From an uncultured Mucilaginibacter sp. (GTDB lineage: Bacteria > Bacteroidota > Bacteroidia > Sphingobacteriales > Sphingobacteriaceae): a DNA stretch of 59,766 nt. The position numbers were made by a program, and so were the translations under genes. The notes under the pieces are model-generated. The model did no database searches. It was not told where the DNA came from and saw nothing but the letters and a program-made list of their open reading frames with translations. Positions 1 to 59,766 of this stretch are shown one piece after another. Within the stretch, counting starts at the first letter, position 1. The number at the start of each line of letters is the position of its first letter. The stretch is from positions 4,996-64,761 of the forward strand of contig NZ_CALMAT010000046.1 in assembly GCF_937859865.1 (NCBI RefSeq), given 5' to 3'.

Positions 1-853
1 CTGTAAAACCTTTCAATGCATCTGCCGGAGATTGGTGGTTGGCACTCATAAACCAAGCTGGTTCATAAGCGCCAATGCCTAAAATGGCATAATCAAAACT
101 ACCGAAAACGGCCGCCAATTGTTTGTAATGCGTATCGTACCCGCTATCTCCGCCAAATAAAATACGCTTGTTTGCCGCTTCCATTACAAACCCTCCCCAA
201 AGCTGTTGGTTGGCATCAAACAAACCGCGTGCTGACCAATGCCTGGAAGGAATAAAAGTAACTTTTATGGGACTGTTGCCGGTTTCGTATTGCTGGTACC
301 AGCCGGCCTCTTCTATTTTATTTGATTGGGTGAATTTATGCACAACCGCCTTCATGCCTAATCCCGTTAAATATTTAACATTTAGGTTTTGCTTTGATAA
401 TAGTTTCAAACTTTTTTCGTCCAGATGATCCCGATGGTCGTGCGACAATAAAACATAATCCAGGTTTGTTAAAAGATGGGGGCCAACAGGAAATTCGGAA
501 CGACGTTTAACCGAAAGGATATCACCAAATACTGGGTCGGTTATTATTCGGACGCCATTGATACGGATATAAAAAGTACTGTGCCCGAGCCATACAATTA
601 GGTCATCACTTTCTTTCAGCCAGGAACCATCATTGTAAATAGTTGGGTTCCAAACTTCTGCCTTTTTTTCTTTTCTGAAAGGGCTGCTTTCTAATTTCCA
701 ACGAAAAACATCGGCAAAATTTGGAACAAAAGGATGGCTCAAGTTCAAAAATTTGCCTTTTTCATCAACAGGTGTCCCCTGCCATCCTTCCGGGGCTTTT
801 GGGGTTTTTAATTGCGGGTTGTTTTGGTAGGCTTTTACAGCGTTGTTTGTCAT
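1..853 (-). CDS. MBL-fold metallo-hydrolase, NAPE-PLD/UlaG-like (3' end outside window)
   Basis: The reading frame opens with ATG at 853 and runs leftwards off the window edge without a stop, giving about 284 residues. I translated it by hand. It shows a beta-lactamase-fold core: a strand with LGHSTFYIRINGVRIITDP, then the metal-binding SHDHRDHLD motif (HxHxDH), then a distal PSRHWSARG and a GGDSGYD segment with the further His and Asp ligands. This order is that of the N-acyl-phosphatidylethanolamine phospholipase D-like branch of the superfamily, which also covers many uncharacterised bacterial hydrolases. No signal peptide is visible, so a cytoplasmic enzyme is likely. The substrate cannot be read from sequence. 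It lies 95 nt beyond the SDR stop on the same strand and may be cotranscribed with it. Confidence 0.85.
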   Translation of the reverse strand, partial: MTNNAVKAYQNNPQLKTPKAPEGWQGTPVDEKGKFLNLSHPFVPNFADVFRWKLESSPFRKEKKAEVWNPTIYNDGSWLKESDDLIVWLGHSTFYIRINGVRIITDPVFGDILSVKRRSEFPVGPHLLTNLDYVLLSHDHRDHLDEKSLKLLSKQNLNVKYLTGLGMKAVVHKFTQSNKIEEAGWYQQYETGNSPIKVTFIPSRHWSARGLFDANQQLWGGFVMEAANKRILFGGDSGYDTHYKQLAAVFGSFDYAILGIGAYEPAWFMSANHQSPADALKGFT

Positions 854-948
854 TATTTTTATTATGGTACAGATAAACGTTGCCGGATTTGGAATGTAGT
901 TTAAAGTTGATACTTAATGCTACGTTTTTTCGCTATCGAAAGTTTGTT

Positions 949-1884
949 TCAAGCCAATTGAACTGAAGTTTCATCTTGTTTTATTTTAAGCAGGCCAATT
1001 GTTGATGTCCATAAAATATCTTGATATTCTTTATTGTACGAATCAGTTGAAGATTTGATTTCTTTAGCGCCTTCAAAATATTTTCCTTTATAGTTTTTAT
1101 ATTGGTCAGCATAAGCAAGGTTTGCCAAGCGTTTACCCGAAACTGGAGCCGTATTTACATTATGTACAAAAAACCTAAGCACGGGCAAAATTTTGTTTGA
1201 TATAAAGCGTAAAAATGGCGGATAATTTCTTGCAAGTCCCGTGCCTGGCACAAACCCCGGGTCAAAAGCATTTACCCTGATATTGGTTTCGGATAACTTT
1301 CTTTGCAATTCGTAGGTTGTTAAAATGTTGCACAATTTTGAAGTGGTATATCTGCGTTGCCCTACGGCCATCCGTTTCTCATTTGTTTCAGTTGGATGCG
1401 CCAATTCACTTGCACTTTTAAATATGGGCGGTTCCATTCCTGTCTTTTGTTTTGGATCATGGGTGCCACTGGCCGTAAACGTTATACTTGCATTGCTGTC
1501 CATCAATGGCAAAAGTAACAAAGTAAGATAAGTAGTAGCCAAATGGTTTACACCAAAAGTAACTTCAAAACCTTCTTTTGTAAATTGTGTTTCTGCAACA
1601 TTTTGGATGCCTGCATTGTTTATCAGTGCAATTATTTTGTTGTTGGGCTGCTTTGAAAATTGTGTTGCAAACTCCCGTACAGATTGTAAAGATTCTAAAT
1701 CCAACAACATGCAAATTAAATTTTTATGCCCTGTTTTTTGTTTGATGTTTTGGGTAACTTTATTGCCCGATACAAGGTTTCGACAAGCAATTACGATTTG
1801 ATCGTTAGGTGCAATTTTGGCCATTTGCATGGCACATTCAAAGCCAATACCACTTGTCGCGCCTGTAATAATGATGGATTCCAT
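949..1884 (-). CDS. Short-chain dehydrogenase/reductase (SDR)
   Basis: A 311-residue NAD(P)-dependent oxidoreductase with a classical SDR layout. The nucleotide-binding TGATSGIG is at residues 7-14, NNAG at about 89-92, and the catalytic pair YTTSK at about 179-183. The length and the motif spacing resemble the retinol-dehydrogenase/protochlorophyllide-reductase-like branch, though the natural substrate is unknown. It is a soluble cytoplasmic protein with no signal peptide. Its upstream spacer (1885-1960) carries a 16-bp palindrome at 1938-1953 that is repeated exactly in front of the neighbouring Crp/Fnr gene. I infer that the regulator controls this gene, and possibly the MBL hydrolase downstream. 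Confidence 0.9.
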   Translation of the reverse strand: MESIIITGATSGIGFECAMQMAKIAPNDQIVIACRNLVSGNKVTQNIKQKTGHKNLICMLLDLESLQSVREFATQFSKQPNNKIIALINNAGIQNVAETQFTKEGFEVTFGVNHLATTYLTLLLLPLMDSNASITFTASGTHDPKQKTGMEPPIFKSASELAHPTETNEKRMAVGQRRYTTSKLCNILTTYELQRKLSETNIRVNAFDPGFVPGTGLARNYPPFLRFISNKILPVLRFFVHNVNTAPVSGKRLANLAYADQYKNYKGKYFEGAKEIKSSTDSYNKEYQDILWTSTIGLLKIKQDETSVQLA

Positions 1885-1937
1885 TTTTTAGTTTTTTAAA
1901 TTGTGATACAAAATTCATTACTTAAAAAATGAAACCG

Positions 1938-1953
1938 TTTGCCATTTGGCAAA
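1938..1953. promoter_or_regulatory. Putative Crp/Fnr-family operator upstream of the SDR gene
   Basis: The sequence TTTGCCATTTGGCAAA is a 7+2+7 dyad (TTTGCCA / TGGCAAA). It ends 54 nt before the SDR start codon. The identical 16-mer occurs at 2567-2582 in front of the Crp/Fnr-type gene. The dyad size suits a CRP-family dimer. The function is inferred from position and duplication. Confidence 0.7.
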
Positions 1954-1960
1954 AAGCAAT

Positions 1961-2533
1961 TTAGCTGCTGATGTTTTTTCTGATCCGGCTCAAGGATGAT
2001 GGGGTAATGCCCAAATAAGAAGCTAAGTACGATAACGGGATGCGGTTTGCAAGTTTAGGGAACTTTGTAAAGAAGTTAAGGTAACGTTCAGTTGCATCTT
2101 CCGCCATCATTGTACTGATTTTGTTAACTTTTTCTGCAAACCCTTTTGCCGTAATTTTGCTGATGATAACATCCCATCCAATGATCGTCATAGATAGTTC
2201 TTGCATCGCTTCCTTTGAAAAAATAATCATCCTGCAATCGGTAATGGTATGTATATATTCTGAAGAAGGAATGTTTTGGTTGTAACTGTTGATGTCTACC
2301 ACAAAATTGTTTTCATCTATAAAATACTTGGTAATCTCCTCCCCTTGTTTGTTGTAATAACAAACCCTAAAAATGCCTTCTGTTAAAAATGCAATCTCCC
2401 TTGGTGTTTTTCCGGCTTCGGCATAATATTCATCTTTTTTTAATTCCCTTAAAACGCCTTTACTTTTTACCAAATCAATTTGCTGTTGGTTTAAGTGGCC
2501 AAATTGCAATAGGTAATTGATGAGCGCTTCCAT
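1961..2533 (-). CDS. Crp/Fnr-family transcriptional regulator
   Basis: A 190-residue regulator. Residues of about 25-115 form a cyclic-nucleotide-binding-type beta-barrel (LTEGIFRVCYYNKQGEE is typical of the family). A connecting helix and a C-terminal winged helix-turn-helix follow (about 163-187, IPLSYLASYLGITPSSLSRI). No cysteine cluster of the Fnr iron-sulphur type is present. Bacteroidota carry many such short regulators beside a single target gene, and here the target is probably the SDR gene downstream. The exact palindrome shared by the two upstream regions suggests that it regulates both itself and the SDR. The effector is unknown. Confidence 0.88.
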   Translation of the reverse strand: MEALINYLLQFGHLNQQQIDLVKSKGVLRELKKDEYYAEAGKTPREIAFLTEGIFRVCYYNKQGEEITKYFIDENNFVVDINSYNQNIPSSEYIHTITDCRMIIFSKEAMQELSMTIIGWDVIISKITAKGFAEKVNKISTMMAEDATERYLNFFTKFPKLANRIPLSYLASYLGITPSSLSRIRKNISS

Positions 2534-2566
2534 TGGTGCAAGTTAGCAAATGCAAATGGTTATACA

Positions 2567-2582
2567 TTTGCCATTTGGCAAA
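2567..2582. promoter_or_regulatory. Putative autoregulatory Crp/Fnr operator
   Basis: This is a second exact copy of TTTGCCATTTGGCAAA, 34 nt upstream of the regulator start codon at 2533. See the copy at 1938-1953. Such placement near the promoter would fit autorepression, but the sign of regulation cannot be told. Confidence 0.7.
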
Positions 2583-2643
2583 AAGAGCATGAACAATTTA
2601 AACAATTTTTGAAAGCTTGCTGAAAGATAATATTGAAAACAGT

Positions 2644-2743
2644 AATGCTTCTTTTATGCCATAAAAATCATTGAAACTTATGTTTGATTGTATGCGTGTA
2701 TATAAAAACACAAGAACAAATTTTACAGGGTAAAAGAAGCATT
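2644..2743. repeat. 100-bp element bounded by inverted copies of the AAAAGAAGCAT word
   Basis: The left end reads AATGCTTCTTTTA (2644-2656) and the right end TAAAAGAAGCATT (2731-2743), a perfect 13-bp inverted repeat. The similarity continues a little inwards as an A-rich block. The interior is AT-rich with no reading frame. It sits between the regulator and the 55-residue gene. It looks like a small non-autonomous palindromic element, or two opposed copies of the dispersed word that is frequent elsewhere in the window. Confidence 0.5.
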
Positions 2744-2761
2744 ATTTTTAAAATTTGTATT

Positions 2762-2929
2762 TTAATCTTTTATGTCTCTGGCTTTGACTTTTATTATTTT
2801 GCCGTTCTCAGAAAAAACAAAAACACCATCAGTTTGGCGTTTTGATTTTAACAACTTTTTAAAAGTTAAGTCTAAACCTTTTTCAATTTTCTTTAGTAAT
2901 TCTTCGTTCTTTAAATCGCTATTTTCCAT
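2762..2929 (-). CDS. Small protein downstream of the zeta-type kinase, possible partner or antitoxin
   Basis: This is a 55-residue frame read by hand. It starts MENSDLKNEELLKKIEKGLD and ends KVKARDIKD, followed by TAA. Its ATG (2929) overlaps the last 11 nt of the zeta-like gene, so the two are translationally coupled. It is rich in Lys and Glu, with a predicted N-terminal amphipathic helix. I do not recognise the family. Small genes fused to predicted ABC-type ATPases of COG4185 are often treated as antitoxin candidates, but usually they lie upstream of the kinase, not downstream. The overlap supports a real gene; the role is only inferred. Confidence 0.6.
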   Translation of the reverse strand: MENSDLKNEELLKKIEKGLDLTFKKLLKSKRQTDGVFVFSENGKIIKVKARDIKD

Positions 2930-3497
2930 TTGCTAAATCTAATATTTTCATCCAAGTATCTTTGTTTTTAACCTTGATATTAACATCATTGTTGCCAGTT
3001 GCAATAGTATAATTAGGTTCAACCGAATTATCAATAATAATCCAATAATCACACAAACTTGTAAATACTTGGATCAAATTGGAAATGCCTTTATAATATC
3101 TTCGAACTATTACATCTTCCGGGATATGATGCCCGCCTTCTGCAACCCTGGTTTTTACCCTTTCAATAGCTAAATTTACATGATTCAGCCAAAAGAACAA
3201 CAATGTAATAGTGTAACCTTTGCGTTTTGCATGTTCAATCGTTTGCTGATAGGAAAGCGTGGTCAAAGTGGTTTCAATGGCAAAATCCACGCCTTGCGCC
3301 AACATTTCATTGATCCGTTCCAGCATGATCCTTCCTGCTAAAATAGAAACCGTTTCGGGCTGAAAAGGAGAAAGTCCTTTTGCAATTTCATCGGCATTTA
3401 CAAATTCTTTACAATTGAGGATTTCGGGCAAAATTGTATAAGATGCAGTTGTTTTACCAGCTCCGTTGCAACCGGAAATAATATACAAATGTGGCAA
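2919..3497 (-). CDS. Zeta-toxin-like P-loop kinase (COG4185 type)
   Basis: A 192-residue protein with an N-terminal Walker A, GCNGAGKTT (about residues 9-17), then a NADEIAKGLSP segment and the FAIETTLTT motif. These match the zeta-toxin/AAA kinase family, which phosphorylates UDP-N-acetylglucosamine in the studied toxins. Many chromosomal relatives are of unknown activity. A basic segment with RVKTRVAEGGHHIPEDVIVRR follows, as in the family. It overlaps the 55-residue gene by 11 nt. No epsilon-type antitoxin precedes it. It may be a toxin or a housekeeping nucleotide-sugar kinase. Confidence 0.8.
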   Translation of the reverse strand: MPHLYIISGCNGAGKTTASYTILPEILNCKEFVNADEIAKGLSPFQPETVSILAGRIMLERINEMLAQGVDFAIETTLTTLSYQQTIEHAKRKGYTITLLFFWLNHVNLAIERVKTRVAEGGHHIPEDVIVRRYYKGISNLIQVFTSLCDYWIIIDNSVEPNYTIATGNNDVNIKVKNKDTWMKILDLANGK

Positions 3498-3574
3498 TTG
3501 CAGTAAGGTTAATTATCAAAAATACAAATAATTGCTGTTGGCAAAAGTTTTAACAATTTAAATTTCACCTTCTT

Positions 3575-4918
3575 TTAAAACGTCAACAAAAACGCCGTCC
3601 CTTCCCCTTCTACCGATTGTGCCTGGATTTGCGCTTTGTGCAGCAGCATAATTTGCTTACACAAACTTAGGCCAATGCCGCTGCCGTTTTTTTTGGTGCT
3701 GAAAAACGGAACGAAAATCTGCTCCAATAAATCTTCGGCCATGCCGGTGCCGTTATCGGTTATTTTGATCACGGTTTTTTTATCGTTCAAAACATAACCG
3801 GAAAGCACGATCTGTGGCTTTTCGCGTTCTTTTACGGCTTCAATGGCATTCACCAACAGGTTGATCAGCACTTGCTCGATCAGCATCGGATCCACTTCTA
3901 CCGTTAATCCCGGGTCTTTTAAAACGATGTCCAACTCAATGTTTTTCTGTGCTAAAGTTGGCTCCATCAGCGTGTTTAAACTTTCAAAAAGATCACGCAC
4001 ATAAACCTTTTTTACACTTAAAGTGATGATTTTATTGAGGTTACGGTAAGTTTCCGCAAATTTGAGCAAGCCTTCACTCCTGCGTTGGATGGTATCAATG
4101 CCCAGTTCTAAATCTTCCAGCAAAGCCGGTTCTGATTTTGGGGCGGTAAAAGAAGCATTGGCTTCCTGCAAGCGGTTTTTCAACGTATTGGCGAGGGAAG
4201 AAATCGGCGCGATGGAATTCATAATTTCGTGCGTCATCACACTTAACAACTTTTGCCAGGCGCGCGATTCGGTTTCATCCAATGCCTCGTTCACGTTTTG
4301 CAAAGCCAGCAGTTTGTAGCGTTTGCCTTCGGTTTGAAACCCGGTGGCCGATAACAAAACTTTGATAGACGATTGCGGCCCTTGCAAAGTAACAATCGAA
4401 CTGTTGCTGTTTTTAAGGCTGATAATTTCTTGGTACAAATGCCCGTCGCGCTTTTGCAGCGAGCGGATATTTTTTAAGTACGGTAAAAGAAGCATGGATT
4501 TTAGCGTTTCGTTCATCCAAACCACGTCGCCGGTTTCAGCTTCGTACGATAAAATGCCCGTCCCAACCAGTTCCAGTATTTTTTGCAGGTACTGGTATTG
4601 CGTTTCCTTCTCGCGCGAAATGGTTTTAAAAGTGGTGTTGATCGAATTAAAACCAACGCGCAACTCTTCCAAACCAACTGTTGAACCTTTGGTATTGTAA
4701 TGCCGGGAAAAATCGCGGTAGCGGATGGCTTCGGAAAACTGGTCTAACTCGACATAAATTTTTTGGTGAAAATTATACAGTTCAATTAGTTGTACCAAAA
4801 TCACGACCAGCATCCCATAAAAAAGCCCCAACCAATGATGAAAAAAAAGAAAACCTGCCAAGCAAAAAGTTGCTGGTAAAAACAGTATGCGGAAGAGGAT
4901 GGGCCAGCGGGTTTTCAT
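3575..4918 (-). CDS. NtrY-like membrane sensor histidine kinase
   Basis: A 447-residue kinase. Two N-terminal membrane segments (about residues 8-26 and 30-47) leave almost no periplasmic loop, so sensing may be within or at the membrane. A HAMP-like linker and PAS-like region (about 105-210) follow. The phospho-acceptor His is about residue 230 in MTHEIMNSIAPI, an H-box typical of NtrY-type kinases in Bacteroidota. The N-box is INLLVNAIEA, G1 is DNGTG (about 388-392) and G2 is GSGIGL (about 412-417). It lies 125 nt downstream of the NtrC-type regulator and is the last gene of the minus-strand unit that starts with P3 at 13989. It is the probable cognate kinase for that regulator. Confidence 0.93.
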   Translation of the reverse strand: MKTRWPILFRILFLPATFCLAGFLFFHHWLGLFYGMLVVILVQLIELYNFHQKIYVELDQFSEAIRYRDFSRHYNTKGSTVGLEELRVGFNSINTTFKTISREKETQYQYLQKILELVGTGILSYEAETGDVVWMNETLKSMLLLPYLKNIRSLQKRDGHLYQEIISLKNSNSSIVTLQGPQSSIKVLLSATGFQTEGKRYKLLALQNVNEALDETESRAWQKLLSVMTHEIMNSIAPISSLANTLKNRLQEANASFTAPKSEPALLEDLELGIDTIQRRSEGLLKFAETYRNLNKIITLSVKKVYVRDLFESLNTLMEPTLAQKNIELDIVLKDPGLTVEVDPMLIEQVLINLLVNAIEAVKEREKPQIVLSGYVLNDKKTVIKITDNGTGMAEDLLEQIFVPFFSTKKNGSGIGLSLCKQIMLLHKAQIQAQSVEGEGTAFLLTF

Positions 4919-5043
4919 GGGTGGGAGAGCTTTTAGCTTTCAGCAGTCAGCTTTCAGCAAGGTCGTAAATTTGATATTTAGCTGAAAGCTGATTGCTGAC
5001 AACTGATGGCCGAAAGCTGATTGCTGACAACTGATAGCTTCCT
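4919..5043. repeat. Spacer of AGCTGATTGCTGA-type palindromic repeats (family B)
   Basis: The 125-bp spacer between regulator and kinase consists of copies of a degenerate GCTGAAAGCTGATTGCTGAC unit in both orientations. They can fold into long hairpins. The same family recurs at 6403-6549, 8935-9091, 11480-11616, 27029-27140, 34376-34577 and 49537-49673. No reading frame is present. Confidence 0.7.
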
Positions 5044-6402
5044 CTAAATCTCATACTTACTCAACCTCCTATAAAGTGCTGTCCGGGTTAAACCCAATTC
5101 TTTGGCGGCTTTGGTGATGTTGCCGTTGTGGAGTTCAATCACGCGTAGAATCGTATTTTTTTCGATGGAACTGAGACGAAGTTCGTCCGGCTGCTCCGTT
5201 TCGTGCACAGATTCGATGGGTGAAAAGATCAGTTCATCGGCACGCAAAACCGGCCCGTCGGACATGATGACGGCGCGTTCCATAATGTATTGCAATTCGC
5301 GCACGTTGCCCGGAAAATAGTATTGCTGCAGCTTGAGCAAAGCTTTCGGCTCCAGTTCCAAAACCGGTTTGAGGTATTTTGCGCTGTACAATTTGCTGAA
5401 ATAGTTGGCCAGCACTTCAATATCTTTTCCGCGTTTGCGCAATGGTGGAACGGTAATTTCCACGGTGTTGATCCGATACATGAGATCCCGGCGGAAACGG
5501 CTTTCATTAGCCAGCTCATTTAAAGGAACGTTGGTTGCACAAATCAAGCGGATATTTACATCAACGGGTTGGTTACTGCCCAACTTGGTTACTTGTCGGT
5601 TTTGCAGAACCGTCAGCAGTTTGGATTGTTGGTGCAAAGCGATATTGCCAATCTCATCCAAAAACAAAGTACCGTTGTGTGCGGCTTCAAAACGGCCGAT
5701 CCGGTCTTCGCGCGCATCGGTAAAAGCACCTTTTTTATGGCCGAAAAGTTCGCTTTCAAACAAGTTTTCGGACAACGCGCCCACATCCACTTTTACGTAA
5801 GCTTTTGCCGAACGAAGCGATTGCTGGTGGATAGCTTTGGCGATCAAATCTTTCCCGGTCCCGTTTTCGCCCAAAATCAAAATGTTGGCATCGGTTGGCG
5901 CGATTTTTTCAATCTTGTAAAAGATTTCGTGCATAATTTCGGATTCGCCCAGCAGCTCTTTGCCGATAATGGAATTGCGTTCGAGGTTAAAAGTAGTCGG
6001 AGATTTTGTTTTGGAACGTTTTTCTAAAGCCTCTGTAATCACATTCAGCAGCACTTCGTTGTGCCAGGGTTTCACCATAAAATCTGCCGCGCCTTCTTTT
6101 AGGGAACGTACGGCCAAATCAATATCGCCGTAAGCCGTAATCATGATCACGGCCGCATCCGATTTGAATTCGCGGACCTTTTTCAACCAAAACAAACCTT
6201 CGTTTCCGGTATTGATCGAGCTGTTAAAATTCATATCGAGCAAGATCAGATCGAATGTATTTTTGGCCAAAATCGAACGGATATTTTCCGGGTTTTTCTC
6301 TGTGATGACTTCTTTTACCACCGGTTTTAACAGGAGGCGAACGGCAGTCAGCACATCGGTATCGTCATCAATAATCAGGATGCAGGCATGTTTCAGGCTC
6401 AT
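5044..6402 (-). CDS. NtrC-family sigma-54-dependent response regulator
   Basis: A 452-residue activator with three domains. The receiver (about 1-125) has phospho-acceptor Asp56 in LILLDM, an acidic IDDD pocket near residue 11 and the KPW lysine near 111. The AAA+ domain (about 145-385) has Walker A GENGTGKD (178-185), the sigma-54-contacting loop GAFTDA (225-230), Walker B LFLDEIG and an arginine-finger segment RFRRDLMYR. A Fis-type helix-turn-helix (about 413-450, NITKAAKELGLTRTALYRRL) binds DNA. The intact GAFTDA loop means it should act through RpoN. I infer that its binding sites are the TGT...ACA tandem dyads upstream of the array units, including its own. Confidence 0.95.
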   Translation of the reverse strand: MSLKHACILIIDDDTDVLTAVRLLLKPVVKEVITEKNPENIRSILAKNTFDLILLDMNFNSSINTGNEGLFWLKKVREFKSDAAVIMITAYGDIDLAVRSLKEGAADFMVKPWHNEVLLNVITEALEKRSKTKSPTTFNLERNSIIGKELLGESEIMHEIFYKIEKIAPTDANILILGENGTGKDLIAKAIHQQSLRSAKAYVKVDVGALSENLFESELFGHKKGAFTDAREDRIGRFEAAHNGTLFLDEIGNIALHQQSKLLTVLQNRQVTKLGSNQPVDVNIRLICATNVPLNELANESRFRRDLMYRINTVEITVPPLRKRGKDIEVLANYFSKLYSAKYLKPVLELEPKALLKLQQYYFPGNVRELQYIMERAVIMSDGPVLRADELIFSPIESVHETEQPDELRLSSIEKNTILRVIELHNGNITKAAKELGLTRTALYRRLSKYEI

Positions 6403-6549
6403 AGAATAATTTGGTAAAGCAATTATAGTGAACGGCTTTCAGTTTTCAGCTATCGGCTTTCAGCTTCTTGTATAGTTTATTATTTGGGTTTGAGGTCGAG
6501 GCTTTGCATGTCGCTGAAAGCCGAAAGCTGATTGCTGACCGCTTCCCCC
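6403..6549. repeat. Palindromic repeat spacer (family B)
   Basis: A 147-bp spacer between P1 and the regulator gene. It is made of GCTTTCAG/CTGAAAGC repeats at both ends around a short AT-rich core, giving a potential hairpin. No independent promoter of the array type is seen here, so the regulator is probably read from upstream. Confidence 0.6.
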
Positions 6550-8934
6550 TCACTCACTCCTCAAACTCTTCACCGGATTGGCCAATGCTGCTTTTATCGC
6601 CTGAAAACTAACGGTAAGCAAGGTAATGCCAATAGCCCCGAAACCGGCAATTGCAAAAACCCAGATGGAAATTGACGCATGATACGCGTATTGCTGCAGC
6701 CAGTAATGTAGAAATAACCAGGCAATTGGCGTGGCAATCAGCAGGGATAAAAAAACCAGTTGTACAAAATCTTTAGAAAGCATTTGCCACAAATTGAAAA
6801 CCGAAGCACCAAGCACTTTGCGTACGCCAATTTCTTTCCGGCGCTGTTCGGCTACAAACGAGGCCATACCGAACAAACCTAAACAACTGATAAAAATGGC
6901 CAGCGCCGCAAAACCGCCGGCTAATTTGCCAATGCGTTCTTCATCGCCAAACTTGCGATTGTAATCCTCATCAACAAACTTATAATCAAACGGCTGCTCC
7001 GGATTGTACGTTTTATACACTTTTTCAATCTGCTGCAAAGCCTCACTTGCACTTCTTTTCGGGTTGATCCTGGCGATCAGCACACTTCCAGGTTCAGTTA
7101 ATAAATTAAATATAGACGGCCTTACGGGTGCATAAGGCGATTCCATTACCACATCTTTTACCACACCAATAATCTGGATTGGATGGCCGTCCCAGGTGAT
7201 GGTTTCTCCAACCGGATGTTTCATTTGCATTAATTTGGCAGCAGCTTCGTTGATAATTACTGCGGAAGAATCACTTGCAAAATCTTTAGAAAAATCACGA
7301 CCGGCAAGAAACTGTAAACCAATAGTTTTGCCGTAATCGAAAGAAACATCTGTTTTTGGAAATTCGGTTGGCAGCGAAGGATCTTTTCCTTTCCAGTCAA
7401 AACCCGTATTGGTTGAGTTTATATTGGTAACCGCACCTTCAGATTCGGTCATATCTACAATGGCGCCTTCATTTTTCAATACTGTTTTTACCGCCTCAAA
7501 ATGGTTGTGCATTTCTGCGGAAGGCATCCCGATCATCACCAAACCGTTGCGGTTATAGCCTACCGGCCGGTTTTTGGCAAATTGGATTTGCCGGAAAACA
7601 GCTATCGTGCCAATAATTAAAACGATAGAAACCGTAAATTGTACAACCACCAGAACCTGGCGCGGTGTAGCTGCCGAACGGCCTAAACGAAACGTTCCTT
7701 TTAACACTTTGATCGGCTCGAAAGATGAAAGATACAAAGCCGGATACAACCCGGCAATTATGCCGGTAAGCAAACAAAAGGTTAAACTCGAAAGCCAGAA
7801 ATAAGGGTTTGTCCACAAAATATGGGTTTCTTTTCCGGCAACCTGGTTAAAAACGGGAAGTGAAAATTGCACCAAAATCAGACTCACAAAAAAAGCCAGA
7901 AACACAAAAAGTAAAGATTCTGCAAAAAACTGATTGGTTAATTGCTGGCGCGATGAACCTATTGTTTTACGGATGCCAACTTCTTTTGCCCGTTTTTCGC
8001 TTCGAGCGGTGCTTAGGTTCATAAAATTAATGCAGGCTAAAAACAGTACGAACGCGCCAATCAACCCAAAAAGCCACACGTATTGAATGCGGCCGCCAGT
8101 GTTTACGCCATTTTTAAATTCGTTATACAGGTGCCATTTGCGCATCGGTTGCAAAAACAATTGCGGGTTTTGTTTGGCCAAATTTTGGTTAACATGTTTA
8201 AGCCGCACATCTTTAATTTGGGTTGATACTTTTTCCAGGTCGGCATTCGCTGCCAATTCTATATAGGTAAAAAAAGCATTTGGCCGCCACGGGTCTTCCG
8301 CTGTTCTGATCCAATCCGTATTACTGTAATACAACTTCCAGGGCGCTATAAATTGCACATCAGCAAAAGCAGAATTGAGCGGTAAAGCTTGGTAAACACC
8401 CGCAACTTTAACCGGCGTTTTGTTATCCATTTTGATGATCTGGCCGATTGGATTTGTTTTTCCGAATAATGATGCTGCAACCAGGTTGGAAAGTAAAACA
8501 GAATTCTGGTCCTGCAATCCGTTTTCAGAACCGCTCAACATTTTTAAATTAAGCATTTTGGTAACGCCCGGTTCAAAATAAGTTCCGGTTGGCGATAGCT
8601 TTTTAGAACCGGTATTGAGCAAATGTGGCCAGGTTGCAGTTGCCAATACAACCTGTTTAAAACTGCTGCCATATTCGGAACGAAGGGCATCGGCCAGCGG
8701 ATAGGGCGTTAACGGCCAGGTTTCAATACCAGAATTGCTTTGTTTATTTTGCATCACCAGCGCAATCCTATCCGAGTTTTGGAAAGATTTATTGAAGGAT
8801 AACTCATCATAAACCCAAAGTGTTAGCAGTAACGCAACCGCCATCCCAACGGCCAAACCAACAATGTTAATGGCCGAATAACCTTTGTTTTTGATGAGGT
8901 TCCGCCAGGCAATTTTAAAATAGTTTTTGATCAT
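6550..8934 (-). CDS. ABC permease P1 (MacB/FtsX type, double FtsX)
   Basis: A 794-residue inner-membrane permease. Layout, shared by the whole set: an N-terminal membrane segment (about 20-42), a MacB-like periplasmic domain, a first FtsX domain with three membrane helices (about 285-415), a second leading helix (about 430-450), a second periplasmic domain, and a second FtsX domain (about 670-790). Both cytoplasmic docking loops are intact: KRAKEVGIRKTIGS and RKEIGVRKVLGAS. Family members couple ATP hydrolysis outside the membrane to movement in the periplasm, exporting or extracting peptides, lipids or lipoproteins. By eye the closest paralogue is P3 (shared WHLYNEF, GGRIQYVW and AKNRP blocks). 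It is the third gene of the minus-strand unit. Confidence 0.95.
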   Translation of the reverse strand: MIKNYFKIAWRNLIKNKGYSAINIVGLAVGMAVALLLTLWVYDELSFNKSFQNSDRIALVMQNKQSNSGIETWPLTPYPLADALRSEYGSSFKQVVLATATWPHLLNTGSKKLSPTGTYFEPGVTKMLNLKMLSGSENGLQDQNSVLLSNLVAASLFGKTNPIGQIIKMDNKTPVKVAGVYQALPLNSAFADVQFIAPWKLYYSNTDWIRTAEDPWRPNAFFTYIELAANADLEKVSTQIKDVRLKHVNQNLAKQNPQLFLQPMRKWHLYNEFKNGVNTGGRIQYVWLFGLIGAFVLFLACINFMNLSTARSEKRAKEVGIRKTIGSSRQQLTNQFFAESLLFVFLAFFVSLILVQFSLPVFNQVAGKETHILWTNPYFWLSSLTFCLLTGIIAGLYPALYLSSFEPIKVLKGTFRLGRSAATPRQVLVVVQFTVSIVLIIGTIAVFRQIQFAKNRPVGYNRNGLVMIGMPSAEMHNHFEAVKTVLKNEGAIVDMTESEGAVTNINSTNTGFDWKGKDPSLPTEFPKTDVSFDYGKTIGLQFLAGRDFSKDFASDSSAVIINEAAAKLMQMKHPVGETITWDGHPIQIIGVVKDVVMESPYAPVRPSIFNLLTEPGSVLIARINPKRSASEALQQIEKVYKTYNPEQPFDYKFVDEDYNRKFGDEERIGKLAGGFAALAIFISCLGLFGMASFVAEQRRKEIGVRKVLGASVFNLWQMLSKDFVQLVFLSLLIATPIAWLFLHYWLQQYAYHASISIWVFAIAGFGAIGITLLTVSFQAIKAALANPVKSLRSE

Positions 8935-9091
8935 TTTCTTGAGCTTTTAGCTGTCGGCAATCGGCTTTCAGCGGTTTGTATATTTTCTAATGCTTCTTTT
9001 ATCGGTGTTTTTTTGGTGTTAGGCATGAGGCATGAGGTTTTAAACTTGCAATCCGCTAATAGCCAAAAGCTGATTGCTGACCGCTTCCTCC
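8935..9091. repeat. Spacer with family B palindrome and the AAAAGAAGCAT word
   Basis: It contains family B copies at both ends, a GGCATGAGG/family A fragment, and ATGCTTCTTTTAT at 8990-9002. The word is therefore oriented towards P1. No reading frame. Confidence 0.6.
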
Positions 9092-11479
9092 TTACTCACT
9101 CCGCAAACTTTTTACCGGATTGGCCAATGCTGCTTTTACCGACTTAAACCCAACGGTTATCCCTGCAATTATAAAAGTTGAAAGAATGGCGATCAGGAAA
9201 ATCCACGGGCCAATACTAATACGGTACACAAACTCCTGCAGCCAATGGTGCATTACCAGCCACGAAAGTGGTGCCGCAATTACAAACGCAACCAGCAGCA
9301 GCCGGGAAAACTCTTTGCCAAACAGCCATAATATGTTTTGCATACTTGCGCCAAGCACTTTGCGTACGCCAATTTCTTTGGTTTTTTGTGCGGCCATAAA
9401 AGAAACCAAACCATACAAACCTAAACAACCAATCAGGATGGCGATACCGGCAAAACCTTGTACCAAGCGCAAAATAGTATTATCCAATTCGTAAAATTTG
9501 GCAATCTTTTCATCCACAAAAACAGCAGAATAAACATACTCCGGATAGGTTTCTTTCCAAACCTTTTCTAAAGCAGTTAAAGTTGGTTTGATGTTGTTAA
9601 GGTTAATGCGAACGGCCGCATAATTGTATTGAATAGGATTTGAAGCAATTGCAATTGGCCTGATTTCATTTCTAAAAGATTCGGATTTAAAATCTTTTAG
9701 CACACCTACAACTTGTGCTTTTTTGTCGTTGATGTTAACTGTTTTCCCAATGATTTCTTGCGGTGACTTTAGATGTAATTTATTAACCAATGTTTCATTT
9801 ACCAAGTATTCTCGGATAGTATCAGAAGGAAAAATATTCCTACCGGCAATTAACTTCAAATCGAAAGTTGAAATATATTGATTGTCAGCATCTTTTACAT
9901 CAACTGTAAATGCTTCTTTTACCGGCCTGTTTTCATATTGGATATCTCTGCCATTATTATTACCGGAAGCAGGTGGTTCAAAACAAAAACTTACATTTTG
10001 AGTCCCGGCAACAGATAAAAGTCTTGTTTTTAAAACCTTCATTTTTGATACAGAAGAATTTGGCAGGTTCAGCAATACAATTCCGTCTTTTCTAAAACCC
10101 AAATCAGCTTTGGCGGCATATCTTATTTGTGCCGAAATCACAATTGTTCCAATAATTAGTATTTGTGAAATGGCAAACTGCACAATCACCAAAACCCTTC
10201 TCAATGGAAAACCACCAGCATCATGTTGGGTGAGTTTTCCTTTTAATGCTGTAACTGGTTTGAAGTTGGACAAAATTAAGCCCGGATAAGAGCCAGACAG
10301 AAAGACGATCAATACCGAAAGCAGTAAAAGAAAAAACATTAAAGGAAGATCATGGAAGATGTTGACGGAAAGCTCCGTTTTAAAAAGTTGATTGATATAA
10401 GGAATAGCCAGTTCTGCCAAACACCAAGAAATAAATAATGCAAAAACAGTAATCAATGCCGTTTCTGCTATAAATTGCCAGAAAAGTTGTCCGCGTAAAC
10501 TTCCTAAAACTTTGCGTACACCAACTTCTTTGGCACGTTTTAACGCTTGCGCCGTTGCTAAATTGATAAAGTTAACGCAAGCCGTAGTAATTAAAAACAA
10601 CCCGATTAATGCCAAAGCCCACAAATATTTTTTATCGGTTTCACCATCATAATTGGTATTAAAATGGATATCGGTAAGCGGTTGCAGGTTGAAAAAGAAT
10701 TCGTTCACTTCATCTTTTCCTAAATACTTTTTGCGGAATGCCGGGAAAACTTTTGCTACATCAGCAGGCAAAACATTTGGTTTCAATCTTACAAAAAACT
10801 GCATTCCACTGTTTACGCCTGCCCAACTGCTATCGCTGGCCAGCCACCTGCTTCGTTGTTTTAAACTAGAATAAGAAAGATAAATTTCCTGTTTCCGATC
10901 TGTGTTAACTGGAATATTTTGGAGTATCCCAGTTATTTTAAAATCGATTTTATTGCTTACCCGAATAATTTTTCCAATTGGGTTTTCTTTGGAAAAATAT
11001 TTATCGGCCAGGTTTTGGGTGATGACTGCTGTATTCAATTCCGTCAGCATGCTTCTTTTATCACCTGTTTTTAAGGGGAAATTGAAAATATCAAAAAACT
11101 CAGGTTCGGCAAAAGCAACGCCGTTTTCCTCTTCAAATTTTTTGTTGTCTTTGCTTGCTGGAATAGAAATCAGGCTGTTTCCATAAGTTACTACGCGGGC
11201 TGTTTTTTCTGCAAAAGCATAATCATTGCGAAAAGCTTTGCCCAGCGGCGACGGAACGCCTTGCGAATAATTGATGCCGTCTTCGTGAAACTCGGTAACG
11301 ATGCGGTAAATCCGGTTTTTATCACGATGAAAATCATCAAAGCTTAAATGATATTTTACCAGCGTAAAAATCAGGATGCCGCAAGCCATACCTAAAGACA
11401 ATCCCAAAACATTAATTAAAGTGTAGGATTGGTTACGTTTTAAGTTCCGCCAGGCGATTTTAAAATAGTTTTTGATCAT
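9092..11479 (-). CDS. ABC permease P2 (MacB/FtsX type)
   Basis: 795 residues with the full double architecture. The docking loops are KRAKEVGVRKVLGS and KTKEIGVRKVLGAS. Periplasmic domain 1 contains LQPLTDIHFNTNYDGETD, a block shared with P10, its apparent nearest relative. Near the C-terminus it has GFKSVKAALANPVKSLRSE where most others have SFQAVKAALA. Thus the shared 3' nucleotide box begins later here than in the other copies. It is the second gene of the minus-strand unit and lies 157 nt before P1. The transported substrate is unknown. Confidence 0.95.
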   Translation of the reverse strand: MIKNYFKIAWRNLKRNQSYTLINVLGLSLGMACGILIFTLVKYHLSFDDFHRDKNRIYRIVTEFHEDGINYSQGVPSPLGKAFRNDYAFAEKTARVVTYGNSLISIPASKDNKKFEEENGVAFAEPEFFDIFNFPLKTGDKRSMLTELNTAVITQNLADKYFSKENPIGKIIRVSNKIDFKITGILQNIPVNTDRKQEIYLSYSSLKQRSRWLASDSSWAGVNSGMQFFVRLKPNVLPADVAKVFPAFRKKYLGKDEVNEFFFNLQPLTDIHFNTNYDGETDKKYLWALALIGLFLITTACVNFINLATAQALKRAKEVGVRKVLGSLRGQLFWQFIAETALITVFALFISWCLAELAIPYINQLFKTELSVNIFHDLPLMFFLLLLSVLIVFLSGSYPGLILSNFKPVTALKGKLTQHDAGGFPLRRVLVIVQFAISQILIIGTIVISAQIRYAAKADLGFRKDGIVLLNLPNSSVSKMKVLKTRLLSVAGTQNVSFCFEPPASGNNNGRDIQYENRPVKEAFTVDVKDADNQYISTFDLKLIAGRNIFPSDTIREYLVNETLVNKLHLKSPQEIIGKTVNINDKKAQVVGVLKDFKSESFRNEIRPIAIASNPIQYNYAAVRINLNNIKPTLTALEKVWKETYPEYVYSAVFVDEKIAKFYELDNTILRLVQGFAGIAILIGCLGLYGLVSFMAAQKTKEIGVRKVLGASMQNILWLFGKEFSRLLLVAFVIAAPLSWLVMHHWLQEFVYRISIGPWIFLIAILSTFIIAGITVGFKSVKAALANPVKSLRSE

Positions 11480-11616
11480 GATTTTAAGCTTTTAGCTGTC
11501 AGCAATCAGCCTTCAGCTTTTTGTATAGTTTATTTATTGGGTTGGAGGCATGGGGTTTGAGGTTTTAAACTTGCAATCCGATGATAGCCAAAAGCTGATT
11601 GCTGACAGCTTCTTCC
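11480..11616. repeat. Palindromic repeat spacer (families A and B)
   Basis: The spacer between P3 and P2 holds AGCTGTCAGCAATCAGC-type repeats at one end, AGCTGATTGCTGACAGCTTC at the other, and a GGCATGGGGTTTGAGG (family A) stretch between. The ends can pair. No frame or promoter of the array type is seen. Confidence 0.6.
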
Positions 11617-13989
11617 TCATTCACTCCTCAAACTTTTTACTGGGTTAGCCAATGCTGCTTTTATCGCCTGAAAACTGACGGTGAGTAAAGTGATAACGAT
11701 AGCACCGACAGCTGTAAACAGGAAAACCCAAATCGAAATTTCGGTTCGATATTCGTAATGCTGAAGCCATTGGTGCATAAAATAATAGGAAGCAGGAATG
11801 GCGATCAAGAACGATATCGAAACCAGCACCAGGAAATCTTTGGACAACAAAGCCCAAAGATTTACTACGGATGCGCCCAATACTTTCCGGATACCGATTT
11901 CTTTTACTCGTTGTTCTGCTATAAAAGAAGCTAAACCGAAAATACCCAGACAACTAATCAGAACAGCAAAAACAGCGAAGAAAGTAGCTAAACTGCCAAC
12001 CCGTTGCTCAGCAGCAAACTTGTAGGCAAAATCAGCATCTACAAATCGAAAATCAAATGGTGCAGCAGGATCTAACTTTTCAAATATGGCCTTTATTTTT
12101 GCTAAAGATTCCCTTGTGCTCATTCTTGGATTTAGTCTTATGGTAATGGTAGCACCTTCATAATTCAAAAAAAACACAGTTGGTTGTGCCTGCTCATAAG
12201 GTGATTCCATTACTACATCCTTAATTACGCCTATTACATGATAAGGAACATCGTTAAATTTCACCGTTTCGCCTATCGGATTTTTTAATCCCATGTGTTT
12301 TACTGCCGCTTCATTTACAATCATCCCTGTTGTATCTGTACCATATTGTCTTGAAAAATCACGACCGGCAGCAAAGAGCCAACCTACTGTTTTTCCAAAA
12401 TCGTGTGTAACCCCTGAAACGCTAATATCTTTATCAACATTTGGATCTTTTCCTTTCCATTTAAAACCAGTTAAATGAGAACCAATATTAGTTGCAGAAT
12501 TGGAAGCTTCTGCCATGTTAATAGATGCGCCTGAATTTAGCAGTTCGCTTCGCAGTAAATCGTACTTGCCGTGTAAATTTGGTGTTGACATATCTATAGT
12601 AATCAAACCATTTTTATCATAACCAAGAGGCCGGTTTTTAGCATATTGAATTTGTTGAAATACGACGATCGTTCCAATAATCAGTATTACTGAAATACTA
12701 AACTGAAAAACGACCAATACCTGACGAGGTACAGCAGCAAAACGTCCGACTTTAAAGGTTCCTTTTAATACTTTAATAGTATTAAATGATGAAAGATACA
12801 GAGCAGGATAACTGCCAGAAATTAATCCGGTAAATAAAGTAAAACTTAAAATCATCAACCAGAAAATCGGGTTTGACCAAGGAATAATCAAGCTTTTTTC
12901 AGCCAACATATTAAATTTTGGCAAGGATAGTTTTACCAATAACAAAGCAAGCAGTAAAGCAATAAAAGTGATTAATATAGATTCACTTAAAAACTGAATA
13001 ATAAGCTGTTTGCGTTGCGAGCCAATTGCTTTTCTTACGCCTACTTCTTTGGCACGAATTTGTGATCGTGCAGTACTTAAATTCATAAAATTGATGCAAG
13101 CAAGCAGTAGAACAAATAAGCCGATTAAAGCAAACATCCAAACATATTGAATAGCACCTCCTGTATTTATACCATGTCTAAATTCATTGTACAAGTGCCA
13201 GTTACGCATAGGTTGTAAAACGATTTTTGCGTCATCATTTCGGCCAGGCTTTCCAATAAAAATATTTTTAACTTTTGCGTTTACTTCATCTAATCCTGAA
13301 TGTTCATTCAGTTCGCCATAGAGAAGAAACGAGTTATCATTCCAATCTGCATACGCTTCTTTTATCCATTTTTTTTCTGCAACTAAAGCTGACCAAGGCA
13401 TTAAAAAATCTACTCCCTTAAAATCTGTATTTCGCCCAAAATCTTTAAAAATGCCACTTACTTTATAACTCTTTTTATCGTCTGTTAAGAGTACTTTATT
13501 TAAAGGATCGGCATTACCAAATATGATTTTAGCAAGAGATTCGCTGATCATTATGGTAGATTGATCTTGTATTCCCCGAAGCTCTCCACTTACCATTTTT
13601 AAAGACAGAATTTCAGGCATTTCCGGTTCTGCGTAAATTCCTATTTTACTTATCTTTTTATCTCCAAATGAAAGTATGTGTAGTTCATCAGACTTGCTTA
13701 AAGCTAGATGCTTAAAATCGGAAGCATACTTGTTTCTAAGCTCTAAAACTAAAGGAATAGAAACTGTTGGGTAAGTTGAAATATCTTTTCCATCGCTTGA
13801 ATTTTGAATGAATTTTACTATGTGATCATAGTTGTCGAAACTTTTATTGAACGACAACTCATCATAAATCCAAAAACCGATTAACATGATAACTGCCATT
13901 CCAACAGTTAAACCAACAATATTTATTGCTGAATATACTTTGTTTTTAATCAGGTTCCGCCAGGCAATTTTAAAATAGTTTTTGATCAT
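11617..13989 (-). CDS. ABC permease P3 (MacB/FtsX type), first gene of the minus-strand unit
   Basis: 790 residues with two intact FtsX halves (loops IRAKEVGVRKAIGS and RVKEIGIRKVLGAS). It is very like P1 across the first FtsX domain, yet its body is visibly more AT-rich. Its C-terminal codons return to the array standard with a few silent changes (GCTAACCCAG). The start ATG at 13989 lies about 50 nt downstream of the predicted start of the divergent sigma-54-type promoter at 14052-14156. So it heads the unit P3-P2-P1-regulator-kinase. Confidence 0.95.
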   Translation of the reverse strand: MIKNYFKIAWRNLIKNKVYSAINIVGLTVGMAVIMLIGFWIYDELSFNKSFDNYDHIVKFIQNSSDGKDISTYPTVSIPLVLELRNKYASDFKHLALSKSDELHILSFGDKKISKIGIYAEPEMPEILSLKMVSGELRGIQDQSTIMISESLAKIIFGNADPLNKVLLTDDKKSYKVSGIFKDFGRNTDFKGVDFLMPWSALVAEKKWIKEAYADWNDNSFLLYGELNEHSGLDEVNAKVKNIFIGKPGRNDDAKIVLQPMRNWHLYNEFRHGINTGGAIQYVWMFALIGLFVLLLACINFMNLSTARSQIRAKEVGVRKAIGSQRKQLIIQFLSESILITFIALLLALLLVKLSLPKFNMLAEKSLIIPWSNPIFWLMILSFTLFTGLISGSYPALYLSSFNTIKVLKGTFKVGRFAAVPRQVLVVFQFSISVILIIGTIVVFQQIQYAKNRPLGYDKNGLITIDMSTPNLHGKYDLLRSELLNSGASINMAEASNSATNIGSHLTGFKWKGKDPNVDKDISVSGVTHDFGKTVGWLFAAGRDFSRQYGTDTTGMIVNEAAVKHMGLKNPIGETVKFNDVPYHVIGVIKDVVMESPYEQAQPTVFFLNYEGATITIRLNPRMSTRESLAKIKAIFEKLDPAAPFDFRFVDADFAYKFAAEQRVGSLATFFAVFAVLISCLGIFGLASFIAEQRVKEIGIRKVLGASVVNLWALLSKDFLVLVSISFLIAIPASYYFMHQWLQHYEYRTEISIWVFLFTAVGAIVITLLTVSFQAIKAALANPVKSLRSE

Positions 13990-14051
13990 AAGTTTTGGGT
14001 ATGAGGCAACAGGTTTGAGCTAATAGCAAAATGTTTGTTCCGAATTGAATA

Positions 14052-14156
14052 ACCACAACTGATACCAATTCTCTAAACTCCTGTAAATCAGGAACATTTT
14101 TATTATCTACCTAAAAAATTGTTCGCCTTCGTACAGCAAGTGTCCGTTTACGGACA
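14052..14156 (-). promoter_or_regulatory. Predicted sigma-54 promoter with tandem enhancer dyads for the P3-P2-P1-regulator-kinase unit
   Basis: On the minus strand, TGTCCGTAAACGGACA (14156-14141, a perfect 7+2+7 dyad) is followed after 5 nt by TGTACGAAGGCGAACA (14135-14120). A TTGGTATC box follows, with its GG at 14066-14065, 54 nt past the second dyad. The spacing to GG is the same as in five other regions. The -12 part (TGTGGT) matches the TTTGCT consensus at only four of six positions. A start site near 14042 would leave a leader of about 53 nt. Confidence 0.6.
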
Positions 14157-14220
14157 GCTTTGTGGTGGTTTACTTTTCCTCAAACCCATTTCGCCCATTT
14201 ACAAATTAAGCCTGCACCAC

Positions 14221-14329
14221 TGTATCAAAACCGAACACTACTTGTAATGCAAACGCACAGCCCGATGCTTCTTTTATCACATAAAATTTTGTAAACCAAG
14301 CATTTAATGTAGATGGCACAACTTTTCCT
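14221..14329 (+). promoter_or_regulatory. Predicted sigma-54 promoter with tandem enhancer dyads for the adaptor-ATPase-P4-P7 unit
   Basis: TGTATCAAAACCGAACA (14221-14237), a 5-nt spacer and TGTAATGCAAACGCACA (14243-14259) form a pair on a 22-bp period. The GG of TGGCAC is at 14315, 56 nt past the second dyad. The -12 part is TTTCCT, five of six to TTTGCT, the best of the six. TGGCAC is an exact sigma-54 -24 core. The predicted start near 14339 leaves about 43 nt to the GTG of the adaptor gene. Confidence 0.65.
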
Positions 14330-14381
14330 ATTGCTTTAACCAAATAGTACACACTAAAAAATACCTGATAAAAGAAGCATC
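14266..14381. repeat. Perfect 15-bp inverted pair of the dispersed word flanking the adaptor promoter
   Basis: GATGCTTCTTTTATC (14266-14280) and GATAAAAGAAGCATC (14367-14381) are exact reverse complements, 86 nt apart. They enclose the predicted -24/-12 region and end immediately before the GTG start of the adaptor. In RNA only the right copy would be in the leader; in DNA the pair could extrude or recombine. Confidence 0.6.
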
Positions 14382-15638
14382 GTGGACAGAGTTATCGCAA
14401 AAAAGAAATGGACAACCAAACGCCTTTTAACCATTGGCGGAATTACAGCCCTGGTTTTGCTGATCGGCAGCAGTTATTATTTTACTTCCGGCAAATCCAA
14501 ATTGAACGTGGATACCGAAAGGATCACGATCAGCGAAGTTAAAAATGGCCCATTCCAGGAGTTTATCCCAGTTAACGGTGTGGTGATGCCAATCACCACG
14601 ATTTATTTAGACGCGAATGAAGGCGGCCGGGTAGATCAAAAATTTGTGGAAGACGGAACCATCATGAAAAAAGGCGACCCGATTATGAAACTGGCCAACA
14701 CAGATTTAGAACTGAGTTTGGTGAACCAGGAAACTTCCGTTTTTAACTTGCTCACGCAAATGCAGATTTCCCGAAATGCGGCGCAACAAAATACCATCAG
14801 CAAGTTGAACCAAATGGCGGACGTGGACAATGCGTTTAAAGAATCGGAAAGGTTGTATTTGCTGAACAAGCATTTGTACGAACAGAAAGCGATTGGTTTG
14901 CAGGAGTTTAAGCAATCGCAAATTGCTTACGATTACCAGGTGAAGCGCAAAAAACTGACGCAGCAGATTTTGAAGCAGGATTCGGTTTCTACCAAACAGG
15001 AACTGAACCAGGCCAAGCAATCTTTCGACCGTACGCAAAATGCCTTAGCCGTAATGCGGCAAAAAGTAGGCGATTTGATTGTCCGCGCGCCGGTTGATGG
15101 CCAATTAACTTCTTTGGATGCGGAAATCGGACAAAACAAACACCAGGGCGAGCGTTTGGGCCAAATTGATGTTTTGAGCGGGTTTAAAGTTCGGGTGGAT
15201 GTGGACGAACATTATATTTCCCGCATATTTACTGGGCTGACCGGCGACTTTGATTTCTCTGACAAAACCTATAAACTGAAAATTAAGAAAGTTTTTACGC
15301 AGGTAACGAACGGACGTTTTCAGGTAGATATGGAGTTTGTGGGCAAAGTACCGGAAGGTATCCGGCGTGGACAAACCTTGCAAATCCGCTTGGCTTTAGG
15401 CGACGAAACCAAAGCTTTGCTTTTAGCCAAAGGCGGTTTTTACCAGCAAACCGGCGGCAACTGGATTTTTAAAGTGAGCGACGACGGCAAAACGGCTTAT
15501 AAAGTTGATGTGCAGTTGGGCCGCCAAAACCCGGATTATTACGAAATTTTGCAAGGCTTAAAACCCGGCGACAAAGTGGTTACAAGCAGTTATGAAAATT
15601 ATGGGAATATGCAGGAATTGGTGTTGAAAAGCCAGTAG
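14382..15638 (+). CDS. HlyD/MacA-type periplasmic adaptor protein
   Basis: 418 residues. The start is GTG; an in-frame TAA lies 27 nt upstream and no ATG is suitably placed. A short basic N-terminus is followed by a membrane anchor (about 15-34). Next come a barrel-sandwich half (VPVNG-like region with EGGRVDQKFVEDGTIMKKGDPI), a long alpha-hairpin coiled coil (about 105-225), the returning lipoyl half (VRAPVDGQLTSLDAEIGQ) and C-terminal beta-barrel domains ending GLKPGDKVV. Such adaptors link MacB-like permeases to an outer-membrane TolC channel. No TolC gene lies in this window, so the channel must be encoded elsewhere. It heads the first plus-strand unit. Confidence 0.93.
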   Translation: MDRVIAKKKWTTKRLLTIGGITALVLLIGSSYYFTSGKSKLNVDTERITISEVKNGPFQEFIPVNGVVMPITTIYLDANEGGRVDQKFVEDGTIMKKGDPIMKLANTDLELSLVNQETSVFNLLTQMQISRNAAQQNTISKLNQMADVDNAFKESERLYLLNKHLYEQKAIGLQEFKQSQIAYDYQVKRKKLTQQILKQDSVSTKQELNQAKQSFDRTQNALAVMRQKVGDLIVRAPVDGQLTSLDAEIGQNKHQGERLGQIDVLSGFKVRVDVDEHYISRIFTGLTGDFDFSDKTYKLKIKKVFTQVTNGRFQVDMEFVGKVPEGIRRGQTLQIRLALGDETKALLLAKGGFYQQTGGNWIFKVSDDGKTAYKVDVQLGRQNPDYYEILQGLKPGDKVVTSSYENYGNMQELVLKSQ

Positions 15639-15655
15639 GTATCAGGTTTGAGGTA

Positions 15656-16012
15656 TCAGGTAACTGGCAAAGCTCTAATAAAAGCGTGAATCATTTTTCT
15701 GATTTCTACAACAGCTTCTGAAAGTTCTTTATAAACGGTGTCATCAATATATTTTAAGTCTTTAACCAAAAGCAACTGATATTCCAACTCAGAACTTGAA
15801 CCAGAAGAAATTATGAGAAACCTTTTCATTTCCGCATTGCTATTTCGGCCGCAACCTTCGGCAATATTGGTAGGGATAGACGAACTTGACCGTCGCATTT
15901 GTGAGGTTAAACCACACACTTCTTCTTTAGGAAAGGAAGCACTTACAGCATGCACTTTTAATGTTAAACAATGGCTTTTTTGCCAAACCAATAATTCAGA
16001 ATAATTACGCAT
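15656..16012 (-). CDS. Four-helix-bundle protein of the S23/TIGR02436 family
   Basis: 118 residues starting MRNYSELLVWQKSHCLTLKVH, with MRRSSSSIPTNIAEGCGR and a hydrophobic helical C-terminal half. These are signatures of the family first seen in 23S rRNA intervening sequences and common as stand-alone genes in Bacteroidota. The function is unknown. It lies on the opposite strand between the adaptor and the ATPase and is closely flanked by family A repeats on both sides (15639-15660 and 16060-16100). That placement looks like an insertion into an adaptor-ATPase operon. Confidence 0.85.
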   Translation of the reverse strand: MRNYSELLVWQKSHCLTLKVHAVSASFPKEEVCGLTSQMRRSSSSIPTNIAEGCGRNSNAEMKRFLIISSGSSSELEYQLLLVKDLKYIDDTVYKELSEAVVEIRKMIHAFIRALPVT

Positions 16013-16103
16013 AGTTTAAAGATAATAAATTAATTTAAAATAAAAAGTAAAAGGTGTACAGCTTGTGTCAAGCCTCATACCTGATACCTCAAACCTCTCT
16101 ATC

Positions 16104-16781
16104 ATGATAAAAATTACCGACCTCGAAAAAATCTACCGCACCGAAGACATTGAAACTTCGGCCTTAAACAAACTAACCATCCATGTAAACGACGGCGAAT
16201 TTGTAGCCGTAATGGGTCCGTCGGGCTGCGGCAAATCTACCTTGCTCAACATTTTGGGTTTGCTGGACGACCCGGATGGCGGAAGCTTTATGTTCAACAA
16301 CATTGAAGTTGCCGGTTTTAATGAACGCAAACGGGCGGATTTGCGCAAACGCAACATTGGTTTTGTGTTCCAAAGCTTTAACTTAATTGACGAGTTGACC
16401 GTTTTTGAAAACGTAGAACTGCCGCTCATTTATTTAGGTGTTGATAGCGCCGAACGCAAAAAACGCGTAGATGTGGTTTTAGATAAAATGCAGATCATGC
16501 ACCGCCGCAACCATTTTCCGCAGCAGCTTTCCGGCGGACAGCAGCAGCGAGTTGCTGTTGCACGCGCCGTAGTCAACAATCCAAAATTAATCTTGGCAGA
16601 TGAGCCAACCGGTAACCTGGATTCATCCAATGGAAACGAAGTGATGCAATTGTTGACCGAACTGAACGAGCAGGGAACCACGATTGTGATGGTAACGCAC
16701 TCGGAGCATGACGCGCGGTACAGCCACCGGATCATCAGGATGCTGGACGGGCAAACGGTTACGGAGAATTTGTTGGTGTAA
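16104..16781 (+). CDS. ABC transporter ATP-binding protein (LolD/MacB-N type)
   Basis: 225 residues from the ATG at 16104. A longer frame from 16065 would add 13 residues encoded by a spacer repeat (SLIPDTSNLS), so I reject it. Walker A is GPSGCGKST (38-46), the Q-loop is [10 protein letters not shown], the signature LSGGQQQR (142-149), Walker B LILADEP (162-168) and the H-loop His about 199. The sequence is of the MacB/LolD/FtsE group that drives FtsX-type permeases. It is the only complete ATPase in the window for sixteen permeases. Each permease is itself a double unit and should bind two copies. Confidence 0.95.
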
Positions 16782-16851
16782 GGAGTTGTCAGCGATCAGC
16801 TTTCGGCTATCAGTGATTTGCATGTTTGATACCTCTTGCCAAAAAAACATT

Positions 16852-16900
16852 GATAAAAGAAGCATTGACCAATCCGGTGAAGAGTTTGCGGAGTGAATAA
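16852..16900 (+). pseudogene. 3'-terminal permease fragment joined to a spacer repeat
   Basis: The frame ATA AAA GAA GCA TTG ACC AAT CCG GTG AAG AGT TTG CGG AGT GAA TAA encodes IKEALTNPVKSLRSE and a stop, matching the last 15 residues of the permeases (IKAALANPVKSLRSE). Upstream, the sequence is not permease but typical spacer (ACCTCTTGCCAAAAAAACAT). The change happens inside the AAAAGAAGCAT word. It is a chimera of spacer and gene end, with no promoter or start of its own. Confidence 0.75.
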
Positions 16901-16901
16901 A

Positions 16902-17000
16902 AGCCTCACCCAAACCCTTTCCAAAAGAGAGGGCTTTTGCAGGGCGAATATGAAAGGTCTGCACTTGGGTTCCTCCACTTTGGGGAGGTTAGGTGGGGCT
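16902..17000. repeat. Family C repeat, copy 1 (99 bp, hairpin-forming)
   Basis: It begins AGCCTCACCCAAACCC and ends GGAGGTTAGGTGGGGCT. The two ends are complementary (AGCC-CACC / GGTGGGGCT), and inner blocks CCTCC...GGAGG also pair. It starts 2 nt after the stop codon of the permease fragment. The other copies are at 37029-37141 and 37942-38040. Confidence 0.7.
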
Positions 17001-17043
17001 AAAAATATACCGATAAAAGAAGCATCAGTAAAATCAAAAAAAT

Positions 17044-19437
17044 ATGATTAAGAATTATTTTAAATCTGCCTGGCGTACCCTTTTAAAAAATAAGGTTACT
17101 ACTTTGATCAATCTTTTTGGATTGTCGGTTGGGATGACCACTGCTGTCTTTATTTTTATCTGGGTTCATAATGAAACAAGTTTTGACGAGTATCAGCCAA
17201 ATAGCGACCATGTTTTTCGCATAACAAACACAATCCAAATCAATAAAAATGAGACTTGGAAATTTGAAGCTTCACCCATGCTATTGCGGGAAGCCGCTGA
17301 TAGAGAAATACCGGAGGTTGCGAAATCTGTATGTCTAATTACAAATTCCTCCGACAATGTAACTTTCACTATTAAACATCAACTTTTTACAGAAAAAACC
17401 AGTGCTTATGTAGATAAAAATTGGTTTAACTTTTTTCATTACGATTTTGTGGCCGGTAACGCAAACTCTTTTAGCCGCGACCCTTTTAGTATTGTTTTGA
17501 CCCAGGGAAAAGCCAAGAAATATTTTGGTGATATAGACCCGATTGGAAAAATCATTAAGGTTGATTCCGTTAACTATACTGTCCAAGGCATTGTTAAAAA
17601 CAATCCGGTAAATTCCAGTTTTCAATCTGATATTATGATGCAAATAGGAGGCCGATTAGCTGACCCGCAAACATTAAAGAATGACAAATCCTGGGGCAAC
17701 TTTCATTATATTACTTTTCTACAATTAAAACCGGCAGCAAACTTATCACAAGTTGAAAATAAATTAAACGATATTATCAACAAAAATAGTAAAGTCCATA
17801 CAGACAAGATCAGCCTTGAAAGGTTAAAGGATATGTATTTTGAAACAGACCATCAATTTTCTACCTTACCACATGGCAACAAAAAAACAACTTACATTTT
17901 TAGCATCCTGGGCTTTTTATTATTGGTGATTGCTTGTATCAATTATATCAACCTCACAACAGCTAAAGCAAGTTTGCGGGCAAAGGAAATCAGCATCAGA
18001 AAAATTGTAGGTGCCGGAAGGTTAAACCTATTTTTTCAATTTATTACAGAATCACTTGTGATAAGTGCCTTAGCATTGTTTATTACGATACTACTTGTTA
18101 AATTATTTTTACCAATTTTCAATATCATAACTGAACAAAATTTTGAACTTCCAATTACTTCAACAATCTTGTGGCAAGTTTTATTAGAGACCTTATTGTT
18201 TGCCACTATTTTAAATGGTATATATCCGGCTGCTTTACTATCGTCCTTTAAACCATTAAATGTTTTTAGGGGCAAAAGTGTTTTAAAATTAAACGATGGT
18301 TCTATTCGCAAAGGCTTAGTTGTATTCCAATTTTCTTTATCTACCGTATTAATTATTGGTACAATTATAATTTACAAACAACTACAATTTATACAAACTA
18401 TAAACCCTGGATACAATGTATCACAGATTATGTCTGTTCAAGTTCCGTTCAAAACCTTCTTTTTAAAAAAGGAAACAAGAGAGGCATTGTATGAAAATTT
18501 GAAACATAATTTACAATTACAAAGCAGCATAGCAGCAGTAAGCAGCGGAGGATCTGAAATTATTGATGTAACAGGCAGTGGTTCTGGTAATGCAGATTGG
18601 AACGGACGCGACACAAGTTATAATCCAGCTATTGCCAGGTTAAATGTTGGTGATGGTTTTCAAAAAATGTTCCGGTTAAAACTAAAAGCCGGAAATTGGT
18701 TTGAACTAGGAAATACCAATCATAATTATATTTTAAATGAAACAGCCGCTGCAAGTTTTAAGTTGCACCAACCAATTATCGGACAACGTTTTTCCTGGGG
18801 AGGCGATACAGGACAAGTTGTTGCGGTGGTAAAAGACTTTCATTACAAAAATTTGCACGAAGTGATTGGCCCGATGGTTATCACAAATGATGAAGACGAT
18901 AACCCGTATTTTTTTATAAAAGTAAATCCGGGAAATATTTCAAAAGCAATAACGGCAGTTAAAGCAATATGGAACAAATCTTTTCCAGACGAACCGTTTA
19001 AATTTACTTTTTTGGATGATAGTTTTAGCCGCCTCTACAAATCTGACATTAAAACATCCCGGCTCATTCTTATTTTTTCTGTCATAGCCATTATCATTTC
19101 AGCGTTAGGGTTATTTGGATTGGCTGCATTTAATGCAGAACAACGAACCAAAGAGATTGGAATCCGCAAAGTCTTAGGAGCTTCTGTCCAACAAATCACT
19201 GCCCTCTTATCTAAAGATTTTTTGCTGCTTGTTTTAATCTCCATTGTTATTGCCTCACCAGTTGCATGGTGGGCAATGCAAAAATGGCTACAAAATTTTG
19301 CTTACCGTATCACTATGAGTTGGTGGATTTTTGCTTTGGCTGCTATCATAGCTTTGGTTATCGCTTTGGCAACCATCAGTTTTCAGGCGATAAAAGCAGC
19401 ATTGGCCAATCCGGTAAAGAGTTTGCGGAGTGAATAG
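17044..19437 (+). CDS. ABC permease P4 (MacB/FtsX type)
   Basis: 797 residues starting MIKNYFKSAWRTLLKNK. The first docking loop is LRAKEISIRKIVGAG, a variant shared with P9, where Ser replaces the usual Gly; the second is RTKEIGIRKVLGAS. Periplasmic domain 2 is unusual in its Gly/Ser-rich SSGGSEIIDVTGSGSGNADW segment. The spacer word GATAAAAGAAGCATC ends 12 nt before the start codon. It is preceded by the family C repeat and is the third gene in the adaptor-ATPase unit. Confidence 0.95.
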   Translation: MIKNYFKSAWRTLLKNKVTTLINLFGLSVGMTTAVFIFIWVHNETSFDEYQPNSDHVFRITNTIQINKNETWKFEASPMLLREAADREIPEVAKSVCLITNSSDNVTFTIKHQLFTEKTSAYVDKNWFNFFHYDFVAGNANSFSRDPFSIVLTQGKAKKYFGDIDPIGKIIKVDSVNYTVQGIVKNNPVNSSFQSDIMMQIGGRLADPQTLKNDKSWGNFHYITFLQLKPAANLSQVENKLNDIINKNSKVHTDKISLERLKDMYFETDHQFSTLPHGNKKTTYIFSILGFLLLVIACINYINLTTAKASLRAKEISIRKIVGAGRLNLFFQFITESLVISALALFITILLVKLFLPIFNIITEQNFELPITSTILWQVLLETLLFATILNGIYPAALLSSFKPLNVFRGKSVLKLNDGSIRKGLVVFQFSLSTVLIIGTIIIYKQLQFIQTINPGYNVSQIMSVQVPFKTFFLKKETREALYENLKHNLQLQSSIAAVSSGGSEIIDVTGSGSGNADWNGRDTSYNPAIARLNVGDGFQKMFRLKLKAGNWFELGNTNHNYILNETAAASFKLHQPIIGQRFSWGGDTGQVVAVVKDFHYKNLHEVIGPMVITNDEDDNPYFFIKVNPGNISKAITAVKAIWNKSFPDEPFKFTFLDDSFSRLYKSDIKTSRLILIFSVIAIIISALGLFGLAAFNAEQRTKEIGIRKVLGASVQQITALLSKDFLLLVLISIVIASPVAWWAMQKWLQNFAYRITMSWWIFALAAIIALVIALATISFQAIKAALANPVKSLRSE

Positions 19438-19569
19438 GTTTGGGGTAAGAGGTTTGAGGTATCAGCAGTTTGCAAAGCCTCATACCTCTCACCTCTCACC
19501 TAAAAAACATTGATAAAAGAAGCATCAAAATCTGTGTAATCAGTTTACATCTGTGTAATAAAATAAACC
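19438..19569. repeat. Spacer with family A hairpin, AAAAGAAGCAT word and TCTGTGTAAT repeats
   Basis: Family A (GAGGTTTGAGG...CCTCATACCTC) forms an inverted repeat just after the P4 stop. GATAAAAGAAGCATC follows at about 19511. Then two tandem TCTGTGTAAT copies lead into the P5 start. The same word plus CTGTGTAAT arrangement precedes P9 at 31944-31999, so the leader has been copied as a unit. Confidence 0.65.
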
Positions 19570-21969
19570 ATGTTTAAAAACTACATCAAAATTGCGTTAC
19601 GAAGGCTGCAAAAAAGTAAATTATTCACCTTGATTAATGTTGTGGGTTTAACAGCCGGTTTAGTCAGTTGCCTGCTCATTAGTTTGTTTGTCATTAATGA
19701 ACTAAGTTACGACCGTTTTAACAAAAAAGCTGACCGGATTGTTCGCATGACAATGCAATACGGCGATGGCGGTGCCCAAAAAGTTGCTTTGACTGGCACC
19801 AAAGCTGGCCCGCAATTATCACGCACCTTCCCGCAAATTCAAGATTATGTAAGGTTAATGAACAGTGAGGCCATCGTTAAAAATGGCCAGGAAGTGTTTC
19901 ATGAAAAGAACTTCCTGTTTGCAGACCCTTCAATTTTTAATATTTTCTCTTTCAAACTGATCCGTGGAAATCCAAAAACAGCTTTAAATGCGCCAAATGA
20001 GGTTGTGATTACGGCAAAAACGGCGAAAAAATATTTTAATGGTATTGACCCAATCGGTAAAACAATAAATGTCGCCATCGGGAAAGATAAAGATTACACT
20101 ATAACGGGCGTAGTTGCCGATGCTCCTGAAAATTCACAGGTTAAATATGATTTTATTGCGTCGTTTACATCGCTTAAAGCAGCAGCAAGCGAAGAATGGT
20201 GGACAGCCAATTATACAACTTACTTACTTCTGAAAAATAAGGACGAATTGAAAGGTTTCCAGCGGCAGTTAAACGCTTACATGTTTGGGATAAGCAAAAA
20301 TGAGCTGAAATTAGAAAACAACAGTCCCTTGCTTTACAATCTTGAACCTTTGCTTAGCGTTCACTTGTATTCGCAATTGGATGGTTTGGAACCAAGCGGC
20401 AGCATTACTACCGTTTACATACTTGGAATTATTGCTTTGCTGATACTGATGATTGCCTGTATCAACTATACTAACCTGGCTACTGTACAATCGAGTGCCC
20501 GAAGTGCGGAGATTGGTATCAGAAAAGTTTTGGGTGCAGAAAAATTACAGCTTTTCAAACAGTTTATCGGCGAATCATTTTTACTTACGCTATTATCGCT
20601 CGTCATCGCACTTATACTTGCAGCCATTCTTCTGCCCTATTTTAACCAGCTAACCGGCAAACTACTTTCATTTTCGCTGATAATGAAGCCGGTTCCGCTT
20701 ATTACAATGGTGATTTTATTTATTGTAATTGCTTTTGCTTCGGGTGCCTATCCGGCATTTATACTTTCTAACACCAAGATTGTTCATATTTTAAAATCGG
20801 GATTAAGGCTTTCTTCTTCCGGTGGAACTTTGCGGAAATCGTTGATTGTTTTCCAATTTGCAGTTTCCGTATTTTTAATTGTTGCCACGATAATTATCTT
20901 ACAGCAACTCAACTATATTCAAAGTAAAGATCTTGGTTATGATAAAGAACATATTTTGGTATTACCGATCACACAGCAGGTAAGACAAAATTATGAACCA
21001 ATTAAAGCAGAAATCAGCAGGTTGCCACAGGTAATTAGTGTGAGTGGTGCCAATGCAACGCCAACTTTTGTGCGTTGGGGCGATGGGATCAGTACCGAAA
21101 CCGGCCATGGCAAAGTCAGCTTGGATATTACGGCCCTCCCATCTGATTTAGATTTTATTAAAACAATGGGCATGAAAATCATTGCTGGAACGGACTTTAC
21201 CCGTGCTGATTTGAAGCTTACAGACACCACAAATCAAAGTAAAAACTTTAAGTATACTTTTATTTTAAATGAGACTGCGGTAAAAGCTTTTGGATGGACA
21301 CCAGAACAAGCGATCGGAAAGGTGGTAGATAAAAATGCTCCCGGCGTGGTAAAAGCAGTCGTAAAGGACTTTCATTTTTCGTCTTTCCACCAGCCGATTG
21401 GTCCGCTTATGTTGTTTTTAGACCGAAATTATACGAACGATTTCTTTGTTAGGGTAAGCGGAAAAAATTTGCCTGCAACCCTACATTCGTTACAGAACCT
21501 GTGGAAACAACGCGTGCCGTCAATGCCGTTTGAATATCGTTTTTTGGACGATGAATACAATAGTTTGTATGTCTCAGAACAAAGATCGGCTAAAGTTTTC
21601 AGCACTTTTTCAATACTTGCAATTTTATTGGCCTGCCTGGGTTTGTTTGGTTTGGTAGCTTTTACCACCATGCAGCGCACCAAAGAGATTGGCATACGCA
21701 AGGTTTTAGGTGCAGGAGTTAGTGGAATTGTTGCCTTAATTGCAAAAGATTTTTTAAAGTTGACCCTGATTGCCGTACTGGTGGCCTCTCCGCTTGCCTG
21801 GTACTTTATGCACGAATGGCTCCAGGGTTTTGCTTATCGTATTGCTATTAAATGGTGGGTTTTCTCTGTGGCAGGCGGTTTAGCTATTTTAATCGCCCTC
21901 CTTACCATCAGTTTTCAGGCGATAAAAGCAGCATTGGCCAATCCGGTGAAGAGTTTGCGGAGTGAATGA
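19570..21969 (+). CDS. ABC permease P5 (MacB/FtsX type)
   Basis: 799 residues starting MFKNYIKIALRRLQKSK. The first docking loop is ARSAEIGIRKVLGAE, with SAE in place of the usual AKE, so the Lys common to most copies is missing there. The second loop RTKEIGIRKVLGAG is standard. Periplasmic domain 1 ends EPLLSVHLYSQLDGLEPSGS, related to P8. The last 57 nt match those of P4 almost exactly although the bodies differ widely. The role in transport is otherwise as for the set. Confidence 0.95.
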   Translation: MFKNYIKIALRRLQKSKLFTLINVVGLTAGLVSCLLISLFVINELSYDRFNKKADRIVRMTMQYGDGGAQKVALTGTKAGPQLSRTFPQIQDYVRLMNSEAIVKNGQEVFHEKNFLFADPSIFNIFSFKLIRGNPKTALNAPNEVVITAKTAKKYFNGIDPIGKTINVAIGKDKDYTITGVVADAPENSQVKYDFIASFTSLKAAASEEWWTANYTTYLLLKNKDELKGFQRQLNAYMFGISKNELKLENNSPLLYNLEPLLSVHLYSQLDGLEPSGSITTVYILGIIALLILMIACINYTNLATVQSSARSAEIGIRKVLGAEKLQLFKQFIGESFLLTLLSLVIALILAAILLPYFNQLTGKLLSFSLIMKPVPLITMVILFIVIAFASGAYPAFILSNTKIVHILKSGLRLSSSGGTLRKSLIVFQFAVSVFLIVATIIILQQLNYIQSKDLGYDKEHILVLPITQQVRQNYEPIKAEISRLPQVISVSGANATPTFVRWGDGISTETGHGKVSLDITALPSDLDFIKTMGMKIIAGTDFTRADLKLTDTTNQSKNFKYTFILNETAVKAFGWTPEQAIGKVVDKNAPGVVKAVVKDFHFSSFHQPIGPLMLFLDRNYTNDFFVRVSGKNLPATLHSLQNLWKQRVPSMPFEYRFLDDEYNSLYVSEQRSAKVFSTFSILAILLACLGLFGLVAFTTMQRTKEIGIRKVLGAGVSGIVALIAKDFLKLTLIAVLVASPLAWYFMHEWLQGFAYRIAIKWWVFSVAGGLAILIALLTISFQAIKAALANPVKSLRSE

Positions 21970-22077
21970 GGTTTGGGGTAAGAGGTTTGAGGTATCAGCA
22001 GTTTGCAAAGCCTCATGCCTGAAACCTCACACCAAAAAAGTATTGATAAAAGAAGTATCAACTAAAAACTAAAAACC
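21970..22077. repeat. Spacer with family A hairpin and a variant word
   Basis: It closely repeats the first 70 nt of the spacer at 19438. The dispersed word is altered by one base to GATAAAAGAAGTATC at about 22042. It ends directly before the P6 start. Confidence 0.6.
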
Positions 22078-24468
22078 ATGCTTAAAAACTACATCAAAAC
22101 AGCAGTAAACCACATGAGGCGGAACAAAACTTATACCGCTATCAACATTTTTGGTTTAAGTATCGGCCTTGCTTGCGTGATGCTGATTGTATTGTATATC
22201 AAAGACGATCTTAGTTTTGACCGCTTTCAAACCAACGGGGCGCAAATTTACCGGCTTGTACAAGACGGGCACGGGCCGGACGGCACGGAATATAAAAGCG
22301 GGTTTACAGGAGGCGTACAAGGCGAAACGTTTAAACAGGAAATACCCGAAATACAGGAATTTTGCAGGATAAACGGCGGCGGGGAAGAATTAGTTAAAAA
22401 AGGGGGAAATATAATTTCAGAGAAGATGCTTTATGCCGATAAAAGCTTTTTTAAAATATTCTCTTTTCCTTTAATAAAAGGCAATCCTAAAACAGCATTG
22501 GATCAAATCAGCAATGTGGTGATTACAACAGCCATTGCTAAAAAATACTTTGGCGATCAAAACCCGATAGGCAAAACTTTACAAATTAATCAAAATGGAA
22601 ATTTTGTGCCTTTTATCGTATCGGGCGTAGCCAATGAAACTCCGTACAATTCTACCGTCCGTTTTGATTTTTTACTGAATATTGAACGTACGCTTCCTTC
22701 AAAATATACTTCGTTGGATTGGTTCAATTCTTTCCTCAACTCTTTTATCTATTTAAAAAAAGGCGCAAACCCACAGGTTGCAGAGCAAAAAATGGCACAG
22801 GTGTTTAACCAATATGCAGGCAAACTAATAGCCGAAATGAAAAAAACCTATGGTGAAAAAGCAGGTTCCAGTTATAAGTTACAACCTTATTATAACATTC
22901 ACTTAGATAAAGATTATGGCACAGGCAACGGCATAACAGCTTCAAGCAAAATTGATTTTTCTTATATTTTAGGCGGTATTGCTTTGTTTATCCTGTTTAT
23001 TGCCTGCATCAATTTTATCAACCTAAGCTTATCAAGTTCTTTAAGGCGAAGCAAAGAGATCGGGATCCGCAAAGTAAACGGCAGTACACGTTGGCAATTG
23101 ATCCTGCAATTTATAGGCGAATCTTTTTTGCTAACGCTGATTGCTTCTTTTATCGCTATAACTTTAGTGGCAATCTGTTTACCAAAATTCAATCAGTTAG
23201 CGGATAAAAATCTTCAACTTTCCTATTTGGTTAACGGCCAAACCTTAGCTGTTTTTATCCTCCTTATTTTGGTCAATACTTTACTGGCCGGCTTTTATCC
23301 TGCAGTTGTACTTTCAGGTTTTAACCCAGTGCAAACTTTATATGGCAAACTTAAAATCAGCAGTAATAATTACCTGGCCAAAAGTTTGGTTGTTGTACAA
23401 TTTGTGGTTGCCGTGTTTCTGGCAATCGGGACAATTGTAATGCAAAAACAGTTTAACTTGTTGATCAATGCTGACCTTGGATACAAACCGCAAAACATTG
23501 TGGATGTACGATTTCCTCAGGAGAAACATCCAAACTTTGAACTTTTTAAAAGCCAGCTTTCCAAATATTCATCTATAAAAGAAGTATCCGGACAAGTAAC
23601 GCCTTTTACCGGCATGACAGGAATGGAATTTGACGTTGACGGAAAAAAATTAAACACACCGTTCTTTGAAATTGACGATCAATTTTTAAAAGAATTAAAC
23701 ATTCCAATTAAACAAGGAAGAGGGTTTACAACCGTTGCCGGTGATACAACACATTGTCTCATTAACCAGTTTTTTGCAAAAGCTGCCGGTTGGAAAGACA
23801 GTCCGATAGGACACTTAATTGGAGAGAATAAACACATGTATACTGTAATTGGTGTTACCGCTGATTTTCATAATGCTTCTTTAAATTCAAAGATTGAACC
23901 GCTACTTTTAAAACAACCAGCAGCCGCTACGTACGGCCAGGTATTGATAAAAATTGATGAAAACCAAAAAGTTGCTGCCTTAAAAGCCATCAATACAGAA
24001 TTTAAAAAGTTGGTCCTGGATTATCCTTGCACTTATAATTTTTTAACAGATATGCTTGCCGGGCAATACGATCAGGAAAGCCGGTGGAAACAGATCATCA
24101 CCATTGCTTCTGTGATGTCCATCCTGATCTCTTGTTTGGGTTTGTTTGGTTTGGCAACGCTTGCAATCGAGCAAAGGGTTAAAGAAATCGGCATACGAAA
24201 AGTATTGGGCGCAACCTTAACAGATATTACAGGAATACTGACAGTTAATTTTTTAACACTTGTTTTGATTGCCGTTGTGATTGCCTCGCCGCTTGCCTGG
24301 TATGCGATGAACAAGTGGCTGCAAAACTTCCCGTACCGCATCAATTTAAGTTTGTGGGTTTTGATTTTAACAGGTGTTGGTTCGTTGCTTATCGCCTTTA
24401 TCACCATCAGTTTTCAGGCGGTAAAAGCAGCATTAGCCAATCCGGTGAAAAGTTTGAGGAGTGAATAG
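22078..24468 (+). CDS. ABC permease P6 (MacB/FtsX type)
   Basis: 796 residues. The N-terminus MLKNYIKTAVNHMRRNKTY departs from the usual AWRNLIKNK pattern. The docking loops are RRSKEIGIRKVNGST and RVKEIGIRKVLGAT. Periplasmic domain 2 is compact (SGQVTPFTGMTGMEFDVDGK) and lacks the WNGKD-like motif found in several relatives. The 3' box carries one silent change (GCATTAGCC). It lies between P5 and P7, with no promoter of the array type on either side. Confidence 0.95.
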   Translation: MLKNYIKTAVNHMRRNKTYTAINIFGLSIGLACVMLIVLYIKDDLSFDRFQTNGAQIYRLVQDGHGPDGTEYKSGFTGGVQGETFKQEIPEIQEFCRINGGGEELVKKGGNIISEKMLYADKSFFKIFSFPLIKGNPKTALDQISNVVITTAIAKKYFGDQNPIGKTLQINQNGNFVPFIVSGVANETPYNSTVRFDFLLNIERTLPSKYTSLDWFNSFLNSFIYLKKGANPQVAEQKMAQVFNQYAGKLIAEMKKTYGEKAGSSYKLQPYYNIHLDKDYGTGNGITASSKIDFSYILGGIALFILFIACINFINLSLSSSLRRSKEIGIRKVNGSTRWQLILQFIGESFLLTLIASFIAITLVAICLPKFNQLADKNLQLSYLVNGQTLAVFILLILVNTLLAGFYPAVVLSGFNPVQTLYGKLKISSNNYLAKSLVVVQFVVAVFLAIGTIVMQKQFNLLINADLGYKPQNIVDVRFPQEKHPNFELFKSQLSKYSSIKEVSGQVTPFTGMTGMEFDVDGKKLNTPFFEIDDQFLKELNIPIKQGRGFTTVAGDTTHCLINQFFAKAAGWKDSPIGHLIGENKHMYTVIGVTADFHNASLNSKIEPLLLKQPAAATYGQVLIKIDENQKVAALKAINTEFKKLVLDYPCTYNFLTDMLAGQYDQESRWKQIITIASVMSILISCLGLFGLATLAIEQRVKEIGIRKVLGATLTDITGILTVNFLTLVLIAVVIASPLAWYAMNKWLQNFPYRINLSLWVLILTGVGSLLIAFITISFQAVKAALANPVKSLRSE

Positions 24469-24646
24469 GTTTGAGGTGAGAGGTTTGAGGTAAGGGCATC
24501 TTGCAAAGCCTCATACCTGAAACCTCACACCAAAAAAGTATCGATAAAAGAAGCATCAGGTTTGAGGTAAGAGGCATGAGCAATTTGCAAAGTCCTCGCA
24601 CCCCAAACCCCGCACCAAAATATTAAACCATAAAAGAACCACAACC
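24469..24646. repeat. Spacer with two rounds of family A repeat
   Basis: A first GAGGTTTGAGG...GCCTCATACCTGAAACC hairpin is followed by GATAAAAGAAGCATC (about 24541). A second, partial round follows: GGTTTGAGGTAAGAGGCATG...CAAAGTCC. The leader before P7 ends TATAAAAGAACC-like, a decayed copy of the word. Confidence 0.6.
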
Positions 24647-27028
24647 ATGTTCAGAAACTACATCAAAACCGCCATCCGCAGCTTTAAAAAAAACAAAGTT
24701 TACAGCTTGCTCAATGTATTTGGTTTGGCCATCGGTATTGCCTGTGCGGCACTTATTTTTTTATGGGTGGAAGATGAAGTAAACTGGGATAAATTCAACT
24801 TGAAAAAAGACAACTTGTATTTAATCCGCGAGAACCAAAAGTACGATACCTATGTGGCAACTTTCGGCTCAACACCCGGAGTAATGGGACCGGCAATGCA
24901 GGCAGAAATACCGGGCGTTGCCAATACTTGCCGGATATATGATGAGGATGCAACGCTTTTTTCTATTGGTGATAAAAATATGTATGCGGGCGGCATTTAT
25001 TCGGATCCGTCTTTGTTCAGCATGTTTACCCTCCCCTTTGTACAAGGCAACTTAAAAACAGCATTTGCTCAGCAGTATTCATTGGTGATAACCCAAAAAG
25101 CAGCAAAGAAATTTTTTGGAAACGATAAAGATGTAGTTGGCAAAACAGTACGGATTGACAACAAACAGGATTACATCATTACCGGCGTATTAAAAGACCT
25201 GCCGGAAAATGCCACTTTACAATTTGAATGGGCAGCGCCTTTTAAAACCATCTACGATCAAAGCCCATGGTTGTATACTTGGGGCAATAATACATTAAGC
25301 ACTTATGTTGAATTAAAACCAGGCGCAAACCCGGCATCGGTAAACAAGCAATTATACAATTTCATTCAGCAAAGAGAGCCGCAAGTTATTGCCCGTCCGT
25401 TTTTATGGAACATGGGCCAATGGCACTTATATGATGAATTTGAAAACGGCAAAGCAACCGGCGGCGGACAAATACAGTACGTTCATTTATTTTCCATCAT
25501 CGCCTGGATTATCCTGTTGATCGCCTGCATCAATTTTATGAATTTGGCTACCGCCAGAAGCGAAAAACGGGCACAGGAAGTTGGCGTACGGAAAGTGTTG
25601 GGCGCATTAAAACGAAGTCTGATTACACAGTTTATTGCCGAAGCTTTGTTGATGGCTTTGCTGGCAGCAATAATTGCTGTTGTAATTACCGCCTTGATGT
25701 TGCCAACCTTTAACAATCTGGTGCAAAAACAGCTTACGTTGGGCTTTAACCAGTCCACACACCTAATTGCGCTATTGTTGATCACGCTGGTTTGCGGATT
25801 GGTAGCAGGCAGTTACCCTTCTTTATATTTATCATCTTTCAATCCGGTTGCGGTTTTAAAAGGCGTTAAGTTGAAAGACGGCAGTGCTTCTTTTATACGT
25901 AAAAGTTTGGTGGTTTTGCAGTTTACCATCTCGATTGTATTGATTATCAGCACAATAATTATTTACCAGCAAATACAGCATGTAAAAAGCAGGCAATTGG
26001 GTTTCAACAAAAACAACCTGATTGAAGCAGATGCGCAAGGCGACAGGGCAAAATACTATGATGCACTCAAACAGGATTTATTGAAAACCGGGATGGTAGA
26101 AAATATTGCTTTATCTGATCATCCCACACTTCGTGGCGGCAACAATACAAGTATTTATACTTGGCAGGGCAAAATGCCTGGCACGCAAATACTAATTTCT
26201 AACCGAAACGTTACACCGGAATTTATCAGCACTTCTCAATTAAAACTTTTAGAAGGCAGAGATTTTATTTCGACGGATTCTGTTACTTCAAAAAAACAAA
26301 ATGTGATTATTACTCAATCGCTCGAAAAACTGATGGGTAAAAACAGTGCTTTGGGCAAAACTATATGGAGTTCTGGCGATACCAGCGGAACAATACTAAC
26401 GGTTGTGGGCGTGGTGAACGATTACGTTTACGGCGATATGTACGGCAAGCCAAACCCGGTTTTGTTTTCTGCAACCTCGCCGGAACATGCCAATAAAATG
26501 TACCTGCGCCTCAAACCGCAAAGCAACATCGAACAAGCTTTAGTGAAGATTGAAGCAGCGATGAAAAAGAACAATCCAGCCTATCCGTTCAACTATAAGT
26601 TTGTGGACGAGCAGTTTAACCAAATGTTCATCAGCGAAACGTTGATCAGCAAATTGTCGCGCGTGTTTGCAGCGTTGGCCATCCTGATTTCCTGCCTGGG
26701 CTTGTTTGGACTGTCTGCTTATACCGCCGAAAGAAGGACAAAAGAAATTGGGATCAGAAAAGTTTTGGGTGCCAGTGTAACTGGGATTGCAGGTTTGTTG
26801 TCTGTAGATTTTTTAAAACTGGTTGGTTTATCCTGCCTGCTGTCTTTCCCCTTAGCCTGGTGGATGATGCAGAAATGGCTGCAAGGTTATCAATATCGGA
26901 TAGAAATAAGCTGGTGGATATTTTTAATTGCAGCTACTATTGCCATACTGATTGCTTTGGCAACCATCAGTTTTCAAGCGGTAAAAGCAGCATTGGCCAA
27001 TCCGGTTAAGAGTTTGAGGAGCGAGTGA
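24647..27028 (+). CDS. ABC permease P7 (MacB/FtsX type)
   Basis: 793 residues starting MFRNYIKTAIRSFKKNK. The docking loops are KRAQEVGVRKVLGAL (Gln for Lys) and RTKEIGIRKVLGAS. It resembles P15 in the N-terminal LFLWVEDEVNWDKFN/LLWVQNELSVDAFH region and in WHLYDEFENGK-type ends of periplasmic domain 1. It is the last permease of the adaptor-ATPase unit. After its stop a 344-nt spacer contains the next predicted promoter. Confidence 0.95.
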   Translation: MFRNYIKTAIRSFKKNKVYSLLNVFGLAIGIACAALIFLWVEDEVNWDKFNLKKDNLYLIRENQKYDTYVATFGSTPGVMGPAMQAEIPGVANTCRIYDEDATLFSIGDKNMYAGGIYSDPSLFSMFTLPFVQGNLKTAFAQQYSLVITQKAAKKFFGNDKDVVGKTVRIDNKQDYIITGVLKDLPENATLQFEWAAPFKTIYDQSPWLYTWGNNTLSTYVELKPGANPASVNKQLYNFIQQREPQVIARPFLWNMGQWHLYDEFENGKATGGGQIQYVHLFSIIAWIILLIACINFMNLATARSEKRAQEVGVRKVLGALKRSLITQFIAEALLMALLAAIIAVVITALMLPTFNNLVQKQLTLGFNQSTHLIALLLITLVCGLVAGSYPSLYLSSFNPVAVLKGVKLKDGSASFIRKSLVVLQFTISIVLIISTIIIYQQIQHVKSRQLGFNKNNLIEADAQGDRAKYYDALKQDLLKTGMVENIALSDHPTLRGGNNTSIYTWQGKMPGTQILISNRNVTPEFISTSQLKLLEGRDFISTDSVTSKKQNVIITQSLEKLMGKNSALGKTIWSSGDTSGTILTVVGVVNDYVYGDMYGKPNPVLFSATSPEHANKMYLRLKPQSNIEQALVKIEAAMKKNNPAYPFNYKFVDEQFNQMFISETLISKLSRVFAALAILISCLGLFGLSAYTAERRTKEIGIRKVLGASVTGIAGLLSVDFLKLVGLSCLLSFPLAWWMMQKWLQGYQYRIEISWWIFLIAATIAILIALATISFQAVKAALANPVKSLRSE

Positions 27029-27176
27029 GAAAAGGCTGTCAGCGATTAGCTTTCTGCTATCAGCGATTGACAAGTTGGAAACCTGAAACCTAAATAACAA
27101 ACTATGCAAAAAGCTGAAAGCTGATTGCTAACGGCTAAAAGCTTTTTCTAAATGCTTCTTTTACCACCTAAAACTT

Positions 27177-27283
27177 TGTATCGAAACAGCACAGCAAGTG
27201 TATCAGAACCGAACGGATCAAAGCAGCTAGTGTAATTAACTATATGATAAACAATAATTTATGTAATCGGCATAAAATTAACA
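27177..27283 (+). promoter_or_regulatory. Predicted sigma-54 promoter with tandem enhancer dyads for P8
   Basis: TGTATCGAAACAGCACA (27177-27193), spacer GCAAG and TGTATCAGAACCGAACG (27199-27215) form a pair on a 22-bp period. The GG of CGGCAT starts at 27269, 54 nt past the second dyad. The -12 part is TTAACA, four of six. The block TGCTTCTTTTACCACCTAAAAC just before the first dyad is conserved at 38895 and 59347. The predicted start near 27293 leaves an 80-nt leader. Confidence 0.6.
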
Positions 27284-27372
27284 AGGATTGTAGTATTGAA
27301 CCAGAAGAAACAATTTACCAATGACTTTACAAAGAATGAAGCCGATTGCCGACAGCTAAAAGCCAAATAACC

Positions 27373-29805
27373 ATGATCAGAAACCATTTTAAAATCGCTT
27401 TCAGGAACCTTTGGAAAAACAAAGGTTATTCCGCCATCAATATTTTCGGACTGGCTATTGGCCTTACTGTTTGTTTGCTGATTACTTTGTTTGTGATGGA
27501 TGAGTTGAGCTACGACAGATACAACGAAAAGGCCGGCCGCATTTATCGTGTAAACACCTACATTCATTTAAACGGCAGCGATTTTAAGCAACGTTTAACG
27601 CCAGCTCCTATGGCTACGGCGTTAATGAAGGATTATCCGCAGATTGAACAAGCTACCCGCGTAGGCACAGGAAGCGAAATGTTGGTGAAAAAAGACAACG
27701 AAACGATTGTTGAAAAAAATGCTTTTTCTGCCGATCCAAATTTGTTCGAGGTTTTCTCGCTGCCGATGATTGCTGGTGATCCAAAAACGGCACTAAGTCA
27801 GCCAAAAACTATGGTAATTTCAGCTTCTATCGCCAAAAAATATTTTAATACGATCGATGTTATCGGCAAAACTTTAAAAGTTGATAACACCACATTTTAC
27901 AAAATTACCGGCGTAATTAAAGACATGCCTGCTGCTGCACATTTGCATTTTAATTTTATTAAATCGTTTGTTGGCAATGAATTTGCAAACAATCCGGTTT
28001 GGTTAAACAACAGCTTTGTTACTTATCTGCTTGTTCGTCCGGGTACCAGTCAGCAATCAATTGATAATTATTTAAAGGACGCCGCGAAAAAATATGTAGA
28101 GCCACAGGTGCAAACCTTCTTTCACAGCAACTTTAACGATTTGGCAAAAAAGGGCGATTTTCTGCGTTACCAGACTATTCCGTTAACACGTATTCATTTA
28201 TATTCGGATTTAACGAACGAAGCAGAGCCTTCCGGCAATATCCAATACGTTTATATTTTTATTGTAGTTGCTGTTTTTATCCTGCTGCTGGCTTGCGTTA
28301 ATTTCATGAACCTTTCTACCGCGCGTTCGGCTGGTCGCTCAAAAGAAGTTGGTGTACGCAAGGTTTTAGGTTCTGATAAAGCTACTTTGGTAACGCAGTT
28401 TCTCACCGAATCCGTGCTCACCGGTTTGCTGGCGATGGTAATTGCCTTGTTTATAGCGATGCTGTTTTTACCGTACTTTAATCAGCTTGCCGGAAAAGAA
28501 ACTGGTTTAAGTCTTTTTTCTTCGGGTTGGACGCTTCCTGCACTCCTGCTGATTACTGTTTTTATCGGCATTTTAGCCGGACTTTATCCTGCGTTTTTCC
28601 TGTCCGCATTTCAACCAATCACAGTTTTAAAAGGGAAAATGTCTACAGGTTTTAAAGGAAGCTGGCTGCGTAATACGTTGGTTGTTTTTCAGTTTTCTAC
28701 CGCTATTATTTTAATCATCGGCACATTGGTTATTTACAATCAGCTCAATTATATCCGCAACAAAAACTTAGGTTATAACCGCGAACAGGTTTTGGTTTTG
28801 AAGAATATTTATTCGCTTGGCAATTATGCACAAATTTTTAAAAACGAAGTGTTGCAGATCCCTGGCGTAATTTCTGGCGCAAGGGCCAGTGCTTTACCCA
28901 CTTCCAGCGAACAGAATTTTAACCAAAACGCTTTTTCGAAGGATGCTTCGATGAGCGCAGCAGAAACTGTAACTCTTGCTGATTGGTCTGTTGATACAGA
29001 TTATATCCCAACTTTAGGAATGCAAATGGCTGCCGGCCGAAACTTTTCTGCACAAATGCCAACAGATTCTAATTCCTTAATCATCAACGAAACCGCTGCC
29101 CGCCTTTTAGGTTATAAAAATCCTTTGCAGGAAAAACTGTATGATTCTAATCAGAACAACACCACAAATACACGTCAGATCATTGGTGTTGTAAAAGATT
29201 TTAATACCGGTTCCCTGCGTAATAAAACTTTACCAGTTGTATTCCGCCTTTCTAAATATGCCGACACGTTTGCATTCCGTATCAAAAGCAACAATATGCC
29301 GCAAGTTATTGGGCAAATAGAAGCTAAATACCATGGTGTGGTAAAAGAAATGGAAGGCCAGCCTTTTACCTACTCGTTTATGGATGAGGATTTTGATCAT
29401 CTTTATCAGTCCGAACAACGAACCGGCAAACTGTTTATCACTTTCGCCTTTTTTGCCATCCTGATTGCCTGTCTGGGTTTGTTTGGGTTGATTACTTACG
29501 CTGCCGAACAACGCACCAAAGAAATCGGCATCCGAAAAGTTTTGGGCGCCACCGTAACAAATGTTACGGCTATGCTCTCTAAAGATTTTATCAAGCTCGT
29601 TTTCATCGCCATTATTATTGCTGTGCCGATTGCATGGTTTGCCATGAACAAATGGCTGCAAAGCTTTGCTTACCGCACCAATATTAGCTGGTGGGTTTTT
29701 GCGCTTGCGGCAGGTATGGCTGTATTTATTGCTTTGGCCACCATCAGTTTTCAGGCGGTAAAAGCAGCATTGGCCAATCCGGTGAAAAGTTTGCGGAGTG
29801 AGTAG
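27373..29805 (+). CDS. ABC permease P8 (MacB/FtsX type)
   Basis: 810 residues from ATG 27373 (MIRNHFKIAFRNLWKNK). The frame is open nine codons further upstream (MPTAKSQIT), but those codons come from a family B spacer repeat, so I prefer the later start, which matches its relatives. The docking loops are GRSKEVGVRKVLGSD and RTKEIGIRKVLGAT. Periplasmic domain 1 is longer than average (QTFFHSNFNDLAKKGDFLRY insert). It appears to form its own unit and ends one base before the convergent PIN toxin gene. Confidence 0.95.
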   Translation: MIRNHFKIAFRNLWKNKGYSAINIFGLAIGLTVCLLITLFVMDELSYDRYNEKAGRIYRVNTYIHLNGSDFKQRLTPAPMATALMKDYPQIEQATRVGTGSEMLVKKDNETIVEKNAFSADPNLFEVFSLPMIAGDPKTALSQPKTMVISASIAKKYFNTIDVIGKTLKVDNTTFYKITGVIKDMPAAAHLHFNFIKSFVGNEFANNPVWLNNSFVTYLLVRPGTSQQSIDNYLKDAAKKYVEPQVQTFFHSNFNDLAKKGDFLRYQTIPLTRIHLYSDLTNEAEPSGNIQYVYIFIVVAVFILLLACVNFMNLSTARSAGRSKEVGVRKVLGSDKATLVTQFLTESVLTGLLAMVIALFIAMLFLPYFNQLAGKETGLSLFSSGWTLPALLLITVFIGILAGLYPAFFLSAFQPITVLKGKMSTGFKGSWLRNTLVVFQFSTAIILIIGTLVIYNQLNYIRNKNLGYNREQVLVLKNIYSLGNYAQIFKNEVLQIPGVISGARASALPTSSEQNFNQNAFSKDASMSAAETVTLADWSVDTDYIPTLGMQMAAGRNFSAQMPTDSNSLIINETAARLLGYKNPLQEKLYDSNQNNTTNTRQIIGVVKDFNTGSLRNKTLPVVFRLSKYADTFAFRIKSNNMPQVIGQIEAKYHGVVKEMEGQPFTYSFMDEDFDHLYQSEQRTGKLFITFAFFAILIACLGLFGLITYAAEQRTKEIGIRKVLGATVTNVTAMLSKDFIKLVFIAIIIAVPIAWFAMNKWLQSFAYRTNISWWVFALAAGMAVFIALATISFQAVKAALANPVKSLRSE

Positions 29806-30207
29806 TTAATGGATAACGTTAACCAACGGCTGATAAAGTAAAAATTTTTTGTCCACCGAGATGATAGGTATTTGTTCTGATAAAGCAGTTGCCAATAAAA
29901 ACCTGTCAAAAGGATCCCTGTGTTCTTCAAAAAGAGGAATGGACTGATAAGCATAAATATGTTCGTTTTTTAACGGTAACATATCAAAACCATCTGCCAA
30001 GAGTTGGTTGGCAATAAAATCTATACTGACTATAAATGCAGGAAGTTTGCTTAATTTTAATTTAATTGACAATTCCATCAAACTAAATTGGCTTACAAAA
30101 ATTTGATGGTTAAAATCTTCGATTAAAATTCGTAGCGAAGTTTTAAGCTTTGGGTTATCTTCTAAAGCCCAAATAATAATTTGGGTATCCAACAAGTAAT
30201 CCATCAA
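29806..30207 (-). CDS. PIN-domain toxin (VapC-like, COG3744 type)
   Basis: 133 residues starting MMDYLLDTQIIIWALED. The acidic PIN residues are visible: Asp7 in LLDTQ, a Glu in SLMELSIK, Asp in RDPFDRFLLATA and Asp in SVDKKF. PIN toxins of this type are Mg-dependent ribonucleases. Its ATG overlaps the antitoxin stop by 4 nt, so the pair is translationally coupled. The stop abuts P8 tail to tail. The TA pair sits inside the permease array between two plus-strand units. Confidence 0.88.
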   Translation of the reverse strand: MMDYLLDTQIIIWALEDNPKLKTSLRILIEDFNHQIFVSQFSLMELSIKLKLSKLPAFIVSIDFIANQLLADGFDMLPLKNEHIYAYQSIPLFEEHRDPFDRFLLATALSEQIPIISVDKKFLLYQPLVNVIH

Positions 30208-30419
30208 TACATGTAGTCGTTTAGATCATCGAGCGGATCGTTAAAATTATCAGGAATGCTGATTTTACCTTTTAAACTGCCTAACCGCCTTTTTGCAACA
30301 GGAAAAGGTTGCACTTCTTCCAAAAATGTAACCACAACTTTCGACTTGTTTTTAGTTGGTGGCATTTCATCTAAAACAATTTTTCCATTGTCGTATATGC
30401 CTTTAATGGTTGTCAGCAT
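30204..30419 (-). CDS. Antitoxin of the PIN toxin, DUF2281-like
   Basis: 71 residues from ATG 30419 (MLTTIKGIYDNGKIVLDEMP). A start at 30455 would add 12 residues but is less like relatives. It has an N-terminal swapped-hairpin-like strand pair, then KRRLGSLKGKISIPDNF and a C-terminal DPLDDLNDYMY, which is typical of DUF2281 antitoxins that block the PIN active site. It would bind its own promoter as the TA complex, but I could not pick out an operator with confidence. Confidence 0.8.
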   Translation of the reverse strand: MLTTIKGIYDNGKIVLDEMPPTKNKSKVVVTFLEEVQPFPVAKRRLGSLKGKISIPDNFNDPLDDLNDYMY

Positions 30420-30544
30420 GTTGTGTTTAATTGTAACCAAATTTAGTAAAGACAAACATCATTAAAAAATCAAAGTGTGTTTGCTTAATGTTTAGAAAAG
30501 CACTTGTTTTCGCCCCCACTCACTCCCCGGCACCTCAAATCTTC

Positions 30545-30652
30545 TGCCCGTTACCGAACACTTACTTGTAACGAAAACGGACATCTGTAGAAGGATAAAA
30601 ATAACTACTTCTTTTACAGTCAATAAGTTAGCGTTTTGGTACGACTGATGTT
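30545..30652 (+). promoter_or_regulatory. Predicted sigma-54 promoter with tandem enhancer dyads for the DUF4097-P9-P10 unit
   Basis: TGCCCGTTACCGAACA (30545-30560) and TGTAACGAAAACGGACA (30567-30583) start 22 nt apart. The GG of TGGTAC is at 30638, 55 nt past the second dyad. The -12 part, GATGTT, is weak (three of six). TTTG at 30635-30638 followed after 19 nt by TAACTTG could instead be read as a primary-sigma Bacteroidota promoter, so both options stand. Confidence 0.5.
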
Positions 30653-30789
30653 TGATCTAACTTGCAGTAGGAGTACTGTTGTTCTGAGTTAAATGTTAAT
30701 GTTAAATGAAGCCTGAAACCCTCTCCCTTTTTTGGGAGAGGATCAAGGGCAAAACCTGATCTTTCAAATCCCCTAAAACCAATACTATT

Positions 30790-31827
30790 ATGAAAACTTT
30801 TAAAACCACTTTCGTTTTGTTCCTGCTTGGCCAGGCTTTGGCAACTTCGGCACAAAACAACAACCAGGAGCCTTATTTAAACAAACCATTTGCCAATGCG
30901 GCGATTAAAAACGTGAACGTGAAAACTTCGGGCGGAAGCATCACCGTGAGTGGCGGAACTGCTGCCGATGCGCATGTGGAAGTTTACATCAACGCCAATA
31001 ACAACAACAACGAGGATCTTTCGAAAGATGAACTGACCGAACGTTTGAAGGATTATGACCTGAATGTTTCTTTAAACGGAAACGAACTTCAAGCTACGGC
31101 AAAAGCAAAAAGCAACTTCAATTGGAAAAAATCATTGAGCATTTCTTTCAAAATTTATGTGCCAAAAGAAGTATCCACCAATTTGACCACCAGCGGCGGC
31201 AGCATCAAACTAAGCAATTTAAACGGCGAACAAAACTTTAGCACCAGCGGCGGAAGTTTAAACTTGGACCAGTTGAACGGTTTGGTAAAAGGACGTACCT
31301 CAGGCGGTTCCATCAAAGTTTCCAACTCAAAAAGCAACATTGATTTGCGCACCAGCGGCGGCGGCATTACTGCGGCGGATTGCCAGGGAACGATCAGTTT
31401 GAGCACTTCCGGCGGTTCTTTGCACCTCGCCAACCTCAACGGAACCATCAACGCCCGAACCAGCGGCGGCGGCATTACCGGCGACCATATTTCGGGCGAA
31501 CTGATAACCGGGACTTCCGGCGGCAGCATCAATTTAACCGAAATGGCCTGCAGTTTAGAAACTTCCACCAGTGCGGGCAGTACGCATGTGCAAATGGAAA
31601 AACTGGGCAAATACATTAAAATCAACGGCAGTGTTGGCCATGTAGATTTGCAGATACCAAGCGGCAAAGGTTTGGATTTGGACTTGCACGGCAACCGCAT
31701 CAGCACCAATGTTACCAGCAATTTTAACGGCGAAAAAGACGACAGCCGAATGGTAGGCAAACTGAACGGCGGCGGCATCCCGGTTACGGTGAGCACGAGC
31801 ATTGGCGGGATTAATGTGAGGATGTAG
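30790..31827 (+). CDS. Secreted DUF4097-type beta-solenoid protein
   Basis: 345 residues with a signal peptide (MKTFKTTFVLFLLGQALATSAQ). The rest is a beta-rich solenoid. About nine copies of a TSGG(S/G)(I/L) unit recur at intervals of roughly 17-22 residues (for example TSGGSIKLS, TSGGSLNLD, TSGGGITG). This is the DUF4097/adhesin-like fold. Family members include LiaG of the Bacillus envelope-stress operon, but most are uncharacterised. It should act in the periplasm or at the outer membrane. It is the first gene after a predicted sigma-54 promoter and precedes P9 and P10, which suggests a link to the transporters. Confidence 0.85.
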   Translation: MKTFKTTFVLFLLGQALATSAQNNNQEPYLNKPFANAAIKNVNVKTSGGSITVSGGTAADAHVEVYINANNNNNEDLSKDELTERLKDYDLNVSLNGNELQATAKAKSNFNWKKSLSISFKIYVPKEVSTNLTTSGGSIKLSNLNGEQNFSTSGGSLNLDQLNGLVKGRTSGGSIKVSNSKSNIDLRTSGGGITAADCQGTISLSTSGGSLHLANLNGTINARTSGGGITGDHISGELITGTSGGSINLTEMACSLETSTSAGSTHVQMEKLGKYIKINGSVGHVDLQIPSGKGLDLDLHGNRISTNVTSNFNGEKDDSRMVGKLNGGGIPVTVSTSIGGINVRM

Positions 31828-31999
31828 GTTGGAGGTGAGAGGTTTGGGGCTGTCAGCTTTCAGCAATCGGCTTTCAGCGAATGGCATCACAGTCCTCATA
31901 CCTTCAGCTTCTTACCTCAAGCCTCAAACCTAAAAAGTACCGATAAAAGAAGCATCAAAATCTGTGTAATCAATTTGAACCTATGTAATCAAATCAACC
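31828..31999. repeat. Spacer with families A and B, the word and CTGTGTAAT repeats
   Basis: A family A half (GAGGTGAGAGGTTTGGGG) and family B (GCTGTCAGCTTTCAGCAATC) are followed by complementary A copies. GATAAAAGAAGCATC at about 31944 and two TGTGTAATC-like repeats lead to P9. The layout mirrors the P5 leader. Confidence 0.6.
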
Positions 32000-34375
32000 A
32001 TGATTAAAAACTATTTAAAAACAGCATGGCGAAACTTAGTTAAAAACGAGTTTTACTCTATCATTAACATTGCCGGTTTAACTATTGGATTGGCTGTAGG
32101 CATCTTGATTTTACTTTGGGTGCAGGATGAATTAAGCTTTGATAACTTTCATCACGAAGCAAAAAATATTTACCGGGTAAATGCGCAAATAGGCACTGGC
32201 AATAGCAAACAGGTTTTCGAAGTAACACAAGGCCCAATAGCAACTTATGCCAAAAAAGAAGTTCCCGGTGTAAAGAATGCCGTTCGCATCATCCAAAATT
32301 ATGACAATGCTGTTTTTACCTATCAAAATAAAACATTAAAGGAAAACAATGTAGCTTATACTGATCCTTCCCTGTTTCAAATGTTTGATTTTAAGTTATT
32401 GCAGGGAAACCTGAAAAACCCGTTTCCAAACAATCAATCTGTTGTTATTACCCAATCAACCGCAAAAAAGTATTTTGGCAAGGCAAATCCGATCGGTAAA
32501 GTTTTACAAGCGGACCATAAAGATAACTTTACGGTAAGCGGCATTTTGGAAGATTTTCCGAACAATTCTAGCATTAATTATGATATGCTTTTTCCGATGG
32601 ATATTAAGGCCAAACAATATAATGGAAAAGGCTTTTGGAAAACATTAGACAGCGATTGGGGAAATTTTGGCTACACTACTTTTCTGGAAGTTCAGCCAGG
32701 CACTTCTTTAAAAAATATTGGTGAGCAATTGATCCGCGTACAGATGAAAAATGCACCGCACATCAAAGTTTCTGTAGCAGATAATCACTATGAATTGCAG
32801 CAACTGGCCAACATTCATTTGTATAAAGGCGACGGAACTTCTTCCGGTATGCAAACGGTAAAGATATTTCTGGTGGTTGCCATCCTCATTCTGCTGATTG
32901 CCTGCATCAACTATGTTAACTTGTCAACTGCACGTTCTATTTTACGGGCAAAAGAAGTGAGCATCCGCAAAATTATTGGTGCACAAAAGAAGCAACTGTT
33001 TTTTCAGTTCATTATCGAATCAGTTATCTTTTTCAGCATTTCACTTTTGCTTGCTTTTGTGTTGATTGCGTTGCTGATGCCTTTTTACAACCAACTTTCG
33101 GGCAAAAAGATGCACCTTAATTTGTTGGATGTCAATGTTTGGAAAGTTATTTCACTCACCATTATTGGCACTTTGCTGGCTTCTTCCATTTATCCTTCGC
33201 TCCTGCTTACTTCTTTTGATCCGCTAAAATCACTAAAAGGCAAACTGAATTTGGGCGTTGGCAATACGGCTTTCCGAAAAACACTGGTTACCACGCAATT
33301 TGTTTTTTCTGTGGTGCTGATTATTAGTACGCTGATAATCGGCAGGCAGTTAAAATACATCCGCGAAAAAAATCCTGGTTATGAGCGGGAACAGGTTTTT
33401 TCCTTTTATCTGGGAAAGATGCGGGCACATTTAGATGCCGTAAAAGCAGATTTGAAGGCTGAGCCAGCTATTACTTCTTTATCTACTACTTCCGAAGCTA
33501 CTTTAGTAGATAACGGAAATACTACGGGAGACACGGACTGGAATGGTAAAGACCCGAATAGCATGTTTATCGTTAGTCCTTTAGGTGTTGATGAAAGTTT
33601 CATTTCAATGATGAAAATGAAACTTTCATCAGGTACAAATTTTTCTGGTACAAAATCAGATTCCACACATTATTTGCTTAATGAAACTGCTGTAAAAATG
33701 ATGGGCATCAATAATCCTGTAGGTAAACGTTTTGATCTTTGGGGAACAAAAGGAACTATTATAGGCGTTTTAAAAGATTTTAATTTTACATCGTTAAAAG
33801 AAGCAATAAAACCTGCCGTAATTTATTTTAGGCCAACAGGATATCGTTTATACATTAAAACTACCGGAAAAGGTGCTACCAAAGCCATTGCTGCTGCAAA
33901 CAAACTCTGGAACCAATACAATCCGGGAATTCCGTTTGAATATTCTTTTCTGGATGAAGATTACGGTAAGCTTTACCAATCCGATCAGCGCACAAGCACT
34001 TTATTCAATATCTTTTCGGTGATTACGATTCTGATTTCCTGTCTGGGCTTATTTGGTTTGGCTACTTATACTGCGCAAATCATGACCAAAGAAATCGGTA
34101 TCCGAAAAGTTTTGGGTGCCAGCGTAAGCAGTATTGTTACCTTGGTTTCCAAAGACTTTTTAAAGCTGATTGTATTGGCCATCCTCATCGCTTCGCCTAT
34201 TGCTTTTTTTACCATGCAAATTTGGCTGCAGGATTTTGCTTACCGCATTCAAATCCAATGGTGGATGTTTGCTTTGGCCGGAAGCCTGGCCATCGTAATT
34301 GCTTTGCTTACCATCAGTTTTCAGTCGGTAAAAGCAGCATTGGCCAATCCGGTAAAGAATTTGAGGAGTGAGTGA
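32000..34375 (+). CDS. ABC permease P9 (MacB/FtsX type)
   Basis: 791 residues starting MIKNYLKTAWRNLVKNE. The first docking loop LRAKEVSIRKIIGAQ has the Ser variant shared with P4; the second is MTKEIGIRKVLGAS, preceded by TAQI instead of the common EQR. The C-terminus is NPVKNLRSE, the only copy with Asn for Ser. Periplasmic domain 2 has the TDWNGKDPNS motif. It is the second gene of the DUF4097 unit. Confidence 0.95.
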   Translation: MIKNYLKTAWRNLVKNEFYSIINIAGLTIGLAVGILILLWVQDELSFDNFHHEAKNIYRVNAQIGTGNSKQVFEVTQGPIATYAKKEVPGVKNAVRIIQNYDNAVFTYQNKTLKENNVAYTDPSLFQMFDFKLLQGNLKNPFPNNQSVVITQSTAKKYFGKANPIGKVLQADHKDNFTVSGILEDFPNNSSINYDMLFPMDIKAKQYNGKGFWKTLDSDWGNFGYTTFLEVQPGTSLKNIGEQLIRVQMKNAPHIKVSVADNHYELQQLANIHLYKGDGTSSGMQTVKIFLVVAILILLIACINYVNLSTARSILRAKEVSIRKIIGAQKKQLFFQFIIESVIFFSISLLLAFVLIALLMPFYNQLSGKKMHLNLLDVNVWKVISLTIIGTLLASSIYPSLLLTSFDPLKSLKGKLNLGVGNTAFRKTLVTTQFVFSVVLIISTLIIGRQLKYIREKNPGYEREQVFSFYLGKMRAHLDAVKADLKAEPAITSLSTTSEATLVDNGNTTGDTDWNGKDPNSMFIVSPLGVDESFISMMKMKLSSGTNFSGTKSDSTHYLLNETAVKMMGINNPVGKRFDLWGTKGTIIGVLKDFNFTSLKEAIKPAVIYFRPTGYRLYIKTTGKGATKAIAAANKLWNQYNPGIPFEYSFLDEDYGKLYQSDQRTSTLFNIFSVITILISCLGLFGLATYTAQIMTKEIGIRKVLGASVSSIVTLVSKDFLKLIVLAILIASPIAFFTMQIWLQDFAYRIQIQWWMFALAGSLAIVIALLTISFQSVKAALANPVKNLRSE

Positions 34376-34577
34376 GAAGAGGCTGTCAGCAATCAGCTTT
34401 CAGGGATCAGGGATTTGCAAGTTGGAAGCCCCCGAAAGTCCAAACCTGAGATATACCCAAATAACAAACTATTAAGGAAGCTGATTGCTGAAAGCTAATT
34501 ACTAACAGCTAAAAACTAAAATAACAAACTATTTAAAAAGCTGATCGCTGATTGCCGACAGCTGAAAACTCAATAAC
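34376..34577. repeat. Long spacer of family B palindromes
   Basis: GGCTGTCAGCAATCAGC at the left and several AGCTGATTGCTGAAAGC/AGCTGATCGCTGATTGC units at the right can pair over most of the 202 bp. There is no AAAAGAAGCAT word and no array-type promoter here, so P10 is probably cotranscribed with P9. Confidence 0.6.
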
Positions 34578-36965
34578 ATGATCAAAAACTACCTCAAAAT
34601 CGCCTGGCGTAACTTTTACAAGCAAAAGTTTTATTCTGGCATCAATGTATTTGGTTTGGCTATCGGCATCAGTTGCAGCATTGTGCTGTTCTTGTTTATC
34701 AATTATCATCTAAGTTTTGATACTTATCATACCAATGCCAAACGGATTTTCAGGACCGTAACCGACTTGCATATCCCGGATGGAAGTATTGATTACGATC
34801 AGGGTTCGCCTTATAGGATGACCGAATTTGTAAAAGGTTTACCATCTGTAACAAACAAAACTGCGCTGTTGGGTGAACGCAGTTTCACCGTTTCTGTATC
34901 TCAAAAAAACAAGGATAAACAAAGCCTTTTTTACGAGTTTGAGAATATTGCTTTTACAGACAACAACTGGTTTAAAATATTCACTTATCATTGGAAATGT
35001 GGCAATCCAAGTACGGCTTTAAGCAATCCATATACTGCGGTTATTACTTCCAATCTCGCCAAAAAATATTTCAATACAGACCAGGTTGTTGGTAAAACTA
35101 TCCAAGTTGAAAACAAGTATAATTTTACAATTACAGGTGTATTGCAGGATAATCCAAGCAATACGGATATTCAATCCAATCTGTTCTTGTCCATAATTTC
35201 GGTTCATACCATGTTCCCGGAACCAAAAGAATTTTGGACTGATATTGGCTTTGTCTCCTCAAAAAATTATGTTTTCTTGTTGTTGAATGATGAACATGCG
35301 CAGGAACAAGTTGAAGAGCAAATAAATGCAACGGTTAAAAAAAACTTTAATGCTTATAATTATTATCAGTTCCGGGTACAACCTTTAACGGATATACATT
35401 TTAACCCTCATTACAGTGGTAAAATTTCTAAACCCTTGTTATGGGTTTTGGCTTTGGTTGGGTTTGCCCTTATCCTGATTGCTTGTGTAAACTTTGTAAA
35501 TATGGCTACGGCACAAAGCTTAACCCGGGCAAAAGAAATTGGGACGCGGAAAGTTTTGGGCAGCAGCCGGAAAGCAATCTTCTGGCAGTTTATCGCAGAA
35601 ACCGCTTTCGTTGCTTTATCAGCAGGATTGCTTGGCTTGCTTTTGACCATACTGTTTTTACCAACCTTAAATAATTGGTTGCAAATTCCGTTGGCTATAA
35701 ATTACCAATCAATTTTATTTTTGATGGTTTTGTTACTTGTGATTGTGTTTGTCGCCGGTTTTTATCCTGCCGTAATTTTAAGTGGTTTTAAACCGGTTGA
35801 CGCTTTAAAAAACAGGATAGGAAACAGCAATACTTCTTCCAAAGTATCAAGAAATGTATTGATCATCCTGCAAAACGTGATTGCGCAATCTTTGATTGTT
35901 TGCACCATCATCATTGTTTTGCAAGTGAAGTTTTTGAGAAATGCTGATCTGGGTTTTAACAAAGATGCTATCATTATGGTTCCCGTTCCTGATCATTCTC
36001 CATCAAAGCTCTCCTATTTCCGCAACCAGTTAAGCAACTATCCCGGGATAAAAAGTGTAACTTTTTGCTACAAGCCGCCTTCTGCAATAACGCAAAAAGG
36101 AGGAAGTATCCGTTACGACGGGCACGAGTGGGAAAAGTTTACGGTTTCTAGTATTATTGGAGACCAGAATTACATCAAAACCTTTGGCTTGAAGTTACTT
36201 GTCGGCCGCAATTTGTCTTCTACAGATACAACAAACGCGTACATTGTTAACCAGCAGGTTTTGAGAAGTTTAGGTATAAAAAAACCAGAACAGGCAATTG
36301 GACGACGGCTTACTGCCGGTGATTTTGGCGATCATACGGGAACGATCATCGGTGTGGTAAAAGATTTTAACATCGTTCCGCTTACTTCTGGATTAGCACC
36401 TGCTTTAATTACTGCTGCACCAACATATTTTGAAAATGCTGCGGTCAAAATAACTGGTTCCCACCAACATGAAACCCTCAATTTGATTCAGCAGCAGTGG
36501 CAAAAAACGTATCCGCAAAACGCTTTTGAGTACCATTTTTTGGATGAACAATTGGCCGAATTTTACCAGAAAGAGGAAATGATTGGCAAGCTGATTACAG
36601 CAGGAACGGTAGTTGCTATCCTGATCAGTTGCCTGGGGTTGCTGGGGTTGATTTCGTTGATGACGGTACAACGCACCAAAGAAATCGGAATCCGGAAAGT
36701 ACTTGGCGCAACTGTTAGCAATATTGTGGCTTTGATTTCCAAAGATTTTATCAAACTAATTGCCCTGGCAGTTTTAATTAGTACGCCTTTTGCTTGGTGG
36801 GCAATGCACAATTGGCTGGAAAGCTTTGCTTACCGCATCAACATCAGTTGGTGGATTTTTGCTTTGACCGGAATTTTAGCCATTGTCATCGCACTGCTCA
36901 CCATCAGTTTTCAATCGGTAAAAGCAGCATTGGCCAATCCGGTAAAAAGTTTGAGGAGTGAGTGA
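34578..36965 (+). CDS. ABC permease P10 (MacB/FtsX type)
   Basis: 795 residues starting MIKNYLKIAWRNFYKQK. The docking loops are TRAKEIGTRKVLGSS (Thr for the usual hydrophobic residue) and RTKEIGIRKVLGAT. QPLTDIHFNPHYSG groups it with P2. The second leading helix is atypical, with NVLIILQNVIAQSLIV in place of a VVFQF-type segment. The 5' end is the closest match to the relic at 37865, which shares AWRNFYKQK. Confidence 0.95.
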   Translation: MIKNYLKIAWRNFYKQKFYSGINVFGLAIGISCSIVLFLFINYHLSFDTYHTNAKRIFRTVTDLHIPDGSIDYDQGSPYRMTEFVKGLPSVTNKTALLGERSFTVSVSQKNKDKQSLFYEFENIAFTDNNWFKIFTYHWKCGNPSTALSNPYTAVITSNLAKKYFNTDQVVGKTIQVENKYNFTITGVLQDNPSNTDIQSNLFLSIISVHTMFPEPKEFWTDIGFVSSKNYVFLLLNDEHAQEQVEEQINATVKKNFNAYNYYQFRVQPLTDIHFNPHYSGKISKPLLWVLALVGFALILIACVNFVNMATAQSLTRAKEIGTRKVLGSSRKAIFWQFIAETAFVALSAGLLGLLLTILFLPTLNNWLQIPLAINYQSILFLMVLLLVIVFVAGFYPAVILSGFKPVDALKNRIGNSNTSSKVSRNVLIILQNVIAQSLIVCTIIIVLQVKFLRNADLGFNKDAIIMVPVPDHSPSKLSYFRNQLSNYPGIKSVTFCYKPPSAITQKGGSIRYDGHEWEKFTVSSIIGDQNYIKTFGLKLLVGRNLSSTDTTNAYIVNQQVLRSLGIKKPEQAIGRRLTAGDFGDHTGTIIGVVKDFNIVPLTSGLAPALITAAPTYFENAAVKITGSHQHETLNLIQQQWQKTYPQNAFEYHFLDEQLAEFYQKEEMIGKLITAGTVVAILISCLGLLGLISLMTVQRTKEIGIRKVLGATVSNIVALISKDFIKLIALAVLISTPFAWWAMHNWLESFAYRINISWWIFALTGILAIVIALLTISFQSVKAALANPVKSLRSE

Positions 36966-37141
36966 GGTTTGGGGTAAGAGGTATCAGCGTATTACAAGTT
37001 TGATACCTCATAATTTAAAAATAAAAAGAGCCTCACCCAAACCCTTTCCAAAAGAGCGGACTTTTGCAGGGCAAATAATAAAAGTATAAAGGAAAGATAT
37101 AGCACTTGGGTTCCTTCCCTTTGGAGAGGTTAGATGGGGCT
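36966..37141. repeat. Hairpin plus family C repeat, copy 2
   Basis: GAGGTATCA (36978-36986) and TGATACCTC (37001-37009) form a perfect 9-bp stem just after the P10 stop and may serve as a terminator. Family C follows at 37029-37141 (AGCCTCACCCAAACCC ... GAGGTTAGATGGGGCT). GATAAAAGAAGCATC stands about 10 nt beyond it. Confidence 0.65.
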
Positions 37142-37169
37142 AAAAAAGTATCGATAAAAGAAGCATCAG

Positions 37170-37583
37170 CTAAAAGCTATTGACAAAATCGACCGCATTT
37201 AAAATAGAGATGCCACGAAACGGATGGAGGACAAGGAGGTCTTTATCTCCGGTGATAATACAAGAGGCATTTGCAGAAATGGCTAATTCCAAAAATTTAT
37301 TGTCTTTAGGATCCCGGCAATCGGTGATGATAAAATCAGGTGTAAAAAGTTTTGAATTGGCTTCCAATCTACTTAATATAGACCAACGCTCCTCATCGCC
37401 TAAAAAATATCTGTCAAATTTTTTACGAAACAATACCTCAGTAAACTCCTCAAAAGTGCTTTGCGAAACTGCAATAGTTCCTATGGCAATAGCTTTATCT
37501 ATTGCTTTGCTATTTGTAGAGTTTTTAATAAGTGCTGAGCTGATTAATGTGTTTGTATCAAAAACAAAAAAATCAATCTTCAT
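37170..37583 (-). CDS. PIN-family toxin (COG1569 type)
   Basis: 137 residues: FFVFDTNTLISSAL with the first catalytic Asp, a central Glu in STFEEFTEVLF, DCRDPKDNKFLELAI with the second Asp, and IITGDKDLL with the third. This is the signature of the PIN toxin group annotated as a toxin component of unknown system. It overlaps the upstream partner gene by 11 nt. An open frame on the other strand (37180-37854) is a shadow. This is the second PIN module inside the array and is of a different subfamily from that at 29806. Confidence 0.87.
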   Translation of the reverse strand: MKIDFFVFDTNTLISSALIKNSTNSKAIDKAIAIGTIAVSQSTFEEFTEVLFRKKFDRYFLGDEERWSILSRLEANSKLFTPDFIITDCRDPKDNKFLELAISANASCIITGDKDLLVLHPFRGISILNAVDFVNSF

Positions 37584-37803
37584 CTTTCAAGATGTCATTC
37601 AAGATCTCTTCTGTAAGGCCACGCTCCTCCATTGTATCCCTTATTTCATCAAGAAACTGCTTGAATTCACTTTTAGGATCAGTCATCAATTCCTTGGCCA
37701 GCCTGATATTTATTTGCTGAGATACTTTATTCTTTGTTTGTTGCGAAGACAACCGCCATTTTTTTGCCGTAGCGTCTTCAACTTCAATAACGATCCGTTC
37801 CAT
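37573..37803 (-). CDS. Putative antitoxin partner of the COG1569 PIN toxin
   Basis: 76 residues starting MERIVIEVEDATAKKWRLSS, highly charged and helical, with an acidic C-terminus (LTEEILNDILKDED). The N-terminal strand with IVIEV may form a ribbon-helix-helix-like DNA-binding dimer, as in partners of this toxin type. It is translationally coupled to the toxin through an 11-nt overlap. Identification rests mainly on position and size. Confidence 0.7.
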   Translation of the reverse strand: MERIVIEVEDATAKKWRLSSQQTKNKVSQQINIRLAKELMTDPKSEFKQFLDEIRDTMEERGLTEEILNDILKDED

Positions 37804-37864
37804 TTTACAATAATTTCGGGTTACAAGTCAAATTTACAAAAATTAAGGGTTTAATATTTGCACT

Positions 37865-37938
37865 ATGATTACAAATTATTTCAAAATTGCCTGGCGTAAC
37901 TTTTATAAGCAAAAGTAAAAAGTTTGAGGAGCGAATAG
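37865..37938 (+). pseudogene. Permease relic: 5' end joined directly to 3' end
   Basis: ATG at 37865 begins MITNYFKIAWRNFYKQK, then TAA. Immediately after comes AAA AGT TTG AGG AGC GAA TAG (37918-37938), the KSLRSE-stop ending of the permeases, in a different frame. About 2.3 kb that normally separates these ends is missing. The closest intact relative of the 5' part is P10. No long shared sequence is visible at the joint. Family C begins 4 nt later. Confidence 0.85.
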
Positions 37939-37941
37939 AAA

Positions 37942-38040
37942 AGCCTCACTTAAACCCGCTCCAAAAGAGAGGGCTTTTGCATAGCAAACTATAAAAGTGA
38001 TGAACTTTGCTTCCTCCCCTTTGGGGAGGTTAGGAGGGTT
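37942..38040. repeat. Family C repeat, copy 3
   Basis: It begins AGCCTCACTTAAACCC and ends GGGGAGGTTAGGAGGGTT. It starts 4 nt after the permease relic, and its final bases reach into the stop codon of the SDR gene at 38039. Like copy 1, it follows a permease 3' end almost directly. Confidence 0.65.
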
Positions 38041-38815
38041 ACGCCCCCTGTGCCACCATACGCATCAAACCGCCATCCATGGCATAAGTAGAACCGGTAA
38101 CATAATCGGCATCTGCAGAAGCCAGAAAAACAGCAACTTTAGCAATTTCCTGTGGCTCGCCTGCTCTTTTCATCGGTATTTTTTGTTCTTTTTGTTCGCG
38201 GTCTTTCGGGTCGTCGATAGCTTTTTGGTTCATCGGCGTTAAGATCATACCGGGCGCAATGTTGTTTACGTTGATGCCTTGTTCGGCAACTTCGAGCGCT
38301 AACGTGCGCATCAGGTTGCGTAAACCACCTTTGGATGCGCAGTAATCTGCGGTTCCGGCCGAAACCACTTCTTCGTGTATCGAACTGATATTCACAATTT
38401 TCCCTTTGCCGCCTTGTTGCAAACGGTGTTTTAAAAAGGCACGGCAGCAAAAAAACGGACCGTATAAATTGGTTTTAATCGTTCGGTCAAAAGTTGCCGT
38501 ATCCATATCTGCAACAGTCGTTCCGGAGCCGTTTACGCCCGCATCATTCACCAAAATATCTAAAGTTTGGTATTGCTGGTAAGCTTGTTCAAACAGTTGT
38601 GCCACACTTTGCTCATCGCTTACGTCGGCGTACAAAACCAAGCCTTTTTGTCCGGTTTGTTCTACCTGCTGTAATGTTTCTTCGGCGTTTTCCTGATCTT
38701 TAAAATAAACGATAACCACGTTTGCACCTTCTTTGGCAAACTCAATGGCGATTGCCTGGCCGATGCCTGATTCTGCCCCGGTTACGAGCGCTGTTTTTCC
38801 GGATAGTTTTTTCAT
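38039..38815 (-). CDS. SDR-family oxidoreductase, glucose 1-dehydrogenase-like
   Basis: 258 residues, a classical SDR. TGAESGIG is at 12-19, an acidic YADVSD at about 62-67, NDAG at 90-93 (variant of NNAG), the catalytic Ser in VNISSIHEE, and YCASK with Tyr158 and Lys162. PGMI and the C-terminal VTGSTYAMDGG complete the fold. Relatives are annotated as glucose 1-dehydrogenases or 3-oxoacyl reductases; the substrate is not certain. It is cytoplasmic. It stands alone on the minus strand between two plus-strand array units and is divergent from the small secreted gene. Confidence 0.9.
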   Translation of the reverse strand: MKKLSGKTALVTGAESGIGQAIAIEFAKEGANVVIVYFKDQENAEETLQQVEQTGQKGLVLYADVSDEQSVAQLFEQAYQQYQTLDILVNDAGVNGSGTTVADMDTATFDRTIKTNLYGPFFCCRAFLKHRLQQGGKGKIVNISSIHEEVVSAGTADYCASKGGLRNLMRTLALEVAEQGINVNNIAPGMILTPMNQKAIDDPKDREQKEQKIPMKRAGEPQEIAKVAVFLASADADYVTGSTYAMDGGLMRMVAQGA

Positions 38816-38923
38816 GTTTTCTATTTTGATATCATGTTTCTTTTTATAAAGTTTAGAAAACCAATAATGTTTAACTAATAAGTAAATCTTTAAAGGGCAT
38901 ACTGTTTTTACCGCCTAAAAACT

Positions 38924-39031
38924 TGTATCAAATAAGTACAGCACCTGTATCGAAACCGAACGGATTACAATTGCTTATTAGAATTAATCGGTTGAAAAAC
39001 AATTAATTAGCTATCCGGCATAGAATTGATA
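38924..39031 (+). promoter_or_regulatory. Predicted sigma-54 promoter with tandem enhancer dyads for the small secreted protein-P11-P16 unit
   Basis: TGTATCAAATAAGTACA (38924-38940), spacer GCACC and TGTATCGAAACCGAACG (38946-38962) form a pair on a 22-bp period. The GG of CGGCAT starts at 39017, 55 nt past the second dyad. The -12 part, TTGATA, matches only partly. The region from 38895 to 39030 aligns well with that before P8 (27150-27283). The predicted start near 39041 leaves a 56-nt leader. Confidence 0.6.
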
Positions 39032-39096
39032 AAGATGATGGCAGAACTTAATGATTTAAAAAACACTCAAACTTAAAAAACACTAAAACCAGCAAC

Positions 39097-39384
39097 ATGA
39101 AAAACTTAGCCATACTTCTTTTATCCACCTTTTCTTTGTGCGCTTCAGCGCAAACCAGAACCAAAACCAGTACTTACAAAACAGACGATACCAAGCAATC
39201 TGTTAGCGATGATGGCAAGACAATGCACATCATGATCAAGAGCAGCAGAGCCGGGAAAGATGTTAAATACGACCATACTTTTTTAGTTAGCGGGATGAGC
39301 CAAAACCAAAAGGATGCTTTGCTTAAAAGGGTGAACGATTCTTTGGGCATTTCGCCGCCACCTCCGCCACCGGCACATCATTGA
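39097..39384 (+). CDS. Small secreted protein of unknown function
   Basis: 95 residues. A clear signal peptide (MKNLAILLLSTFSLCASAQ) precedes a hydrophilic mature part of about 76 residues, rich in Lys, Thr and Asp, ending in a proline run and HH (SPPPPPPAHH). I do not recognise the family. The mature part contains MHIMIKSSRAGKDVKYDHTF, perhaps one beta-hairpin. It is the first gene after a predicted sigma-54 promoter and is followed, after 124 nt, by P11. A periplasmic partner of the transporters is possible but unproven. Confidence 0.75.
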   Translation: MKNLAILLLSTFSLCASAQTRTKTSTYKTDDTKQSVSDDGKTMHIMIKSSRAGKDVKYDHTFLVSGMSQNQKDALLKRVNDSLGISPPPPPPAHH

Positions 39385-39508
39385 GGAAAGTTGTAAGCAA
39401 TCAGCTATCAGCCTTCAGCTACCTGCAAAGCCCATATTTAAACTACTACCATTTACAAACTATACCAAAGCTGAAAGCCGATTGCCGACAGCTAAAAGCC
39501 TCATCATC

Positions 39509-41929
39509 ATGCTCAAAAACAACCTTAAAATTGCCTGGCGAAACCTGTTAAAAGGCAAAACATTTAACATAATCAACATCGCCGGTTTGAGCGCGGCAAT
39601 TGCCTGCTGCGTGTTGCTGTTCCTCACCGTGGTTTACGAGTTTTCGTACGACCAGTTCCACAAAAACCTGCCCGATATTTACCAGGTTTACCTCACCCAA
39701 AACCGGGCAAAAGGCATAGAAAAAGCTGCACCAATGCCCGAACCGTTAACGCCGGCTTTAAAAGCAGAATATCCAGATGTGCAATATATTTCGCGGTTAG
39801 GAAACGGTCATGCAGAGGTCAGCTACAAGACGAGAAAGATTATGGAGTCTGTCCATTTTGTGGACGAGGACTTTCTGAGGATATTTACCTTCCCACTTGA
39901 AAAAGGGTCGGTAAAAACAGCATTGCACGATTTGCATGGCTTTGTAATTACCGAATTTGTTGCCAAAGCGATTTTTGGAAAAGAAAACCCAGTTGGCAAA
40001 ACGGTAGAAGTAAATTTGTACAACCAGCCGCAAAGTTTTGTGGTTAGCGGTGTAGCGAAGGATTTTCCGGATAATTCGAGTATCAGTTTTGATGTGTTAA
40101 TGCGGTTTGAAAACTACATCAACTACAAGCAAAACCTGGATAAGTGGGATGTACAAAACCATGCTACTTTTGTGAAGTTAAACGCAGGTACAAATCCGGC
40201 CTCTTTTGAAAAAAGTTTAATCCCTTTTGCAAAAAACCATTTTAAAGAAGACATCAGCAATATTAAACGTGATGGCGCCAAACCGGATGCCAACGGAAAC
40301 GTGTTCACCGTAAACCTTGCTCCTTTCGCCAACAATCATTTTAATAACGAAATTGGCGGACTGGAAGGCAGTAACACCAGTAAAGTCTATGTAATTGCCC
40401 TGCTGGCCATTGGTATTTTTATTTTGCTGATTGCCTGCATCAATTTTATCAACCTAAACATTGCCCGCGCGTTTAACCGCGCCCGCGAAGTTGGTGTCCG
40501 CAAAACTTTAGGTGCAGGTAAATGGCAATTGCTGGTTCAGTTTTGGGTAGAAACGGCCTTGGTTTGTTTGATTGCTTTTGGCTTTGGATTGCTGATCTCG
40601 TCACTTATTCTGCCACTGTTTGCACAGAATTTTAAAAGCCACATCCATTTAAACATGCTGTTGCAGCCGGGTTTGCTGCTTGCTTCTTTTAGCACCTTTT
40701 TTTTGATAACCATCATCGCTGGCTTTTATCCGGCCTGGCTCATGCTTCGTTACAAAACGGTTTTGGTTTTAAAAGGAACGGTAAATACCACGAAGCCAGG
40801 CCGTGTGCGCAACATTTTGCTGGTTACCCAATTTGCGCTTTCTACTTTGCTGATTATCTGTACGCTGGTTACCTGGCAGCAAATGCAGTACATGCAAAAC
40901 CGGCCGCTGGGTTATAACCGTACGGAAGTGATCAGTATTCCGTTGGGCAACCTAGCTGGCACCAATGCTTTAGATATTTTGCGGCAGAAATTACAAGGTT
41001 CGCCGGAAGTAGAAAGTGTAACCGGCTCGCGTAGTAATTTGGGTTTGGGCAACGACGGTTCTACTTCCACTTCCGTTAGCGGTTTTAATTATAAAGGACA
41101 TGAACTGCGGACGAACATACAATTTGTTGATTATAATTATTTTAAAACTCTTGGCATCCAATTAGCACAAGGAAGGGATTTTTCAAGGGATTTTGCGACA
41201 GATAGCAACGCTGTTGTCATTAACGAAAAGATGGCGGCGCAAATCGGCAGTAAAAATCTGATTGGCACTTATTTACCGTTTAAAGATGATGAACCGCCGA
41301 TGCAAGTTATTGGTGTGGTAAAAGATTATAACTTCCAATCGTTGCACCAGGAAGTGGAACCACTTACCCTAAGTATTAATCATAAAAACCGGTTAGAATA
41401 CGTTTTTGTGCGGATAAAACCCGTTGGCCTCAATGCTTCTTTTAACCACCTAAAATCGCAGTGGCACCAAATTTTTCCGAACACTGAATTTAACGGTTCC
41501 TGGCTAAATGAAAATACCGAACGCCAGTACCGAAGTGAAAAACGGCTGTCGAATATGTTCATTAGCGGTGCCATCCTGGCCATCCTTATTTCCTGTATCG
41601 GTTTGCTGGCCATGGCCATGATGACGATGGTACAACGCACCAAAGAAGTGGGCATCCGCAAGGTGTTAGGTTCCAGCATTTCGGGGATTGTGGTTTTGCT
41701 CTCCAAAGATTTTATCAAACTGGTTTTGCTGGCCAGCGTGTTGGCTTTCCCGGTGGCTTATTGGGTGATGCACAACTGGTTGCAAAGTTTTGCTTATCGC
41801 ATTGATATGAGTTGGTGGATTTTTGCTTTGGCTACGCTGATTGCTTTGGTGATTGCTTTGGCCACCGTCAGTTTTCAAGCGGTAAAAGCAGCATTGGCCA
41901 ATCCGGTTAAGAGTTTGCGAAGTGAATAG
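39509..41929 (+). CDS. ABC permease P11 (MacB/FtsX type)
   Basis: 806 residues from ATG 39509 (MLKNNLKIAWRNLLKGK). Nine further in-frame codons upstream (MPTAKSLII) derive from a family B repeat and are rejected, exactly as for P8. The docking loops are NRAREVGVRKTLGAG and RTKEVGIRKVLGSS. Periplasmic domain 1 carries an insert of about 15 residues (NIKRDGAKPDANGNVFTVN). It is the most GC-rich of the set by eye and opens the run of six permeases that ends at 54552. Confidence 0.95.
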   Translation: MLKNNLKIAWRNLLKGKTFNIINIAGLSAAIACCVLLFLTVVYEFSYDQFHKNLPDIYQVYLTQNRAKGIEKAAPMPEPLTPALKAEYPDVQYISRLGNGHAEVSYKTRKIMESVHFVDEDFLRIFTFPLEKGSVKTALHDLHGFVITEFVAKAIFGKENPVGKTVEVNLYNQPQSFVVSGVAKDFPDNSSISFDVLMRFENYINYKQNLDKWDVQNHATFVKLNAGTNPASFEKSLIPFAKNHFKEDISNIKRDGAKPDANGNVFTVNLAPFANNHFNNEIGGLEGSNTSKVYVIALLAIGIFILLIACINFINLNIARAFNRAREVGVRKTLGAGKWQLLVQFWVETALVCLIAFGFGLLISSLILPLFAQNFKSHIHLNMLLQPGLLLASFSTFFLITIIAGFYPAWLMLRYKTVLVLKGTVNTTKPGRVRNILLVTQFALSTLLIICTLVTWQQMQYMQNRPLGYNRTEVISIPLGNLAGTNALDILRQKLQGSPEVESVTGSRSNLGLGNDGSTSTSVSGFNYKGHELRTNIQFVDYNYFKTLGIQLAQGRDFSRDFATDSNAVVINEKMAAQIGSKNLIGTYLPFKDDEPPMQVIGVVKDYNFQSLHQEVEPLTLSINHKNRLEYVFVRIKPVGLNASFNHLKSQWHQIFPNTEFNGSWLNENTERQYRSEKRLSNMFISGAILAILISCIGLLAMAMMTMVQRTKEVGIRKVLGSSISGIVVLLSKDFIKLVLLASVLAFPVAYWVMHNWLQSFAYRIDMSWWIFALATLIALVIALATVSFQAVKAALANPVKSLRSE

Positions 41930-42036
41930 GTTTGGGGTGAGAGGTTTGAGGTATCAGCGATTTGCAAAGCCTTATACCTAAAACCTCATACCAAAAATAT
42001 ACCGATAAAAGAAGCATCATCTAAAAAACTAAAACC
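41930..42036. repeat. Spacer with family A hairpin and the AAAAGAAGCAT word
   Basis: GGTTTGGGGTGAGAGG ... GCCTTATACCTAAAACC can pair. ACCGATAAAAGAAGCATC lies at about 42001-42018, 19 nt before the P12 start. The same arrangement precedes P13, P14 and P16. Confidence 0.6.
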
Positions 42037-44448
42037 ATGTTAAAAAACTATTTCAAAACAGCTTTAAGAAATTTTAAAAAGAACAAAGTATTTTCATTTA
42101 TTAATATTATTGGTTTGGCAATTGGCTTAACATGCTTTGTGTTGATCGCTGTTTTTGTGCATGATGAAATGAGTTATGATACTTATGCCAACAATGCAAA
42201 GGATATTTACCGTGTTAATTTAAATGTAACCGGCAATGGTGATGTTGCTGTGTATCCGAATGTTGATTTTGCAGTTGGTGAAGGAATGAAGAATGCTTTT
42301 CCTGAAATAAAAGATTTTACACGACTTTCTCCCGCGACAGATTTTGTGAAGTATAATGATAAGCAGTTTAAAGAAAATAAACTTGCTTTTACAGATGAGA
42401 ATTTTTTACAAATGTTTGCTATTCCATTGCTTGACGGAAGCAATAAAGAAGCATTAGTACAACCAAACAGCATTGTTATTTCAAAAGCATTTGCAAAAAA
42501 ATATTTCGGAGATGAAAATGCTATTGGAAAGTCGTTGACATTTGTCTTAAATAAAGCAGTATTTAAAGTAACCGGCATATTTGATAAAGTACCAGTTAAT
42601 TCTCATTTTCATTTTGATGCATTTTTAAGCCTTTCCACTTTGCATGTTCTAAATCCAACCTGGAGCAATATTGGAGTGTTTACTTATTTGAAATTGAATA
42701 AGAATATTGATGTAAAAAAGCTGGAAGCGAAGTTTCCTCAACTTGTTGCAAAGTATATTGTACCTGAAATACAACATGATATGGGCGTAAGCCTGGCTGA
42801 AGCACAAAAATCTGTGAACACATATGTATTCAGTTTGCAGCCGCTCACAGATATTCATTTGCATTCTCACACAAAATATGAGCTTGAATCAAACGGTGAT
42901 ATACAATACGTGTATATTTTTTCCGTATTAGCCCTATTTATTTTACTACTTGCTTGTGTAAATTTTACGAATCTTTCCATTGCACGTTCGGTAAAAAGAG
43001 CAAGAGAAGTTGGTGTAAGAAAAGTAATGGGTTCAGGGAAACTTCAATTGATAAACCAATTTTTATCCGAATCTGTATTGATGAGTTTTTGCGCCATGTT
43101 GCTTTCAATTGTTTTGATCTTTGTATTGCTTCCTTATTTCAACCAGCTTTCCGGCAAGCAAATTAGTATTGAATATTTTCTCAATTATAAGTTCATACTT
43201 GTAATTCTGGGGCTTATATTTTTTGTAGGAATTGTAGCCGGCATTTATCCATCTTTCTTTTTATCATCTTTCAACCCGATAAAAGTTTTAAAGGGTTCCT
43301 TGAACATAGGAAGCAATAAAAATGCGCTGCGAAGCAGCTTAATTATATTCCAGTTCTTCGTTTCCACAGCATTGATTATTTCAACCATTATCGTTTATCA
43401 GCAATTAAATTATATGCAGAATAAAAAACTTGGTTACGACAAAGAACAGGTTTTGTTTTTGCCTGAGGGAAGATTAATGGGAAAGCAACAGGATGCTTTT
43501 AAACAAAAGTTATTACAGGATAGCCGTGTTGTTGCTGCCAGTATTTCAAGTTCAGTTCCGGGTAGCAATGATTTTATGGACGGAACGCAGGTAAATCCGG
43601 AAAATGAAAATGGAAACGGCACGGAAATCCACATGAACATTTATCATGTTGACTACGATTATGTGAAAACTTTAGGTATGCACATAAAACAAGGAAGATA
43701 TTTTTCAAAAGGCTTTGCATCAGACAGCGATGGCGTTGTTATTAACCAAACCGCGGTAAATGAATTGGGTTGGAATAAAGTAAATCCCATAAACAGAACC
43801 ATTGTGCGCTCTGCTAAACACAAGTTTAAAGTTGTTGGTGTTGTGGAAGATTTCAATTATACATCAGCCAAACAAAAGATAGCACCACTAATGATGATGA
43901 TGGGTAAAAATTACGGCGGAGTAATCATCAAAATAAAAACGAATGATGTAACAGGATTTTTAAATGACCTGAAAACAAAATGGGATTCGTTTAATCCTCA
44001 AGGTCCTTTAAGTTATAGTTTTCTCGATGATAATTTTAAAAATTTATATACAAGCGAACTTAGAACACAACAAATATTTTCGGCCTTTGCTGTTATTGCA
44101 ATCATCATCGCAACGCTTGGATTATTCGGGCTTTCAGCTTTTGTAATTGAACAACGCACCAAAGAAATTGGCATAAGGAAAGTATTAGGTGCTTCAGTAC
44201 CAAATGTTTTACTACTTGTATCAAAAGATTTTTTATCGCTTGTTATAATTGCATTTATTATTTCGATTCCTATAACATATTGGGCGATGTATAAATGGTT
44301 AGAGAATTATGCATACAGAATACACATTAGCATCGGCGTATTTGCTGCGGCAGGAATTATTGCAGTGCTAATCGCTTTAATAACCGTCAGTTTTCAGGCG
44401 GTAAAAGCAGCATTGGCCAATCCGGTAAAGAGTTTGCGAAGTGAATAG
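42037..44448 (+). CDS. ABC permease P12 (MacB/FtsX type), AT-rich body
   Basis: 803 residues starting MLKNYFKTALRNFKKNK. The docking loops are KRAREVGVRKVMGSG and RTKEIGIRKVLGAS. QPLTDIHLHSHTKYELES groups it with P14. The body is clearly more AT-rich than its neighbours and uses AGA/AGG for many arginines where they use CGC/CGG. From about 44383 to the stop, the codons switch to the array standard and match P13 at all but three of 66 positions. I read this as a body from another source, or an old copy, with a homogenised 3' end. Confidence 0.95.
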   Translation: MLKNYFKTALRNFKKNKVFSFINIIGLAIGLTCFVLIAVFVHDEMSYDTYANNAKDIYRVNLNVTGNGDVAVYPNVDFAVGEGMKNAFPEIKDFTRLSPATDFVKYNDKQFKENKLAFTDENFLQMFAIPLLDGSNKEALVQPNSIVISKAFAKKYFGDENAIGKSLTFVLNKAVFKVTGIFDKVPVNSHFHFDAFLSLSTLHVLNPTWSNIGVFTYLKLNKNIDVKKLEAKFPQLVAKYIVPEIQHDMGVSLAEAQKSVNTYVFSLQPLTDIHLHSHTKYELESNGDIQYVYIFSVLALFILLLACVNFTNLSIARSVKRAREVGVRKVMGSGKLQLINQFLSESVLMSFCAMLLSIVLIFVLLPYFNQLSGKQISIEYFLNYKFILVILGLIFFVGIVAGIYPSFFLSSFNPIKVLKGSLNIGSNKNALRSSLIIFQFFVSTALIISTIIVYQQLNYMQNKKLGYDKEQVLFLPEGRLMGKQQDAFKQKLLQDSRVVAASISSSVPGSNDFMDGTQVNPENENGNGTEIHMNIYHVDYDYVKTLGMHIKQGRYFSKGFASDSDGVVINQTAVNELGWNKVNPINRTIVRSAKHKFKVVGVVEDFNYTSAKQKIAPLMMMMGKNYGGVIIKIKTNDVTGFLNDLKTKWDSFNPQGPLSYSFLDDNFKNLYTSELRTQQIFSAFAVIAIIIATLGLFGLSAFVIEQRTKEIGIRKVLGASVPNVLLLVSKDFLSLVIIAFIISIPITYWAMYKWLENYAYRIHISIGVFAAAGIIAVLIALITVSFQAVKAALANPVKSLRSE

Positions 44449-44562
44449 GTTTGAGGTGAGAGGTATGAAGCATCAGCAAATTGCAAAGCCTCGTACCTGC
44501 AACCTCATACCCCGCACCAAAAAAGTATTGATAAAAGAAGCATCAGCAAAAAACCTACAATC
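44449..44562. repeat. Spacer with family A hairpin and the word
   Basis: GGTTTGAGGTGAGAGGTATG ... GCCTCGTACCTGCAACC form the hairpin. TTGATAAAAGAAGCATCAGC follows at about 44528 and ends 21 nt before the P13 start. Confidence 0.6.
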
Positions 44563-46947
44563 ATGTTCAAAATCTATTTTAAAACAGGCTACCGCAACTT
44601 GTTAAAAAACACAAGTTTTACATTGATTAACCTGATTGGCCTTACGTTAGGACTGGCCAGCGTGATGGTACTTTCGCTGTTGGTTTATGAATATTTAACG
44701 ACCAACAGTATTTTTAAAAACCAGGAGCGGTTGGTTTATTTAAAAACCTATTCAAAATCTGGCGAAGGTTATAATCAAACCCCTTTTCCGCTGTTGGATG
44801 AAATTGTGAAAGCTTGTCCCGATGTAGAAGCGGCAACGCACGTACAAAGCTTTCACTCTCCATGGTTAAAATATCAGGATAAAGAATTCCAGGACAATAC
44901 CATTTATGGGGAAACAGGCTTTTTTAAAGTTTTTTCTTTTCCGTTTGAATCAGGAAACGCAGCAACGGCTTTAAGCGGAAAATATGATGTGGTACTGAGC
45001 CACGAAACTGCCGAAAAACTGTTTGGAAAAGTCAATCCCGTAGGAAAAACCATTACCGCTGATGATACTACGCAACTCACGGTTACCGGCGTTTTAAAAC
45101 CCATTCCGGCCAATGCAACGCTTCGTCCGACGGTTATTCTCAGTATAAATTTATTGAAAACCAACCCCGGGTTTGTAAGTATGGCCAACTGGTACAACAC
45201 CTTTGCCGAAAACTATTTATTGCTGAAGCCCGGTGCCAACAAAAAGCGCATCACTTATCAAATCAATCAAATTGTAAAAACCAATTATGCTGCCGACAAC
45301 AAAAACCAGCGTATAAAATTAGCGCCTTTTGAAGATTTGGTTAAAGCAGAATCCGGCGATACCATTAGTGTAATCATCAAAGGCGCTACCGGCAGTGCTG
45401 TTTTTATCCTGCTAATTATTGTGGCCAACCTTATCAACCTGAATATGGCCACCATGTTTAATCGGGCAAAAGAAGTAGCGGTGAAGCAAATAGTAGGTAG
45501 CAGCAAAATGCAAATTGTGTGGCAGTTTTGTGTGGAAAATGCCATCCTCGTATTTACTTCGCTGTTGCTGGCCTTTTTGCTGTTCCGTTTTGTGTTGCTT
45601 GCTCAAATCAACCAAATGGTCAAAAGCAATTTTTCGGAACTGTCTTTTGATTTGGTAAAAGATTATCCGCTAACATTGGTCATTCTTTTTACAGGAACTT
45701 TAGTTGTGATACTTGCCGGAAGTTATCCGGCCTTGTATTTAACTTCTATCAAAATAACCGATACGGTAAAAGGAAAACTGAGCAATAACAACAGCAACTT
45801 TATCACCCGAAATGCTTTGATCACGCTTCAGTTTACGCTGGCCATTATTTTTATTGGTGTTACGCTAATTTTGAACAGGCAAATGTCGTTCATGAAAAAA
45901 GCTTCTCCCGGCTACAACCAGGAAAACGTTTTGGTTGTTCCGCTTGACCTAGCTTTTAAAAATCCTGCCGTAGCAACTGCCCGTTTTGATGCCGTTTTGA
46001 ATGATCTTCGGAACAATCCTTACATCAAAAACATCTCTACCAGTTACACCATTCCAACCACATATCAGCAAAATTATAATACTTATTACGATCCGGCCAC
46101 AGGCAAAGAAGTGAGTTTACGACAAGCTGCTACCGATGCCGGTTTGATTGATACTTACCAAATTCCATTGGTAGAAGGGCGTAATTTTAAAAACGTTGCA
46201 GATACCAACGAAAAAAGCAACGTTATCATCAACCGTTCGGCCATGAAAGCTTTGGGGTGGACAACAGCCATTGGCAAACAGTTAAAACCAAAAGGCGTCA
46301 GCAATGAAGTTTATAACGTAATTGGTGTAATGGAAGATTTCCATTACCGCAGGTTGAGCGAAAGTATCGAGCCAATTATTCACAGTTACGCAGGCAAGCA
46401 AAGCGTAAACTACAAATATTTAAGTTTGAGGATTGACCCGAAACATGCGGCAAACATCTTTACAAAACTTGAAAAGGAATTTAACGCGATAAACCCCCGC
46501 CGCGCCTTTTCTTATAAATATATGAGTGATTTGGCCGACCAGCAATACGCTTTGCTAAATGGGATTTTAAAAGTAACCAATTATGTGGCTACCATAACCC
46601 TTTTTATTGCTGCCATGGGCATGTTTGGTTTGATTGCGCTTTTTGCAAGGCAACGGGTAAAAGAAATTGGTATTCGCAAAGTGTTGGGTGCCAGTACAAG
46701 TGATATTGTGCAGTTACTTTCCGGGAATTTCATCTTGCTGGTAGCCGTTGCCGCCATGATTGCAACGCCTTTAAGTTTGCTAATAATGAGCAAATGGCTG
46801 CAAAGCTTTGCTTACCGAACAGAGTTAAGCTGGTGGTTATTTGCTGTTGCAGCAGGAATTGCCTTGGTTATCGCCCTGGCCACCGTCAGTTTTCAGGCGG
46901 TAAAAGCAGCATTGGCCAATCCGGTTAAGAGCTTGCGGAGTGAATAG
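44563..46947 (+). CDS. ABC permease P13 (MacB/FtsX type), degenerate first docking loop
   Basis: 794 residues starting MFKIYFKTGYRNLLKNT. The first docking loop reads NRAKEVAVKQIVGSS. It has lost the Gly and the Arg-Lys pair (GVRK) that nearly all others keep. The second, RVKEIGIRKVLGAS, is normal. The helix before the first loop, VIIVANLINLNMATMF, lacks the usual ACINF(I/M)NL start. It also lacks the TDIHL-type block. The first half may bind an ATPase poorly, or bind a different one. Confidence 0.95.
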   Translation: MFKIYFKTGYRNLLKNTSFTLINLIGLTLGLASVMVLSLLVYEYLTTNSIFKNQERLVYLKTYSKSGEGYNQTPFPLLDEIVKACPDVEAATHVQSFHSPWLKYQDKEFQDNTIYGETGFFKVFSFPFESGNAATALSGKYDVVLSHETAEKLFGKVNPVGKTITADDTTQLTVTGVLKPIPANATLRPTVILSINLLKTNPGFVSMANWYNTFAENYLLLKPGANKKRITYQINQIVKTNYAADNKNQRIKLAPFEDLVKAESGDTISVIIKGATGSAVFILLIIVANLINLNMATMFNRAKEVAVKQIVGSSKMQIVWQFCVENAILVFTSLLLAFLLFRFVLLAQINQMVKSNFSELSFDLVKDYPLTLVILFTGTLVVILAGSYPALYLTSIKITDTVKGKLSNNNSNFITRNALITLQFTLAIIFIGVTLILNRQMSFMKKASPGYNQENVLVVPLDLAFKNPAVATARFDAVLNDLRNNPYIKNISTSYTIPTTYQQNYNTYYDPATGKEVSLRQAATDAGLIDTYQIPLVEGRNFKNVADTNEKSNVIINRSAMKALGWTTAIGKQLKPKGVSNEVYNVIGVMEDFHYRRLSESIEPIIHSYAGKQSVNYKYLSLRIDPKHAANIFTKLEKEFNAINPRRAFSYKYMSDLADQQYALLNGILKVTNYVATITLFIAAMGMFGLIALFARQRVKEIGIRKVLGASTSDIVQLLSGNFILLVAVAAMIATPLSLLIMSKWLQSFAYRTELSWWLFAVAAGIALVIALATVSFQAVKAALANPVKSLRSE

Positions 46948-47124
46948 GGAAAAAGCTATCGGCTATCGGCTTTTAGCCATCAGCCTTTGCAAAGCCTCAT
47001 TCCTCGCACCAAAAAAACACCGATAAAAGAAGCATCAGCAACTTGTAAAGTTTAGTACCTGCAACCTCACACCTCGCACCAAAAATATACCGATAAAAGA
47101 AGCATCAGCTAAAAACCAAATCCC
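46948..47124. repeat. Spacer with a duplicated 71-bp leader unit
   Basis: GATAAAAGAAGCATCAGC occurs twice, at about 47022 and 47093, 71 nt apart. Each copy is preceded by CCTCGCACCAAAAA. A family B fragment (GCTATCGGCTATCGGC) follows the P13 stop. This is a recent-looking tandem duplication of the leader. Confidence 0.65.
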
Positions 47125-49536
47125 ATGTTCAAAAACTATATCAAAATCGCTTTCCGAAACTTTTGGAGGAACAAAAGTTTTTCGGCCATCAATATCCTGG
47201 GCTTGTCCATCGGGATCTCGGTTTGCTTTATCATCATGCTGTTTGTGCAGGATGAACTGAGTTATGACCGCTTTAACACGCAAGCGGATCGAATTGTCCG
47301 CGTGGTTTTTAAGGCAAATATCAATGGCGGAAAAATATTTGAAGCCACTGTAATGCCGCCCGTTGCACAAACGATGAAAAACGATTACCCGGAAGTGGAA
47401 GAAGCCACACGGCTGCGCGAAGTGGGCAAACCAAAAGTTACTTATGCCAACAAAACCTTTAAAGAAGAAAGCATGGCTTTGGCAGATGCCAACTTTTTTA
47501 AAGTGTTTACGCTGCCGCTGATAAAAGGTGATGTAAAAACAGCATTGCAGCAAACCAACACAGTGGTAATTACCCAGGAAACGGCAAACCGCTATTTTGG
47601 AAAGGAAGACCCGATTGGGAAAATACTCACCCTAAACAACAAGGATTTATATAAAGTAACCGGCGTGATTGCTGCAATCCCAACCAATTCACATTTTCAT
47701 TTTGATCTATTTGGTTCGATGCAAAGTTTGCCCGAAGCCAAAGAACCAACTTGGATGGCTTCTAACTTTTTTACTTACCTACTTTTGAAAGATGGTTACG
47801 ATTACAAAAAATTAGAAGCCAAACTGCCGGGAATGGTAGAGAAATACATGGGGCCACAAATAGCGCAATCCATGGGCATGAGCTTGTCGCAGTTTCGTAC
47901 CAAAGGCAACGAGCTTGGTTTTGCTTTGCAGCCTTTAACCGATATTCATTTGCATTCACAAAGCAACTATGAATTAGAGCCGGGCGGCGATATCAAGTAC
48001 GTTTATATTTTTGGCGCCATCGCTATTTTTGTTTTGCTGACCGCCTGCATCAACTTCATCAACCTTTCTACAGCAAGCGCATCCAAACGGGCTAAAGAAG
48101 TAGGCATCCGCAAAGTAATCGGTTCAGGAAAACCGGAACTTGTTAAACAGTTTTTGTTAGAATCCGTGCTGCTGGCGTTTATGGCGTTGATCGTTTCCAT
48201 CTTATGCGTTCAGTTGGTATTGCCGGCGTTCAATGAGCTGTCTGGTAAAAGCCTGAGCTTAGGCTTTGCCCTAAAACCCTGGGCAGCTTTTATTGCTCTC
48301 GGCCTGCTGGTCGGTATTTTGGCGGGCATTTATCCGGCGTTTTTTCTTTCTTCTTTTAAACCCATTGCCATCATTAAAGGTAAACTTGGCGGAAGCACTA
48401 AAAGCTTTGGTTTGCGCAGTGGCCTGGTTGTTTTTCAGTTCTTTATTTCGGTCAGTTTGATTGTGAGCACTTTAGTGGTTTACCAGCAAATGCAATTTAT
48501 CCGCAACAAAAAGCTGGGCTACAACAAAGAACAATTGCTGGTACTGCCCAATTCCTGGGCTTTGGGGAAAAACGAACGGGTTTTTAAAGAAGAGATGCTG
48601 AAAGACCCACGGATTTTGAATGCGACCGTTTCCGGGTACAAACCGGCCGGGCCGACCAATGGCAACAATTCCTTGATTTATCCAAACGGAAAAGAAAATT
48701 CGATGATGCGGACAAATCGTTTTGATGTAGACGAGCAGTACATTCCAACTTTTGGGATGCAAATAACCGCAGGCAGAAATTTCTCAAAGTCCTTTCCAAC
48801 TGATTCTTCTGCAGTAATTATTAATGAAGCTGCTGCCAATGCATTTGGTTTTAAAGATAATAGCATCGGCCAAAACATTACCTGGATTAAAGGCGACAAA
48901 GTCCAAAAAGTAAGTTACCGCGTGATTGGCGTGGTAAAGGATTTTCACTTCAAATCTTTACACGAAGCGATTACACCTTTATTTATGGTACTAAACCCAG
49001 AACCGGGTTTGATATTTAAAATAAAAACCGGCGATGTTCCCGGCCTTTTGTCAACCATGAAACAGCAATGGGAAAAGTTTAATGTAGATGAACCTTTTAC
49101 TTATTCTTTTATCAACGAACTGTACAACAAAACGTATTCGGCAGAAGAAAAAACTGGCCGTATCCTCAATATTTTCACCATGCTGACCATCTTGGTGGCT
49201 TGTTTAGGTTTATTTGGTTTGGCCATTTACACTACCGAACAACGCACCAAAGAAATCGGAATCCGCAAAGTTTTGGGTGCATCGGTTGCCAGCGTTACCA
49301 CTTTGCTTTCCAAAGATTTCATCAAATTGGTATTGGTTGCCTGCGTAATTGCGTTTCCCGCATCTTATTTTGCCATGCAACAATGGCTGCAGGACTTTGC
49401 TTATCGTATTGAAATCCGTTGGTGGATTTTTGCTTTGGCCGGATTGCTGGCTGTCCTGATTGCTTTGTTCACCATCAGTTTTCAGGCGGTGAAAGCAGCA
49501 TTGGCCAATCCGGTAAAGAGTTTAAGGAGTGAGTGA
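47125..49536 (+). CDS. ABC permease P14 (MacB/FtsX type)
   Basis: 803 residues starting MFKNYIKIAFRNFWRNK. Both docking loops are standard: KRAKEVGIRKVIGSG and RTKEIGIRKVLGAS. FALQPLTDIHLHSQSNYELEPGGDI is shared with P12 in sense, but with the codon use of the main set. That makes the pair useful for dating the P12 body. The 3' box starts GTGAAAGCAGCATTGG, one base from the usual form. Confidence 0.95.
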   Translation: MFKNYIKIAFRNFWRNKSFSAINILGLSIGISVCFIIMLFVQDELSYDRFNTQADRIVRVVFKANINGGKIFEATVMPPVAQTMKNDYPEVEEATRLREVGKPKVTYANKTFKEESMALADANFFKVFTLPLIKGDVKTALQQTNTVVITQETANRYFGKEDPIGKILTLNNKDLYKVTGVIAAIPTNSHFHFDLFGSMQSLPEAKEPTWMASNFFTYLLLKDGYDYKKLEAKLPGMVEKYMGPQIAQSMGMSLSQFRTKGNELGFALQPLTDIHLHSQSNYELEPGGDIKYVYIFGAIAIFVLLTACINFINLSTASASKRAKEVGIRKVIGSGKPELVKQFLLESVLLAFMALIVSILCVQLVLPAFNELSGKSLSLGFALKPWAAFIALGLLVGILAGIYPAFFLSSFKPIAIIKGKLGGSTKSFGLRSGLVVFQFFISVSLIVSTLVVYQQMQFIRNKKLGYNKEQLLVLPNSWALGKNERVFKEEMLKDPRILNATVSGYKPAGPTNGNNSLIYPNGKENSMMRTNRFDVDEQYIPTFGMQITAGRNFSKSFPTDSSAVIINEAAANAFGFKDNSIGQNITWIKGDKVQKVSYRVIGVVKDFHFKSLHEAITPLFMVLNPEPGLIFKIKTGDVPGLLSTMKQQWEKFNVDEPFTYSFINELYNKTYSAEEKTGRILNIFTMLTILVACLGLFGLAIYTTEQRTKEIGIRKVLGASVASVTTLLSKDFIKLVLVACVIAFPASYFAMQQWLQDFAYRIEIRWWIFALAGLLAVLIALFTISFQAVKAALANPVKSLRSE

Positions 49537-49673
49537 AGGGAAGCTGTCAGCTATCGGCTTTCAGCAATCAGCCACTTTGCAAAGCCTCGTACCTGAAACC
49601 TCACACCTCGCACCAAATATTTAACTATAAAAGAAGCTGACAGCCGATTGCTGACAGCTAAAAACTAAAAATC
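49537..49673. repeat. Mixed family A/B spacer with a broken word
   Basis: GCTGTCAGCTATCGGC and GCTGACAGCCGATTGCTGAC pair across a family A segment. The word is interrupted: TATAAAAGAAGCTGACAGCC joins the left half of the word directly to family B. This is another example of a joint within the word. Confidence 0.6.
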
Positions 49674-52043
49674 ATGCTTAGCAATTATTTCAAAACCGCC
49701 TGGCGTAACCTCATTAAGAACAAGGTTCATTCCTTTATCAATATTGCAGGTTTGTCTGTAGGTATAGGTTGCAGCTTGCTTATCCTGCTTTGGGTACAAA
49801 ATGAGTTAAGCGTTGATGCCTTTCATAAAAACGGTGCAAGGTTGTACAAAGTGTATGAGCGTGAGTACTATAACCATAACATAAACGGTGATTATGATAC
49901 ACCCGGACTTTTAGCAGAAGAACTTAAGAAGACAATACCAGAAGTTGAAGATGCGGTTATGCTACAAGAAGAGAATCACAAGGCTACTTTCCTGGTAGGT
50001 AACAAAATCTTGAAAGTGGAAGGAACCGGTGCAGGTGCAGAGTTATTTAGCATGTTTAGCTATCCTCTTTTGCAGGGCACGTCTAAAACAGCGCTAAGTT
50101 CAACAGTAAATATATCCATCTCAAAAAAAATTGCTAATCAGTTTTTTGGTACTACGCAAAATGCCATGGGCAAAACTATCCGCTTTGATAACAAAAGGGA
50201 TTTTATTGTAACTGCCGTGTTTCAAGATTTACCTGCAAATGCATCCCGCAAATTTGATTATGCCATCAGTTGGGAAGCCTTGCAGCAAGACAACCTCTGG
50301 GCGAAAAGCTGGGAAGCAAGTGGGCCGTTAACTTATCTATTATTACGTCAGGGTGCAAACCCGGCTTTGGTTGATAAGAAGCTTACCCATTTCCTGGACA
50401 CCTATAAAAATCAAAGCAAAGCTCATCGTATAGAACTTGGGTTGCAAAAATTTGATGAGGTTTACCTGCATAACATTTTTAAAGATGGAAAAATTATTGG
50501 CGGACGTATTGAATATGTTCATCTTTTTAGCCTGGTTGCGATTTTTATTTTGCTGATTGCTTGTATCAATTTCATGAACCTTACTACTGCACGTTCAATA
50601 AAAAGAGCAAGAGAGGTTGGCGTGCGTAAAGCGGTTGGTGCCTTGCGTTCGGTATTGATCAAACAGTTTATTGGCGAATCGCTGATGCTTACTGCATTCG
50701 CTGTGATTGTTGCATTGATGCTAATGACTTTGCTTTTGCCTGTCTTTAACGAGATTACGCAAAAGCAAATGGCAGTACCTTTTGGTGATGCTGTTTTTTG
50801 GTTGAAGCTTGTTGCAATCACATTGATCACTGGATTGATTTCAGGAAGTTACCCGGCTTTGTTTTTATCTTCTTTCAACCCGGTAAAAGTTTTAAAAGGA
50901 ACGGTTAAGCTTAGCAACGGTGCAATATGGTTTCGTAAAGGTTTAGTGGTATTTCAGTTTGTTCTTTCTATGGTGCTCATCATTGGCACAATCGTAGTTT
51001 CAAAACAAGTGAACTTTATACAAACAAGAAACTTAGGATACGACCGCGAAAACTTAATTTATGTTCCGATAGAAGGTGAACTTGTAAATAAGTATGCAAC
51101 ATGGAAAAATGAAGCTTTAAAAAAGCCCGGCATACAAAATATAAGTTGCGTATCAGATAATCCAACAAATTTTGACTCACAAACTAATGCTGTTGATTGG
51201 GAAGGACGAGATGCAACCACCATGATTTCTTTTGAACAACCAGTTGCGGGTTATGATTTTGTACAAACCATGAAACTAAAATTGGCAGGTGGGCGAGATT
51301 TTTCTAAGAACTTTCCCACAGATTCCAATGCTTATCTCATTAATGAAACAGCAGCCCAAAAGATGGGTTATGCTCATCCTGTAGAACGCACCTTGACGAT
51401 GAACGGCCGTAAGGGGACGATCATCGGTGTTTTAAAAGACTTTCATTTCCGGTCATTACATGAGCAGATACAACCATTAATTATGAGGTTTGGAGAAAGA
51501 TATGGCTATGGCGATATTTTAATCCGTACACAACCGGGCAAAACCAAAGAGGCATTGGCAAGTCTTGAAGCACTTTGCAAAAAGTTCAATCCGCAGTTTC
51601 CGTTTTCTTATTCTTTCTCTAATGAAGAATATCAAAAGCTGTATAGAAATGAACAGATTGTAAATAAGTTCTCTAATGCCTTTGCTTTCTTAGCCATCTT
51701 CATTTCGTGTTTGGGTTTGTTAGGCCTTGTGATGTTTACTGCCGAACAACGAACCAAAGAAATTGGCATCCGCAAAGTACTGGGCGCTACCGTAATCGGA
51801 ATTGTGCAGTTAATGTCAGCAGACTTTTTAAAGCTTGTTATTGTTGCAATAATCATTGCCTCACCTCTTACCTGGTGGGCAATGGCAATGTGGTTAAGTA
51901 ACTATGCTTATAAAATCAGCATTAGCTGGTGGATGTTTGCTTTAGCTGGGGCTTTAACTATCATTATCGCCTTAATTACCGTTAGTTTTCAGGCGGTAAA
52001 AGCAGCATTGGCCAATCCAGTAAAAAGTCTGAGGAGTGAGTAG
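49674..52043 (+). CDS. ABC permease P15 (MacB/FtsX type)
   Basis: 789 residues starting MLSNYFKTAWRNLIKNK. The docking loops are KRAREVGVRKAVGAL and RTKEIGIRKVLGAT. Periplasmic domain 1 is the shortest of the set, which explains the short total length. Domain 2 has the VDWEGRDATT motif. It is somewhat AT-richer than P14, though less than P12, and its 3' end is again the shared type (one change, CCAGT for CCGGT). Confidence 0.95.
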   Translation: MLSNYFKTAWRNLIKNKVHSFINIAGLSVGIGCSLLILLWVQNELSVDAFHKNGARLYKVYEREYYNHNINGDYDTPGLLAEELKKTIPEVEDAVMLQEENHKATFLVGNKILKVEGTGAGAELFSMFSYPLLQGTSKTALSSTVNISISKKIANQFFGTTQNAMGKTIRFDNKRDFIVTAVFQDLPANASRKFDYAISWEALQQDNLWAKSWEASGPLTYLLLRQGANPALVDKKLTHFLDTYKNQSKAHRIELGLQKFDEVYLHNIFKDGKIIGGRIEYVHLFSLVAIFILLIACINFMNLTTARSIKRAREVGVRKAVGALRSVLIKQFIGESLMLTAFAVIVALMLMTLLLPVFNEITQKQMAVPFGDAVFWLKLVAITLITGLISGSYPALFLSSFNPVKVLKGTVKLSNGAIWFRKGLVVFQFVLSMVLIIGTIVVSKQVNFIQTRNLGYDRENLIYVPIEGELVNKYATWKNEALKKPGIQNISCVSDNPTNFDSQTNAVDWEGRDATTMISFEQPVAGYDFVQTMKLKLAGGRDFSKNFPTDSNAYLINETAAQKMGYAHPVERTLTMNGRKGTIIGVLKDFHFRSLHEQIQPLIMRFGERYGYGDILIRTQPGKTKEALASLEALCKKFNPQFPFSYSFSNEEYQKLYRNEQIVNKFSNAFAFLAIFISCLGLLGLVMFTAEQRTKEIGIRKVLGATVIGIVQLMSADFLKLVIVAIIIASPLTWWAMAMWLSNYAYKISISWWMFALAGALTIIIALITVSFQAVKAALANPVKSLRSE

Positions 52044-52143
52044 GTTTGGGGTTTGAGGCATCAGCAAATTGCAAAGCCTCGTACCTGAAACCTCACACCA
52101 AAAAAGTATCGATAAAAGAAGCATCAGCTAAAAAACTAAAACC
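52044..52143. repeat. Spacer with family A hairpin and the word
   Basis: GGTTTGGGGTTTGAGGC ... GCCTCGTACCTGAAACC pair. TCGATAAAAGAAGCATCAGC (about 52108-52127) ends 17 nt before the P16 start. Confidence 0.6.
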
Positions 52144-54552
52144 ATGTTTAAAAACTACATCAAAATCGCCTGGCGAAACATCATCAAAAACCGTGTTTTT
52201 TCGCTGGTAAATATTGTCGGTTTATCAACCGGTATTGCTTTTACGCTGTTGATTGGCGCTTACGTTTGGGGCGAGTTGCAGGTGAACCACCAGTTGAAAA
52301 ATGCCGATCAACAATACATCATCCAGAGTAAATGGAAAGACCCAAACATGGGTTTTGAGTTGGGTACTTTGGCAGGATTGCCGAAAGCTTTAAAAACAGA
52401 TTATCCAAACCTGGTGGCCAATTATTACCATTGGGATGGTGTTACTTCAACCATATCAAAAGGCGAAAAACATTTTCGGGAACATATCCAAATTGGCGAC
52501 AGTACTTTGCTTACTATGTATGGTTTTAGTTTGTTGCATGGCGATGCGCATACTGTTTTTACCGACCCTTTTTCGGTAGTGGTTACGGCAGCTAAAGCCA
52601 TCAAATATTTTGGAAAGACAGATGTAGTTGGACAAACGATCACAATCGAAAATTTCTCCGGGTCAAAACATAGTTTTACCATTTCCGGTGTATTAAAAGA
52701 AGCAAACAAAAATTCTGTTCTCAACCTAAACGACAACAATAACAACGATTTTTTTCTTCCGGTAAGTGCCGCCAAATTTATGGGCAGAACGGTAGATGGC
52801 TGGAGCAATACTGGCTTGGTGGGCTACATAGAATTACAACCTGGCGTAAAACCAGTTGACTTAGAAAAACCAATAAAAAACCTGCTCAGGAAAAATACAA
52901 TAGTTCAAATTCAACAAAATTTAACGCCTTATCTGGTTCCGTTAAAAACTTATTACTTATCGGCCAATAATGGCGTGGTAAAAAAGATGTTGTACACATT
53001 ATCTTCCATTGCGCTTTTCATTTTGTTGATGGCTGTCGTCAATTTTATCAATATGTGTATCAGCCAATCTTCTGCGCGAATGAAAGAAATGGGCATCCGC
53101 AAAGTTTTAGGCGGGATGAAAAAGCAATTGGTTTGGCAGTTCCTGATCGAATCTACTTTACTGGTTTTGCTGGCTACAGTTTTTGCATTAATCATTTACA
53201 CCATTGCAAGGCCGTTTTTTAATGATGTTTTAGGGAAAGATATTCAAAGCCTTTTTGCCTTCCCGGCTTACTTTTTTCTGATACCTTTTTTACTGGCACT
53301 TTTTATAGGTTTACTATCGGGCGTTTATCCGGCCTTTGTTTTGGCCTCTTTAAAATCAGTTGATTCTTTAAAAGGAAAAGTAAACTCGGTTAAAGAAAGC
53401 GTGTTGATGCGGAAATTGTTAGTTGCTTTCCAGTTTGCGATTGCGGTTATCGTTTTTGTTGGCGCGCTGATTATCTCTCAGCAAGTCAAACTTTTCTTCA
53501 GCAAAAACCTGGGTTACAATAAAGATTACGTGGTTTATGCTTCTGTCCCGCGGGATTGGTCGCGCAAAGGCGTGCAAAAGATGGAACAGATACGCACGCA
53601 ACTCGCCCAAACTCCTCAAATAAGTAGCGTTTCGCTTTCTTGGGAAATACCTGATGGAATGAATGGCGGCGGGTTTCAGGTGTATAAGCAAAGCCAGGAT
53701 TCTACAAAAGCAATCATTACGCAAGCATTAGCAACTGATAACCAGTTTGCAGCTACTTATGACATCCCGTTAAAAGCAGGTAGTTTTTTTACTGAAGTAT
53801 ATACGCCATCAGATTCTGCAAAAGTGGTGATCAACGAAACACAAGCAAAAGCGATGGGCTGGAACGATCCGCAAATGGCGATCGGACAACAAATCCGCAT
53901 CACCGGAAATCAAAATTCGTTCACCGTTTGCGGTGTTACTGCCGATTTTCATTTTGGTTCCATGCAGCAGCAAATCCAACCCGCTACTTTCGTCAACGTT
54001 AACTTTTCTAATCTTTATCGTTACTTCTCCATTAAGTTGAAGCCTGGAAATATGCAGCAAAACCTGGAAGCCGTGCAAAAGAAATGGGCAACTCTCCTAC
54101 CTGATGCGCCTTTTGAATATAATTTTATGGATGATGCGCTGCGAAAATTATATCAAACCGAAATCCAGTTGCAAAAGGCTTCTTACTTAGCAACTGCTTT
54201 GGCCATTATTATTGCTTTATTGGGAATTTTAGGGTTGATTGCACAAAGCATCCAAAAACGGACAAAAGAAATCGGGATTCGGAAAGTATTAGGTTCGTCA
54301 GTCGCTGGTATTATTGTACTATTTTTAAAAGATTTTTTGGGAACTATTGTACTTTCAGCATTGGCAGCTTGCCCGATTGCTTTTTTTATCATGCAAAAAT
54401 GGTTAAGCGATTATGTTTACCGGATTACGATTTCCGCAAATCCGTTTTTGATTGCTATTGCTTTGCTTACGCTGGTTACTGCGCTTTTAATTGCATTGCA
54501 AACTGTAAAAGCGGCATTGGCTAATCCAATAAAGAGTTTGAGAAGTGAATAG
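52144..54552 (+). CDS. ABC permease P16 (MacB/FtsX type), outlier at the array end
   Basis: 802 residues starting MFKNYIKIAWRNIIKNR. The docking loops are ARMKEMGIRKVLGGM and RTKEIGIRKVLGSS. The first has Met for the usual Ala and is followed by MKKQL. It ends LQTVKAALANPIKSLRSE, so the protein tail is conserved. The nucleotide 3' box is not: it uses GCG, GGCT and CCAATA where the others share identical silent positions. It is thus a natural control for the 3' homogenisation. It is the last permease before the tandem repeats. Confidence 0.95.
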   Translation: MFKNYIKIAWRNIIKNRVFSLVNIVGLSTGIAFTLLIGAYVWGELQVNHQLKNADQQYIIQSKWKDPNMGFELGTLAGLPKALKTDYPNLVANYYHWDGVTSTISKGEKHFREHIQIGDSTLLTMYGFSLLHGDAHTVFTDPFSVVVTAAKAIKYFGKTDVVGQTITIENFSGSKHSFTISGVLKEANKNSVLNLNDNNNNDFFLPVSAAKFMGRTVDGWSNTGLVGYIELQPGVKPVDLEKPIKNLLRKNTIVQIQQNLTPYLVPLKTYYLSANNGVVKKMLYTLSSIALFILLMAVVNFINMCISQSSARMKEMGIRKVLGGMKKQLVWQFLIESTLLVLLATVFALIIYTIARPFFNDVLGKDIQSLFAFPAYFFLIPFLLALFIGLLSGVYPAFVLASLKSVDSLKGKVNSVKESVLMRKLLVAFQFAIAVIVFVGALIISQQVKLFFSKNLGYNKDYVVYASVPRDWSRKGVQKMEQIRTQLAQTPQISSVSLSWEIPDGMNGGGFQVYKQSQDSTKAIITQALATDNQFAATYDIPLKAGSFFTEVYTPSDSAKVVINETQAKAMGWNDPQMAIGQQIRITGNQNSFTVCGVTADFHFGSMQQQIQPATFVNVNFSNLYRYFSIKLKPGNMQQNLEAVQKKWATLLPDAPFEYNFMDDALRKLYQTEIQLQKASYLATALAIIIALLGILGLIAQSIQKRTKEIGIRKVLGSSVAGIIVLFLKDFLGTIVLSALAACPIAFFIMQKWLSDYVYRITISANPFLIAIALLTLVTALLIALQTVKAALANPIKSLRSE

Positions 54553-54899
54553 GTTTGGGGTAATAGGTATCAGGTTTTAGGAACTTGCAAGTCCTCTTAC
54601 CTGAAACCTCACACCTCGTACCAAAAAAATACCGATAAAAGAAGCATCAACAATTAGTTTTGTGGTAGCAGCGAATTACAAAGCCTCATACCTAAAGCCT
54701 CGTACCTTTTACCCAAAATATACCGATAAAAGAAGCATTAACAATTAGCTTTGTGGTAGCAGCGAATTGCAAAGCCTCATACCTAAAGCCTCGTACCTTT
54801 TACCCAAAATATACCGATAAAAGAAGCATTGGCAATTAGCTTTGAGGCATTAGCGAATTGCAAAGCCTCATACCTGAAACCTCACACCAAAAATATACC
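54553..54899. repeat. Tandem 91-bp spacer repeats
   Basis: GATAAAAGAAGCATT-type words occur at 54634, 54725, 54816 and 54900. The steps are 91, 91 and 84 nt. Each unit reads word, CAATTAG(T/C)TTTG, GCGAATT(A/G)CAAAGCC, TCATACCT, then ACC(A/C)AAAATATACC. Units 1 and 2 are almost identical. No reading frame is present. It is the longest run of the leader unit in the window and lies directly after the last permease. Confidence 0.85.
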
Positions 54900-54936
54900 G
54901 ATAAAAAAAGCATTGGCTAATCTGGTGGTAAACTTG
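54900..54936 (+). pseudogene. Second 3'-end fragment joined to a spacer repeat
   Basis: GATAAAAAAAGCATTGGCTA is followed by ATCTGGTGGTAAACTTG, a decayed version of the permease 3' box (AAAGCAGCATTGGCCAATCC, GGTAAAGAGTTTG). Left of the word the sequence is spacer (CACACCAAAAATATACC). It has the same kind of joint as at 16852, but is more decayed and without an intact frame. After it, 54937-55037 holds only a family B hairpin. Confidence 0.55.
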
Positions 54937-55037
54937 ATTTCAATATAAAACAAAGAAGCCATCAACAATCAGTATCATGCTTTTAAAATTGGCATTCAAC
55001 TGATTGCTGATGGCTTAAAGCTATCAGCTAAAACTTA

Positions 55038-55472
55038 TTATTTAAACATGCCGCCCAACATTCCGCCAAGGCCACCGCTGCCACCTGAAAAAGCACTGGT
55101 CATGCTGTCTTGGGTAATGCTGGAATCATTTGGGTCGTTTGCTTTGTTGGCAAATTTTTGCAGCAAACCTGGCAAAGCTGCGGCAATAGCACCGGTGGCC
55201 AATGGTGGCAAGCCAAATTTAGTGCCCAAGCTGCCTACCAAACCGCCTTCTATCGCACTAGTGATCGGGCTTCCGGAACCAATTCCGCCTGACAACATTG
55301 ACATTAAACCACCGGCACCGCCTGCACTCGATGCCTGGTTTTGCAACCCGTTGGCTACATGGCTTGCAATTTCCTGATGAACGGCATCTTCTTGCCCTGC
55401 TGGTATGGCAGATGAAAGTTCTGGGTTGCTGCCCATATGGTCTTTAACTAAATTTAATATTTGATCGAACAT
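55038..55472 (-). CDS. DUF937 (YidB-like) protein
   Basis: 144 residues. The N-terminal part (MFDQILNLVKDHMGSNPELS) is helical, followed by the DUF937 core with LVGSLGTKFGLPPLATGAIAAALPGLLQKF. It ends in a Gly-rich tail (SGGSGGLGGMLGGMFK). There is no signal peptide. The family is widespread and uncharacterised. It is the last gene of the minus-strand stress-type cluster and is separated from the PRC-barrel gene by a terminator, so it may have its own promoter in 55473-55544. Confidence 0.85.
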   Translation of the reverse strand: MFDQILNLVKDHMGSNPELSSAIPAGQEDAVHQEIASHVANGLQNQASSAGGAGGLMSMLSGGIGSGSPITSAIEGGLVGSLGTKFGLPPLATGAIAAALPGLLQKFANKANDPNDSSITQDSMTSAFSGGSGGLGGMLGGMFK

Positions 55473-55544
55473 GATTTTGAGTTTTTAAAATGAAATTATC
55501 CTTAATAATTATTGTTTTAATACCAATGCTTCTTTTATCATACA

Positions 55545-55575
55545 AAAATCGCCAACTGTAATAGTCGGCGATTTT
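55545..55575 (-). terminator. Rho-independent terminator after the PRC-barrel/DUF2382 gene
   Basis: AAAATCGCCAACT (55545-55557) pairs with AGTCGGCGATTTT (55563-55575) with one mismatch and a 5-nt loop. Read on the minus strand, the A/T flanks supply a short U tract. It lies 18 nt past the stop at 55594. Confidence 0.75.
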
Positions 55576-55593
55576 GTTGATGATGATATAAAA

Positions 55594-56541
55594 CTATTTG
55601 TTAAAAGTATTACCACTTCCTTCTTCACCCGAAAGCTTAGTTGGATTATTGGTAAGTTTTGTTGAATCCTCTGTAAAGTTTTCGGTTTCAACTTCAGTTT
55701 TCCGAACGGTTCCTTGTACGGTTTCGTCTCTTTCTTCCACTTCTTTTTCCAAAGAAACTTCACCGGTAACAAATGCTTCTTTGCTTACTACTGGCACTTC
55801 TGCATATTCTTTCATCTCGATGGTCCCTTCTTTAAAAGTTTCCAAATCGGCTGCTGTTGCAGGGCGGTTTATAGGAGTTTCTTCTACGCGTACATGCTCA
55901 GAACGCAAATTTACGTTTTCCTGAACCTTCTCTTGTACTACACGGCTTTTTAAACGCACACCGCCTGTTTCCACTTCGCGTTTGCCAACTTCCATTTTTT
56001 CTTCAATTACAGGGATAGAAGTGGTGGTTTGATCGGCAGAAGTTAAATCAGCTGTTTTTTGCTGCCGACGGCCGTATAATTTATCATCGTTAAAGTGTTC
56101 ATGCTGATAAAAATCCTCTTTTCCTGTTAACGCTGCTGCTCCAGCTGCTACTGCTCCTCCGCCCAAAACATTTCGTATTGTACTTTCTGTTTCAGAGGTG
56201 ATGTTTCCTTTTTCGTAAGCAGGAAGCTGGTTCAACTGTGCAGCAGTTATAGATGATAAAATTACATCGTCATCTTTTTCGTGCAATTCGGCTAAACCAA
56301 TCGGTATTAATACCTTTTTATCTTCAGTAAGATCCAATTCGTTATCATCCTGGTCTACTACAAGATATACAACTTTGTCGTTATTTGGGTTGAAGATTAG
56401 ATCATCTACATCGCCAATTTGTTTTCCTTGTGCATCTTTTACGTCCCAACCTTTAATGTTTGGTTGTCCGTCTGCAATTTCAAAATCACTTCCGCTTAAT
56501 GCCAGTAATTGTGCATTTGAGCCATATTCGTTAGTTGCCAT
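55594..56541 (-). CDS. PRC-barrel and DUF2382 stress-type protein
   Basis: 315 residues. A PRC-barrel domain (about 26-105, WDVKDAQGKQIGDVDDLIFN) is followed by a short linker with an AAGAAALTG low-complexity stretch. A DUF2382 domain follows (about 172-285: IPVIEEKMEVGKREVETGGV, RLKSRV, EVPVVSKEAFVTGEVSLEKE, VQGTVRKTEVE). Proteins of this type (YsnF/AvaK group) are linked to stress tolerance; the mechanism is unknown. There is no signal peptide or membrane helix. Two more DUF2382 genes lie within 2.7 kb. Confidence 0.88.
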   Translation of the reverse strand: MATNEYGSNAQLLALSGSDFEIADGQPNIKGWDVKDAQGKQIGDVDDLIFNPNNDKVVYLVVDQDDNELDLTEDKKVLIPIGLAELHEKDDDVILSSITAAQLNQLPAYEKGNITSETESTIRNVLGGGAVAAGAAALTGKEDFYQHEHFNDDKLYGRRQQKTADLTSADQTTTSIPVIEEKMEVGKREVETGGVRLKSRVVQEKVQENVNLRSEHVRVEETPINRPATAADLETFKEGTIEMKEYAEVPVVSKEAFVTGEVSLEKEVEERDETVQGTVRKTEVETENFTEDSTKLTNNPTKLSGEEGSGNTFNK

Positions 56542-56571
56542 GGTAATTCAATTTAAAATTTAAAAAATGGT

Positions 56572-57231
56572 TTATTTAGTTCCGGCAGGTTTGGCTGGTG
56601 CTGCCACAATGGCTACACTACGGTTTTGCTGTCTGCCTTCTGGTGTTGCGTTTGAAGCTACCGGGTTGCTTGCGCCAAAAGATTTTACCGCAATACTTTG
56701 ATCTGCAATTGCCCCGTTTTTAACAAACCAGTTACGCACTGCTTCTGCACGTTCTGCGCCCAATTGTTTGTTGTGACTTGCAGTTCCGGTAGAATCTGTA
56801 TGTCCGTAAACCGTGATATTGGCACCTTTAAAACGTTTGGCCAAAGACGCTGAAATCATTTTCAACTGAGTTTGTGCACTACCTTTAAGTGTGGATTTGT
56901 CTTTATCAAACAAAATATCTTCGCCTAAACCATAAATGCTATAGTTGTTGTTGCCACGCACACTGATGCTTGTATCCGTGATTTCCTGATAGTTTGCTTT
57001 TGGTGAGTTAAAATCAATTTGATTAGAATCTGCCGGCGCTGTGGTTGCAATAGCTTTATTGGAAGTACCATCAGTGCTGTTGCTTGCGGTTGAATCTTGT
57101 TTGGTGCCTGTACCGGTTTTGTTGTTACAGCCTTTTAAGAAGAAAAATAATAAGCCAAGTAAGATGAGTAATAACAAGACCCAGATCCACCAGGAGTTAT
57201 TTTTTTTGGGTTGTACGTTTAATTCTGCCAT
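56572..57231 (-). CDS. OmpA-like peptidoglycan-binding protein with an N-terminal membrane anchor
   Basis: 219 residues. A single membrane helix (about 14-30, WWIWVLLLLILLGLLFFFL) is followed by a Thr/Ser/Gln-rich linker (about 35-75) and an OmpA domain (about 105-210). The domain has the peptidoglycan-contact motif VYGHTDSTGTASHNKQLGAE and a conserved Arg in GRQQNRSVAI. It would tether the inner membrane to the cell wall in the periplasm. It lies 30 nt upstream of the PRC-barrel gene, consistent with an operon. Confidence 0.9.
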   Translation of the reverse strand: MAELNVQPKKNNSWWIWVLLLLILLGLLFFFLKGCNNKTGTGTKQDSTASNSTDGTSNKAIATTAPADSNQIDFNSPKANYQEITDTSISVRGNNNYSIYGLGEDILFDKDKSTLKGSAQTQLKMISASLAKRFKGANITVYGHTDSTGTASHNKQLGAERAEAVRNWFVKNGAIADQSIAVKSFGASNPVASNATPEGRQQNRSVAIVAAPAKPAGTK

Positions 57232-57266
57232 GATTAATAATTGTTTAGGTTAAAGATTTAAAAAAT

Positions 57267-57298
57267 AAAGCGCCAGCATAATTACTGGCTGGCGCTTT
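57267..57298 (-). terminator. Rho-independent terminator after the YflT/DUF2382 gene
   Basis: AAAGCGCCAGC (57267-57277) pairs perfectly with GCTGGCGCTTT (57288-57298) across a 10-nt loop. On the minus strand, TTTATTTTTT follows. It lies 26 nt past the stop at 57324 and separates that gene from the OmpA-like gene. Confidence 0.85.
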
Positions 57299-57323
57299 AA
57301 ATAAGCTTTCGCTTTTATTAAGT

Positions 57324-58190
57324 TTATTTATAAAAACCGTCTTTATCTGTTCCGGTTGAAGTGCTTCCGCTATTTAAGCCGGAAGAAACATTGCTGCTTT
57401 GATTGGTTATCGTAGCATCTTTGCTGGTTACATTTTCTGTGTCAACTTCAGTTTTGCGTACGGTGCCTTGTACAGTTTCATTGTTTTCCTGTACTTCTTT
57501 TTCTAATGAAACTTCACCGGTAACAAAAGCTTCTTTACCTACAACCGGCACTTCTGCATGTTCGGTCATTTCGATAGTTGCATCTTTAAAATTGGCCAGG
57601 TCAGCTTCTGTTGCCGGGCGGCTAACATTTGTACGTGCCACATGTACACGCTCAGAACGTAAACGTACGTTTTCTTGTACGGCTTGTTCTACAATCCGGC
57701 TGCGTAAACGCACACCGCCTGTTTCTACTTCGCGTTTTCCAACCTGCATTCTTTCTTCAATAATTTTGATAGAATCTGCATCATTGGTATTTCTGGTAGT
57801 GCCAGTAGCAGCAGTGTTGCCGCTTCTGTATTGTTCTGCACGGTCGTCAACGTCAATTGCACCAAAATTATCTAAAATACGGGCTGCTGATTCTGCTTCG
57901 TCGGCAGATTTTGCATGTACCGTAACGATAGAACCTTTGCTGCCTACTTCGGTAAATTTGCTGGCATCATCGCCTGTTCCAAATAAGTTGCTGAAAAAGC
58001 CACTTACACCGCTGTGCGAATCGTCATCCTGGTCTGAATAGCCGGTTGAAGTAGTTGTTGAACTGTTTTCGGTTTGTGCGCGGGAAGAAATGTCAACATT
58101 TTCTCTGCTAAAACCATTGCTTACAAGGTGATTAACTGCTTCTTGAGCTTCACTTGTATAATCGAAAATTCCAATTACTGTTTGTGACAT
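57324..58190 (-). CDS. YflT/general stress 17M-like and DUF2382 fusion protein
   Basis: 288 residues. The N-terminal part (about 1-115, MSQTVIGIFDYTSEAQEAVN, then VHAKSADEAESAARIL) resembles the general-stress protein 17M/YflT domain. A DUF2382 domain occupies about 142-262 (IKIIEERMQVGKREVETGGV, HVARTNVSRPATEADL, EVPVVGKEAFVTGEVSLEKE). Its DUF2382 part is very close to that of the PRC-barrel gene, implying duplication. A Ser/Thr/Asn-rich tail ends the protein. It is a soluble cytoplasmic protein. Confidence 0.88.
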   Translation of the reverse strand: MSQTVIGIFDYTSEAQEAVNHLVSNGFSRENVDISSRAQTENSSTTTSTGYSDQDDDSHSGVSGFFSNLFGTGDDASKFTEVGSKGSIVTVHAKSADEAESAARILDNFGAIDVDDRAEQYRSGNTAATGTTRNTNDADSIKIIEERMQVGKREVETGGVRLRSRIVEQAVQENVRLRSERVHVARTNVSRPATEADLANFKDATIEMTEHAEVPVVGKEAFVTGEVSLEKEVQENNETVQGTVRKTEVDTENVTSKDATITNQSSNVSSGLNSGSTSTGTDKDGFYK

Positions 58191-58218
58191 GATTACTGAT
58201 TTTTAGTTTAATTAATTA

Positions 58219-58665
58219 TTATTGATTTGGTATAGTGTTATTTAAGTCCGTCCGATTTATTTCAACCTCTTCTTTGCGAAGGGTTTCATTTACCGTGGTT
58301 GTAGAAACAACTTGTTTTTTGGTGAGATGAAGTTCTTCAACCACCATCAGCCGTTTTTCAACCACCAATACTTCTTTTACCACCGAAATTATGGTGGTAT
58401 CGCCCTCGTACCGGATGGCTGGCGCAGTTTCTACATATTGGTTGACAGGTATGCGTTCAATTTCAACTTCGTCATGCGTAACAGCAATATCTTGGCTTAC
58501 TTCGTGAGAAACAACCCTTTTATGCAATTGCACCGTGCCGGTTTCAACTTGTTTTATTCCAATTTGCAAGCGTTCTTCTAAAATAGGAATTTTTGAAGTT
58601 GTCAATTCTTGCCCTTCCGCCTTTTGCTGATTGGCCTGATCGTCAAACTGGGTAATACTGTTCAT
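58219..58665 (-). CDS. Stand-alone DUF2382 protein
   Basis: 148 residues, essentially one DUF2382 domain (about 24-130): IPILEERLQIGIKQVETGTV, QLHKRVVSHEV, then two HxHVxVxR-like repeats and EEVEINRTDL. It is more diverged than the other two DUF2382 domains. It lies 28 nt upstream of the YflT/DUF2382 gene and is the first gene of the minus-strand cluster, so its upstream spacer should hold the promoter. Confidence 0.85.
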   Translation of the reverse strand: MNSITQFDDQANQQKAEGQELTTSKIPILEERLQIGIKQVETGTVQLHKRVVSHEVSQDIAVTHDEVEIERIPVNQYVETAPAIRYEGDTTIISVVKEVLVVEKRLMVVEELHLTKKQVVSTTTVNETLRKEEVEINRTDLNNTIPNQ

Positions 58666-59021
58666 GGTAATGTCTTTATTTTTTGAATTAGAAAAAGTAT
58701 ATTTCCTAATTCACAATCACTTAAAGAAAAACCAAAGAAATTTGTTTTTTTTAATTAAGAAAGCACTAACCCTTTTTTTAAGATATTTATAAAATTTAGG
58801 AATAATTTTAACTTTTATACAGGTTTAAGTTCAAAAAATTATCATTTTAAAATACCAATGCAAGTAATTTTTATTATTTTTTCAATAAAAAAAATAAAAG
58901 TCCAATCTTGTGTTGTCCATTTTTTATCGGTTAATAATGCTGCCGCAACGGGTTTTTGCACTTGTAAAAAGCAGAAAAACAATCAAAAAGGACAAAAAAT
59001 AAAAATGTATAAGAAACAAAG
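58666..59021. other. AT-rich intergenic region
   Basis: About 356 bp without a convincing gene. It is very AT-rich near 58790-58890. The region next to 58665 should carry the promoter of the DUF2382 cluster, but I cannot choose -33/-7 elements with confidence. None of the array repeat families or TGT...ACA dyads is present. An open frame from 58858 is low-complexity and probably not a gene. Confidence 0.5.
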
Positions 59022-59043
59022 AAAGCGGCAACAAGACCGCTTT
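59022..59043. terminator. Hairpin terminator (plus-strand T run; possibly bidirectional)
   Basis: AAAGCGG (59022-59028) pairs with CCGCTTT (59037-59043) across an 8-nt loop, and a T run follows on the plus strand. On the minus strand it is followed by TTTCTTTGTTTC. It could therefore end the small secreted gene whose stop is at 59072. Confidence 0.7.
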
Positions 59044-59071
59044 TTTATTGATTTGCCGATTAAAATCAGGT

Positions 59072-59263
59072 TTACTGTTTCGGGCTTTTATTCATTTTGT
59101 AACGCATGTCTGGCTTACTGGCTTTTGTCATGGGTACCGGTTTCTGCTTAACCGATCTATTGCCTTTAAACCTTTTATCAGGCGTGCCATCTTTTTTTGT
59201 TTGTGCAAAACTGAAGGTAAAGGCCATTAAGGCCACGGTAAGCAAGGTGAGAAATCTTTTCAT
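59072..59263 (-). CDS. Small secreted basic protein of unknown function
   Basis: 63 residues. A signal peptide (MKRFLTLLTVALMAFTFSFAQ) precedes a 42-residue, strongly basic mature part (TKKDGTPDKRFKGNRSVKQK ... MRYKMNKSPKQ). It includes a near-repeat of PDKRFKGNRS and PDMRYKMNKS. Short PDKRxKxN proteins of this kind are common in Bacteroidota and uncharacterised. It is divergent from the ATPase gene at 59537, sharing a spacer with the enhancer-type sites, but those point the other way. Confidence 0.75.
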   Translation of the reverse strand: MKRFLTLLTVALMAFTFSFAQTKKDGTPDKRFKGNRSVKQKPVPMTKASKPDMRYKMNKSPKQ

Positions 59264-59371
59264 GGTTTTTTTATTTTAAAGCAAGGTAAATATTTCTTAC
59301 AGGAATGTATTGCCTTGATCCAATTTAAATGGCTTTCGCCAAAGCCATGCTTCTTTTACCACCATAAAATC

Positions 59372-59478
59372 TGTATCAAAACGAAACAGCACGTGTATCG
59401 TTACCGAACACTTTGATCTTATAATTTTTTATAACCGCTTGTAAACCAGGTTTTCCTGTTTCTGGTATTGCATTGTCT
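59372..59478 (+). promoter_or_regulatory. Predicted sigma-54 promoter with tandem enhancer dyads for the terminal ABC ATPase
   Basis: TGTATCAAAACGAAACA (59372-59388), spacer GCACG and TGTATCGTTACCGAACA (59394-59410) form a pair on a 22-bp period. The GG of TGGTAT starts at 59464, 54 nt past the second dyad. The -12 part, TTGTCT, is four of six. A TACATTTG at 59480 could alternatively be a primary-sigma -7 box. TGCTTCTTTTACCACC precedes the first dyad as at P8. Confidence 0.6.
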
Positions 59479-59536
59479 GTACATTTGCCGGAAATAAGTT
59501 TTTCCAGAAATATTTAAAAGCTGTAAACCAAGAAAA

Positions 59537-59766
59537 ATGATCGAACTAAAACATATTTACAAATGGATTTCTACCGGTGGAAACCGTACTTTTTTATTAA
59601 AAGATATTAACCTAACCATCAACGAAGGCGAATTTGTCTCGATCATGGGCCCGTCCGGTTCCGGGAAATCAACTTTGCTGCACATTTTGGGGATGATTGA
59701 CGAACCATCCGAAGGCGAATACCTGTTTATGGAGCAATCCGTTTTTAAGCTGAAGGAAAAGCAGCG
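59537..59766 (+). CDS. ABC transporter ATP-binding protein, LolD/MacB-N type (3' end outside window)
   Basis: The first 76 codons are present: MIELKHIYKWISTGGNRTFL, then LKDINLTINEGEFVSIMGPS and the complete Walker A GPSGSGKST (about 41-49). The sequence continues LLHILGMIDEPSEGEYLF. It is of the same group as the ATPase at 16104 but not identical. It follows a predicted sigma-54 promoter of the array type, so a further transporter unit probably continues beyond the window. Confidence 0.92.
   Translation, partial: MIELKHIYKWISTGGNRTFLLKDINLTINEGEFVSIMGPSGSGKSTLLHILGMIDEPSEGEYLFMEQSVFKLKEKQ

Follow-up and report, generated by a model that had tools for sequence, protein, structure and literature searches.

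A 74-bp permease remnant in a Mucilaginibacter array, very probably the scar of a gene still intact in a related species

The 74 bp at positions 37865–37938 are very probably a dead scar of gene loss, ordinary in kind, in which the beginning of a MacB/FtsX-type permease has been joined out of frame to the end of a permease. Three genomes of the GTDB genus, one per species, were compared: the genome that carries the relic (G000, the window genome), Mucilaginibacter arboris HMF7410 (G001) and a Sphingobacteriaceae metagenome-assembled genome from lichen (G002). G002 still carries an intact gene at the same spot, and the relic is therefore read as the product of ordinary gene loss. We refer to the whole stretch of DNA analyzed, 59,766 nucleotides, as the window. 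The relic and its surroundings consist of the following features.

34578–36965, plus strand: intact MacB/FtsX-type permease of 795 aa (Pfam MacB_PCD and FtsX), the closest relative of the lost gene in the window genome.
37170–37583, minus strand: PIN-domain toxin candidate of 137 aa (PF13470 PIN_3, E 1.2e-17), 85% aa identity to the G002 copy.
37573–37803, minus strand: candidate antitoxin of 76 aa that overlaps the PIN start, 80% aa identity to G002 and 45% to G001.
37804–37864, no strand: spacer of 61 bp from the antitoxin start to the permease start, aligned in all three species.
37865–37915, plus strand: permease head relic, codons 1–17, identical at 44/51 bases to the head of permease 34578–36965 and at 40/51 to that of the G002 slot permease.
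37915–37938, plus strand: permease tail relic, VKSLRSE-stop (tail motif).
37939–38038, no strand: palindromic array repeat (family C), with copies at 81–85% identity in permease arrays.
38039–38815, minus strand: SDR-family oxidoreductase (PF13561), 77% aa identity to the copy in the other G002 array (C9).

Direct reading of the relic gives the codons ATG ATT ACA AAT TAT TTC AAA ATT GCC TGG CGT AAC TTT TAT AAG CAA AAG, followed by TAAAAAGTTTGAGGAGCGAATAG. The head translates as MITNYFKIAWRNFYKQK, with its ATG at 37865 and a TAA at 37916–37918. The tail, KSLRSE-TAG, lies in the +2 frame, from AAA at 37918–37920 to TAG at 37936–37938. When the G at 37915 that is common to both sides is counted, the tail part GTAAAAAGTTTGAGGAGCGAATAG reads V-K-S-L-R-S-E-stop. 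Thus, the preliminary description, in which 17 head codons of a permease are joined to its last six, is borne out, with seven tail codons if V is included. Both permease termini are kept, the body is missing, and the reading frame is destroyed by the TAA directly at the junction and by the +2 position of the tail. Because the fusion is out of frame and followed by an immediate stop, no permease is made, and the relic itself encodes no MacB/FtsX permease domain. The borders are also as first described, with the PIN/antitoxin pair on the left and the palindromic repeat on the right. Similar copies of this repeat occur mostly within the permease arrays of the window genome and G002, and it folds better than shuffled sequences on both strands (z −2.4 and −2.6).

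Both ends of the relic are recognizably those of array permeases. In a whole-genome search, the best non-self match of the head was permease 34578–36965 (E 3.7e-11). This permease begins MIKNYLKIAWRNFYKQK, ends NPVKSLRSE, and scores 108 bits for MacB_PCD and 89 bits for FtsX against curated cut-offs of 27 and 25.5. MacB/FtsX-type ABC permeases in Bacteroidota multi-permease arrays likewise combine MacB_PCD and FtsX with an N-terminal NYxKIAWRN and a C-terminal NPVKSLRSE, and their arrays likewise have one ATPase and one HlyD-type adaptor nearby. The tail motif, searched with up to two mismatches, occurs 18 times in the 3.98-Mb genome, always within the window array: at 16 intact permease ends, in the 74-bp relic and at one orphan site (16877–16900). 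The reversed-motif control gave 1 match. Deletion scars (internal-deletion pseudogenes) in bacterial gene arrays likewise have lost the gene body and kept both termini, and they share with the relic an out-of-frame junction, a short common sequence at that junction and an intact orthologue in a sister species. Nothing essential sets the relic apart from them; its only special features are the flanking toxin-antitoxin (TA) pair and the array setting.

The same slot is found in a different state in each of the three species. In G002, an intact 795-aa permease (C7:80443–82830) lies directly after the orthologous antitoxin/PIN pair. The window and G002 share 83% DNA identity over 340 bp that span the antitoxin gene, the spacer and the permease head; the match stops inside the head, 3 bp before the relic junction, and G002 then continues as permease. 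As position and sequence show, the ancestor of the window species and G002 carried a MacB/FtsX-type permease 61 bp from the antitoxin start and divergent from the pair. In M. arboris, a degenerate head comes after the antitoxin and spacer and is slightly longer than that of the relic, its similarity extending beyond codon 17; unrelated sequence and an ABC ATPase gene follow. The orthologues of permease 44477 show 87% identity to G002 versus 70% to G001, which places the window genome nearer to G002 than to G001. From these sequence comparisons, the window genome and G001 are therefore best read as having lost the permease independently, G001 at an earlier time and with a different end point.

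An intact permease between the PIN module and the SDR gene was the arrangement that the preliminary description proposed to look for in relatives. G002 has the intact permease after the pair, but the gene on its other side is not the SDR gene, which in G002 belongs to a second array and neighbors a different permease. Elsewhere in G002 (C7:88974–91384, locus L023), a permease is split into frames of 293 and 504 aa and is either a pseudogene or a frameshift error.

The lost permease was probably dispensable, because a close relative is present across the TA pair; with this nearest relative surviving next door, the lost gene may have been a spare or a relocated copy. There are two possibilities for this arrangement. 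The pair may originally have had a related gene on each side, one of which then disappeared; alternatively, the gene was duplicated or relocated, and what remained at the old position decayed. In the second case, the slot permease would have been copied or moved across the TA pair to become 34578–36965, and the scar would have stayed behind. We regard this as a possibility to be weighed, though less likely than not. Permease 34578–36965 lies immediately across the pair, its head agrees with that of the relic at 44 of 51 bases, and it groups as sister to the slot permease of G002 (71% aa identity, branch support 100/100). The fourfold-site identity of these two genes is 0.42, as compared with 0.41–0.60 for clear orthologue pairs. 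However, 71% is the lowest aa identity among seven orthologue pairs, so that 34578–36965 could equally be an older paralogue, and its upstream flanks are ordinary array spacer, unlike the spacer of the slot. Fourfold sites were thus set aside as a test of orthologue versus paralogue, since the pair falls within the orthologue range yet is the lowest by protein identity.

How much was lost depends on the origin of the tail. The preliminary description had a whole permease body of about 2.3 kb missing. The intact 795-aa gene of G002 supports the loss of the body, but the size is better given as about 2.3 kb or more. Because the G002 SDR gene lies beside a different permease, the tail could derive from a second permease, so that the size of the loss is not fixed; the figure of 2.3 kb is thus a lower bound for the case in which one gene was lost. 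It is conceivable, though on balance rather unlikely, that the deletion began in the slot permease and extended into the tail of another, SDR-adjacent permease, with more than one gene lost. In G002, the end of the permease at C9:172075 is 67 bp away from the SDR stop, the two genes being convergent as in the window; its tail has AGC-GAA-TAG in common with the relic tail and agrees with it at 21/24 bases overall. Several other tails match at 22/24, however, and the sequence between tail and SDR gene cannot be aligned to G002, so that this spacer did not serve to trace the tail to the SDR-adjacent permease. When we asked whether both termini come from one gene, many permeases matched the 24-base tail at 20–22 positions. 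Tracing the tail to a single donor by these 24 bases and the downstream repeat was ambiguous.

Whatever the donor, in the window lineage the stretch from codon 17 of the slot permease to the seventh-last codon of a permease would have been deleted. At the relic junction, 2 bp (GT) are explained by both sides. For breakpoint geometry, permease 34578–36965 stood in for the lost gene, being the best model at hand. When its first and last 90 bases are compared, the longest shared word is AAAAGTTT (8 bp), with copies at codon 16–18 and 21 bases from the end, and the relic junction falls within 7 bp of it. A deletion exactly between these repeats was rejected: it would yield GCAAAAGTTTGAGG, and the relic reads GCAAAAGTAAAAAGTTTGAGG. 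The GT and the nearby 8-bp repeat suggest that the deletion was most likely a single event, through either RecA-independent short-homology deletion or end joining. Either route would fit better than homologous recombination between long conserved ends. The earlier statement that such loss happens between conserved ends is not upheld in that form, as the junction shares GT alone and the 8-bp word lies close to it but off it.

A functional leader peptide or small RNA of 74 nt is very unlikely. The start codon is intact, the frame is open for 17 codons, and the spacer is conserved with G002, but the divergent antitoxin gene explains the conservation of the spacer. Furthermore, the strict head-to-tail pattern occurs in one genome of 400 in the family, and the G001 counterpart has no open head. 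The relic has no Rfam match at E 1, and its RNA folds no better than shuffled sequences (z +0.9). Thus, relatives have no conserved short form, and the relic has neither a stable structure nor a known family. Around the relic, a terminator scan found nothing above shuffles and a sigma-70 promoter scan gave counts near chance. With Rfam, folding and conservation all negative, the small RNA or leader was rejected. A short form conserved without any intact version, which the preliminary description had named as evidence against its own reading, was sought in the 400 family genomes and the two congeners and was not found. An assembly artifact that joined two permease ends is similarly improbable: although the array is repeat-rich and the genome is in 177 contigs, the window contains no Ns, the 2 bp common to both ends at the junction are far fewer than any assembly overlap, and G001 also carries a relic at the same spot.

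The pair that borders the scar is itself a recurrent component of permease arrays. The toxin candidate scores 65 bits for PIN_3 against a Pfam cut-off of 27 and has a 76-aa overlapping partner. As in PIN-domain (VapC-like) TA pairs, a small gene encoded on the same strand lies ahead of the PIN_3 gene and overlaps it. The window pair differs from such pairs in that the candidate antitoxin has no Pfam match, the toxin is a candidate only, and the pair recurs between permease genes of several Bacteroidota genera. Twenty loci found by similarity to the PIN protein were inspected for permeases. At 15 of them, G002 included, a permease frame starts beside the PIN gene in the same divergent position (L027, L028, L030, L031, L032, L033, L034, L037, L038, L039, L040, L042, L045, L048 and L052); the L031 permease is interrupted, and contig ends truncate two of the permeases. 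Different subfamilies are represented among the slot permeases of these 15 Bacteroidota loci, and the recurring PIN/antitoxin pair is always divergent from the downstream permease (37170–37803; loci L027–L052). Among these loci, the occupied slot is the common state, and the PIN/partner pair recurs inside permease arrays of several Bacteroidota groups.

As in integron cassette arrays, a TA pair within a gene array could select against deletions that span it; here there is an association only. The TA pair and the divergent spacer may have been kept because loss of the antitoxin gene would poison the cells. The PIN gene that adjoins the decayed head in M. arboris (L024, 13300–13630) is split over two frames, as though shrinkage of the array were followed by decay of the pair. 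The window array also contains, at 29806–30455, a second, putative PIN-type pair of 133 aa and 83 aa, and G002 has a homologue of this pair in its array near C9:159516–160128.

Scars of this kind are scarce. The preliminary description took end-to-end relics as the footprint of array contraction, but a genome-wide count shows their rarity: the window genome has one head-to-tail relic and one orphan tail, G001 has one head remnant, and G002 has none. No other strict head-to-tail match was found in 400 family genomes, a strict pattern that leaves more diverged scars uncounted. The orphan tail is the following feature.

16852–16900, plus strand: orphan permease tail ALTNPVKSLRSE-stop (tail motif) fused to an exact TAAAAGAAGCAT copy, with a palindromic repeat copy directly after it.

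This orphan tail is joined to GATAAAAGAAGCAT, at a site between the ATPase gene and the first permease. TAAAAGAAGCAT precedes many array permeases, and the tails of these permeases carry TAAAAGCAGCAT. Recombination between TAAAAGAAGCAT and TAAAAGCAGCAT would remove one permease and leave the arrangement seen at 16852–16900, which is one case.

TAAAAGAAGCAT is the core of a dispersed 16-base word, CGRTAAAAGAAGCATY. Exact copies number 548 in the window genome and 422 and 289 in the two congeners (277+271, 207+215 and 138+151 by strand; reversed control 0), as compared with at most one copy in each of the other family genomes (n = 248). The word is thus over-represented on both strands in a clade-specific manner, as a DNA uptake sequence is. 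Examples in the window are at 4147–4158, 8990–9001, 14369–14380, 17014–17025, 37155–37166 and 47024–47035. A search of 390 kb of M. arboris found 168 occurrences of the 12-base core, in genic and intergenic positions (reversed control 0), with a T-rich tract 7–12 bp upstream. Upstream of permeases, the word lies in the direction of the gene in 21 of 37 genes and in the opposite direction in 0; for other genes, the numbers are 35 and 22 of 283.

The permease tails carry a one-mismatch copy of the word. An alanine codon fixes this mismatch, which is seldom found outside the tails (one in 390 kb), so that the tails may not represent functional copies. Over the last 21 codons of the 16 window permeases (e.g., 36903–36965), synonymous sites are nearly fixed among paralogues at 30–50% protein identity. 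Synonymous uniformity at codons −8 to −21 is 0.74–0.88 in the window genus versus 0.36–0.39 expected, and it is absent or only slight in seven other genera. DNA-level conservation of the tail as a general trait of such permeases was therefore rejected, as it is confined to the window genus. Codon choice in the tails follows the word, built from an independent region, by 3.2–3.5 standard deviations in the genus and by −0.2 to 1.6 in other genera.

A DNA-uptake signal is the best analogy for CGRTAAAAGAAGCATY. The DNA uptake sequences of Neisseriaceae and the uptake signal sequences of Pasteurellaceae, which it resembles, are likewise short, present in hundreds of copies equally on both strands, located in and outside genes, accompanied by a T-rich tract about one helix turn from the core and restricted to one clade (PMC3630211, PMC1626085). 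CGRTAAAAGAAGCATY differs from them in its Bacteroidota host and its lower density, and an uptake role is suggested by analogy. For DNA-uptake specificity in Bacteroidota, a limited literature search found only the Riemerella uptake-signal candidates, which their authors call unconfirmed (PMC7965970). The literature search found no description of the permease arrays or of the CGRTAAAAGAAGCATY word.

The scar, the orphan tail and the word could be combined in one scheme. An uptake-type core, TAAAAGAAGCAT with its T-rich tract, would bracket permeases, with an exact copy in the spacer before many genes, always oriented like the gene, and a one-mismatch copy at the 3′ end. Recombination between the copies would remove single permeases, as at 16852–16900, and the 74-bp relic would have arisen by a short-homology route in the only slot without an upstream copy. 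As a whole, we consider this scheme unlikely.

Two points deserve follow-up beyond an ordinary scar: the genus-wide word and the recurrence of the TA pair within permease arrays. Across three related species, one slot presents the intact, the freshly deleted and the decayed state, which makes it a dated, position-controlled case of permease-array shrinkage in Bacteroidota. The recurrence of a TA pair between permeases raises the question of whether TA pairs protect arrays from deletion. The word, if it directs DNA uptake, would amount to DNA-uptake specificity in Bacteroidota.

Follow-up and report, generated by a model that had tools for sequence, protein, structure and literature searches.

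In a Mucilaginibacter array, the shared 3' end of permease genes very probably copies, in frame, a repeat found throughout the genus that may act like a DNA uptake sequence

The window analysed here, a 59,766-nucleotide stretch of DNA from an uncultured Mucilaginibacter species (contig NZ_CALMAT010000046.1 of assembly GCF_937859865.1), carries 16 genes for MacB/FtsX-type permeases, counted as 16 matches within the window, with Pfam run on the gene P12. Beside and among them, genes encode a histidine kinase and a sigma-54 response regulator together with a single HlyD-type protein and a single ABC ATPase (3575-6402 and 14382-16781), and the array is perhaps a single pump core served by many alternative permeases. 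The encoded proteins resemble the ADOP duplicated permeases (TIGR03434) in having MacB_PCD and FtsX domains along their whole length, but five of them score 295-308 bits against that model, under its curated cut-off of 622.3 bits, and so are not assigned to it. A further, broken permease copy lies outside the array on contig 13 of the same genome (4400-7695), in two pieces about 1 kb apart. The 3' end is uniform in 15 of the 16 array genes, the exception being 52144, the last gene of the array; the motif named in the following lines is described below.

6550-13989, minus strand: three array permeases, with a motif copy in each end (6585, 9127 and 11652)
17044-54552, plus strand: thirteen array permeases including P12, with the strict motif core in 11 ends, a one-base departure in 47125 and no fit in 52144
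42037-44448, plus strand: P12, an 803-residue MacB_PCD/FtsX-type permease with an AT-rich body (Pfam MacB_PCD 7.3e-34, FtsX 4.5e-29)

P12 has a GC content of 0.340 and a GC3 of 0.292, against 0.410-0.436 and 0.438-0.488 across P11, P13 and P14, and AGA or AGG make up 10 of its 18 arginine codons. Counted over gene bodies only, AGA plus AGG stand to CGN as 10:7 in P12, as 10:66 in P11, P13 and P14 together (Fisher p 1.9e-4) and as 87:273 in the remaining 15 array genes (p 3.2e-3). A sequence-only reading of this stretch had described P12 as AT-rich and inclined to AGA/AGG arginines, unlike P11 and P14, and these counts bear it out. P12 is not the sole AT-rich member of the array, since low GC is also found in genes 17044 (0.351) and 11617 (0.355). 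The same reading had matched the final 66 bases of P12 to those of P13 except at three positions, and a recount gives the same three; the end of P11 is closer still, with two differences in 66. A codon log-likelihood ratio prefers P12's own usage in all stretches up to codon 781 (-0.17 to -0.33), where the model is biased toward that usage by having been trained on the same body, and flips sign only in codons 782-803 (+0.12). The break expected near 44380 is visible in codon usage; GC itself shifts gradually, with 0.38-0.45 across the final 170 nt.

The comparison of body and end rests on an alignment of 94 permease genes from eight genomes, 37 of them from the only three genomes that represent the genus and 57 from five genomes of other genera. 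The three are the genome of the window (G000), Mucilaginibacter arboris (G001) and a lichen-associated Sphingobacteriaceae MAG (G002). The set is confined to the retrieved genome stretches; a filter on the C-terminus removed six permease-like open reading frames of other genera (one each in G005, G015 and G022, three in G036), and two copies stand outside the 37, one in G002 (C7:89005) and the broken one on contig 13 of G000, neither of which holds a 600-codon open reading frame.

The body of P12 groups with two genes of another genus (G015 and G036) at an SH-aLRT of 100; the same grouping scored 97/100 in the first tree, where the bootstrap was unsettled. That first tree included five fragmentary rows, and the repeat tree, made by a quick method, omitted them. 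The end of P12 differs over 45 nt by a mean of 3.5-5.4 positions from same-genus ends and by 11.4-13.2 from those of other genera. Body phylogeny and 3' end are thus discordant, the one pointing to another genus and the other being of own-genus type, and to this extent the earlier proposal that P12 is a mosaic holds. It fails in singling P12 out: the nearest body relative lies outside the genus for 16 of the 37 genus genes, and 15 of those 16, all but 52144, keep ends nearer to same-genus ends, so that P12 is one instance of a common pattern. Its body is about 57% identical to the other genus, similar to other cross-genus pairs in the set, and its relatives there are not AT-rich (GC 0.42-0.43); a recent origin from the nearest genus, one candidate for this putatively foreign body, leaves its AT-richness unaccounted for.

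At the codon level the end falls into two parts, delimited by per-codon counts (37 against 57 genes) and by binned codon identity.

44383-44424, plus strand: part of the P12 end conserved at the DNA level, codons -21 to -8
44425-44448, plus strand: last seven codons and stop of P12, conserved as protein, with codons free

In G000 codon identity, taken where the amino acid is the same, is 0.38 for codons 776-781, 0.85 for 782-788, 0.89 for 789-795 and 0.60 for 796-803; body bins of this genome lie at 0.34-0.49, and values along the gene in all genomes at 0.29-0.55. Codons 782-795 reach 0.85-0.89 in G000, 0.81-0.82 in M. arboris and 0.68-0.83 in G002, with 0.34-0.47 in other genera, and over the last eight codons identity drops to 0.52-0.60 in the genus, with 0.42-0.56 in other genera. 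Compared between G000 and G002, codons 782-795 give 0.76-0.84, about equal to the within-genome values; for rpoB the same pair of genomes shows a codon identity of 0.60, with a protein 98.4% identical over the part read. The alanine at -16 is GCG in 25 of 25 genus genes against 3 of 34 in other genera, and the lysine at -14 is AAA in 37 of 37 against 34 of 48.

Part of the P12-type end, used as a query, matched many near-identical sites beyond the arrays, and these define a repeat of about 30 nt with its flanks, whose core is TAAAARMAGYAT. The word is the most frequent specific oligomer of the genus genomes. The exact 12-mer TAAAAGAAGCAT has 2114 copies in G000 (1059 on the plus and 1055 on the minus strand), 1947 in M. 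arboris (965/982) and 1118 in G002 (520/598), whereas its count does not exceed 12 in any of the 396 remaining genomes of a family sample of 399, or 14 in any of the 246 remaining genomes of a phylum sample of 247; the reversed word, as a control, has 1-2 copies in each of the three genus genomes. In stretches picked independently of the motif, TAAAARMAGYAT has 170 sites in 186 kb of G000, or 914 per Mb, and 147 sites in 200 kb of G002, or 735 per Mb. The consensus is non-palindromic and spans about -17 to +13; it includes a G at -2 and, at -11 to -8, an A/T tract in which T predominates. With genes called by a longest-ORF rule, non-coding and coding densities are 3273 and 382 per Mb in G000 (112 and 58 sites) and 3185 and 353 in G002 (86 and 61 sites). 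Exact copies far outnumber singly altered ones: G000 gives 95 of the former, and most single changes number 0-3, the commoner variants being T at position 10 (29), C at position 12 (12) and A at position 6 (6).

The placement of the copies is also patterned. Pairs less than 60 nt apart are inverted in 21 cases and direct in 4 (p 4.6e-4), and between tandem genes copies cluster within 40 nt past the stop (29 of 63 on the same strand, 21 of 50 on the opposite). Gaps of at least 100 nt between copies have coefficients of variation of 0.79 and 0.76, a regularity that gene structure alone could yield. Copies within array bodies were retained between species at 5 of 8 sites, against 0.082 of any 12-nt windows being identical. 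In samples from other genera (20 stretches of 7.8-20 kb, which are small), no similar word was prominent, the top 10-mers having 3-8 copies; by the same count five stretches of G000 gave 11-16, five of G002 gave 8-14 and a conjugative G002 stretch gave 4. A second recurring body site of the motif, coding for a K-T-A peptide at about codon 136, occurs in the window at 25053, 39912 and 47534 and is retained in the G002 orthologues of 39509 and 47125. The idea that array bodies are short of motif copies, as foreign DNA might be, was considered and rejected: their density of 376 per Mb is no different from that of coding DNA in general (382 and 353), and the zero copies in the body of P12 are not unusual at coding density.

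Within P12 and the leaders around it, the motif lies as follows.

42006-42017, plus strand: motif copy TAAAAGAAGCAT in the P12 leader
44384-44416, plus strand: extended motif copy, by weight-matrix score, in the P12 end; register relative to the core, -18 to +14
44402-44413, plus strand: core of that copy, TAAAAGCAGCAT
44532-44543, plus strand: motif copy TAAAAGAAGCAT in the P13 leader

The permease end AGTTTTCAGGCGRTAAAAGCAGCATTGG conforms to the motif consensus, T tract included. Its core, TAAAAGCAGCAT, has GC at positions 6-7, apparently forced by two alanines; elsewhere this form is rare, with 3 and 4 sites in the samples, and it is a putative working version at best, a point against the motif as the explanation. 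A weight matrix made from 316 sampled sites, none of them coding for KAALANP, was applied to the ends at one set register, and the null for each peptide came from 400 shuffles of its codons. The P12 end scores 30.0 against a null of -8.2 +/- 11.1, and its flanks alone 9.7 against -1.5; in both cases 0 of 400 shuffles score as high. With the full matrix, 35 of 37 genus ends outscore 396 or more of their 400 shuffles, as do 3 of 57 in other genera, and with the core omitted 32 of 37 outscore 380 or more, against 8 of 57. The two genus ends that do not fit are 52144 and G002c9_10235. Windows coding for V/I/L-K-E/A/T-A peptides spell the motif in 24 of 29 cases against 0 of 12 in other genera, and the comparison for array bodies gives 8 of 13 against 0 of 7; both are partly circular, because the motif itself creates such a peptide, and do not count as proof. 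Codons -10 to -8 are biased as well (GCC in 27, AAT in 29 and CCG in 34 of 37) though they lie outside the motif, which counts against the motif as the explanation.

On this evidence there is little doubt that the P12-type 3' end is an in-frame copy of the genus-wide repeat, and the sequence-only reading, in calling such ends array-type, had drawn the category too narrowly. Because the genus ends align gap-free to the 57 other-genus homologues, which lack the motif, the motif in them arose by base change and not by insertion, a statement that applies to the permease family only. Exchange is not required for a uniform end, because the repeat can arise by synonymous substitution. Uniform ends of array genes need not, then, imply gene conversion: a DNA signal spread over the whole genome can hold synonymous sites constant at any place where the protein permits.

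Uptake sequences of the USS and DUS type occur roughly once per kb on both strands alike and prefer non-coding DNA, though with many coding copies, and their perfect copies far exceed singly mismatched ones; oppositely oriented close pairs occur, an A/T-rich flank is given for the USS, and coding copies arise by base change, as set out in the extracts of PMC1626085 used here. The genus motif is like the USS of Haemophilus and other Pasteurellaceae, so far as those extracts describe it, in copy density, strand balance, non-coding preference, scarcity of one-mismatch copies, A/T-rich flank, inverted close pairs and base-change origin in coding DNA. It differs in being another word, with a 12-nt core and an A/T tract upstream of the core as written, and in belonging to another phylum, with uptake putative and no type IV prepilin found. 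Neisseriaceae carry about 1900-3200 copies of a 10-12-mer DUS per genome, with inverted pairs near gene ends and related words in relatives (PMC3630211, in part); the DUS is not present in conjugative elements, according to the excerpted text of PMC7371117, and in Neisseria is read by the minor pilin ComP (PMC4906244, likewise in part). Copy number, inverted pairs, words common to relatives and absence from conjugative DNA are likenesses on the strength of these portions of the papers, and the different word and the failure to find ComP are differences.

The type IV prepilin family PF07963, a short model that may miss divergent pilins, was found in 0 of 3 genus genomes and in 1 of the 10 genomes tested, and ComEC is present in 10 of 10 and hence does not discriminate. 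Such a receptor characterises the known systems and is not a property of the word itself. With uptake putative, and a search for the pilin receptor that known systems use having found none, the motif is classed neither as a USS nor as a DUS. The balance of the comparison nevertheless tips toward a motif that works like a DNA uptake sequence, and toward a probable USS/DUS-like system in Bacteroidota. The permease C-terminal peptide (V/I-K-A-A-L) would spell the motif through synonymous changes only, and unrelated permease bodies would thereby have acquired an identical DNA end. Motif-bearing fragments may be preferentially taken up or recombined during DNA exchange between cells; the word would then accumulate and mutated copies be replaced, as with the Haemophilus USS and the Neisseria DUS. 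A motif before each gene and another inside its end could serve as short direct repeats for the loss or swap of whole genes. Taken as a whole, the account in which the end is a copy of the genus repeat, and copies are gained or kept through favoured DNA exchange, is probably the right one.

Earlier work in the phylum had searched for putative uptake words too. Riemerella columbina prefers its own DNA, and k-mer counts gave only A/T-rich words; those of Riemerella and Flavobacterium were low-complexity A/T runs at about 0.5 per kb against 0.1 expected, in the excerpted portion of PMC7965970. The genus described here differs from what that portion reports in having a complex 12-mer with more than 2000 exact copies, and 1-2 in the reversed control. 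The USS/DUS literature, as far as the extracts reach, concerns Pasteurellaceae and Neisseriaceae, with a link to type IV pili. Within the open-access papers searched, 'uptake sequence' and 'Bacteroidota' occur together in none, and the 12-mer occurs in a single Plasmodium paper. An uptake word would be new for Bacteroidota, if true. A bolder version is tentative and slightly more apt to be wrong than right: the motif could be a true uptake sequence that evolved independently. It would then be the first of its phylum, as well as the first with a reader other than a type IV pilin; it would mark self DNA in a genus that includes M. arboris and, through one copy before each gene and one inside its end, would make a cassette system of the tandem array. 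A strong word restricted to one genus, with more than 2000 exact copies, opens the question of why such words accumulate to testing in a separate lineage, and one that includes a named species.

Selection of another kind could also keep a word in place. The motif might be the binding site of an abundant nucleoid-associated or regulatory protein, unrelated to DNA exchange, and a core with an A/T tract about one helical turn upstream, eight to nine fold denser in non-coding DNA, would suit such a site. This is unlikely, since one-mismatch copies are very few, a scarcity that the extracts of PMC1626085 describe as unlike regulatory sites, and neither distance nor strand relative to the next gene is fixed (63 same, 50 opposite).

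A somewhat poorer candidate is concerted evolution, in which gene conversion homogenises the array 3' ends as exchange points and the resemblance to the motif is incidental. Exchange has left traces in the window and elsewhere, among them two junctions.

16840-16900, plus strand: gene-less junction in which a leader with a motif copy (16854-16865) runs into a permease tail ending in TAA
54895-54935, plus strand: degenerate junction of the same leader/tail kind after the last array gene

The first junction, as expected from the loss of a whole gene between the motif copies of leader and end, speaks for concerted evolution, as do four G002 genes that have in common a serine codon TCA in place of AGT and an identical downstream module, and the rare CGA codon found in the adjacent genes P11 and P12 (2 of 37 genus genes). 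Against it, ends from different species resemble each other as closely as those from one species, the conserved part has sharp boundaries on both sides, with codons free in the fully conserved last seven residues, and the flanks fit a matrix trained on other sites of these genomes. Because the last codons and stop are not clearly homogenised beyond what other genera show, exchange of the end as a block is not the general cause. The suggestion that the ends act as exchange points thus survives in part: the junction at 16840-16900 shows exchange near the motif, but block exchange is not general. A permease remnant at 37865-37938, by comparison, joins the first 17 or so codons to the last few at a point away from the motif and is followed by a module resembling those after other array genes.

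Two further accounts fare worse than concerted evolution. Signals for recombination of the Chi type, or for chromosome segregation, are shorter than 12 nt. A motif of that function in recombination or DNA translocation would be present in many copies and might have joins located at it, as is seen here, but it is very improbable given a core of 12 nt that exceeds the length of such signals, the eight to nine fold non-coding preference and the absence of strand skew (76 against 71 copies, in nine motif-bearing stretches over about 0.9 Mb of one contig). Least credible of all is a small mobile REP- or MITE-like repeat spread by copying, for although the many copies, non-coding preference and strong consensus would suit it, the permease ends align to motif-less homologues with no gap and no insertion, the motif is non-palindromic with conservation that stops beyond about -18 to +13, and its coding copies show a preferred frame.

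Alongside the putative uptake word, the intergenic DNA of the array has repeats of its own, among them one directly after P12.

44449-44520, plus strand: intergenic inverted-repeat module after P12 (fold of 44375-44520, z -3.67; coding part alone, z -0.22)

Three kinds of inverted-repeat module, GAGGTTT/AACCTC, AGCTGTCAGC and CCTCACCCAAACCC...GGTTAGGTGGGG, are mixed between array genes, for example at 44449-44520 and 46948-47010, and are also seen in the G002 stretches L064-L068. RNA structure of the coding end was tried as a candidate and rejected, 44375-44450 being no stabler than shuffles (83 of 200 as stable). When the downstream part is included, folding is strong after some genes (z -3.67, -3.44 and -2.09) and not after others (-1.06 and +0.37). 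At 54564-54911 the leader is repeated in tandem three to four times, in units of about 91 nt that contain one motif copy each.

Gaps in the distribution of the motif could map acquired islands in the genus. One 20-kb stretch of G002 (L161, G002:C1:100001-120000) holds no motif copy and encodes a TrwC relaxase together with TraG/TraD-type and ArdC proteins, a content as expected of an acquired conjugative element.
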